The notes under the pieces are model-generated. The model did not search any database and was not told the DNA's origin. It worked only from the letters and a program-made list of their open reading frames with translations. From a virus, in IMG/VR virus record IMGVR_UViG_3300025000_000265, positions 1 to 36,495 of that record: 36,495 nt of DNA, one strand, 5' to 3'. The position numbers and the translations under genes are program-made. Each line of letters opens with the position of its first letter. The stretch's first letter is position 1. Positions 1-36,495 of this stretch are shown here, in pieces.

Positions 1-1
1 T

Positions 2-556
2 GATACAATTGGAGGTTTTAACTCATTTATTGAAACTCAAAAGCAAGAATATGGAGAGGCATTATTAACTACAATTCTATTTGATGACCAATATGAAATT
101 CTACACAATGGAGTAGATATTAAAACAGTAAAACCTATGACCACAAAAGAATATTCAGCAAGAGGTATGACAGCATTATTAGACGCAATTGGAAAAACAA
201 TTAATACCGTAGGGGATAGACTCAATAAATTAGATGAAGACAATAAACCAAGTAAAGTAATATTTGTTATCACAACTGATGGACAAGAAAATCAGAGTAA
301 AGAATTTAGTCGAAAGAAAATTAAAGAAATGATTGAGCATCAAACTAACACATATGATTGGCAATTCTTATTCTTAGGTGCAAATATTGATGCTGTAGGA
401 ACTGCTCAGAGTTTTGGAATTAGTGGACAATTCGCTTCAAATTATACTGCTAATAGTGTTGGGACAGATTCACTTTATACTAGTTTGAGCAAGTCGGTTT
501 GTAATTATCGAAGTGTAGGTGCTATGGATACTAATTGGAAAGATGATATTAAATAA
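2..556 (+). CDS. von Willebrand factor A (VWA) domain protein, 5'-truncated by the window edge
   Basis: The frame is open from base 2 to the TAA at 554-556 and gives the last 184 residues. Residues read in the order expected for a VWA fold: an early DTIGGFNSFI helix, then ARGMTALLDAIG (the T of this stretch is the usual second MIDAS loop Thr), then a VIFVITTDGQEN strand with the conserved TDG, and a late FLGANIDAVGTAQ strand. The first MIDAS loop (DxSxS) would lie upstream of the window. VWA proteins bind divalent metal and mediate protein-protein contacts; similar stand-alone versions occur in bacilli and their phages, with no firm function. It lies just before a 430-bp intergenic region and seems to end its own operon. 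Confidence 0.85.
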   Translation, partial: DTIGGFNSFIETQKQEYGEALLTTILFDDQYEILHNGVDIKTVKPMTTKEYSARGMTALLDAIGKTINTVGDRLNKLDEDNKPSKVIFVITTDGQENQSKEFSRKKIKEMIEHQTNTYDWQFLFLGANIDAVGTAQSFGISGQFASNYTANSVGTDSLYTSLSKSVCNYRSVGAMDTNWKDDIK

Positions 557-784
557 CCTCAAGAAATTTTGATTTTATGGGTTAATGCCTAAAATGACCA
601 AAAACTCTAATTCTCATAAAAATCACTAAAATAGTCCTGTAACCGTTGCTACAGTAGGGTTTGCGGTCATTAAATAGGTGTAAATTATTATTCTATATAT
701 CAAATCCCTCGAAAGTGAGATTTTATGTGATTATGTAGGAAAATGAGATGTTGAATGTTTTTATGAATTGTAAAATAAATATAT
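557..784. other. Intergenic region before the replication operon, with possible structured RNA
   Basis: No convincing gene. It holds a 7-base inverted pair AATGACC (592-598) and GGTCATT (667-673), and inside it CTGTA/TACAG arms around 635-653. It also has the strings CTACAGTAGGGTT and CCCTCGAAAGTGAGATTTTA, which have close counterparts upstream of two other genes (near 16590 and 20520). No T-tract terminator is evident after the VWA gene. Confidence 0.4.
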
Positions 785-814
785 TTGACATTGGTATGAG
801 TAGTGTGGTATAAT
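785..814 (+). promoter_or_regulatory. Sigma-A promoter of the replication operon
   Basis: TTGACA at 785-790 and TATAAT at 809-814 are both perfect consensus hexamers with an 18-bp spacer. An AT-rich block AAATAAATATAT precedes the -35; the same block precedes the -35 at 15340. The first large gene downstream starts at 990. Confidence 0.85.
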
Positions 815-862
815 GATTAAGAGGTTAAAAAAATAATTTATTAATAAGAAAGGATTGATTGG

Positions 863-934
863 TTGAAGAATAAAGGTAAATGCAGAAGACCTATCAAATT
901 TAATAAAAGTCCACCTCTTTCAATTATATTTTAA
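863..934 (+). CDS. Possible 23-residue leader peptide
   Basis: TTG start at 863, 9 bases after an AGAAAGGA ribosome binding site (846-853), giving a basic peptide beginning MKNKGKCRRPIKF and ending at TAA 932-934. It is the first reading frame after the promoter at 785-814 and precedes the ssDNA-binding candidate by 55 bases. No homolog is recognised; it may be a leader peptide or chance. Confidence 0.25.
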   Translation: MKNKGKCRRPIKFNKSPPLSIIF

Positions 935-989
935 AGATCATGTGTAGTAAATAATAAAATAAATATAATTGAAAGAAGGAATACATAAT

Positions 990-1985
990 ATGGAAAACAA
1001 TGAAAACAACACTGAATTACGACAAGCGATCAACGACATTACTTTAGTTGGAGAAGTTAAGGAACAAAAGTTAAATCTAAATAAAAATAAAGAGGGAAAT
1101 TATATTAACGGATCTTTGGTTATCAATACTGGTGATTTTTCAGAAATTGAAATTAAAGTTTTTGTAGCAGAAAAAAATAAAAAAGGCAAAGTTAAGAAAT
1201 CGTTTGAGACATTACAAAAATTAATTAATGAAGATTATTTTACTTTAGCATCGTGTAAAAATGATGAGGATCGTGAAAATGTAGCCAAGGTAAGAATACA
1301 AGGACAGAAGGAATTCACTCCTCGCTTTAATGAAGACATTTTCAAGGTTAAAGAAACAGAAGAAGTAAAAACAAAGGTGAATATCGACTTAGGTTTTGGT
1401 AATGTTACAATTGATTCTTCGATTAAACCAGAGGACTATAAGGCAACATTTGATATTGAAATGTTTGTGACTTCTGTTAAGGAAGAAACAAAACAAGACG
1501 AACCCACTGGAAGAGCTATTGTAAGTGGATGGACACCTATTTATGGTGGGAAAGTTATTCCTATGGAGGTTGTTGTAGGAATCACCTTGAATGATGATGG
1601 TGAAGAGTTCGATTTTGGAGAGGATATTCTTGCTCAAGTTGAAGAAGGAATGACACTTAATGTATGGGGAGACATCAATTATAAATCCATTATCACTAAA
1701 ACTACAAAAGGAGGAGGTTTAGGCAGAGCAAAAGTAGAAGAACATAAAGAATATATCAATGAATTAGTTGTCGTTGGAGCAGATATCCAAGAGGATGAAG
1801 ATAAAGAATTCGATATGGAATTAATTAAACAGGCAAAAATCGAACGTGATGTCGCAATTGAAGAAGAGAAAAACAAAGAGGTTGATAGCAAAGATAAAAA
1901 GGGTAAAGGTATGGGCAATAAATCAGGTGCAAGTGCATCGGGTACAAGTGGAGATAAGCCTAAGCGCGAAAGACCCAAGTTTTAA
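990..1985 (+). CDS. Putative phage-type single-stranded-DNA-binding replication protein
   Basis: 331 residues. The ATG at 990 is chosen over the in-frame TTG at 969 because GAAAGAAGGA (971-980) lies 9 bases before it. The N-terminal part (ITLVGEVKEQKLN, then YINGSLVINTG) has the beta-strand pattern of an OB-like fold, and the middle (SGWTPIYGGKVIPMEVVV) looks like a second beta-rich unit. The C-terminus, from about residue 290, is low-complexity and basic (many K, G, S, ending KPKRERPKF), unlike the acidic tail of bacterial SSB. It is first in the replication operon, followed by a Sak4-like ATPase, an order common in phages of Gram-positive bacteria. The function is inferred from fold pattern and neighbours. 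Confidence 0.55.
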   Translation: MENNENNTELRQAINDITLVGEVKEQKLNLNKNKEGNYINGSLVINTGDFSEIEIKVFVAEKNKKGKVKKSFETLQKLINEDYFTLASCKNDEDRENVAKVRIQGQKEFTPRFNEDIFKVKETEEVKTKVNIDLGFGNVTIDSSIKPEDYKATFDIEMFVTSVKEETKQDEPTGRAIVSGWTPIYGGKVIPMEVVVGITLNDDGEEFDFGEDILAQVEEGMTLNVWGDINYKSIITKTTKGGGLGRAKVEEHKEYINELVVVGADIQEDEDKEFDMELIKQAKIERDVAIEEEKNKEVDSKDKKGKGMGNKSGASASGTSGDKPKRERPKF

Positions 1986-1993
1986 CCAATAAT

Positions 1994-2020
1994 AGGGGAG
2001 AAATCCCCTTCTCTTATTTA
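1994..2020 (+). terminator. Weak terminator or attenuator hairpin
   Basis: AGGGGA (1994-1999), GAAA loop, TCCCCT (2004-2009), followed by a broken T-rich stretch. Short stem and interrupted U-tract, so probably partial termination between the ssDNA-binding candidate and the ATPase gene. Confidence 0.45.
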
Positions 2021-2075
2021 ATGCAACAATTAATAATAATTAAATATAAATAAAATATTAGGGGGAATTTAATTA

Positions 2076-3107
2076 ATGGCAATTTCAAATGATTTATTGA
2101 GTTTAGTTGAATTAACATTCAAGGACAAGGCCAAGGTGAGCAAAATAACTACTGATTTAAGAGGGAAAATCATTACTATTTATGGTTATAATAATTTGGG
2201 AAAAACTTATCAAGCATCGAAATTTAAAAATCCAGTTTTTATTCCTTTTGAGGAAGGTTTGAATGGAATTAGTGGTGCTATTGTACTAAAAGCTAACAAA
2301 TGGAGCGATTTCACAGGACATTTGAAAACATTGGGTGGTAAAAAGTGGGCAAAAATTGTTCAGCAAGAACAGGTTACTATTATTTGTGATGGAATGGAAA
2401 CTATGGGCAGATGGTGTAGAGATTACATAACTGAAAAATTTGGTTCAACAAGTATTAAAACAGGCAACAAGGGATATGGCTTATGGCAAGAATATCAAGA
2501 TGAAATGTTTACTCAAGTTAATACACTATTAAAACTTGGTTTTACAGTATTATTTCTTGGTCATGAAAAATTTGATAAAGACAAAGAAAAATTTATTATT
2601 GAAGGAGACGAAAGAAATATTGCTCCTATGAGAAATAACTCTGATTATGTAGTATATTTAAAATCCAATGGAGTTGACGATGATGGAACACCTGTTAATT
2701 CTAGTGGTTATTTAGCAGAAACAGACGATTTTTTTGCTCGAAGTAGAAATATTTACACGGATTCTGTTATTGAAGATTTTACAGCAGAGAATCTAGAACA
2801 AGCCATCATTGCAGGATTAATTAAAGAGAAAGAAATGTCTGGACAAAAAGACGATGTAGATTATAAGGCACAAAGAGAAATTTACGAAGGAGAAGAACCT
2901 ACTCATGAAGAGTTAAAAGAATCTATCGGAGAATTATTTGCACAATTTGAGGAATTAGATAAACTTGAAGAATATGCAGATATTGTAACAGAGCATTTAG
3001 GTGAGGATGTTGCTGTTAGTGAAACTACAAAGAAACAATTGCAACTTTTAATGAGAATTAAACAAGACCTAGAAGAGTTGCTTGAAAAGTTAGAAGACGA
3101 GGAATAA
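2076..3107 (+). CDS. Sak4-like RecA-family ATPase (AAA_24 type)
   Basis: 343 residues, ATG after AGGGGGA. A P-loop lies at residues 37-44 (GYNNLGKT). A Walker B-like strand TIICDGMETM follows near residue 108, then VLFLGHEKF near residue 167 as the sensor-type strand. This layout matches phage Sak4/RecA-core ATPases, which support single-strand annealing and strand exchange together with a phage SSB. The gene directly follows the ssDNA-binding candidate, as Sak4 genes usually do. The C-terminal ~90 residues are acidic and probably coiled coil (EELKESIGELFAQFEELDKL), perhaps a partner-binding tail. The family assignment rests on motif order; a different ATPase role in replication is possible. 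Confidence 0.7.
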   Translation: MAISNDLLSLVELTFKDKAKVSKITTDLRGKIITIYGYNNLGKTYQASKFKNPVFIPFEEGLNGISGAIVLKANKWSDFTGHLKTLGGKKWAKIVQQEQVTIICDGMETMGRWCRDYITEKFGSTSIKTGNKGYGLWQEYQDEMFTQVNTLLKLGFTVLFLGHEKFDKDKEKFIIEGDERNIAPMRNNSDYVVYLKSNGVDDDGTPVNSSGYLAETDDFFARSRNIYTDSVIEDFTAENLEQAIIAGLIKEKEMSGQKDDVDYKAQREIYEGEEPTHEELKESIGELFAQFEELDKLEEYADIVTEHLGEDVAVSETTKKQLQLLMRIKQDLEELLEKLEDEE

Positions 3108-3125
3108 TAATAGCATAAATAAAAT

Positions 3126-3156
3126 AATAGGGAGTAGTTTTTATCTACTCCCTATT
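3126..3156 (+). promoter_or_regulatory. 12-bp perfect hairpin in the intergenic space
   Basis: AATAGGGAGTAG (3126-3137) pairs perfectly with CTACTCCCTATT (3145-3156) around a 7-base loop. No T-run follows (TAAAATAG), and the next ribosome binding site begins about 8 bases later. It is therefore more likely an mRNA processing, stability or translation element than a terminator. Confidence 0.55.
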
Positions 3157-3174
3157 TAAAATAGAGGTGATTAT

Positions 3175-3714
3175 ATGTCAATAAAAATTATAAAAGATAA
3201 ACCTATTAAAAAGTTAAAATGTGTTGTTTGCGAAGAATTGTTTCCAAAAGATGAAACAATTATTAAAAGTAATAAAAGATATTGTAAAACTTGTTTAGAA
3301 GCAAAAGAAGAAGAATCTGCTTTATATAAAAATGATTGGGATTTACTCTTTGACTACATATGTAAGCTATATAGTATCGACAAACCAACAGGTATGATGT
3401 TTCAACAAATGAAAAACTATAGAGCAGAATATGAATATACCAATATTGGCATGTATTATACTTTGCAATACTATTATAAAATTTTAGAGAATGATGTGTT
3501 AGAGGATACCGGATTAGGAATTATCCCATATTTCTATGATAAAGCAAAGAAACACTATAGTAAGATGTTTAATCTTCAAGACTTTGCAGAAGAGTTTAAA
3601 GGAGAAGAAAAATCAGTTCAAATAAAAACCAAAATCGCTGATAAAATATCAATTCCTAAAAGCCCTTTACCATTGAATTTTGACTGGGAGGAGGAACAGG
3701 ATGAAGATAACTAA
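3175..3714 (+). CDS. Zinc-ribbon protein upstream of the replicative helicase
   Basis: 179 residues, ATG after AGAGGTGAT. Two CxxC pairs near residues 16-19 (CVVC) and 37-40 (CKTC) form an N-terminal zinc ribbon. The remaining helical, Tyr-rich region (GMYYTLQYYYKIL) ends in an acidic tail (DWEEEQDEDN). The stop codon overlaps the helicase start by 14 bases, implying translational coupling. Position suggests a helicase loader or a helicase-associated factor, but no loader motif is visible and I do not recognise the family. Confidence 0.6.
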   Translation: MSIKIIKDKPIKKLKCVVCEELFPKDETIIKSNKRYCKTCLEAKEEESALYKNDWDLLFDYICKLYSIDKPTGMMFQQMKNYRAEYEYTNIGMYYTLQYYYKILENDVLEDTGLGIIPYFYDKAKKHYSKMFNLQDFAEEFKGEEKSVQIKTKIADKISIPKSPLPLNFDWEEEQDEDN

Positions 3715-5284
3715 GAAGCAAATTGAAAAATATCATGATAAAAGAACCTCTTGTCAAGTATTAGGTTGTATAATGAAGAGTCCAAATTTATTAAAAGATA
3801 AAAAATATGCGTTACATAAAGACGATTTTCCAAATGGATTACACCAATTAATTCATACTTGTGTATATAATTTGTCTCTTCAAGGATTGAATGAAGTAAA
3901 AATAGCAGATATAGAAACATACTTAAACACAAATGATCCTAAGTCATATAAAATGATTTTTGATAATGAAAAAAATATTGAATGGTTATCTCAAATATAC
4001 GAAGATGGTAACAATACAAATTATGAATATTATTATAATAAGCTAAGAAAATTATCGCTACTAAGAAGTTATATGAATGAAGGAACAGATGTATCTGGAA
4101 TCTTAGATATGGATGAGATAGACCATATAATTATCAAGCAACAGCAAGAAAAATTCGAATCTATGACACTAAGTGAAGTTCAACAACATTTTGATAGGAA
4201 AAACTTCAACGTCAAAGAAAAGTTTTTAATAAGAGATTCAACAAAACGTAGAAAAGCTGGAGATTATGCAGATGAATTAAGAGTAAAAATGAAGGAATCC
4301 CCTTGTTATGGATATGGACTAGAAAGTAAATATTTAAATACACTTACAAGAGGAGCATTAAAAGGTGGATTTTTCCTAGAAACAAGGGATAGTGGAAAAG
4401 GCAAGACGCGCGTTGCTATAGAGAGATTGCTCTTAATATGTTGTTCACATTTATGGGATTTTGATAAAAATGATTTTGTTCCCAATCCAAATGGACAAAA
4501 TAATGTTGGATTATATATAGGAACAGAAATGAAAATCTATGAAGAATTAGAACCTATGATGTGGGCATTTGTTAGCGGAGTAGAAGAATTTAAGATTAAG
4601 AAAAATATCATGACAGAAGAAGAAGAAATCAGAGTCGATAAAGCTATTGAATATGTTAAAAATACAAAATTGTTTTTAGAAGATGAACCAAATTATGACC
4701 TAGCATACATAAGAAATACAGTAGATAGATATAAAATTAATGAAGGATTAGATGCTTTAGCTATTGATTATCTTGAATTAACTATAGCATTAACTTCTGA
4801 GTATGTTCAATTAACTAAGGGAATGACTGCCAGAGAAGATCAGGTATTATTAAGTCTTTCCTCCAATACAAAAACACTAGCAACGGATTATGATATTATT
4901 ATTTTTGGATTTACACAAACCACTGATGGAGCAAGAGTAGATGGATTTAGAGATCAAAGAGCTGTAAAAGGTGCTAGATCACTTCCCAATAAATGTGATG
5001 TAGGCATTACCGTATTTGCACCAACAAAAAAAGAACTTGATTTTATTCAACCTTTGATTCCAAAAGCAAAAGGATTAAATAAAACCATAGTGCCTAACGT
5101 ATGTTATACAGTATATAAAAATAGATTTGGAGAAATTACTGAAGAAGTTAAAATATGGTGCTATCAAAACTTAGGGAATATGAAAACTATTGATTTATTT
5201 TGTACAAATAGAGACTATGAACCAATATCAATTGATAAAACATTAATTGAATTAGAAGATAAAGTCATTGAAACGAGTGATTAA
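3701..5284 (+). CDS. DnaB-type replicative DNA helicase
   Basis: 527 residues from the ATG at 3701, which follows GGGAGGAGG at 3686-3694; the TTG at 3680 lies upstream of that ribosome binding site and is rejected. An N-terminal helical part comes first, then a RecA-like motor with Walker A RDSGKGKT (near residues 229-236) and Walker B LDALAIDYLEL. A later stretch GFTQTTDGARVDGFRDQRAVKGA is where DnaB proteins have motifs H3/H4. It unwinds the fork 5'-3' as a hexamer and would work with the primase that starts 2 bases after its stop. The P-loop carries RDSGKGKT where host DnaB proteins usually have RPSMGKT. Confidence 0.85.
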   Translation: MKITKKQIEKYHDKRTSCQVLGCIMKSPNLLKDKKYALHKDDFPNGLHQLIHTCVYNLSLQGLNEVKIADIETYLNTNDPKSYKMIFDNEKNIEWLSQIYEDGNNTNYEYYYNKLRKLSLLRSYMNEGTDVSGILDMDEIDHIIIKQQQEKFESMTLSEVQQHFDRKNFNVKEKFLIRDSTKRRKAGDYADELRVKMKESPCYGYGLESKYLNTLTRGALKGGFFLETRDSGKGKTRVAIERLLLICCSHLWDFDKNDFVPNPNGQNNVGLYIGTEMKIYEELEPMMWAFVSGVEEFKIKKNIMTEEEEIRVDKAIEYVKNTKLFLEDEPNYDLAYIRNTVDRYKINEGLDALAIDYLELTIALTSEYVQLTKGMTAREDQVLLSLSSNTKTLATDYDIIIFGFTQTTDGARVDGFRDQRAVKGARSLPNKCDVGITVFAPTKKELDFIQPLIPKAKGLNKTIVPNVCYTVYKNRFGEITEEVKIWCYQNLGNMKTIDLFCTNRDYEPISIDKTLIELEDKVIETSD

Positions 5285-5286
5285 TA

Positions 5287-6429
5287 ATGGACAGAGATGA
5301 ATTAATGGAGTTGGTGACAACAGAAGATGTTATTAGCATTTTAAATGATTTAGGTTCGGGGAGTCCTAGAAAAGACAAAAACAATGACAACGTATTACTT
5401 TTTTCAACCGTATGTCATGGAGGAAAAAGTCATAAACTTTATTACTATATAGATAGTAAGTTCTTCAAATGTTATACTTCATGTGGTTCAATGAGTCTTT
5501 TTGATTTAATTATGTCTACTAAAAATATTATTTTTCAAGAGGCATTTGCTTACCTTTGCAAGTTTAAAAACATAACTAATTTCACTAAAAAGAAAAAAGG
5601 TCTACAAAAAAAAGAAATTGAGAATGAAGATTTAAAATTTCTAAAACTCCATCTGCATAAAAAAGAAAAACAATTAGTTAAATTGCCCTCCTACAATAAG
5701 TATATATTAAATATGTTCGATGATTATATGCCTATGTCATGGTATAAGGAAGGGATCACAGATGAAATTGCTAATATTTTTCAAATAAAATTTTGTATGA
5801 ATCAATTTAAATGTATAATTCCCCATCCCGATATCAATGGAAATTTAGTAGGGATAAGGGGAAGAAATTTTCTACAATACCAAGTGAATAGTGGCAAAAA
5901 ATATATACCAATCACTATTCAAGGACTAACTTATAGATATCCAATTGCATTTAATTTGTTTGGAATATATCAAAATCAAGAAAACATAAGAAAAATAAAG
6001 AAAGCAATATTATTTGAGTCTGAAAAAGCAGTTATGCTTTACGGAAGTTATTTTGGTCAAGAAAACAACATAAGCCTTGCCCTATGTGGAATGTCATTTT
6101 CATTACATCAAAGAGATTTGTTGCTTTCATTAGGAGTAGAAGAAGTAACAATTTGTTTTGATAAACAATATCAAATAGAATTAATTGATGATGAGAATAT
6201 TGATAGAAATTCTAAAGCATGGAAAGAGTATGAGAATTACATCAAAGGATTAATAAAAATATCAGAAATGCTTATACCATATTGCAATGTTTCAATAATA
6301 GTGTGTTGGGATTTTAGAATTGGATACAAGGACTCACCGATAGATTTTGGAAAAGAAACATTTGAAGAACTATATAGAGAACGACATTACATAGATGATC
6401 TAGAAGAATTGAGAGAAATGATAAAATAA
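5287..6429 (+). CDS. DnaG-type DNA primase
   Basis: 380 residues, start 2 bases after the helicase stop. A CHC2-like zinc finger is visible (C43, H49, C62, C66, followed by SMSLFDLI, the usual sequence after this finger). A TOPRIM region follows: ILFESEKAV carries the expected Glu, then LALCGMSFSLHQRDLL corresponds to the Gly-Thr/Ser-Gln segment, and VTICFDKQYQ corresponds to the metal-binding DxD strand, here DKQ. KDSPIDFG near the end matches the KDP-type motif. It makes RNA primers for the DnaE polymerase. It is shorter than host DnaG (about 600 residues) and lacks the C-terminal helicase-binding domain, as phage primases often do. Confidence 0.85.
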   Translation: MDRDELMELVTTEDVISILNDLGSGSPRKDKNNDNVLLFSTVCHGGKSHKLYYYIDSKFFKCYTSCGSMSLFDLIMSTKNIIFQEAFAYLCKFKNITNFTKKKKGLQKKEIENEDLKFLKLHLHKKEKQLVKLPSYNKYILNMFDDYMPMSWYKEGITDEIANIFQIKFCMNQFKCIIPHPDINGNLVGIRGRNFLQYQVNSGKKYIPITIQGLTYRYPIAFNLFGIYQNQENIRKIKKAILFESEKAVMLYGSYFGQENNISLALCGMSFSLHQRDLLLSLGVEEVTICFDKQYQIELIDDENIDRNSKAWKEYENYIKGLIKISEMLIPYCNVSIIVCWDFRIGYKDSPIDFGKETFEELYRERHYIDDLEELREMIK

Positions 6430-6435
6430 AGGGAG

Positions 6436-8247
6436 ATGTTTATTATAAAATACAAGGTGTTAAATCGAGGTTACGATTTAATTAGTGAAAATGAACTGTT
6501 AGATATTTTATTGAAAAATAGAGGTGTGGAAAATCCAAAAAAAATGCTAAATGTAAGTGAATCTTCCGTACATGATGGAATGTTATTTAAAAATATGGAT
6601 AGAGGATTAGATATGCTTCATTGGCACATTGAAAATAATAGTAAAATACATATTATAGTTGATGTGGACGTTGATGGCACTACATCAGGCACAATAATTG
6701 ATAATTATATCTTGAATATTAATCCAAATATCATAATTACACATTCTATGAACGAAAAGAAAGTGCATGGAATTGTAGTGAAAAGTCTTGAAGAATATGA
6801 TTTCAATTTATTGATTGTACCAGATGCAGGTTCTTCAGATGTTAAACAATGTAAAGAGTTAGTGGAAACAAGAGACGTAGATATACTAATTTTGGATCAT
6901 CACGAAATAGAAGAAATTAATCCTTATGCAGTAGTTATTAATTGCCAAGATGGTCAATATCCCAATATTACATTGTCTGGTGCAGGAGTAGTTTATAAAT
7001 TTATTAAAGAATATGATAAAAAATTTGGATTTAATTTTGCTGAAAATAATTTAGATTTAGTAGCAATAGGCATGATAGCAGACTCTATGGACTTGAGAAA
7101 TTATGAAACACGATATTTAGCAATAGAAGGTTTAAAAAAGATAAATAATGAATTTATGAAACAATTTCTAGTAAAAAATAAGGTTATTGAAGGAGAGAAT
7201 ATTAACTTTTCATTCGTTGGATGGAAGATTGCACCTTTTGTTAATGCAGTTACAAGAATAGGCAATGCTGAAGAAAGAAAAGATTTAATAAATGCATTCT
7301 TAGGCAAAGAAGAGAAAAAAGAATATCAACCAAGAAGAAAATGCAAGACAGATCCTAAACCAGAAATAATAATACAAACCTTGCAAGAGTGCATGATTCG
7401 GGAAACTACTAATATTAAAGCCAGACAAGATAAATTAGTCAAAAAATCAATGGAAGATTTGGTAGAAATAATTGAATCGCAGAAATTAAATAATAATAAA
7501 ATAATTATAGTTAATGCTACTGATATATTAGAAAAATCCTTTTCGGGGTTAGTTGCTAACAAGTTGGCGAGTATTTATAAACGTCCGATAATTATCTTAA
7601 AACAAATGCATAAAGACGAATTAAAAAATAAAGAACAGGAATTAATATTTGGAGGAAGTTTTAGAAGTTATGACCTATTCCCTGTAGAATCCTTTATGGA
7701 TGTATTGAGAGAAATTGATACTTTTATTATGTTAGGAGGTCATCCCAATGCCGGAGGGTTTAAGATTAAAGAAAGTAAAATTCAAGATACACAAAATAAA
7801 TTAAATGAAATGTTTAAAGATGTAAATATAGAAGATGTTTATATGGTAGATTATGAAATCCCTATTGGAAGATTAAAAGAAAAACATATTCTTCAAGTAG
7901 GTCAATGGGCAGATATTTGGGGAAATACATTGAAGAAACCAATTTTTGCTATTACAGATGTGTCGCTCAAAGTAGAAGATATTCAATTAATAGGAGATAA
8001 AAGAAATTTGATTAGATTTGAAAAAACAATAGGGAATAATAAAATAGTATTTATTAAAAAGTTTGCAGGTGAAAATCTGTACAATGAAATGATTATGAAA
8101 AATCATAAAGGATTATCTAAGAAAAACAATAAAGTTAAATTAGATATTATTGGAGAATTTTCAATTAATAAATGGAATGGAATGGAATTCCCTCAAATCG
8201 AAGTAATTGCATTCAATGCAAGTAAGGAAAAAGATTTTAAGTTTTAA
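6436..8247 (+). CDS. RecJ-like DHH/DHHA1 single-strand exonuclease
   Basis: About 600 residues. DHH motifs are in order: VDVDVDGTTSG (Asp 76, 78, 80, numbered from the ATG at 6436), LILDHHE (Asp154-His-His), LVAIGMIADSMDL, and the DHHA1 signature GGHPNAGGF near residue 435. A C-terminal OB-like region follows. RecJ degrades ssDNA 5'-3' in repair and recombination. The start is unusual: AAAGGGAG (6428-6435) abuts the ATG at 6436, whereas ATA at 6445 lies 9 bases away and would give the natural-looking MKYKVLNRGYDL. See the ATA/ATT finding. The next gene has its own promoter. Confidence 0.85.
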   Translation: MFIIKYKVLNRGYDLISENELLDILLKNRGVENPKKMLNVSESSVHDGMLFKNMDRGLDMLHWHIENNSKIHIIVDVDVDGTTSGTIIDNYILNINPNIIITHSMNEKKVHGIVVKSLEEYDFNLLIVPDAGSSDVKQCKELVETRDVDILILDHHEIEEINPYAVVINCQDGQYPNITLSGAGVVYKFIKEYDKKFGFNFAENNLDLVAIGMIADSMDLRNYETRYLAIEGLKKINNEFMKQFLVKNKVIEGENINFSFVGWKIAPFVNAVTRIGNAEERKDLINAFLGKEEKKEYQPRRKCKTDPKPEIIIQTLQECMIRETTNIKARQDKLVKKSMEDLVEIIESQKLNNNKIIIVNATDILEKSFSGLVANKLASIYKRPIIILKQMHKDELKNKEQELIFGGSFRSYDLFPVESFMDVLREIDTFIMLGGHPNAGGFKIKESKIQDTQNKLNEMFKDVNIEDVYMVDYEIPIGRLKEKHILQVGQWADIWGNTLKKPIFAITDVSLKVEDIQLIGDKRNLIRFEKTIGNNKIVFIKKFAGENLYNEMIMKNHKGLSKKNNKVKLDIIGEFSINKWNGMEFPQIEVIAFNASKEKDFKF

Positions 8248-8250
8248 ATA

Positions 8251-8279
8251 TTGAAATAAATAATATTATGTGATACAAT
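8251..8279 (+). promoter_or_regulatory. Sigma-A promoter before the HNH gene
   Basis: TTGAAA (8251-8256), 17-bp spacer, TACAAT (8274-8279). It lies directly behind the RecJ stop and ahead of the HNH endonuclease and polymerase genes. Confidence 0.65.
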
Positions 8280-8300
8280 AAAGGAGAGATAAAATTAACA

Positions 8301-8954
8301 ATGATACCAATAAATATTGAGGGGAAAAGATTTGGGAAACTAGTAGCTATTTCTTTGGTTCCAGAAAGGAAGAGTGGTAGAAAAACGAGAGAGTGGTTAT
8401 TTCAATGTGACTGTGGTAATAAAATAGTAATAGAACAAAGGGCTGTTAATGGGAAAGCACGCATACAGCAAAGTTGTGGTTGTATTAGAGAAAAAGCCCA
8501 TCTAGTAGCAACAACTAAAATACCTATAGAATTTGAATATGTAGATAAATTTGATGATTTTAAAAAATATGCTTTCTTACATAAGGCGTTTGTGCATTGT
8601 AACCCAACAAACCAAGATATAATATTTTACAAACAGTTCATTGAGAAGTTTTACATAGATAAGCAATTTAATTTAATTTATCTGTATTGGATTAAAGAGA
8701 ATAAAATAAATTCAAATAATACCTTTTATAATTGGTATAAACCTTCAGTCGATCATATTGTGCCAAAATCCAAAGGTGGTACACAAGAAATAAATAATTA
8801 TCAATTTTTAACACTATTCGAAAATTTAGGGAAAAGAGATATGACTATGGACGAATGGGTAGTGTTTCTTCAAGAGACAAATACTAAATCTGATTTATTT
8901 ATAGACAGCATAATAAAGAAGGAAGAGGAGGAATTAGATATTGCTACAGGATAG
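8301..8954 (+). CDS. Free-standing HNH homing endonuclease
   Basis: 217 residues. The N-terminus has a zinc/DNA-binding unit: GKRFGKLVAI, then CDCGN (C36, C38) and SCGCIRE (C59, C61). The HNH core is PSVDHIVPKSKGG (Asp151-His152) followed by NNYQFLTLFEN, with the Asn typical of HNH motif 3. Such genes move by cutting cognate alleles lacking them. It sits between recJ and dnaE and its stop overlaps the polymerase start by 14 bases, so it has inserted without breaking either gene and carries the ribosome binding site of dnaE in its own 3' end. The ATG is 14 bases from AAAGGAG, rather far. Confidence 0.8.
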   Translation: MIPINIEGKRFGKLVAISLVPERKSGRKTREWLFQCDCGNKIVIEQRAVNGKARIQQSCGCIREKAHLVATTKIPIEFEYVDKFDDFKKYAFLHKAFVHCNPTNQDIIFYKQFIEKFYIDKQFNLIYLYWIKENKINSNNTFYNWYKPSVDHIVPKSKGGTQEINNYQFLTLFENLGKRDMTMDEWVVFLQETNTKSDLFIDSIIKKEEEELDIATG

Positions 8955-11900
8955 TGATTTTGTTCATTTACACACTCATACAGAATATAGCAACACCCGT
9001 TTTCGCGATGCCATAAATAAAGTCAAAGATATGATTCTATATGTTGCTGAACTAGGAAATATGGCAATGGCAGTAACCGAGCATGAATCTGTTAGTTCTC
9101 ACATTAAATTTTTAAATACAGTAAAGGAATTAAAATCTAAAGATAAGATACATAGAGATTTTAAGCCAATTCTAGGGAATGAAATATATTTAGTTGATGA
9201 AGAAATAATGTATGAAGAAACGAAGGATCAAAATAAAAAACCTAAATTCTATCATTTTTTAATTTTAGCCAAGGATAATGAAGGTCATGAGCAAATGAGA
9301 GAACTATCCACTAGAGCATGGACGAGATTATTCAGCTATAAAGGTGTTGAAAGAGTTCCTACTTTCTATAGTGATATAGAATCAATTTTAGGAGAAAATA
9401 AAGGGCATTTGATAGCATCAAGTGCCTGTCTTGGAGGAATGTTACCACACTTGATTTTGAGTCTATTACAAGAAGAAAATGAAGAGATTCAAGAACAAAT
9501 AAAAGATGAATTGGATGACTTTTTAAATTGGTGTCTTGATTTATTTGGAGAAGATTTCTACATCGAACTCCAACCCTCTTTACAACAGGAACAAATAGAC
9601 TTCAATAAAATGGCGGTAAAAGTAGCAAAGGCTTACAATATAAAATGGATAGTGACAACCGATGCACATTATTTAACAGCAAAAGATAGAGAAATTCATA
9701 AAGCATTCTTAACTTCAGAAGATGATTTAAACAATAATCGTGAAGTAGATATGTTTTATAGCACAACTCATTTTTTTACAGTGGATGAGATATTTAAGAA
9801 TATGGATTATTTAGAAATTGAGGATATTGAAAAAGCAATATTAAATACTAAAGAAATTGCTGATAAAGTTGTAGGATATGATTTCTTTGCTGAATCTATT
9901 ATTCCTTTGAGGGAATTACCTGAAAAATCAGAGTGGTATCCAGTTAATCAAAAAATATTAAGTAATTATCCATATATAAAAGAACTTTATGAAGATATTG
10001 AGAGTCAGCATACTTTCTTAATTACTCAAACATTTAAAGGAATAGAAGAAAGAGGAATCAAAAAAGAAAAATTAGACGATGTATTAGAAAGAGTTAATAT
10101 TGAATGTAAAGAAATCACAGGAGCAAGCAAGGCTAAACATCAACCAATGGGAGCATATCTAAATACTATGCAAAAAAATGTAGATATTATTTGGGAAGAA
10201 GCTGAATCATTTGTTGGGCCAGGAAGGGGATCTGCTAATGGATATATTATCAATTATCTATTAGGCATTACTCAAGTAAATCCATTAGAACAAGGTGTTG
10301 AAATGCCTCATTGGAGATTTATGAGTGCAGAGAGGCCGGACATTTTTGATATTGATATAGATTATAGTTCTCATAAAAAAGATGTAGTAATGGATAAAGT
10401 AGTAAAATATTATCAAAGCATTGGTGGAGATGCGATAAGGGTATGCACCTTTGGAACAGAAACATCTAAATCAGCTATTCAAACAGCTTGCAGAGGATTA
10501 CATATCAACAATGATGTTGCATTATATCTAAGTTCTTTAGTACCTGTAGAAAGAGGAAAAGTGTGGAGCATTCATGATTGTTTCTATGGAGATCCAGACA
10601 ATGGAAGAAAAGCAGTAACCGAATTTAGAAATATGGTAAGCGAGTATACGGATAAAAATTTACTAAATGTCATTCTAGGAATTGAAGGATTGATTAATAA
10701 AAGATCAACCCACGCTTGCGGAATTTTGATACTCAATGAACCAATCACAAAACATAATTCAGTAATGAGAAGTCCAAGTGGAGAATTAATATCTGCATAT
10801 GAATTACACGATTCAGAACAAGTATCAAATTTAAAATATGACTTCTTAAATACCAAAACAGAATCAATGCTTCAATTAACAATGGAGATGCTAGTTAAAA
10901 ATAACAAAATTGAATGGCAAGGAAGTTTGAGAAAAACATATAATAAATATCTACATCCAGACGTTATAGATTTCAAATCAAAAGAAATGTGGGATATTTT
11001 GTGTAGAGGTGAATTACTCTCTTGTTTCCAATTTGAATCGTCAGTCGGGGAGCAAGCAATTAAATTAATTCAACCGCAAAATTTAATTGATGCTTCTAAC
11101 GGAAATACAGTTATGAGGTTAATGGTGGAAAATGGAGAACAACCATTAGAGAAATTCGTTAGATATAAAAATAATATTTCTGAATGGTATAAGGACATGA
11201 AAAAGTTCGGATTAAATGAAGAACAAATTAACATAATGGAAAGACATTTGCTTCAAGATAATGGAGTATGTTCAAGCCAAGAGCGAATGATGCTTTTAAC
11301 TATGGATAGCGATGTTGCAGGATTTGGAGTAATAGAGAGTAATAAATTGAGAAAAGGCGTAGCTAAAAAACAACAAAAACTAATTGATGATGCTAAAACA
11401 CTGTTTTTTGAATGGGGAGAAAAAGCTAATGCTCCTAAAATTTTATTAGAATATATTTGGAATGAACAAATAGCCTTACAGTTGGGATATTCATTTTCCA
11501 TACTTCATGCCGTGGCGTATACAATTATTCTCATTCAGCAATTGAATTTGGTTTATTACTATCCCCCTATCTATTGGAATACAGCAGTTTTAATGGTGGA
11601 ATCAGGAGCAGTTGATAGAGAAACCTGTGATGATTCCGATATTGAAGCAAAAGAAAGAACCACCAATTATGGAGAAATTGCAAAAGCAATCGGCAAATTA
11701 CAAGCAAAAAAAATCAATATATCGTTGCCTTATGTAAATAAAGCAGAACAAGGATTTTTACCCAATGAAGAAAACAATGAAATTATTTTTGGATTCAAAG
11801 GAATTATGAAAATCAACAACGAAACAGCACAAACTATAATGCAAAATAGACCATATGCAAATTTAGAAGATTTTCATAATAGATTAGTTTTGGTAAAAAA

Positions 11901-13020
11901 AGAGGTGACTTTAAAAACTGGCAAAACACAAATGAGGTCTTTAGTAGCAGAAGGTCAAACAATAATGCTAATTAAGGCAGGAGCATTTGATAAAATTGAA
12001 AATAAACCAAGAGAAGAAATATTGGAAAACTATTTACGACTATTAAATCCTTCAAAACAAAAATTAAACTCTAAAGATATCTCTAAAATTGCAGAAATGG
12101 GAATTATACCTTCTAATTTAAAAGATGAAATAAAATTTTACAATTTTAGAGAATATTTAATGAGTATGCCAAAGCAAAAAGATGAGCAAACAAAAACCAT
12201 TACTTGGCACAAAATACACGATCAATTCAACGAAGAGGACACCGAATATGCAAATAATTTCTTTTTGGAGAATTTTGCTAATGAAATGGAGGAAAACAAA
12301 GATTATAAATATGATGAAGAAGGATATTTATTAATAGCGTTGGGAACCCCACGTAAGGGATCTTTTGAATCTATTTATAAAAATAAAATTGCTCAATTAA
12401 ATAAATGGATAAATACAGAAGAATGCATATACACATATACGAATAATATTTTTCAAAATATTAAAAATGAGAATATGCAGGGGAATATTAGTTCTTGGGA
12501 AATGGCAAGCATGAGTTTTTATAGCAAGGAAGCTGGACATGAACTTGCAGACATTGATCAAGAAAAATATGGAGTAGTAGATTTTAATAATTTACCTGAA
12601 GAACCTGTAGTAATCGGATTCACTAAATACAAAGGATTACAATATCCCAAATTTCAATTAAATAGAATTGTAGGGACTGTATTAGATAGAGACAAAAATA
12701 AACACTCAGTAACTATATTAACACCTACTGGGGTTGTAACATTAAAATTTTATGCAGGTCAATTCTCTTTCTATGATAAAACCATATCTAAAGATGTAGG
12801 AATAGCAGATGAGAATGGTAAAATCAAAAAAGTAGTATTGGAAAATGGATGGTTTTCTAGAGGTAGTTTGATCATGGTCACGGGATTCAGAAGAGGAGAT
12901 ATCTTTAAACCAAAAAGATACAAAAACAGTATTTATCAACATGCTCTATCTAAAATTGTAGAAGTCAGAGAAGACAATGAATTAATTCTTCAAAATGATA
13001 GAGTACAATTAGTGGAATAA
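8941..13020 (+). CDS. dnaE: DNA polymerase III alpha subunit, DnaE type with PHP domain
   Basis: 1359 residues. TTG start at 8941, 9 bases after GGAGG at 8927-8931. An N-terminal PHP domain begins FVHLHTHTEYSN (His 9, 11, 13) and has later ILGNEIYL and TTDAHYL metal-ligand segments. The palm has FVGPGRGSANG at about 425-435, and PDIFDIDIDY at 466-475 supplies catalytic Asp residues. STHACGILI and KYDFLNTKTESM follow, and fingers and beta-binding regions extend to about residue 1000. A C-terminal OB-like domain includes VIGFTKYKG. No exonuclease domain is inserted, so it is DnaE and not PolC. The PHP His pattern looks intact, so proofreading or pyrophosphatase activity there is possible. It would be the element's own replicative polymerase. 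No intein is seen. Confidence 0.93.
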   Translation: MLQDSDFVHLHTHTEYSNTRFRDAINKVKDMILYVAELGNMAMAVTEHESVSSHIKFLNTVKELKSKDKIHRDFKPILGNEIYLVDEEIMYEETKDQNKKPKFYHFLILAKDNEGHEQMRELSTRAWTRLFSYKGVERVPTFYSDIESILGENKGHLIASSACLGGMLPHLILSLLQEENEEIQEQIKDELDDFLNWCLDLFGEDFYIELQPSLQQEQIDFNKMAVKVAKAYNIKWIVTTDAHYLTAKDREIHKAFLTSEDDLNNNREVDMFYSTTHFFTVDEIFKNMDYLEIEDIEKAILNTKEIADKVVGYDFFAESIIPLRELPEKSEWYPVNQKILSNYPYIKELYEDIESQHTFLITQTFKGIEERGIKKEKLDDVLERVNIECKEITGASKAKHQPMGAYLNTMQKNVDIIWEEAESFVGPGRGSANGYIINYLLGITQVNPLEQGVEMPHWRFMSAERPDIFDIDIDYSSHKKDVVMDKVVKYYQSIGGDAIRVCTFGTETSKSAIQTACRGLHINNDVALYLSSLVPVERGKVWSIHDCFYGDPDNGRKAVTEFRNMVSEYTDKNLLNVILGIEGLINKRSTHACGILILNEPITKHNSVMRSPSGELISAYELHDSEQVSNLKYDFLNTKTESMLQLTMEMLVKNNKIEWQGSLRKTYNKYLHPDVIDFKSKEMWDILCRGELLSCFQFESSVGEQAIKLIQPQNLIDASNGNTVMRLMVENGEQPLEKFVRYKNNISEWYKDMKKFGLNEEQINIMERHLLQDNGVCSSQERMMLLTMDSDVAGFGVIESNKLRKGVAKKQQKLIDDAKTLFFEWGEKANAPKILLEYIWNEQIALQLGYSFSILHAVAYTIILIQQLNLVYYYPPIYWNTAVLMVESGAVDRETCDDSDIEAKERTTNYGEIAKAIGKLQAKKINISLPYVNKAEQGFLPNEENNEIIFGFKGIMKINNETAQTIMQNRPYANLEDFHNRLVLVKKEVTLKTGKTQMRSLVAEGQTIMLIKAGAFDKIENKPREEILENYLRLLNPSKQKLNSKDISKIAEMGIIPSNLKDEIKFYNFREYLMSMPKQKDEQTKTITWHKIHDQFNEEDTEYANNFFLENFANEMEENKDYKYDEEGYLLIALGTPRKGSFESIYKNKIAQLNKWINTEECIYTYTNNIFQNIKNENMQGNISSWEMASMSFYSKEAGHELADIDQEKYGVVDFNNLPEEPVVIGFTKYKGLQYPKFQLNRIVGTVLDRDKNKHSVTILTPTGVVTLKFYAGQFSFYDKTISKDVGIADENGKIKKVVLENGWFSRGSLIMVTGFRRGDIFKPKRYKNSIYQHALSKIVEVREDNELILQNDRVQLVE

Positions 13021-13038
13021 ATTAAAGGAGTGATACAT

Positions 13039-15312
13039 TTGGAAGAAGATTATGAAGATATATTAGTAAAGTGTAAAGTCCGTTTATCAAAACAAATGTT
13101 TCCTAAAGACAAGATAATCGGTAGTGGAGATTTCGGTATAATCTCTGCTACTGTATTAGATGTTTTGCAAGGCGAACCTCAAACAAATAAATGGGGGACT
13201 ATTACATTAACTGGAAATATGTGTGAAATTAACGATGATGAAATCTATATTGTAACAGGCAAAGAGGTTGACAATGAAAAGTTTGGATTGCAATATCAAG
13301 TATTATTTATGTGTACAGATATAAAATTAACCAATAAATCTGATCAGTATAAATTTTTAGAAAAAATACTTCCTGAAAAACAATGTGTAGATATATTCAA
13401 AGCATTTGAAAATCCAATGGAAATATTAGAGAATAAAGACGTTAAGGCGTTATGCACCATTAAAGGAATTGCCGTTCCTACAGCATTAAAGCTAATAGAA
13501 AAGTATGAAAATGGTAAAGATTATTCTGAAGCATATGTTGAATTAGATAAATATGGTTTAACCAAACATATGATTGATAAATTAGTTGATTATTTTGGAA
13601 GTCCTAATACAGTCATTTCTAAAATCAATGAAAATCCATACTTATTAATTGATGAAGTGGATGGAATAGGATGGGAAACAGCAGATGAAATGGCATTAGA
13701 AGGAGGATTGGGAGAATACTCAATCAACAGAATTAAAGCATATGTTAAATACTATCTTTATGAAGAAGCAAACATAGGCAATACATGGGTAGATATTGAT
13801 GATTTATTAGATGCTGTTGATGGATCAATTAGTGCTGATTTACCACAAGAAATTTTATCTGAAGCATTGAAAGAAATGAATGATAAGAAAATAATATGGA
13901 CTAATGAAGATAAAGACAGAGTAGGATTGATGAAATATTTCAAATTAGAAAAAAATATTGCTGAAGAACTCCATAGATTAAACTCAGTTGAAAATACATT
14001 TGGGATTGGTGATTGGAAAACAAAGATTAAAGGGTTAGAAGAGAGACAAGGTTGGGAATTTACAGATGAACAAATTGAAGGTATTCAAGCAATATTAGAA
14101 TATCAAGTTGTAGCAATAATTGGTGGGGCAGGTGTGGGCAAGAGCAGTACTGTAGCAGGAATGTTAGAAGTATTTAAGGATAATTATACTTTTGCTCAAA
14201 CAGCTTTGTCAGGTAGAGCTTCTTGTAATTTGAGTGATATTACTGGTGAAGATGGATACACAATACATAGATTGCTTGGGTATAATCCTAAAATTGGTTT
14301 TGTTTATAATAAAAGCAATAAACTGCCTAAAGATATTATTATCTTAGATGAGTGGTCTATGGTGGGAGCAGATATTTATTATAAATTAATTCAAGCTATC
14401 GAATCGGGATCTAAACTAATTATGCTAGGAGATGAACATCAATTAGAGGCCATTGGAGTAGGAAATGTGATGTTCGATATGATAGAGAGTGGTTATATTA
14501 AAGTAGTGAAATTAACACAGATACATAGGCAAGCAGAAAAATCAGCCATAGTTACAGAGAGTATAAAGATAAAGGACAAAAAGCAAATAATTGATAAAAA
14601 TTTTATTGGTAAAGAAATTAGAGGGGAGTTGCAAGATTTTGAATTAGACATTTACACAAATAAAGATACTACTCCTAAAAGAGTTGTAGCACACTTCAAA
14701 GAACTATTGCCAAAAACAGATGATATTTTTGATATTCAAGTAATAGTTCCAATGAAAAATAGAGGAAAAGCAAGTGCCTATTATCTCAATAATTTACTAC
14801 AAGATATTGCAATTGATACAAATGTTAGTACAAAATTACTAATTGGAGAAGGTTCAAAATATCCTTTTACTATTTTTATTGGAGATAAAGTATTAAACAA
14901 TAAAAATAACTATGAAGCATTAAATGAGAATGGTGATGAAGTTCCCATTTTCAATGGTGATTTAGGAATAGTCGTAGGTATGGATATTCATAGGAGAACA
15001 TTGGTTGTCAATTTCAATAATAAAGGCAATATATACATTCCTAAAGCCCATTTGAAACATATTGCTCTCGGATATGCAGGAACTTGCCATAAGATGCAGG
15101 GATCGGGAATCAAATATGTGATCGCAGCCTTGGATTATACTCATTATAAATTACTTACGAAAGAAATGGTATATACTATGCAAACTAGAGCAAAGGAATA
15201 TTGTGTATTATGTGCGGAAAATAAGGCATTAAGATATGCAACTACTCATACTAGTGTATCGACTAAGCAAACTCATTTACAACAGTTGCTTATGGATTAT
15301 ACAAAAAAATAA
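13039..15312 (+). CDS. RecD2-like superfamily 1 DNA helicase
   Basis: 757 residues from TTG at 13039, 8 bases after AAAGGAG (13024-13030); the GTG at 13030 overlaps that site and is rejected. An N-terminal beta-rich region is followed by helix-hairpin-helix repeats (TIKGIAVPTALKLIEKY; DEVDGIGWETADEMA). The SF1B motor comes next: Walker A GGAGVGKS at 362-369, motif II IILDEWSM, motif III GDEHQLEAIG, motif IV-type LTQIHRQ, and C-terminal GTCHKMQGSGIKYV. This order is RecD2, a 5'-3' helicase. It ends the replication operon and probably assists fork repair or recombination. Confidence 0.9.
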   Translation: MEEDYEDILVKCKVRLSKQMFPKDKIIGSGDFGIISATVLDVLQGEPQTNKWGTITLTGNMCEINDDEIYIVTGKEVDNEKFGLQYQVLFMCTDIKLTNKSDQYKFLEKILPEKQCVDIFKAFENPMEILENKDVKALCTIKGIAVPTALKLIEKYENGKDYSEAYVELDKYGLTKHMIDKLVDYFGSPNTVISKINENPYLLIDEVDGIGWETADEMALEGGLGEYSINRIKAYVKYYLYEEANIGNTWVDIDDLLDAVDGSISADLPQEILSEALKEMNDKKIIWTNEDKDRVGLMKYFKLEKNIAEELHRLNSVENTFGIGDWKTKIKGLEERQGWEFTDEQIEGIQAILEYQVVAIIGGAGVGKSSTVAGMLEVFKDNYTFAQTALSGRASCNLSDITGEDGYTIHRLLGYNPKIGFVYNKSNKLPKDIIILDEWSMVGADIYYKLIQAIESGSKLIMLGDEHQLEAIGVGNVMFDMIESGYIKVVKLTQIHRQAEKSAIVTESIKIKDKKQIIDKNFIGKEIRGELQDFELDIYTNKDTTPKRVVAHFKELLPKTDDIFDIQVIVPMKNRGKASAYYLNNLLQDIAIDTNVSTKLLIGEGSKYPFTIFIGDKVLNNKNNYEALNENGDEVPIFNGDLGIVVGMDIHRRTLVVNFNNKGNIYIPKAHLKHIALGYAGTCHKMQGSGIKYVIAALDYTHYKLLTKEMVYTMQTRAKEYCVLCAENKALRYATTHTSVSTKQTHLQQLLMDYTKK

Positions 15313-15339
15313 ATTAGTTGAATTAATAAATAAATATAT

Positions 15340-15368
15340 TTGACTTCCATGCCCATAAATGTTACAAT
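15340..15368 (+). promoter_or_regulatory. Sigma-A promoter for the small-gene operon
   Basis: TTGACT (15340-15345), 17-bp spacer, TACAAT (15363-15368), preceded by the same AAATAAATATAT block as the promoter at 785. Confidence 0.8.
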
Positions 15369-15398
15369 ATAAACATAGAGAGGAGGTAAAAAACAAAA

Positions 15399-15548
15399 AT
15401 GAATCCCACAAAAATCATCAATCGCATCGACGGTCAATGGACACAATGCTCTGCCCAAGAGTACAATTCCTTAGACAAAGCAAACTTCATGTTTATTCCT
15501 AGCACATTAACTAATTCTACTACATACCTCAAAAAGATTAGTCAATAA
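15399..15548 (+). CDS. Small protein, paralog of the 15668 protein
   Basis: 49 residues, ATG 12 bases after GAGGAGG. The segment KIINRIDGQWTQCSAQEYN lines up with KILHGRDGDWIQCSHEEYE in the gene at 15668, followed in both by DKxNxxFI. These are therefore tandem paralogs of an unknown family with an invariant W-x-QCS core. Its codons are richer in C and G at third positions (ATC, CGC, GAC, TCC) than its neighbours, suggesting a different recent history or selection. Function unknown. Confidence 0.65.
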   Translation: MNPTKIINRIDGQWTQCSAQEYNSLDKANFMFIPSTLTNSTTYLKKISQ

Positions 15549-15594
15549 ATCATCCTAAACAGTCATAATTAATCAACACAAATCATAAAATAAA

Positions 15595-15647
15595 TAGCAA
15601 GGATTTAATCTCGCAGATTATTCATTCAACTAATTAAATTCTTGCTA
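15595..15647 (+). promoter_or_regulatory. 15-bp leader hairpin before the 15668 gene
   Basis: TAGCAAGGATTTAAT (15595-15609) pairs with ATTAAATTCTTGCTA (15633-15647) through 15 positions, one of them a G-U pair, around a 23-base loop. No T-run follows; the AGAAGGAG binding site begins about 4 bases later, so it could tune translation or protect the mRNA end. Confidence 0.55.
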
Positions 15648-15667
15648 CACAGAAGGAGTAAATACAT

Positions 15668-15874
15668 ATGAATGATAATCCTAAAATTCTTCATGGTAGA
15701 GATGGCGATTGGATTCAATGTAGTCATGAAGAATATGAAAATAATTACACTGATAAAGTAAATTATGTGTTTATTGTTGATCAAGATTCTAATAAAGATT
15801 CTTACTATAAAAAGGTAATACTTGAATCATTAGAAAATCAATCAGAAATAAAGAATGAGAGGATGGAAGACTGA
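15668..15874 (+). CDS. Small acidic protein of unknown function (paralog of 15399)
   Basis: 68 residues, ATG after AGAAGGAG. It shares the DGxWxQCSxEEY core with the 49-residue protein upstream and extends it with a charged C-terminal helix (KKVILESLENQSEIKNERMED). Stop TGA; the next gene begins 2 bases later with its binding site inside this gene. Nothing indicates a catalytic site. Confidence 0.7.
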   Translation: MNDNPKILHGRDGDWIQCSHEEYENNYTDKVNYVFIVDQDSNKDSYYKKVILESLENQSEIKNERMED

Positions 15875-15876
15875 GT

Positions 15877-16092
15877 TTGGCAAGTTTGTCGATGTGTAAA
15901 GCAATAAACAACTGTATTCAAAAAGATATTTGTCATAGATATAATGCTACTCCTGAACAAAATGATCAGGCATACATAAGATTTCACAATTTATGTTTTT
16001 TGGAAAATAATTTCCAATGGTTCTATGGAGATAGGAGTAAGATGATCAAACCAGAATTAATTCCAGATATTGTGAAAGAAGAAGGTGAATAA
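15877..16092 (+). CDS. Small Cys-rich phage-type protein
   Basis: 71 residues, TTG start after GAGAGGATGGAAGA. The pattern CKAINNCIQKDICHRY followed by a later Cys (NLCFLENN) and FQWFYG resembles a family of small phage proteins with C-x5-C-x4-C-x-R, probably binding zinc. The 3' end overlaps the next frame by 8 bases. Function unknown. Confidence 0.65.
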   Translation: MASLSMCKAINNCIQKDICHRYNATPEQNDQAYIRFHNLCFLENNFQWFYGDRSKMIKPELIPDIVKEEGE

Positions 16093-16342
16093 AAGAATTT
16101 TGAATAATCTTAATTTAAGTGGAACAGATTTCAATAAATACTTCATTATTAAACAAGAAGATATGGTTAAACATGCTTCAGAGCAAGATAGGATAGATTT
16201 AGCGAGAATACTTAAAAACATTAGAATCAGTAGATATAAATTCAATAAGAATACAGGGAATAGGTATTTAGTGATTAATGTGGATGAGGATTATGCTAAA
16301 GATGTTGTTGATATTTTGAAGAAAAATAATCATTGGAAATAA
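16085..16342 (+). CDS. Small protein of unknown function
   Basis: Up to 85 residues if the GTG at 16085 is used, but GAAGAAGGTGA overlaps that codon. ATT at 16097 (9 bases downstream of the site) would give a protein beginning MLNNLNLSGTDF. The C-terminal half, RYLVINVDEDYAKDVVDILKKN, looks like a compact alpha/beta domain. No family recognised. Confidence 0.55.
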   Translation: MNKRILNNLNLSGTDFNKYFIIKQEDMVKHASEQDRIDLARILKNIRISRYKFNKNTGNRYLVINVDEDYAKDVVDILKKNNHWK

Positions 16343-16378
16343 TTAGAAGTAATGAAGTAATGAAGGGAGGTGATGCAA

Positions 16379-16540
16379 TTGGATTTTAGTAGTATGGATA
16401 TCTTTGATGAAGTTAGAGAACTAAAGGTATTATTGGATAAATTCCCTAATTTAAATAAAGAAGAATGGGAGCAATTAAGAGTATTATCTAATAATGTTAG
16501 TTTTGATGCAAAGAGCGTGTTGTATGATTGGGGAAAGTAG
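16379..16540 (+). CDS. Small protein of unknown function
   Basis: 53 residues, TTG at 16379 preceded by a strong AGGGAGGTGAT site. Sequence begins MDFSSMDIFDEVRELK and is predicted mostly helical (LLDKFPNLNKEEWEQLRVL). No Cys, no membrane segment, no recognised family. The ribosome binding site and the position in the operon support it. Confidence 0.6.
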   Translation: MDFSSMDIFDEVRELKVLLDKFPNLNKEEWEQLRVLSNNVSFDAKSVLYDWGK

Positions 16541-16660
16541 AGATAAAATGGTTTTAGGTAATTATCAAATTTTAAGAATCAATCTATAGTAGGGTTACAG
16601 GGCATGACATTTCCCTTGAAAGAAGATTTTTATGGGATAAATAAAAAGGAGATTATACAC

Positions 16661-17155
16661 ATGAAATTAAAAGCGTTCGACTTCGATGATATGCTTTATG
16701 AAAGTGAAAAATATAATAGAAAAACAATGCACGATGAAATTGAAGAAAAGCTTAAACCATACGTCTTGTATTTTATAAAGAATGACAGCATTGGAATTTG
16801 CCTCGAAGATAAAAAGAAAGACATTATTAGAATATTAAAAGAGTATGGACAAATTAGGTTATTGGGTAATTTTGTTAATATTAATACTTTTCTTTGTAGC
16901 GGTGATTATGGATGGGATTATATTCAGTTAGGTAATTACGAACTCGATGGTGAAGAGGTATGGGTAAAATTTGGTAAACTGCTAAAAGAAAAAGAACAAA
17001 TTTTAATTGATGCTAAAGATAACTTTGAAGTAGAATGGAATAAACTCCAAAAACTTGCTATAAAAAATGTTTGGAATGTTATAGTTAAAGATACTATGAA
17101 AGAATTAGAATATGCGGAAAAAGATTTAGAAGAACGTGTTGGAATGTATAAGTAA
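16661..17155 (+). CDS. Protein of unknown function upstream of the ribonucleotide reductase
   Basis: 164 residues from the ATG at 16661, which has AAAAAGGAG at the right distance; the ATG at 16604 has none and lies in a leader that carries a motif shared with other intergenic regions. N-terminus MKLKAFDFDDMLYESEKYN; the C-terminal third is a charged helix (KDTMKELEYAEKDLEERV). The early DFDD could recall a HAD motif, but the required T or V residues and later motifs are missing. Confidence 0.6.
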   Translation: MKLKAFDFDDMLYESEKYNRKTMHDEIEEKLKPYVLYFIKNDSIGICLEDKKKDIIRILKEYGQIRLLGNFVNINTFLCSGDYGWDYIQLGNYELDGEEVWVKFGKLLKEKEQILIDAKDNFEVEWNKLQKLAIKNVWNVIVKDTMKELEYAEKDLEERVGMYK

Positions 17156-17203
17156 TATCATTTGAAATAATTTTATAAAATAAATATATTGGAGGATGCA
17201 TAA

Positions 17204-19789
17204 TTGACTAAAATGAACGACAATGTAGAAAAACTTTTAGAAAAAAGATACTATTTAAGAGATAATGATGATAAATTTATTGAACACTCTTGGTCTGATA
17301 TATCTAAAAGAATAGCAACAAGTATTGCTCAAGCTGAAAATGAAAAGGATATTCCTTATTACATAAAACAATTTTATAATAAAATCAAAGATATGGAATT
17401 TATTCCTTCTAGTCCTTGTATTTTTAATGCTGGAACTCCATCACAATCTTTAAGTTCTTGTTTTGTAGTAGATATTGAAGATAATATTGAAGGTATTTTT
17501 TCTACAGTAGCAGAATGTGCAAAGATTTTTCAAATGTCAGGTGGAGCAGGATTCTCCATGAGAAAGATTCGTCCTAAAGGTTCATTATGTAAGTCATCTG
17601 GTTCTAATGCTTCAGGAGTATGTTCTTTCATGCATGTTTTTAATGAAGTTGTAAACAGAGTAAAACAAGGAAATAAAAGAAATGGTGCATTAAAAATTGA
17701 TTTGCCTTGTGATCATCCCGAAATTTTTGATTTCATTCACTCGAAGGATGATACAGAAGATTTGAAAAATATGAATATCTCTGTTAGTATTACAGATGAA
17801 TTTGTTGAAGCAGTAGAAAACAATGAGGATTGGAATTTAAAATTTAATGGATTAGTATATCAAACAATTAAAGCAATTGATCTGTGGAATGAAATTATGT
17901 TGTGTGCATGGAAAACAGGAGAACCCGGCTTGAGTTACCAGTCGAATATGGACGCAGGGAATATGAATCCCCAATTATATCCAACAGTATACGGAAATCC
18001 TTGCTTTACCTCAGACATGAGATTATTAACAGTGGATGGCTATAAAACATTTGAAGAATTGGCAGAAAAAGAAGTTAAAGTTATTAATTCGAACGGTGAT
18101 ATATCTGATGGTAATGTTTGGTACAGTGGAGAAAAAGACGTTGTTGAATTGACATTAAGCAATGATAGAAAAATTAAATGCACCCCTAATCATATTTTTA
18201 TGTTAAGCAACGGAGGTAAATGTGAAGCAGAAAACACATTAAATAAAAGTTTATTAGCTTTTCAAGCTATAAACCCAACTGTAATATCAATTGTTGATTT
18301 AGGAAAACAAAAAGTTTATGATTTCTCAGAGCCATTAACTCATTGGGGAATAGTAGAAGGTTTAGTAGTCCACAACTGTCATGAATATGTTAATATTCCC
18401 TATTCAAGTTGTAACTTAGCATCCGTAAACCTCAAAAGGGTAATTGATAAAGGAAAAGTAAATTGGTCTAAACTAAAAGAAAATATTGAATTAACTTTCA
18501 GATTCCTAGATGATATGATTACAATGAATAAACTTCCTCTTGAGAAAATAAAAACAATTACACACTTAATTAGACCAATTGGATTAGGTACAATGGGTTT
18601 TGCTCAATTGCTTTACGAACTAAAAATACCTTATAACTCTCAAAAATGCTTAGATTTTGTTGATGAATTGTACGGTTTTATTAAGAAAACATGTTTAGAT
18701 TATAATATAAAACTAGGAAAAGAAAGAGGAATATATCCTGCTTGGAAAGGTAGTAAATGGGAAGAAGAAAATCTTAAAGTTAGATGTTCTAGTATGACAA
18801 GTATTGCTCCTAATGGAAGTATTGCATTTATAGCTGACACAACAGGAGGAATTGAACCTCAATTTGCTTTGGTCTATAAGCGTAGGGATAAAGAAAATGA
18901 TGAATATATGGTTGCGGATAGCGTCTTTGAAAATTATCTAAAAGAGAACAACTTATACACAAAGGAAATACTAGATAAAATTAATGAAAATAAGGGATCT
19001 ATTAAAGGTTTAGATGATATTTTCACACAAGAAATTCAAGATATATTTGTAACTGCTAATGATATTTCTCCTGAATGGCATGTGAAAGTATTGGCACAAA
19101 TTCAAAAATACATATGCTTAAGTATTAGCAAAACTGTGAATTTGCCAAATGATGCAACTGTTGAAGATGTAGGAAATGTGTATCTAATGGCAGCAAAGAA
19201 TGGAATCAAGGGTGTGACCGTATATCGCGATGGTTGTAGAGCTAATCAAGTATTAAGTGTTGGAGAAACAGAAGAAATAGAAATTTCCAAACAAGATTTT
19301 ATTGTTCCTGCTGAAACATTAAAATATGCACATGCAGAAAGATTTAAAGTGTCTAGTGGTTGTGGTAGTTTTTGGTTATTCTTATGTTACGATGACGAAG
19401 GAAATCTTAGAGAAATATTCTCTCAATCAGCAACACAAGGAGGATGTCAGGGACTAACAGAAGCATTATCAAGAATGACTTCATTGGCACTTAAATCAAA
19501 TATTCATCCTGAAGTAATTATTGATCAACTTAAATCTGTTAGATGCCCAGTAAGCATGATGATGAGAAAAGAGAAAGGATTGGATTCTAGATCATGTGCT
19601 GATGCAATTGGAAATGCTATTAGAGACTTTATTAAGGGTAAAGATTTAAAAGTAGCAATAGTAAAAGAGACTAAAGTGATTCAAATTGAAAATCAAGATT
19701 CAACCAAGTGCCCTGAATGTGGTCATGAACTAGGTATGACAGAGGGTTGTCGAACGTGTCCTAATTGCTTTTATAGCAAGTGTTCCTAA
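17204..19789 (+). CDS. nrdJ: Adenosylcobalamin-dependent (class II) ribonucleotide reductase with in-frame mini-intein
   Basis: 861 residues as precursor, about 736 after splicing. TTG start at 17204 after TTGGAGG. Class II features: PSSPCIFNAGTP and LSSCFVVDI (first active-site Cys), GGAGFSMRKIRPKG, then the NPCHE motif carrying the thiyl-radical Cys and its Asn/Glu partners, IPYSSCNLASVNL, and SIAPNGSIAFIADTTGGIEP. A C-terminal zinc-ribbon tail (CPECGHELGMTEGCRTC...SKC) is typical of NrdJ. It reduces ribonucleotides to deoxyribonucleotides using B12, without oxygen and without a separate activator. Residues 267-391 are an intein inserted immediately before the Cys of NPCHE, so the unspliced enzyme cannot be active. 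It supplies dNTPs for the element's replisome. Confidence 0.92.
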   Translation: MTKMNDNVEKLLEKRYYLRDNDDKFIEHSWSDISKRIATSIAQAENEKDIPYYIKQFYNKIKDMEFIPSSPCIFNAGTPSQSLSSCFVVDIEDNIEGIFSTVAECAKIFQMSGGAGFSMRKIRPKGSLCKSSGSNASGVCSFMHVFNEVVNRVKQGNKRNGALKIDLPCDHPEIFDFIHSKDDTEDLKNMNISVSITDEFVEAVENNEDWNLKFNGLVYQTIKAIDLWNEIMLCAWKTGEPGLSYQSNMDAGNMNPQLYPTVYGNPCFTSDMRLLTVDGYKTFEELAEKEVKVINSNGDISDGNVWYSGEKDVVELTLSNDRKIKCTPNHIFMLSNGGKCEAENTLNKSLLAFQAINPTVISIVDLGKQKVYDFSEPLTHWGIVEGLVVHNCHEYVNIPYSSCNLASVNLKRVIDKGKVNWSKLKENIELTFRFLDDMITMNKLPLEKIKTITHLIRPIGLGTMGFAQLLYELKIPYNSQKCLDFVDELYGFIKKTCLDYNIKLGKERGIYPAWKGSKWEEENLKVRCSSMTSIAPNGSIAFIADTTGGIEPQFALVYKRRDKENDEYMVADSVFENYLKENNLYTKEILDKINENKGSIKGLDDIFTQEIQDIFVTANDISPEWHVKVLAQIQKYICLSISKTVNLPNDATVEDVGNVYLMAAKNGIKGVTVYRDGCRANQVLSVGETEEIEISKQDFIVPAETLKYAHAERFKVSSGCGSFWLFLCYDDEGNLREIFSQSATQGGCQGLTEALSRMTSLALKSNIHPEVIIDQLKSVRCPVSMMMRKEKGLDSRSCADAIGNAIRDFIKGKDLKVAIVKETKVIQIENQDSTKCPECGHELGMTEGCRTCPNCFYSKCS
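18002..18376 (+). other. 125-residue mini-intein in NrdJ (RIR1-type insertion at the catalytic Cys)
   Basis: The intein begins with Cys1 (CFTSDMRLLTVDGY, block A) and has block B as KIKCTPNHIFML (Thr and His of TxxH). It ends with block F (VYDFSEPLTHWGIVEG) and block G LVVHN, followed by extein Cys+1. Flanks are YGNP and CHEYVNI, which join to a normal NPCxE reductase motif. No LAGLIDADG or HNH endonuclease and no obvious linker insertion lie between blocks B and F, so it is a splicing-only intein. All four catalytic positions (C1, block B T/H, penultimate H, terminal N, C+1) are present, so splicing is expected. Confidence 0.9.
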
Positions 19790-19829
19790 TAATCTAAAAA
19801 AATAATTAAATGAAAAGAGGAAATTAAAA

Positions 19830-20432
19830 ATGAATAAAGAACAATTAAAAGCTAAATATGGTGATGTAGAAGTATTTGTAGTAAGTAATGAATTAACAAA
19901 GGACTTTGATACATTTGTAGAATTAGACAAGGATAATAAATATAGTAATATTTTCAATTCAGTAGGTAAATTTATTCATAGATATGACGCAGAGTTAAAC
20001 TTTGAGCATCGTCAAATCATTCCTTATTGCCTAGTCAAATGCCATGATAGCTATTTCATCACTCGTAGACTTGAAGGTGATGTAAGACTTACTGGAAAGT
20101 ATTCTCTAGGCGTAGGAGGGCATCTAGAGCGTGTAGATGGTACAGATAATAATTACATAAAGTCAGGAATGATGCGTGAACTAGATGAAGAAATTGATAT
20201 TAAATCAAGCATCAAATCCATCGATCTTATCGGCATGATTTGTTCTAATAATACAGAAGTTGACTCAGTACATTTGGGCCTTGTATATGTAGTAGAAGTT
20301 TCGGGATTAGAGGTTAGTGTCAAAGAAACAGAGACATTGGTTGGAGATTGGATTTCTAAAGATAGTTTATTAAATTTTGATGGAGAATTAGAAAGTTGGA
20401 GTAAAATTGCAGTAGAACAATTTATTAAGTAA
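19830..20432 (+). CDS. Nudix hydrolase-like phosphoesterase
   Basis: 200 residues, ATG after AAAGAGG. After a 60-residue N-terminal extension, YCLVKCHDSYFITRR and SLGVGGHLE (residues 92-100) lead into MMRELDEEIDI (115-124), the REL-EE core of the Nudix box; the spacing from GGHLE to REL is longer than the classical box. A substrate-side strand LIGMICSNNTEVDSVHLGLVYVV follows. Nudix enzymes hydrolyse nucleoside diphosphates linked to another moiety. Next to the reductase it could sanitise or adjust nucleotide pools, but the substrate cannot be read from sequence. Confidence 0.75.
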   Translation: MNKEQLKAKYGDVEVFVVSNELTKDFDTFVELDKDNKYSNIFNSVGKFIHRYDAELNFEHRQIIPYCLVKCHDSYFITRRLEGDVRLTGKYSLGVGGHLERVDGTDNNYIKSGMMRELDEEIDIKSSIKSIDLIGMICSNNTEVDSVHLGLVYVVEVSGLEVSVKETETLVGDWISKDSLLNFDGELESWSKIAVEQFIK

Positions 20433-20446
20433 AAATTTACAAATAT

Positions 20447-20512
20447 TTGGGATAAAGTGCTTAATTACATTTTATCCCAACCTTGAAACCCTAGTGGCAT
20501 AAAGGGTTTCAA
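20447..20512 (+). promoter_or_regulatory. Two tandem perfect 10-bp hairpins
   Basis: TTGGGATAAA (20447-20456) pairs with TTTATCCCAA (20471-20480). TTGAAACCCT (20483-20492) pairs with AGGGTTTCAA (20503-20512). Only 2 bases separate them and no T-run follows either, so they form a structured leader for the gene at 20562 and not a usual terminator. The sequence after them (GATGAAAGTGAAATTTTA) resembles that at about 708-722. Confidence 0.6.
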
Positions 20513-20561
20513 AATCAGACAATCCGATGAAAGTGAAATTTTAATTGAAAAGGAGATTATC

Positions 20562-20786
20562 GTGAAAAGATTAGAAAAAGCATATATTAAATATCCAAAT
20601 GGAATAGTATTCTCAAGTGAATTTTTAAAATCTGATACATATATCACAGATTGTTGCCCATATTTTATTGACTGTGGCAATGATGATTTAGATGAGGATA
20701 CTAAAATTGGGGAGTATGGATATATAAAAGGATGTAGAGGCATTACTTGTGAAAAGTGTTGGGATAAAGAATATATTGAAGCGTAA
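20562..20786 (+). CDS. Small Cys-rich protein
   Basis: 74 residues, GTG at 20562 after AAAAGGAG. Cys residues DCCPYFIDCG and later CRGITCEKCW suggest a metal-binding fold. Function unknown. First of three adjacent Cys-rich genes with short gaps (15 and 4 bases). Confidence 0.6.
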   Translation: MKRLEKAYIKYPNGIVFSSEFLKSDTYITDCCPYFIDCGNDDLDEDTKIGEYGYIKGCRGITCEKCWDKEYIEA

Positions 20787-20801
20787 AGGAGTTGCATAAA
20801 T

Positions 20802-21110
20802 ATGAAACCATGTGTACATTTTGACGGTGGTGTTTGTTATTCGCCTGACTGGGAAGAATCTTTTGGTGAAGGATGTTTATTAAACCATAAAGATTCATGT
20901 CCTCATTATAGTCCAACTACTTCAATCAAAGTAAAATACAAAAACTATCAAGGAATTACATCAATCAGAACTATTATTCCTCAAAATATCTATTATGGGA
21001 ACACGGATTACCATAAAAAAGATCAATGGTTATTAGAGGTTTGGGATATTGAAAAAGACGCTTCAAGAACTTATGCGCTAATGGATATTATTGAATTCAT
21101 AAAGGAGTAA
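20802..21110 (+). CDS. WYL-like small phage protein with N-terminal Cys/His cluster
   Basis: 102 residues, ATG after AAAGGAG. N-terminus MKPCVHFDGGVCY and CLLNHKDSCPHY could bind zinc. The C-terminal domain (VKYKNYQGITSIRTIIP, then DQWLLEVWDIEKDASRTYAL and IIEFIKE) matches the widespread small WYL-like module of phages that binds nucleic acid or ligand. Here the module is fused behind the Cys/His cluster. Function not known. Confidence 0.6.
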   Translation: MKPCVHFDGGVCYSPDWEESFGEGCLLNHKDSCPHYSPTTSIKVKYKNYQGITSIRTIIPQNIYYGNTDYHKKDQWLLEVWDIEKDASRTYALMDIIEFIKE

Positions 21111-21114
21111 GTAA

Positions 21115-21336
21115 ATGGAAAATAAATTATTAGAACTTAAAGAACAATTCTGTAATTTCTATTGTTCAAATAAAGGCAAATCTATAGATTCTGGTTTTGG
21201 TTGTAGTGGAGAAATACATTGTGGTGAATGCGGAGAATATATTTCTTGTGATCAACAACAATTCGGCACGTTTACTGAACTTTGTGAAGAATGTAAAATA
21301 CAAGACTTTATCAATTTCATCAGAGACGAACTATAA
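21115..21336 (+). CDS. Small zinc-ribbon protein
   Basis: 73 residues, ATG 4 bases after the previous stop with AAAGGAGTAAG as binding site. Contains CNFYCSN, then CSGEIHCGECGEYISC and LCEECK, eight or more Cys arranged as two possible zinc ribbons. It may bind nucleic acid or protein; family not recognised. Confidence 0.6.
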   Translation: MENKLLELKEQFCNFYCSNKGKSIDSGFGCSGEIHCGECGEYISCDQQQFGTFTELCEECKIQDFINFIRDEL

Positions 21337-21385
21337 ACTCTAAACTATAAAAATCACCAATGAACCATCATAAATTTAAATCAAC

Positions 21386-21399
21386 AGAAAGGAGGTGAT
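21386..21399 (+). promoter_or_regulatory. Full-length Shine-Dalgarno without a normal start codon
   Basis: AGAAAGGAGGTGAT is the complete complement of the 16S anti-SD. The only reading frame at proper distance starts with ATA at 21401 and encodes 12 residues (MKRKERTINERT) ending at 21439, overlapping the start of the next gene at 21426, which has its own AAAGGAG. It may be a coupled leader peptide. Confidence 0.45.
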
Positions 21400-21425
21400 T
21401 ATAAAAAGAAAGGAGAGAACCATAA

Positions 21426-21578
21426 ATGAAAGAACTTAAACAATGGCTAATTAATCATATTAATAATTTTTCTAAAGAATATTATAATGAAAGCACTTAT
21501 ATTTGGTCTAAGGGTTATAAAAAGGCATGTATAGAAATTTTAGAGATTATTAATAAGATTGAGAGCAAAAAGGAGTGA
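21426..21578 (+). CDS. Small basic protein of unknown function
   Basis: 50 residues, ATG after AGAAAGGAG. Sequence begins MKELKQWLINHINNFSKEYY and is helical with aromatic residues. Its TGA stop (21576-21578) lies at the end of the ribosome binding site of the next gene. No family recognised. Confidence 0.6.
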   Translation: MKELKQWLINHINNFSKEYYNESTYIWSKGYKKACIEILEIINKIESKKE

Positions 21579-21585
21579 CTATCAC

Positions 21586-22026
21586 ATAGAAAATTTACTA
21601 CAATTCCAAGAAGAATTATCTTTGAAATATAAATATCGCAAACTCAAATCATCTCTATCAGAAGAAGTAAGACAGAAATATCTAGATAATCTTCCACCTC
21701 AATTAAACATAAATGGTGACATTAATTCCAAAATACATAGCACAGACGGCACACTAATATCAAATGGTTATAATCGAATTGTCATAGGTGATTATGGTGC
21801 GTTCATTGAATTCGATAAATCTCAAGTAATTAAATCAAATCTTAAAGTAAAATTAGGTCAAGAATACAGAATCAATGATCCAAAGTATAGTGAGCATGTT
21901 AAGTATTATTGGCTAACACCTAAAGATGATAGCGATATAAAAGTTTATTTTCAGAAGAGAACTGTAAGTTATGCTGATTATAAAGTTGATATGTTTTATG
22001 TTTCTGTTTATGAAATTTTGTTATAA
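21586..22026 (+). CDS. Unknown protein with probable ATA start
   Basis: 146 residues if started at ATA 21586, which is 10 bases after the GGAG of AAAAGGAGTG (21568-21577). The only upstream canonical codon in frame, TTG at 21559, lies before this site and has no site of its own. N-terminus would be MENLLQFQEELSLKYKYRKL. The beta-rich C-terminal half (YNRIVIGDYGAFIEFDKSQV, EYRINDPKYSEHVKYYWLTP) looks like a phage protein of unknown function with a single compact domain. Translationally coupled to the 50-residue gene upstream. Confidence 0.7.
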   Translation: MENLLQFQEELSLKYKYRKLKSSLSEEVRQKYLDNLPPQLNINGDINSKIHSTDGTLISNGYNRIVIGDYGAFIEFDKSQVIKSNLKVKLGQEYRINDPKYSEHVKYYWLTPKDDSDIKVYFQKRTVSYADYKVDMFYVSVYEILL

Positions 22027-22039
22027 AGGAGTGAAATAA

Positions 22040-22369
22040 ATTTTACATATAGCAATAGTAGGATATAACTATGATTTGTCGTGTAAAGCACTTAGAGAAA
22101 TTGTAGAAAATGATATATCTTCTAAACCATATATCAAAAGAAAAGATAGAGTATTAATGGAAGATGAAACAACTTATATGGTTATATCTAGTGTAGATAA
22201 AGTTAGAGGTCATATATTTGATCAATTAATAATTGTTGATGATTCAAGATGGATGATATTTGAGAAGCAAGAAGAAATATTAGATTGGATGAAATATCGT
22301 TTATTTCATTCGTCATGTGTTCCAGAGGAATTTCAAATACAAAAATATGAATATCCTGTGATTAACTAA
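22040..22369 (+). CDS. Unknown protein with probable ATT start
   Basis: 109 residues from ATT 22040, 8 bases after the GGAG of AAAGGAGTG; a stop codon (TAA 22037-22039) directly precedes it, so no longer start is possible. The first canonical codon, TTG 22076, is 46 bases from the site and would remove the clear first strand and loop LHIAIVGYNYDLS, which looks like the beginning of a Rossmann-type fold. Later YMVISSVDKVRGHIFDQLIIVDD gives another beta-alpha unit. No catalytic family recognised. Confidence 0.7.
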   Translation: MLHIAIVGYNYDLSCKALREIVENDISSKPYIKRKDRVLMEDETTYMVISSVDKVRGHIFDQLIIVDDSRWMIFEKQEEILDWMKYRLFHSSCVPEEFQIQKYEYPVIN

Positions 22370-22389
22370 TTAGAAAGGAGTAAAAATAA

Positions 22390-23085
22390 ATGCCAATAAG
22401 AAATGAACAAATTGATGTATTGTTCAATTTAAAACTTCAAAAAGACCTTCAAGAACATGAAATTATCTGTTCTCATTGTGGAGGTACTGGATTACAAGTA
22501 GATGATAATCCATTTGGATTAAAAAGTGAAAATAGCAAAATTCATTTTCCACATAAGCAACAAGTTATTATAGGTTGCAGACATTGCTATAATGGAGTAC
22601 AAAGTAAATGTTTACATTGTGATAAAATTCTTGACAGAGGAAGTTCTAAATGTAATTGTAAACTGGCAAATTTAGAGCGTCTTCAAGAGCGCTACAATAA
22701 AGATTTAGAAACATGGAATAAAGCAAAGAAAATATCTTATGAACAAGCAATAAATGATTTTATTATGATTTATATAGATAATTATGATAAATATCTTATG
22801 GTTGAAGATTTAGAAGAATGGATAGAAGATAAAGAAAGTGACAATGAAGAAGAACTGATAAGTCGTAGAAGTTTAAGAATTTACGGAACAAATTCAATTG
22901 AATTATCTATAGATGCTTCTGGTATTATTGAAGATGCTTGTAGTGATTTACATGAAGATGCTATGGATAATATTTCAGATAGTGATCAAAAAGAACTTCA
23001 AGTTTTATTAAATAAATGGTGTGAGGATAATAAACAAGGGACTACTAGTTATTATGTTGATTATAGTGTTGGAATAAAATTATAG
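22390..23085 (+). CDS. DnaJ-type zinc-finger protein, unknown function
   Basis: 231 residues, ATG after AGAAAGGAG. CSHCGGTG (27-34) and then CRHCYNG, CLHCDK and CNC make repeated CxxCxG-like units as in the DnaJ central zinc domain; no J domain is present. A charged helical middle (LERLQERYNKDLETWNKAKK) and an acidic C-terminal half with WCEDNK follow. Such units hold unfolded polypeptide or nucleic acid; here the role is unknown. Confidence 0.6.
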   Translation: MPIRNEQIDVLFNLKLQKDLQEHEIICSHCGGTGLQVDDNPFGLKSENSKIHFPHKQQVIIGCRHCYNGVQSKCLHCDKILDRGSSKCNCKLANLERLQERYNKDLETWNKAKKISYEQAINDFIMIYIDNYDKYLMVEDLEEWIEDKESDNEEELISRRSLRIYGTNSIELSIDASGIIEDACSDLHEDAMDNISDSDQKELQVLLNKWCEDNKQGTTSYYVDYSVGIKL

Positions 23086-23091
23086 AAGGAT

Positions 23092-23466
23092 GTGAGTAAA
23101 ATAAAATTATGGGAGTATGTTCTTGAAAATGATAAAGAAGCAGACTTTATAAAATGGAGAAGTGGAGAAAATAGTTCGGGAGATAAATTGTTAATTTATG
23201 ATTATTGCCCTATGTCCTTTGAATGCTTAACTGGTACAGAATTTGAAAAAGCATTTAAATTAAAAAATAAAAAAGGAGATTGTAAATATCAAGAAATAGA
23301 TCATGAAAATATTCAATTAAAGGATTATGATGATGAAAAACAATTTGAGAAAGATTTTCTTAAAGAATATAAAATCTGTAGCGAATGTTGGAATAGGGAA
23401 ATAAAGAGTGAAGTTGATGAGGAATATGAAACATATTTAAAACTAAAAGATAAATATGAAAAATAA
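23092..23466 (+). CDS. Cys-containing unknown protein (start GTG or ATA)
   Basis: 124 residues from GTG 23092, which nearly abuts AGAAGGATG. ATA at 23101 is at better distance and yields MKLWEYVLENDKEADF. Features: YDYCPMSFECLTG near residue 45 and YKICSECWNRE near 105, suggesting a zinc site built from distant Cys pairs. Acidic overall. No family recognised. Confidence 0.6.
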   Translation: MSKIKLWEYVLENDKEADFIKWRSGENSSGDKLLIYDYCPMSFECLTGTEFEKAFKLKNKKGDCKYQEIDHENIQLKDYDDEKQFEKDFLKEYKICSECWNREIKSEVDEEYETYLKLKDKYEK

Positions 23467-23564
23467 AATAAAATAAAATAATGATATTAATGCTATATTC
23501 ATTAGGTATTAATGCTTTCCTATCAAGCATTTAATATAATAAATTAATAAAGGATTGGTTAAAT

Positions 23565-23819
23565 ATAAAACCTTTAGAAGACATACTCAATATGGTAAAT
23601 CGAGAGAATAAACTATCAAATTCAATTACTAACAATATTATTAAAGATATCTGTCAAAATTATTATGCAATGAAAGATTTTGAAGATAAAATTACCGAAC
23701 CTGCACGAGGGATTAGACAAATGCTTGAATCTACTCAACAAATATTTGAAAAACAAAAACCTCATATAGATAGAGGACTATCTTTATTCTTGTCATCAAT
23801 CAATAAACGATACCTATAA
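23565..23819 (+). CDS. Unknown helical protein with probable ATA start
   Basis: 84 residues from ATA 23565, 10 bases after AAAGGA (23549-23554). The first canonical in-frame start, ATG 23592, is 37 bases from the site and would drop the natural-looking MKPLEDILN. The rest is helical (NIIKDICQNYYAMKDFEDKI, MLESTQQIFEKQKP). No family recognised. Preceded by about 100 bases of AT-rich sequence with no visible promoter. Confidence 0.65.
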   Translation: MKPLEDILNMVNRENKLSNSITNNIIKDICQNYYAMKDFEDKITEPARGIRQMLESTQQIFEKQKPHIDRGLSLFLSSINKRYL

Positions 23820-23827
23820 TATAAGAC

Positions 23828-23858
23828 TGTAACCTATTGAGATAGGCATTAGGTTACA
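23828..23858 (+). promoter_or_regulatory. Hairpin with two alternative pairings
   Basis: TGTAACCT (23828-23835) pairs with AGGTTACA (23851-23858). Inside it CCTAT (23833-23837) can instead pair with ATAGG (23842-23846) around TGAG. The stems compete for CCT, which would suit a switch or simply a branched structure. No T-run follows. Confidence 0.4.
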
Positions 23859-24015
23859 ATTAAAATAACGATTGTGGATCTGGATTGCGTTGTTGGGAAT
23901 GTTTCAACTAGAAAAGTCTTGTAAATATTGCAGAGAAGAATTGATAAAAATATATAAAGAGGAGAAAGAATAATCATTCGAAAAACCTATTTTATCTTAA
24001 AAGGAAGGATACATT
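23859..24015. other. Short region without a convincing gene
   Basis: Frames here encode fragments such as CKYCREELIKIYKEEK (ATG at about 23902, ending 23974) with a CxxC pair but no ribosome binding site. This may be the remnant of another small Cys-rich gene. Confidence 0.3.
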
Positions 24016-24186
24016 ATGAAGACTGATATTTTTAAAATTAAAAAGGAAAATCAAGAACTAAGAGAGAGGGTTAAACAATTAGAGTCAGAATTAGATATAT
24101 ATAAGAGAACATTTGAAAATATTACAAATATATTTAATAAGCAAGACAAAGAAAGTCAAAAAACTCATTTAGAAGTTGTTAAATAA
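24016..24186 (+). CDS. Small coiled-coil protein
   Basis: 56 residues, ATG after AAGGAAGGA. A heptad-like stretch KKENQELRERVKQLESELD (residues 9-27) indicates a leucine-zipper-like coiled coil and dimer formation. No DNA-binding basic region precedes it. Function unknown. Confidence 0.6.
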   Translation: MKTDIFKIKKENQELRERVKQLESELDIYKRTFENITNIFNKQDKESQKTHLEVVK

Positions 24187-24224
24187 AATAAAAACTTTAA
24201 ATGATGTAGGAGGGAGTAAAACAA

Positions 24225-24275
24225 ATGCCATACATAATTAGACTATGGTTAATTACAAGTGGATTAATGTGTTAG
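24225..24275 (+). CDS. Possible 16-residue hydrophobic peptide
   Basis: MPYIIRLWLITSGLMC, preceded by a strong GGAGGGAG at proper distance. It lies alone between two supported small genes. It may be a membrane peptide or a decayed frame. Confidence 0.3.
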   Translation: MPYIIRLWLITSGLMC

Positions 24276-24314
24276 AAGAAATATAATTTATTAGAATATA
24301 AAGGAGAAAACAAA

Positions 24315-24506
24315 ATGAAATACAAATATCTCTCAGGAAGAAGCATAATCCCAGATGGAATCAAATCACCTAAATTAACTTGCCATGAATGTAATAAACC
24401 ACAATCAAGATCATATCGTACAGAATATAATAAAAACATTTGTTATTCCTGTAAGGTAAAAGATGAAAATGGTTCATTAGAATCAGAATTAAAGGAGAAA
24501 AACTAA
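24315..24506 (+). CDS. Small zinc-ribbon protein
   Basis: 63 residues, ATG after AAAGGAG. One zinc ribbon: CHECNKPQ and ICYSCKVK about 17 residues apart. The stop TAA is directly followed by the TTG start of the next gene, so the two are coupled. Function unknown. Confidence 0.65.
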   Translation: MKYKYLSGRSIIPDGIKSPKLTCHECNKPQSRSYRTEYNKNICYSCKVKDENGSLESELKEKN

Positions 24507-24698
24507 TTGGATATTCTACTATACAACTCAAAGAACGAAGTAGTAACCGCGTATACTTCAAATATTCCTAACTATGACCTCAACGATCAAATCACTATCA
24601 AAGATGAAAGTAAAAACTATAAAGTGGTTGACATCAATAAATACAGAATTACTGGTTATCCAGAACATGTGGCATTGGAATTAAAAGTAGTAAAATAA
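24507..24698 (+). CDS. Small beta-rich protein of unknown function
   Basis: 63 residues, TTG start immediately after the preceding stop, AAAGGAG 7 bases upstream. Alternating hydrophobic strands (MDILLYNSKNEVVTAY, QITIKDESKNYKVVDI, HVALELKVV) suggest a small beta barrel. No family recognised. Confidence 0.6.
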   Translation: MDILLYNSKNEVVTAYTSNIPNYDLNDQITIKDESKNYKVVDINKYRITGYPEHVALELKVVK

Positions 24699-24725
24699 AT
24701 ATTAAATTAAAGGATGTGGAGATGA

Positions 24726-24824
24726 GTGGATAAAGATACTAAAGTTTCATGTACAGATTGTATCAATTGGAATGAATTAAAAGAGAAACTGATAGGAGTT
24801 GAATTAATGATTGATAATAAATAA
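24726..24824 (+). CDS. Short Cys-pair peptide, truncated relative of the 26549 gene
   Basis: 32 residues, GTG start after AAAGGATGTGGAG. The core VSCTDCINWNELKEK matches VCKDCIH-EFAKMN in the gene at 26549, but this copy ends after about 30 residues. The homing endonuclease gene starts inside its last codons (overlap 24811-24824). I infer that the insertion of that gene replaced its 3' half. Family function unknown, probably zinc binding. Confidence 0.5.
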   Translation: MDKDTKVSCTDCINWNELKEKLIGVELMIDNK

Positions 24825-26529
24825 AGTTGCAATTACAAAATGGAGTTCAAATAATAAAAAATGGTATGAATCAAAAGGACATATATTTACAAAATATAAA
24901 GATGAATTTGAAGTTAAAGTCGAAGATTTATCCGATGGTTCAAATGTTTTCGTAAATATAAAATGTGATGGTGACTATTGTAATAAACCTATAATAAATT
25001 TAAAATGGTTCTATTATAAAAGGAGTACTAGTAAAAACAATGGTAAATACTACTGCCAAAAATGTGCAGTTAATATTAAAAATAATAACATTAGATTATC
25101 TTTTAAACAATGGTGTTATTATAAATTAACTAAAGAATTAGCCGATTGGATTTTATCAAGGTGGGATTATGAGTTAAATATTGATAAGGATGGTAATGTA
25201 ATTCGACCTGAAGATATAGATTTTAATTCCCGTGGTTTAAATGGGAAAGGATATTGGTTTAATTGTTTAAATTATCCAGAACATAAATCAGAGCAAAAAA
25301 GCATTATCAATTCTATAAGACATGATCTTAGTAAAAATTTTATTTATTGTGATCAATGCAATAAAATAATAATTACTCATCCGGAATTAGTAAAATATTT
25401 AACCAATAAGGAAGACGCTTCAAAATATTCTATTGCAGAAAGAAAATTACCTATTAAATGTCTCGATTGCGGATATGAAAAAGAGAGTGCGATGTATGAT
25501 TTAATAAGAAACGGAGTTTGTTGTCCCAAATGTTCAGATGGAGGTTCATATCCAGAAAAGTTTTTGTTCGGATTTTTAGAGCAATTATTAAATAAGGATT
25601 TTATAGTTCAATTAAATAAAACTACTTTAAAATGGTGTGGTAGTTATAAATATGATAACTATATAGAAAAAATTAATTGCATAATTGAAACTCATGGAAT
25701 TCAACATTATGAAGAAGTAAAAAGTAATTGGAGGTCATTAACAGAAACGCAGAATAGTGATTTTGATAAAGAGTGGTTAGCTAGAAGTAATAATATTAAA
25801 AATTACATAATATTGGATTGTAGAAGGTCTGATATTAAATGGATTAGGCATAGCATTATGAATTCTGATTTACCACAATTACTTAATTTTAAAGAAGAAG
25901 ATATTGATTGGTTAAAATGTCATGAAATAGGATTAAAAAGTTTAGTTAAAGTTTCTTGTGATTTATGGAATAACGGGTTAGATATTATTAAAATATCTGT
26001 AAAATTAAAAAAGAGTTCTGCGACAATTAGAAGATATTTAGAACAAGGAAAAAAATTAGAATGGTGTGATTACAATGGACAGAAAGAATTTATGAAAAAC
26101 GCTAAAAAAATTAGAAGACAAATAATTTGTTTAAATACAGGTGAAATATTCAATTATATAAATGAGGCAAACAAACGATATAATACTACAAGTATTTCAC
26201 AATGCTGTAAAGGAGTATATAAATCCTCTGGAGTGCATCCACACACAGGAGAAAATCTTATATGGATGTATTATGATGAATTTATAATTAAAAACAAAAT
26301 TTTAGGTTGGAAAGATACATATATGAAAAATATTTTTGATTATTATAAGGTAATTTGCTTGACTACTGGAGAAATATTTGAATCATTAAAAGAGGCAGGT
26401 GATAAATATAATATCAATCGTATTTATACCATTTTAAATTACCAAGACTTAAAGTATACAGGAATACATCCAGAAACCGGAGAGAAATTAAGATGGATGC
26501 TTTACAGAGTATATAAATCTCAAATATAA
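24811..26529 (+). CDS. Homing endonuclease, EDxHD/VSR-like nuclease with NUMOD1 repeats
   Basis: 572 residues, TTG start 12 bases after AGGAG. The N-terminal third has zinc-ribbon pairs (CDGDYCNK, CQKCAV, CDQCNK, CLDCGY, CPKCSDGG). Then PEKFLFGFLEQLL and INCIIETHGIQHYEE (about residues 289-303) resemble the E-x-H-G-x-Q-H-Y core of the EDxHD family, whose known member I-Bth0305I comes from a Bacillus thuringiensis phage. A helix-turn-helix-like part (DIIKISVKLKKSSATIRRYL) follows. Two C-terminal NUMOD1 repeats begin QIICLNTGEIF and KVICLTTGEIF and each ends with HPxTGExLxWM. These bind the target DNA. The gene lies between two copies of a Cys-rich gene. The nuclease family call is inferred from motif shape; the NUMOD1 call is firm. 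Confidence 0.75.
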   Translation: MIINKVAITKWSSNNKKWYESKGHIFTKYKDEFEVKVEDLSDGSNVFVNIKCDGDYCNKPIINLKWFYYKRSTSKNNGKYYCQKCAVNIKNNNIRLSFKQWCYYKLTKELADWILSRWDYELNIDKDGNVIRPEDIDFNSRGLNGKGYWFNCLNYPEHKSEQKSIINSIRHDLSKNFIYCDQCNKIIITHPELVKYLTNKEDASKYSIAERKLPIKCLDCGYEKESAMYDLIRNGVCCPKCSDGGSYPEKFLFGFLEQLLNKDFIVQLNKTTLKWCGSYKYDNYIEKINCIIETHGIQHYEEVKSNWRSLTETQNSDFDKEWLARSNNIKNYIILDCRRSDIKWIRHSIMNSDLPQLLNFKEEDIDWLKCHEIGLKSLVKVSCDLWNNGLDIIKISVKLKKSSATIRRYLEQGKKLEWCDYNGQKEFMKNAKKIRRQIICLNTGEIFNYINEANKRYNTTSISQCCKGVYKSSGVHPHTGENLIWMYYDEFIIKNKILGWKDTYMKNIFDYYKVICLTTGEIFESLKEAGDKYNINRIYTILNYQDLKYTGIHPETGEKLRWMLYRVYKSQI

Positions 26530-26548
26530 AAAGGAGTGTTTTAATAAC

Positions 26549-26734
26549 GTGAATGATGATACTTTTGTCGTATGCAAGGATTGTATCCATTGAGAATTTG
26601 CAAAAATGAATTTAGAATATTTTGGTTGCACTATTGATTGTTTAAATTGTGATTGTAATGATTGCGATTGTAGTCATCCAGAGGCCAGTAAGGAATTTGG
26701 AATTAGAACAAAGTTTGTATTGAGGAGAAATTAG
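26549..26734 (+). pseudogene. Cys-rich small gene with an in-frame TGA
   Basis: GTG start after AAAGGAG. The frame runs 61 codons to TAG 26732-26734 but has TGA at codon 15 (26591-26593), exactly where the paralog at 24726 has Trp (CTDCINW against CKDCIH-TGA). After the TGA the frame continues EFAKMNLEYFGC and a dense run CLNCDCNDCDCSH, clearly coding. TGA is a normal stop elsewhere in the window (27742-27744, 15872-15874), so this is a nonsense mutation of a TGG codon, unless it is suppressed. Confidence 0.6.
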
Positions 26735-26760
26735 TATCAATATGTATCAGTGAAATAAGA

Positions 26761-26841
26761 TTTGATTAATATGATTATTATTTCATTTTAGCAATAAAAA
26801 TGAAATAATAATGTAAATAAAAAGGAGTTTGATTAATATGA
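26761..26841 (+). repeat. 14-bp direct repeat flanking a 16-bp palindrome
   Basis: TTTGATTAATATGA occurs at 26761-26774 and again at 26828-26841, the second copy containing the start codon of the next gene. Between them ATTATTATTTCATTTT (26774-26789) pairs perfectly with AAAATGAAATAATAAT (26797-26812). The stem is almost purely A-T, so it is weak as RNA but symmetric as DNA. It may be a binding site, a duplication scar or a terminator relic. Confidence 0.6.
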
Positions 26842-27023
26842 CAAATATTAAAAATACTGTACTATTCACAAATAAAGAATTAGAATCAAAACATTATGAC
26901 AAAATGATGGAATTTTTTATTACAAATTTTGAAGGTAAAGATTTTAATGAGTGTGATATTATTCTCAGACAAACCATTAAAGTAGCATATGATCTATTAA
27001 ATGAACCTGATGTATTAAAGTAA
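26838..27023 (+). CDS. Small protein of unknown function
   Basis: 61 residues from the ATG at 26838, 10 bases after AAAGGAG; the upstream TTG at 26829 is too close to the site. Sequence: MTNIKNTVLFTNKELESKHY, then MMEFFITNFEGKDFNEC and an amphipathic helix. No family recognised. Confidence 0.6.
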   Translation: MTNIKNTVLFTNKELESKHYDKMMEFFITNFEGKDFNECDIILRQTIKVAYDLLNEPDVLK

Positions 27024-27142
27024 AAATGCTTTGAGAGCGACAGAATGGTATCTAGAATGAGTTGTAATTTTGTTAGGGTGGAATTATGTTAGGATTTGTT
27101 TGCGAAGGTTTAGAAGAGCAAATTTAGAGGAGTTGATTAAAT

Positions 27143-27412
27143 ATTAAACTAAGAACTTTTGCTTTAATTGATAAGAAATTAAGAATATTTACCAAACAGC
27201 ATCATAACCAAAATCAAAAAGTTTACATAATACAATGTGAAGATTTTAAAGATTGTATCAGTATTAAAAATGAAACTGATTATATTTGTCTAGGGGAAGT
27301 TACCAATGCTACAAATGCACAAGATGGACAGAAAATGTATCTATATTCAAATAGTAAAGATTTTTATGTTCGAGAACAAGAAGAATTCAATGGTAAATTT
27401 GAATTGTCTTAA
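27143..27412 (+). CDS. Unknown protein with no canonical start codon, probable ATT start
   Basis: 89 residues from ATT 27143, 10 bases after the GGAG of AGAGGAG. In frame there is no ATG, GTG or TTG until ATG 27335, which would discard two thirds of the frame; a TGA stop lies just upstream, at 27134. The product begins MKLRTFALIDKKLRIF if the ATT is read as Met, then VYIIQCEDFKDCISI and YICLGEVTNATNAQDGQKMYLY. The even spread of hydrophobic strands and its position between genes argue for real coding. Function unknown. Confidence 0.65.
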   Translation: MKLRTFALIDKKLRIFTKQHHNQNQKVYIIQCEDFKDCISIKNETDYICLGEVTNATNAQDGQKMYLYSNSKDFYVREQEEFNGKFELS

Positions 27413-27429
27413 TAGAAAGGATGACTATT

Positions 27430-27744
27430 ATGCAAGAATTTAATTTAGAGTGGTTTATGCGTCGAACATTAAACAAGTCAATTACAATAGAATCAGCATC
27501 AGATGGTAATTTGCTATCTAAAATTAAATTGGTTATAAATGATGCTAGAATTCAAGGTAATAGTTGCTTTGATGTTTTAACCATTAATGAAGATATACAA
27601 ATTTATTTTGAAAAATTTGAAATTGATTCCTTTGATAGCAATTGTTTAAGCATGTATCGTAATGGAGATGCATTGACTAATATTTATCTGCCAGAAGGTA
27701 ATAGTTGGGTAGATGATATGATTATTGGATTCCCTCAATATTGA
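27430..27744 (+). CDS. Protein of unknown function
   Basis: 104 residues from the ATG at 27430, 9 bases after AGAAAGG; the ATG at 27421 touches the site. Acidic, with DVLTINEDIQIYFEKFEI as a strand-rich core and a Trp near the end (EGNSWVDDM). It ends with TGA. No family recognised. Confidence 0.6.
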   Translation: MQEFNLEWFMRRTLNKSITIESASDGNLLSKIKLVINDARIQGNSCFDVLTINEDIQIYFEKFEIDSFDSNCLSMYRNGDALTNIYLPEGNSWVDDMIIGFPQY

Positions 27745-27783
27745 TTTATGAGAGTTATGATTATGAATACATAAATAATTATT

Positions 27784-27812
27784 TTGACTTTGTAGATTAA
27801 TTAAGATATAAT
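27784..27812 (+). promoter_or_regulatory. Sigma-A promoter for the nucleotide-metabolism genes
   Basis: TTGACT (27784-27789), 17-bp spacer, TATAAT (27807-27812). The transcript would cover the unknown gene at 27855, the ThyX-like gene, the dNMP kinase and the nucleotidase. Confidence 0.75.
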
Positions 27813-27854
27813 ACTTATAGGTAGTACATATGAAGTAAATAAATTGTAAAGGAT

Positions 27855-28367
27855 GTGAAAATTATAGCGAAGGGTAAAAGTTTATTGAGTCAAACATCAA
27901 CCAAACCTAAAAAGCAAGATAAGTATGATGAAACATCATCTATTGTAAAAGAATATGAATTTAATATAGATGATAGAGTTGTATTTTTAGGATTGGTTAG
28001 TGACTATAGGGGTATGGAATGTACTATTACAAAAAGAAATATGAAAAAGAAAACCACAGATTATTATGTTGTAAAATTCGATGATGGGAAGATAATTGAA
28101 TCTGTTGTTTATGGGTTTTTAAGAACTCCTGAACAATATGAACTAGAATTAGAAGAACAGAAAAATAAAGATGAAGATGAAGATGATCATAGTGATTTAC
28201 CTGAAATTGAGTTAGAAATGATTAAGAATGGTATAGAAAGTCATAAGAATTATCATTCTTGTCTCTCGCCTTTAAATTTCCATTATATGGACTGTGATTC
28301 GTGTGGGTATAAATCGAAGTGTGTATATGAGAACAAATTTGACTATAAAAAAGCCAAGTTTAATTAA
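27855..28367 (+). CDS. Unknown protein with KOW/SH3-like middle and Cys-rich end (probable ATA start)
   Basis: 170 residues if started at GTG 27855, but that codon overlaps AAAGGATG. ATA 27864 is 10 bases from GGA and gives MAKGKSLLSQTS. The middle, FNIDDRVVFLGLVSDYRGMECTITKRN followed by YVVKFDDGKIIE, resembles a small SH3/KOW-type barrel. The C-terminus contains CLSPLNFHYMDCDSCGYKSKC, a four-Cys zinc-like site. First gene behind the promoter at 27784. Confidence 0.6.
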   Translation: MKIIAKGKSLLSQTSTKPKKQDKYDETSSIVKEYEFNIDDRVVFLGLVSDYRGMECTITKRNMKKKTTDYYVVKFDDGKIIESVVYGFLRTPEQYELELEEQKNKDEDEDDHSDLPEIELEMIKNGIESHKNYHSCLSPLNFHYMDCDSCGYKSKCVYENKFDYKKAKFN

Positions 28368-28381
28368 GAGAGGAAGATTAT

Positions 28382-29128
28382 ATGCAAGTAACATTATTAA
28401 ATCCAGATCAAATTAAAAACATCTTTAAATCATGGGGAGAATTCGCAGCTACTTGCTACGATACACCACAAGAACTTGCTGAAAAAGTAGGGAATTCATG
28501 CTATCAAGATGAACATTATAGTGGTAGTAGAACTGAATTTATTAAGTTCAAAATTGAAGGTGTGGATAGAGGCGTGAGCGAGCAAGCTATGCGTCATGAA
28601 ATTGGTGTTAGATATAATTTTATTGACGATAATACATATGATGAAAATCCAATGAATATTGTGAAAAATCTTAAATCTTTTAGATATGTTGATATGGAGA
28701 ATTTTGATTATACAATTCCTAAAACAATTGAAAGTATTCCTAAAGCATTAAATAAATATAATAAATTAATGGAGTATATAAATACAGAAAGAATTCAAAT
28801 TAAAGATATTCTGGTGCAGAATGATATCAATGAAAAACAAGCAATAGAAGATGCAAATTATTCTCTACCAAGAGCTACAAATACTTCACTTGTTATTGCT
28901 TTTACATTAGAAGCATTTATTCATTATCTACACAAAAGATTATGTACAAGAACACAATATTTTCATAGGCAAATAGCAAATCTTATGAAGGATGAAGTAT
29001 TGAAATTATTACCTCAAGTAAAAGATAGGTTGGTTGCTCAATGTGAATACCTTTTATGGTGTCCTGAGAAAAATAGGTGCTGTGGAAAATATCCGACTAA
29101 AGAAATGTTATTGAAAGGAGAGAAATAA
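28382..29128 (+). CDS. ThyX-like flavin-dependent thymidylate synthase, motif degenerate
   Basis: 248 residues, ATG after AGAGAGGA. Overall ThyX layout: RGVSEQAMRHEIGVRYNF (63-80) at the position of the ThyX signature, then a long insertion, then NTSLVIAFTLEAFIHYLHKR and RTQYFHRQIANLM, matching the Arg-x-x-x-Gln-x-x-x-Arg helix that binds dUMP. The signature itself is poor: Arg-His-Glu instead of Arg-His-Arg, with no following Ser. A Cys-rich C-terminus (CEYLLWCPEKNRCCGKYP) is added. ThyX makes dTMP from dUMP with FAD and folate. Its place beside dNMP kinase and nucleotidase genes fits nucleotide synthesis, but the altered site means activity is uncertain. Confidence 0.7.
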   Translation: MQVTLLNPDQIKNIFKSWGEFAATCYDTPQELAEKVGNSCYQDEHYSGSRTEFIKFKIEGVDRGVSEQAMRHEIGVRYNFIDDNTYDENPMNIVKNLKSFRYVDMENFDYTIPKTIESIPKALNKYNKLMEYINTERIQIKDILVQNDINEKQAIEDANYSLPRATNTSLVIAFTLEAFIHYLHKRLCTRTQYFHRQIANLMKDEVLKLLPQVKDRLVAQCEYLLWCPEKNRCCGKYPTKEMLLKGEK

Positions 29129-29131
29129 ATA

Positions 29132-29671
29132 ATGCCAATCATTATACCGATTTCAGGAAAAGCAGAATCTGGCAAGGACTTTACTGCTATGCTTCTTAAA
29201 ATAGAATTACAAAAGCAAAATAAAAGAGTATTAATCATAAATTACGCTGATCAACTAAAATTTATTTGTCAAAAATATTTTAATTGGAATGGTGAAAAAG
29301 ATGTCAAAGGAAGAGAACTATTACAAAAAATTGGAACTGAAAAAGTAAGGGCAAAAAATAATAATTATTGGGTAGATAATGTAATTGAATTAGTTAAGGT
29401 TTTTGAGGATGATTATGATTATGTCCTTATTCCAGACACACGATTTTCCAATGAGATAGAAAGATTAGATAATGATTTTCTTTTTGTGTCATTAAGAATT
29501 GAAAGACTTAATCATGAAAATAAACTTACTCCAGAACAAAGATCGCATATATCAGAAACAGCATTGGATAATTATAATTTTGATTATTACATAAAATGTG
29601 AAACTAAAGAAGAAAAAGAACAAGAAGTTATTAAATTTGTAGAATATTTAAAGGAGAGATTTAATGTCTAA
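29132..29671 (+). CDS. Deoxynucleoside monophosphate kinase, phage type
   Basis: 179 residues, ATG after AAAGGAG. P-loop GKAESGKD (9-16) and early strand IIIPIS; RVLIINYADQLK carries the base-side segment; VLIPDTRFSNEIERL follows; HISETALD near residue 134 matches the lid sequence of phage dNMP kinases (T4 gp1 relatives). It phosphorylates dNMPs to dNDPs. Overlaps the nucleotidase gene by 8 bases, implying coupled synthesis. Confidence 0.8.
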   Translation: MPIIIPISGKAESGKDFTAMLLKIELQKQNKRVLIINYADQLKFICQKYFNWNGEKDVKGRELLQKIGTEKVRAKNNNYWVDNVIELVKVFEDDYDYVLIPDTRFSNEIERLDNDFLFVSLRIERLNHENKLTPEQRSHISETALDNYNFDYYIKCETKEEKEQEVIKFVEYLKERFNV

Positions 29672-30239
29672 AATTAAATTGTTCGTAGATTTTGACAACA
29701 CTCTTGTAAATTCAACCAGAAGTTTCTGCACTTCTTATAATTTCATATATGAATATCATAAAGATTTTACTCCTGCTAATTGGGAATTGGTTAATACATG
29801 GAATTTCAGCAATCAATGTTCTATCCTCAAATCTGATTCAGACGTATTAGATATATTTGAAAATCCACTATTTTTTGATTGTCTTGAATTAATAAATGAT
29901 AATACATTTGAAATATTAAAAGAATTGAATGAAAAATATCAGATAATTATTGCATCAATTGGAACTCCGATTAATTTATCTTTAAAAGCATTATACTTAC
30001 AAGAAAATTTACCATTCATTAAAGACTATATTCTCATGTATAATAATGGAATTAAAATGAACAAAGAAATAATCAAAATGGATTATCCTGATTCAATTTT
30101 CATTGATGACCATGTATCAAATTTAATTTCTAGCAATGCTGTAAACAAATATGTGTTTGGCAAAGATTATCCGTGGAGTAAAACTAATGATTATAAGAGA
30201 TTATGGAATTGGACAGATGTGGCAAAAGAGTTGTTGTAA
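29664..30239 (+). CDS. 5'(3')-deoxyribonucleotidase, HAD family
   Basis: 191 residues, ATG inside the end of the kinase gene, after AAAGGAG. HAD motif I DFDNTLVNS (Asp 9 nucleophile, Asp 11), motif II in the strand IIIASIGTP (Ser), and motif IV SIFIDDHVSNL. This is the small NT5C-type fold that removes phosphate from deoxynucleoside monophosphates. With the kinase it would adjust dNMP levels, or remove a particular base such as dUMP or a host nucleotide. Confidence 0.8.
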   Translation: MSKIKLFVDFDNTLVNSTRSFCTSYNFIYEYHKDFTPANWELVNTWNFSNQCSILKSDSDVLDIFENPLFFDCLELINDNTFEILKELNEKYQIIIASIGTPINLSLKALYLQENLPFIKDYILMYNNGIKMNKEIIKMDYPDSIFIDDHVSNLISSNAVNKYVFGKDYPWSKTNDYKRLWNWTDVAKELL

Positions 30240-30250
30240 AGGAGAATTCA

Positions 30251-30652
30251 ATGAATTATTGTGAAAACATAAAATGTAATCGAATCAATCTATGTGACTA
30301 CCCGTGTGAACCGTATACAGATTACATAATCAATTTATCATTAATGAAAAATATTCCTGTAGGAATAGAAAATAAATTATTGTCAAATTGTATAAATTGC
30401 AAAAGTAACATCGAAGACTATTTTGAATATGAAGTTTCTGATGATATGTGGAATAAAATTATTGACAAGGAAATTCCACTCATAGAATTATTTGATCAAA
30501 ATGCAGTTTATGACTATATTTCCAGTGAATATGAGAATTTTTGTAAACAAGAAGGTATCTGTTCAGAATGTAAAATGCCTTTAAAGGAATTTATAGAAAT
30601 GGAAGATGGGATTGTGAGTGAGAGATATTTTGCTTGTGGTAATGGATGTTAA
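30251..30652 (+). CDS. Cys-rich protein of unknown function
   Basis: 133 residues from the ATG at 30251 after AAAGGAG; a longer frame from 30203 lacks a site. Clusters CENIKCNRINLCDYPC, CINCKS and CSECK, then FACGNGC, give at least four Cys pairs. It may bind two or more zinc ions. Last gene of the forward operon; convergent with the gene ending at 30674, with only a small GTTAA/TTAAC palindrome between. Confidence 0.6.
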   Translation: MNYCENIKCNRINLCDYPCEPYTDYIINLSLMKNIPVGIENKLLSNCINCKSNIEDYFEYEVSDDMWNKIIDKEIPLIELFDQNAVYDYISSEYENFCKQEGICSECKMPLKEFIEMEDGIVSERYFACGNGC

Positions 30653-30673
30653 AATGTTAACAATCAGAATTAT

Positions 30674-30877
30674 TCATAATCCTATTCCCCTAATAACCCT
30701 ATTCTTAAAATTTTCTAAATTAGGTTTTAAATTATTCAAATATGAGGTTATTGCTATTTCTTTAACAATAACTTTCATTCTTTCGCTTACTGGAATTTCC
30801 ATTGCTTCAACTGAATTAATTAATTCTAAATATGAATCTTTACATTCTTTTAACTCCCATGTTCTTAATCTTTGCAT
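30674..30877 (-). CDS. Small helical protein downstream of rep
   Basis: 67 residues on the minus strand. The second ATG (at 30877) is chosen because AAAAAGGAG lies 6 bases before it; an upstream ATG at 30901 lies before the site. Begins MQRLRTWELKECKDSYLELI and is basic-helical at the end (KPNLENFKNRVIRG). It is coupled behind the Rep gene (20-base gap) and may act with it. No family recognised. Confidence 0.6.
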   Translation of the reverse strand: MQRLRTWELKECKDSYLELINSVEAMEIPVSERMKVIVKEIAITSYLNNLKPNLENFKNRVIRGIGL

Positions 30878-30897
30878 TGTGAACTCCTTTTTATGTT

Positions 30898-31650
30898 TCA
30901 TGTTTTATAATGATAATTAAAATATGCACTTTCTCCTGAAATAAAATCTCTAAGAACTTTTTTCACAAAACCAAATGGATTCTTAATATGAAATTTAGCA
31001 TTAAATAATATGTAAAGTGCCTCCTTTAATTGGTCTGCGTTAACCATTAATTCCTTAGCAATCTTAGTAACAGTAATCGCAAAATTGGAATCCGGATCTA
31101 TATGACAATCCCCAAGCGTTTTAATTAGAGGCCAATCTTCATCTTTCCAGAATTCTTCTTTTGCATTTTTATTTTCTTTTTCTGATTTATCCATACATAC
31201 ATTATTAGATATTGTGGTATTAAGTGTAATGATTGAGACATTTTGTTCAACTTCTTGGACATCTTGTCTTTTTTTATCCACAGGTTTAGATTCATTTGAT
31301 TTTACATCTGAAGGTTTAGGTATTCCCAATAATATATATAATACATCTAAATCAATTCTATATGATTTTCCATGATACCAATCTTTAGATTCAAATTGTT
31401 CTGAAATAAGAACTTTCTTATCCTCTAGATCCTTTATTGCTCTTTGAATTGTTTTAGTAGATTTATTGAGTTCTGAGGCCCACTGTTCTACAGTCTTGTA
31501 TACCCACAGAAAACCATCACGATATTTTGTTGCTCTATTCATCCAATATTTTAAACGAGATAATAATTCAGCTTGGGTCTGACCAAAAACATTAACTACA
31601 GTAGGTTGCACAACAATTGGTAATTCATTTTCAATTATAAGATCCATCAT
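30898..31650 (-). CDS. Plasmid replication initiator-like winged-helix protein
   Basis: 250 residues, minus strand; two adjacent ATGs after a partial AGAAAGTAGTGAT site. The N-terminal domain (VNVFGQTQAELLSRLKYWM, LWVYKTVEQWASELNKST, then TIQRAIKDLEDKKVLI) is a winged-helix fold typical of Rep proteins of theta-type plasmids and phage replication proteins of Gram-positive bacteria. A linker rich in K, E, S, N follows, and then a C-terminal helical domain (ALYILFNAKFHIKNPFGFVKKVL) recalling DnaD/DnaB2-like helicase-loading tails. A perfect DnaA-box sequence lies within it (31274-31282). It faces the origin-like region. The Rep call is strong by domain and context but not proven. Confidence 0.7.
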   Translation of the reverse strand: MMDLIIENELPIVVQPTVVNVFGQTQAELLSRLKYWMNRATKYRDGFLWVYKTVEQWASELNKSTKTIQRAIKDLEDKKVLISEQFESKDWYHGKSYRIDLDVLYILLGIPKPSDVKSNESKPVDKKRQDVQEVEQNVSIITLNTTISNNVCMDKSEKENKNAKEEFWKDEDWPLIKTLGDCHIDPDSNFAITVTKIAKELMVNADQLKEALYILFNAKFHIKNPFGFVKKVLRDFISGESAYFNYHYKT

Positions 31651-31715
31651 AAAAATTAATCACTACTTTCTAGCATTTTCTGAAAAATTGTGTAGCAATG
31701 CTAGGCAGAAGGTGT
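31651..31715. other. Rep leader region
   Basis: No gene. Holds the ribosome binding area of rep and the string TAGCATT...AATGCTAG (31669-31675 and 31698-31705), a short inverted pair that could hide the rep start. Confidence 0.4.
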
Positions 31716-31808
31716 TATAATTTAAAAAGAGATTAAAACACTTTTGCCTTGTTGCCCACCTATGATGTCGAGTTTGCCGACACAGCATCATAGGTGGGTT
31801 TTGCATTT
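31716..31808 (+). ncRNA. Possible short counter-transcript 1, with strong terminator
   Basis: An extended -10 (TG-T-TATAAT, TATAAT at 31716-31721) has only a weak -35. About 80 bases later a 13-bp perfect stem CCCACCTATGATG (31755-31767) and CATCATAGGTGGG (31786-31798), with inner TGTCG/CGACA pairing, ends in TTTTGCATTT. The T-run is only on the plus strand, so it terminates forward transcripts although the nearest gene is on the minus strand. It would be opposite the rep leader if the rep promoter lies to the right. Confidence 0.5.
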
Positions 31809-31919
31809 ACTTATTAAATTAGTGGTCTTGCCCAATAAAAAAGTTGATAGCACAATGTATTTTCTACACCACACTACCAACTTTGACAATACTTACTAAA
31901 TTATTACTCAAATATAGAC
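31809..31919. other. AT-rich spacer in the origin region
   Basis: No gene. Contains near-complementary AAGTTGATAG (31851-31860) and CTACCAACTT (31874-31883) arms. Confidence 0.35.
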
Positions 31920-32040
31920 TTGATTTTTTTCTATACTTGATTATAATTAATCATATAAGAAGTCTAAGCAATGTTGTGATGAACATTTGCTGGATCAGAA
32001 CCCATTAGTCTCTTGCAAAGGCTAGTGGGTTTGCTTATTG
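31920..32040 (+). ncRNA. Possible short counter-transcript 2, with terminator
   Basis: TTGATT (31920-31925), 16-bp spacer and TATAAT (31942-31947) form a fair promoter. About 60 bases later ACCCATTAG (32000-32008) pairs with CTAGTGGGT (32022-32030, one G-U pair) and is followed by TTGCTTATT. No reading frame with a ribosome binding site lies between. Same arrangement as the candidate at 31716; both point away from rep. Confidence 0.5.
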
Positions 32041-32183
32041 TATATTGGACTGTTACTAAATAGATATATTCGACAGGTTGATACAATTCTCCTTCTAAGT
32101 ATACATGAAATTTGTCCACAGGTATATATGTTTAGAAAGTTTTATCCACATGCTGATAAGTTATTGGGCCGGAGACTAATAAG
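32041..32183. other. Candidate replication origin with DnaA boxes
   Basis: A perfect DnaA box TTATCCACA at 32142-32150 and a one-mismatch box TTGTCCACA at 32112-32120, 30 bp apart (about three helical turns). AT-rich DNA lies on both sides. With rep next door this is the best origin candidate in the window. No clear iteron array is seen. Confidence 0.5.
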
Positions 32184-32230
32184 AAAAAAATAAGCCACAC
32201 TCAGATACAATTAAGTATTCTGGTGTGGCT
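32184..32230 (-). terminator. Terminator of the parMR operon
   Basis: AGCCACAC (32193-32200) pairs with GTGTGGCT (32223-32230), extended by CAGATAC/GTATTCTG with one bulge. On the minus strand the hairpin is followed by a TTTTTTT run (from 32190 downward). It sits 22 bases after the ParR stop. The plus side also has TTTTA, so it may work both ways. Confidence 0.85.
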
Positions 32231-32252
32231 TTTATAAATTCAATGAAATTAA

Positions 32253-32621
32253 TTACTCTGACATGAGATTGTTCATAGTTTTAAGAAAAATACTATCTTT
32301 CTTTTTATCAGGAGTCACAGTAGTTTCCTCAACTATTTCAATCTCATTCACAATAACTTCATTTTTCTTTCTAATTTTTCTTGGATTTACACTATTTACA
32401 GAAACCTTAATATTCCCTGATACAATATTATCTGTGATTTTTTCATTAAATTCATCTAGTTTAAGTTTTTTAGGATAATAATCCATATAAAACTTTAAAC
32501 ATGTTTTAACCAACTGCGAATTAGAAATTCCTTGTTCTTCAATTTGATTTACATAATCAATTAGGATTTTATCATTTTTTGAACTAAGGTTTGTGCCAAC
32601 ATATTTTCTTAAACTACCCAT
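32253..32621 (-). CDS. ParR-like partition DNA-binding adaptor
   Basis: 122 residues, minus strand, 2 bases behind the ParM stop. The N-terminal half (NDKILIDYVNQIEEQGISNSQLVKTCLKFYM) has the strand-helix-helix look of a ribbon-helix-helix DNA-binding domain. The charged C-terminal half, ending SIFLKTMNNLMSE, would be the ParM-contacting tail. In type II partition ParR binds the centromere and couples it to the growing ParM filament. Identified mainly by position after parM. Confidence 0.65.
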   Translation of the reverse strand: MGSLRKYVGTNLSSKNDKILIDYVNQIEEQGISNSQLVKTCLKFYMDYYPKKLKLDEFNEKITDNIVSGNIKVSVNSVNPRKIRKKNEVIVNEIEIVEETTVTPDKKKDSIFLKTMNNLMSE

Positions 32622-32623
32622 AA

Positions 32624-33610
32624 TTACTCATCCATATCCCAATATTGCTTTCCACCATCAAGATATGCCAAAGCATTAGTTAATTGAGGATGTTCACTAG
32701 ATAATTTTGCCGTATTATCAAGTTTAATATTGAGATAAGGTAATATTACTTCTGCAGGGCCTCCCATGACACAGGTTTCTAATGCCTGTTGCAAATCAAA
32801 TGTTTTTTCCAAAGAAGAAATTACATTATCAATATAATCTATAAGAATTTCATCTTTTGTCCTTTCTAAGTCATAACTTTGCTTTCGCAATGTAATTTCT
32901 GACCGTTTAAGATATTGCAATAATTCATGAGGTTTAAACCTAGTTCCATTTTTAGAATTAAAGGTCGTTGTAATTTGCTCTAATATTTGATCAAAACCAA
33001 ATTGAGTATAACTTACTTTAGAATCTAAAATTACTTCAGTATTTTCAGGGTTAATATCATCACCTTTACGCCACAATGAAGCATCTAAAGTTCCTCCACC
33101 AAAATCTAAAACTAATAGGGGATATTCATATTTTCCTTTTTGAGAATCAGTTATTCCAGATTGAATGTAACAAATAGAATCAGTTATTTCAATATTGATA
33201 TTACCTCTACCATCACCAATATTAATTGTTTGAACTCCCATAGATTTTAACTTATCGAGATAGGCCGTGGCGTGTTGCTTATAGTAGCCAGCAGGAGTAC
33301 CAACTACTAATTTTACTTTAATATCTTTACAGTCTGGAAAACTTAAAGCAATAGAAGTTAATGTACATAAATCAAAATGTGTTGTGGTGTATTTATCTGG
33401 ATTGATATAGATTTTTCCTTCTGGATCTCCTACAAGATGACTTAAACCATCTTTTTTAACTAGGTAAGTATTGCTTTTGAGTAGACCATCACCCTCAGTA
33501 TTAAACTTAATTCTTGCTCTTAATACTACGCCGGTGCTGGTTTTGTAGTATGAATTTCCTGCATCAAGACCTAATATTTCTTCATCGTTCATCTCGTTCA
33601 TCTCATTCAT
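32624..33610 (-). CDS. ParM-like actin-family plasmid segregation ATPase
   Basis: 328 residues, minus strand, ATG after AAGGGGGA. The N-terminus repeats ATGAAYGAG-type codons (MNEMNEMNDEE). Actin-fold signatures: phosphate-1 ILGLDAGNSYYK, phosphate-2 LVLDFGGGTLDASLW near residue 170, and an adenosine-loop CVMGGPAEVILPYL near 281. Length fits the ParM/Alp group. It polymerises with ATP to push plasmid copies apart. A promoter lies at 33651-33679. Confidence 0.85.
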   Translation of the reverse strand: MNEMNEMNDEEILGLDAGNSYYKTSTGVVLRARIKFNTEGDGLLKSNTYLVKKDGLSHLVGDPEGKIYINPDKYTTTHFDLCTLTSIALSFPDCKDIKVKLVVGTPAGYYKQHATAYLDKLKSMGVQTINIGDGRGNINIEITDSICYIQSGITDSQKGKYEYPLLVLDFGGGTLDASLWRKGDDINPENTEVILDSKVSYTQFGFDQILEQITTTFNSKNGTRFKPHELLQYLKRSEITLRKQSYDLERTKDEILIDYIDNVISSLEKTFDLQQALETCVMGGPAEVILPYLNIKLDNTAKLSSEHPQLTNALAYLDGGKQYWDMDE

Positions 33611-33650
33611 TTTTAAATCCCCCTTAATAATATTTTAATGTATGTGAGAT

Positions 33651-33679
33651 AGTGTATCATTAATTGTGTACTTTTACAA
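33651..33679 (-). promoter_or_regulatory. Candidate parM promoter
   Basis: On the minus strand TTGTAA (33679-33674), 17-bp spacer, TACACT (33656-33651). Both hexamers match consensus at 4 of 6 positions. Repeats begin 10 bp upstream, so ParR or another regulator could repress it. Confidence 0.45.
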
Positions 33680-33689
33680 GTTTTCAGTT

Positions 33690-33877
33690 GTAGGTAGATA
33701 TACATTTGTAGACAGATATATTTACAGATAAACGTAGGTATGCAAATGTATATATGTATAATAGGACAAGTTTGTTTATGTTGGTATATAGTTCTGAGAA
33801 TTGGAGGGTTTTCTTTTTCTAGGGTATACCACTATGACAAAAGTATACCTTGGTATTCTGGTAAACAATTGGTATAC
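33690..33877. repeat. Candidate parC centromere/operator repeats
   Basis: GTAGGTAGATATA (33690-33702) and GTAGACAGATATA (33708-33720) repeat with 18-bp period, followed by related TTTACAGATAAAC and GTAGGTATGCAAATG. Further on, GGTATA (33783), the palindrome GGTATACC (33823-33830), GTATACC (33843-33849, facing TTGGTAT at 33850-33856) and GGTATAC (33871-33877) recur. The last lies 13 bp before a TTGACA at 33890 that points to the forward genes. Typical position for a ParR centromere plus an operator between divergent units. Confidence 0.55.
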
Positions 33878-33988
33878 TCATGATTATGTTTGACAAGAAT
33901 ATTTGGGAGAAATTAACTAACATAAAGTCCAATCAACCACTAATAAGGATTAAACATATCAACATCACACAAAGGAGGTCACAAGGCA
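33878..33988. promoter_or_regulatory. Leader of the forward operon
   Basis: TTGACA at 33890-33895, but at 17 bp only TTAACT (33913-33918), a poor -10. The promoter may need an activator. No gene; the ribosome binding site AAAGGAGG is at 33971-33978. Confidence 0.4.
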
Positions 33989-34237
33989 TTGCTAACTGAT
34001 AAACTCAATAAATCAGAGATTAAAGTTCTTCAAGTTCTTCAGGAATCAAATATCACTAATGATATGAATGCTATGAAAATATCAACATTATCAGAGAAAA
34101 CTGGATTAAGTTATTTTATTGTTAGGAATATTATCAAAGCATTTTATATTGCTAATATTTGTAAGAAAGGAAGGAGAGAAGGGAATGGAGAGACATATTA
34201 TTTGTGTAAATTGTGGCAAGAAAAGGTTGACGATTAA
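33989..34237 (+). CDS. Small winged-helix regulator
   Basis: 82 residues, TTG start 10 bases after AAAGGAGG. LNKSEIKVLQVLQESNI, then MKISTLSEKTGLSYFIVRNIIKAFYIANI is a MarR/Rrf2-like helix-turn-helix, and GETYYLCKLW the wing. Lying directly after the GGTATACC sites, it is a good candidate to bind them and control the operon. Target not demonstrated. Confidence 0.65.
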   Translation: MLTDKLNKSEIKVLQVLQESNITNDMNAMKISTLSEKTGLSYFIVRNIIKAFYIANICKKGRREGNGETYYLCKLWQEKVDD

Positions 34238-34260
34238 TTATTTAAGGAGTTGATTTAATA

Positions 34261-34476
34261 ATGCTTAAACAACTCATATCTGACGTTCAAAAGCAAATTC
34301 ATAGTGTTTTTGTAGGTAGAGCAATTGTTAGACCACCTTTTATCAATGAAGAAGAATTAATTGATTTTACTGTTAAATTGACTGATATTGATAAGAAGAC
34401 TGTGGTTAGAGTATTGGAAGCTGAATTTGTTTTTCTTAGGTTGAAAGGATTTGTTGATAAAGAGGAAGAGGAATAA
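34261..34476 (+). CDS. Small protein of unknown function, possible DNA-binding
   Basis: 71 residues, ATG after AAGGAG, 23 bases behind the regulator. MLKQLISDVQKQIHSV, then FTVKLTDIDKKTVVRVLEAEFVFLRLKGFV may form a small helix-turn-helix (VVRVLEAEFVFLRLKG as the recognition part) and ends in an acidic tail. No family recognised. Confidence 0.6.
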   Translation: MLKQLISDVQKQIHSVFVGRAIVRPPFINEEELIDFTVKLTDIDKKTVVRVLEAEFVFLRLKGFVDKEEEE

Positions 34477-34489
34477 AGACGAAATTGCA

Positions 34490-34514
34490 AAAAAATATCC
34501 CCAATGGTGGGGAT
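34490..34514 (-). terminator. Terminator for the minus-strand membrane peptide
   Basis: ATCCCCA (34497-34503), ATGG loop, TGGGGAT (34508-34514). On the minus strand it is followed, after AT, by seven Ts (34495-34489). The plus side has only a short TTT, so it may also end the forward regulator operon weakly. Confidence 0.7.
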
Positions 34515-34612
34515 TTGGAAATGGGTAGACTTTAGCTAAGTTTCATCTTTCCATGAAATACTTCATGTTCAAATGAATATGCGTGGGTTGTTTGAATTAT
34601 GCTAGTACACGA

Positions 34613-34705
34613 TTAAAATAATCCACTACCAATATTTACTATCTGAATTATTGAATATCCGAAACCTACTAGACCTGTAAAAACTAATCCTGCTCCTAAA
34701 ATCAT
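34613..34705 (-). CDS. 30-residue hydrophobic membrane peptide
   Basis: Minus strand, ATG at 34705 with GAAGGAGG 8 bases upstream. MILGAGLVFTGLVGFGYSII and a short tail form one transmembrane helix with almost no charge. It has its own terminator about 100 bases downstream, though everything around it runs forward. It may be a small membrane peptide of the transfer system, or a toxin-like peptide; type I toxins usually have a basic tail, which this lacks. Confidence 0.5.
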   Translation of the reverse strand: MILGAGLVFTGLVGFGYSIIQIVNIGSGLF

Positions 34706-34751
34706 ATTAATTACCTCCTTCAAATTTTCAATTATTTTTTACTTAATGAAT

Positions 34752-34779
34752 TTGAATTATTGCGTTGAACTTTGATAAT
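34752..34779 (+). promoter_or_regulatory. Possible promoter for the membrane-protein operon
   Basis: TTGAAT (34752-34757), 16-bp spacer, GATAAT (34774-34779). The first gene starts at 34831. Confidence 0.35.
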
Positions 34780-34830
34780 TGTAGTTTGTCCATGTGGAAA
34801 GAGTTTATACATGAAAGGAAGTATTAATTT

Positions 34831-34941
34831 ATGAAAATTTTAGAGACTTTATTGAATATTGCTTCATATGCATTATTAGCGATGATATCAGTCACACTTG
34901 TTAAATTAGGCATTAAGATTTATAGATTCAAAAGGGGGTAG
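34831..34941 (+). CDS. 36-residue single-pass membrane protein
   Basis: ATG after AAAGGAAG. One transmembrane segment (LNIASYALLAMISVTLVKLG) followed by a basic end KIYRFKRG, inside-positive. Just upstream of the two other membrane proteins, gap 5 bases. Likely a small subunit of a membrane complex. Confidence 0.6.
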   Translation: MKILETLLNIASYALLAMISVTLVKLGIKIYRFKRG

Positions 34942-34946
34942 GATTC

Positions 34947-35171
34947 ATGCTTGTTGAAGCATTTAGAACATCTATATTTCCTTATCTTGTGGAGATAGCG
35001 GTCATAATGTTCGTTTATAGTTTATGTGGCCTTGGATATACAATGTTCCGCAGACCAGACTTCCAAATGCTTATTGATAAATTAAAAGGCTATATATTTG
35101 CATACATGTTAGTTAAGGGAGCGTTTGTTATTGTAAATTTCATTGATAAAGTTATCGACAAGGTAAAATAG
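34947..35171 (+). CDS. Small two-pass membrane protein
   Basis: 74 residues, ATG after AAGGGGG. Hydrophobic segments FPYLVEIAVIMFVYSLCG and GYIFAYMLVKGAFVIVNFI, with basic residues in the loop between (MFRRPDF) and at the end (IDKVIDKVK). Size and place before a large ATPase-like gene recall VirB2/VirB3-type or accessory subunits of Gram-positive transfer systems, an inference from context. Confidence 0.6.
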   Translation: MLVEAFRTSIFPYLVEIAVIMFVYSLCGLGYTMFRRPDFQMLIDKLKGYIFAYMLVKGAFVIVNFIDKVIDKVK

Positions 35172-35183
35172 GAGGTTTTAATT

Positions 35184-35513
35184 ATGGCAGGTTTTTTGAA
35201 AGATTTATTTGTACCAGATCCAAATTTTGATACAATTCCAGAAAGTAATTTTATTGAAAGAGGCATAAGTAATGGTATTGAAAGAGGATTTGGTAAAGTA
35301 GGAGACAACATTATAAACGCAGGAAAAATTAAATCTCAAAATATGGCACTTCATTTACCTGATTTAGCAGGAGTAATTTTGATGACTTACTTAATTTATA
35401 TAGGATACAGATCATTTATTAAACGAGAAGTTCCAGACTTTTCAAATGTTTATACTTCAATCATGATATATACCATATTTAGACTATTTTGGAAAGTAAT
35501 ATTGCATATATAA
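35184..35513 (+). CDS. Membrane protein of a putative transfer complex
   Basis: 109 residues, ATG after GGAGG. A soluble N-terminal part (FLKDLFVPDPNFDTIPESNF) is followed by transmembrane segments LAGVILMTYLIYIGYRSF and VYTSIMIYTIFRLFWKVILH. Ends 13 bases before the next gene. Function not recognised. Confidence 0.6.
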   Translation: MAGFLKDLFVPDPNFDTIPESNFIERGISNGIERGFGKVGDNIINAGKIKSQNMALHLPDLAGVILMTYLIYIGYRSFIKREVPDFSNVYTSIMIYTIFRLFWKVILHI

Positions 35514-35526
35514 AGGAGTGAGAGTT

Positions 35527-36495
35527 ATGCAACAAAAATCACTAATTAAAATTAAAAGTAAAGAATTGCTCCGTACAGATTCATTTGAATATGAAACTTA
35601 TACTATTGCCCCATCCAGATTTAACATTGAATCATCTAAAAGTTTTGAAGAAATTTTAAATACGATGACTGCAATTACAGAAGATAAACTAAAATTTGAT
35701 CATCTTTCTAAATCTGTGGTATATAGTAAACCTGCACCATTTTATTATGAAATTTTATATGAAGGTAAAACTTCAATAAAATTTAATTATGCTATTCCTA
35801 ATAAACATAGCAAAGTATTGGTCAATAAAATTGATCGTATATTTAGAACATCCTCAGTAAAGAAATGTGAAAATGATTACTTCTCTAGATTTATAAACAA
35901 ATATTATTGTGAATTTCAACAGTCTAAACACTTCATGTATTCATTAAATAGTGATTATAGAGAAGGTGGTTTATTGGATGGAATAATGAGTGTTTTAAAC
36001 AATATCCAAGACGATGATTCTGTACTTTTGCAAATTGGAATTTATCCTTTACATGAAAGCAAATGGAAAGAAAAATGGAAAATAGCAAATATAAAACAAA
36101 GAGCAGGAGAAGAATTAATTGTTCATACCAATCCAATTAATTTTGCATTGGATAGCTTTTTTAATCTATCTGAGAGTTTTCTAGATGTGTTTGATCATGT
36201 GATGGGAGTAGATACTAAGACAAATGAAAAGGTGCAAAAGCAAATGGATAAAATGGGCAAATGGAAAGATTCACATATGACAACTCAAAAAATTAATTTT
36301 AATGGTTATGATGTTCAAATTAGAGTTTATTGTACTAGTGAATATAGAACTAAATATTACGGAAGGATTTTTGATTCTGTGTTTAAAATACTTGACGCTG
36401 ACCAAGAACTTGAATTAGGGAAAATTAAACAACATAAAAGTAAAGAAAGAGAATTTGGAATGCAATTTAGCAAACAAATTTGGAGTACAAAGGAA
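35527..36495 (+). CDS. N-terminus of a large protein, possibly a VirD4/VirB4-like transfer ATPase (cut by window edge)
   Basis: 323 residues visible, ATG after AAAGGAG; open to the last base. The visible part is mixed alpha/beta: PFYYEILYEGKTSIKFNYAI, a strand-helix unit SKVLVNKIDRIFRTS, VLLQIGIYPLHESKW, then VQIRVYCTSEYRTKYYGRIFDSVF. Repeated unit shape (strand, then helix, with a 'nominal' residue pattern of YAIPNKH and VYCTSEY) resembles the N-terminal, pre-ATPase part of plasmid conjugation ATPases of bacilli. The Walker motifs, if any, lie outside. The membrane proteins upstream support a transfer role but do not prove it. Confidence 0.55.
   Translation, partial: MQQKSLIKIKSKELLRTDSFEYETYTIAPSRFNIESSKSFEEILNTMTAITEDKLKFDHLSKSVVYSKPAPFYYEILYEGKTSIKFNYAIPNKHSKVLVNKIDRIFRTSSVKKCENDYFSRFINKYYCEFQQSKHFMYSLNSDYREGGLLDGIMSVLNNIQDDDSVLLQIGIYPLHESKWKEKWKIANIKQRAGEELIVHTNPINFALDSFFNLSESFLDVFDHVMGVDTKTNEKVQKQMDKMGKWKDSHMTTQKINFNGYDVQIRVYCTSEYRTKYYGRIFDSVFKILDADQELELGKIKQHKSKEREFGMQFSKQIWSTKE

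Follow-up and report, generated by a model that had tools for sequence, protein, structure and literature searches.

Inteins in the ribonucleotide reductase (RNR) genes of phages have been the subject of an earlier survey (PMC3653736), and mycobacteriophages have been proposed as intein incubators (PMC5050341). Mini-inteins are held to move mainly vertically or together with their host gene (PMC4071816), and the question has been raised of how full-length inteins come to be precisely reduced to mini-inteins (PMC1508164). The described systems closest to the intein reported here include the "intein-containing RnR" of the isolated Nodularia phages vB_NspS-kac65/68 and vB_NpeS-2AV2, the NrdJ-1 split intein (PDB 8ubs), the archaeal RIR1 inteins, such as Mth RIR1 (134 aa), and gp41-1 (PDB 6qaz, 6riz). 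NrdJ-1 is inserted one codon later than the present intein (NPC^SEI, the caret marking the junction), the RIR1 inteins have Pro at position -1, and gp41-1 is split in nature and cyanophage-like. A 2025 description ranks the last of these, with 125 aa, as the smallest intein, and its extein has Ser at position +1 (PMC12245125).

The window analyzed here is the whole 36,495-nucleotide stretch of the IMG/VR virus record IMGVR_UViG_3300025000_000265. A single open frame on the plus strand (17204-19789, 861 aa) runs through the intein (Table 1). The encoded protein scored 532 bits against the TIGR02504 NrdJ_Z model (cut-off 400), an RNR barrel profile spanned residues 84-674 and matched both sides of the insert, and the best matches among solved structures were to the B12-dependent RNR 1xjk/1xje. 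These matches identify the host gene product as NrdJ, a B12-dependent RNR of class II, here encoded by a phage. The start codon is TTG, although an ATG three codons downstream may be used instead, so that the ligated exteins would be expected to comprise 736 or 733 aa, respectively. Elsewhere in the window, a replication module (2076-15312) encodes a Sak4-like annealase, a DnaB-like helicase, a primase, RecJ, a PolIII alpha-type polymerase and a RecD2 helicase, and ThyX and a dNMP kinase are encoded beyond it (28382-29671).

Table 1. Features of the interrupted nrdJ gene in the window (L008 and L002 are relatives discussed in the text)
Feature	Coordinates	Strand	Remarks
N-extein of NrdJ	17204..18001	+	266 aa from TTG, ends ...VYGNP
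Class 1 mini-intein	18002..18376	+	125 residues in frame, C1 to N125, CFTSDM...VVHN
Intein codons 1-49, block A side	18002..18148	+	80% nucleotide identity to L008 intein
Intein codons 44-99	18131..18298	+	assigned by triplet test to an L002-like mini-intein donor
Intein codons 99-125, blocks F and G	18296..18376	+	93% amino acid identity to L008
C-extein of NrdJ	18377..19786	+	470 aa, first residue the catalytic Cys (C+1); NPCHE once spliced

The insert matched the intein N-terminal model TIGR01445 with 41.1 bits (cut-off 24.5; E 2.7e-10), and a match to the Pfam Intein_splicing model (E 1.3e-8) fell slightly below that model's own cut-off. The residues of the intein blocks could be read directly in the sequence (C1, T61-P-N-H64, D107, H114, H124-N125 and C+1), blocks F and G taking the form KVYDF...THWG and H124-N125 followed by Cys+1, whose codon at 18377 lies directly after the insert. 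Residues C1, T61 and H64 were unchanged across 15 mini-intein relatives. The junctions are exact, because two close NrdJ relatives that lack the insert have an uninterrupted sequence here: GNP^CME in L047, whose exteins are 70% identical, and GNP^CSE in L050, with 50% identity; a further relative, L061, also has an empty site. Chance is ruled out by the existence of eight members of 125 aa and one of 126 aa, together with pairwise dN/dS values of ~0.07-0.13 between close 125-aa copies, which indicate purifying selection. Split inteins consist of two separately encoded halves, while the window intein lies in one frame. The 125 residues are classified from their sequence as a class 1 mini-intein, placed at NP^C so that the radical Cys follows it immediately: in the alignment, Cys+1 falls on residue 322 of 1xjk, the catalytic cysteine of that enzyme. 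The original prediction of a 125-residue mini-intein with blocks A, B, F and G and all splicing residues, inserted directly before the thiyl-radical Cys, was borne out in each of these respects, as were its boundaries by the comparison with intein-free NrdJ homologs.

A structural model of the window intein, built by AF2 with the 15 mini-intein relatives, had a pLDDT of 97.8 over all 125 residues and represents a complete HINT fold, which the intein is predicted to adopt in full. The best structural matches included the NpuDnaE (4kl5) and NpuDnaB (4o1r) inteins (Z 19.9 and 19.5; 125 and 124 residues aligned; rmsd 1.5-1.6), with all 125 residues and an rmsd of 1.5 in the case of NpuDnaE. Both differ from the window intein in being longer, in residing in other host genes and in sharing only 23-25% identity with it. 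Comparison with gp41-1, which is likewise phage-type, adopts the HINT fold and ends in His124-Asn125, gave Z scores of 18.3-18.8 over 122 aligned residues, at only 16-18% identity; unlike gp41-1, the window intein is contiguous, lies inside NrdJ and has Cys at +1. NrdJ-1 shares the host gene type and the fold (Z 18.7, 21% identity), but is split and longer, and there was no significant match at the level of single sequences. Mth RIR1 is also small and located in an RNR, but it is archaeal and 9 aa longer. The Nodularia phage intein (L041) belongs to the same family and occupies the same NP^C junction, with 44% identity over residues 1-87; its 336 aa include an endonuclease-type insert which the window form does not have. 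The model PRK08332, for B12-dependent RNRs, matched weakly across the intein region of L008, the sister NrdJ of the window. The window intein stands out by its size and by what it indicates about how endonuclease-free inteins may spread.

With respect to size, the window intein had been suggested to be among the smallest; it in fact ties gp41-1 as the smallest reported (PMC12245125), and does so in one piece, although it is not unique at 125 aa. Seven relatives (L002-L006, L019 and L020) are of the same length, L007 has 126 aa, and six more mini-inteins have 129 to 133 aa. No natural intein shorter than 125 aa was found in the literature searched. A contiguous natural intein of 125 aa could serve as a splicing tool with Cys+1 chemistry.

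More than 40 relatives were detected at the same phage RNR junction in scans of viral contigs, with 41-66% identity in the splicing domain among those located at NP^C or one codon on. Most are of ~311-336 aa and carry an insert after residue ~88, which was of the LAGLIDADG type in all three relatives examined with Pfam. Matches restricted to residues 1-87 were considered as possible split inteins, a reading rejected for L008-L018, in which a long insert (endonuclease-type where tested) separates the two halves within one frame. A search for a cellular origin yielded only two weak matches in cellular genome contigs and none in plasmids, and the family is essentially phage-borne in the collections scanned. 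In seven members (L023, L025, L034, L035, L037, L042 and L044), the intein comes after rather than before the catalytic Cys, as NPC^S or NPC^C, starting at 4001, or at 3392 in L035, the register having slid by one residue. Two others are possible intermediates between homing and mini-inteins, to judge from their sequences: L028 (250 aa, intein from 4001), in which the endonuclease is partly deleted and seemingly decaying, and the degenerate L040 (324 aa, intein from 4001), in which both LAGLIDADG-like motifs are lost.

Additional insertions were observed in related genes. The RNR gene of the L002/L003/L005 type in L057 (2235-3500), L058 and L059 (3228-3500) is interrupted right after NPCG, in one case by an insert with a 321-aa ORF and in another by ~270 nt without an ORF. 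As in group I introns, T is the last base of the 5' exon and G that of the insert; an Rfam search of the insert in L057/L059 gave no match. An intron and an intein apparently coincide at the catalytic Cys in this gene. Some intein-carrying RNR genes apparently hold a second intein, ahead of CIFNAGT in the N-extein of L048 and downstream in the C-extein of L013 and L017/L018, and the long-frame RNR genes of L069 (~3501), L073 and L081 carry other, unrelated-looking inserts near the site or elsewhere. The family represents a natural series at one codon junction, comprising empty, endonuclease-bearing, decaying, mini- and intron-like states.

The window intein had been described as lacking an endonuclease, and a search with PF14528 detected no LAGLIDADG endonuclease in the 125 residues or anywhere in the record. 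Two free-standing ORFs (24811-26529 and 8301-8954, both on the plus strand) matched HNH/homing-endonuclease families in PHROGs (phrog_559/9084 and phrog_374, endonuclease VII-like), with weak or no support from Pfam. An endonuclease acting in trans from within the window was rejected, the LAGLIDADG type being absent and nothing linking the two HNH-like ORFs to the site. The sister NrdJ, L008, with exteins 93% identical in amino acid sequence, contains a 320-aa intein with a LAGLIDADG_3 domain (E 1.8e-9), and L048 and L049 likewise hold long inteins. Given the endonuclease version in so close a sister, the endonuclease was lost in the window lineage.

The seven other 125-aa relatives reside in two further RNR families, with extein identities of 37-38% and 16-19%, while the inteins themselves are 61-66% identical to that of the window. 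A branch of the intein tree (83/67, not starred) separated all eight 125-aa forms from the remainder, and the seven from the two other RNR families were firmly joined (97/87). The extein tree, in contrast, rejected the carriers of 125-aa inteins as one clade (dlnL 916, p-AU 4.7e-10). Simple vertical descent consequently fails, since these inteins sit in non-orthologous RNRs whose exteins do not form a clade. Of the two routes first offered for persistence, vertical descent or a lost nuclease, the second is supported by L008 and the first, in its simple form, is contradicted by the tree conflict. A clade of the 125-aa forms plus L007 was disfavored (dlnL 30, p-AU 0.076), so the 126-aa form probably represents a separate core. 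The exteins of the window and of the other-family carriers share only ~30% nucleotide identity and the endonuclease is absent, leaving the intein as the only strong DNA homology between carriers.

The similarity of the window intein to that of L008 is uneven along its length. Nucleotide identity was 83-84% in the flanking exteins, 80% in codons 1-49 and 83% in codons 99-125, but codons 67-91 were only 53% identical (0/300 permutations), a drop of which part need not reflect recombination, the core beside the endonuclease site being more variable in many pairs. In L008, the endonuclease is positioned after about codon 88 of the window intein. A tree of the ends only grouped the window with L008/L049 (91/83), whereas one of the middle only grouped it with L002/L003/L005 (92/85). 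A triplet test of the arrangement L008-L002-L008 delimited codons 44-99 (p = 0.0006, the best of nine donors), with 13 versus 38 sites inside the segment and 32 versus 13 outside; one control triplet out of eight gave p 0.02. The window core, for which no exact donor was found, matches the L002/L004-type cores in sequence and length (LNKxLxA(F/Y)xxxx PTVISI), unlike that of L008. Taken at the sequence level, these data are suggestive of a mosaic intein, with ends from its own NrdJ lineage and a core from mini-inteins of another RNR family.

A second pair appears to exhibit a core swap far more clearly than the window and L008. L007 carries the 126-aa mini-intein and L009 one of 324 aa with an endonuclease; their nucleotide identity is 95% in the exteins and 90-91% in the intein ends, but only 47-61% in codons 50-98. 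The two phage genomes are mosaics of blocks of 100% and ~93% identity. In the N-extein of the mini-intein RNR, an insert of ~900 bp with an HNH-like ORF of 192 aa is located at L007:2534-3433; identity is 100% to its left and ~91-93% to its right, such that one block edge lies exactly at the insertion of this ORF, ~570 bases upstream of the mini-intein.

The main rival to core exchange is parallel deletion with fast local change, in which the endonuclease was deleted in place from an L008-like intein and the neighboring residues then changed rapidly, the other 125-aa copies having arisen by parallel deletions or by an earlier transfer of the parent. Such residues might, tentatively, have been freed from contact with the endonuclease. 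The location of the changed region, flanking the endonuclease site and variable in many pairs, agrees with this account, as do the stepwise endonuclease decay in L028 and L040 and the deletions at nearly the same point in fungal PRP8 inteins (PMC1508164); AU tests of the ends alone (p 0.21) and the middle alone (p 0.15), involving few columns, were both non-significant and are compatible with it. It does not account for a window core that shares both sequence and length with the L002/L004-type cores rather than with L008, and the divergence of the L007/L009 core amid neighbors of 90-95% identity is too great for deletion plus drift. We regard deletion in place as possible but rather unlikely, and from the sequences, it is most likely that the window lineage lost its endonuclease by other means than a clean local deletion.

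A regulatory switch, in which the junction cysteines would make splicing, and with it dNTP synthesis, sensitive to redox state, is very improbable. In its favor, redox-trapped inteins are known in general, Cys1 and Cys+1 both occupy their places, and a functional enzyme would require splicing at the radical Cys; against it, class 1 inteins ordinarily have Cys at both junctions, and the sequences showed no conserved CxxC or partner Cys, position -1 being Pro and the window intein having Tyr (Y41) where several relatives have Cys. Occupancy of the site is patchy, with empty sites in close relatives (L047, L050 and L061), which fits a selfish element, persisting because its precise removal is hard, better than a conserved switch. 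Still less credible is a dead intein within an nrdJ pseudogene. In some inteins, Pro at -1 makes for a slow N-terminal junction, and it may slow splicing here, but NP^C members of the family carry this Pro natively, and the 861 open codons, the full set of catalytic residues, the confident model and the purifying selection on close 125-aa copies all argue against inactivity. A reading of the 125 residues as a domain native to NrdJ can be dismissed almost entirely, in view of the empty-site orthologues, the intein profiles, the HINT fold and the barrel profile on both sides.

The data taken together point, with good though not complete confidence, to a class 1 mini-intein that splices in cis within a phage NrdJ and most likely lost its endonuclease by core exchange. 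By homology, Cys1 would take over the acyl group of Pro(-1), which would then be attacked by Cys+1, also the thiyl-radical Cys of NrdJ; Asn125 would cyclize with the assistance of His124, and the exteins would join to restore NPCHE, the enzyme presumably remaining inactive until the intein is spliced out. Across many RNRs, the family targets this single codon junction, and a LAGLIDADG homing endonuclease follows residue ~88 in most of its members. During phage co-infection, homologous recombination within inteins resident at the same junction probably swapped an endonuclease-bearing core for the 125-aa mini-intein core of another RNR gene, with the ends retained; both the exchange and its direction are inferred. 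The window encodes a Sak4-like annealing protein, and recombination in phages with annealing proteins would be a sufficient route for such an exchange.

Whether mini-intein cores spread more generally between non-orthologous phage RNR genes, through recombination inside resident inteins at the same codon, is a proposition with moderate support, on which the sequence comparisons leave us evenly divided. If true, homing inteins could be turned into mini-inteins in a single step, and mini-inteins could spread by a route beyond vertical descent or transfer with the host gene. Core exchange would then answer part of the question of how full-length inteins are reduced to minis (PMC1508164), and would bear on the view that mini-inteins move mainly by descent or with their host genes (PMC4071816).
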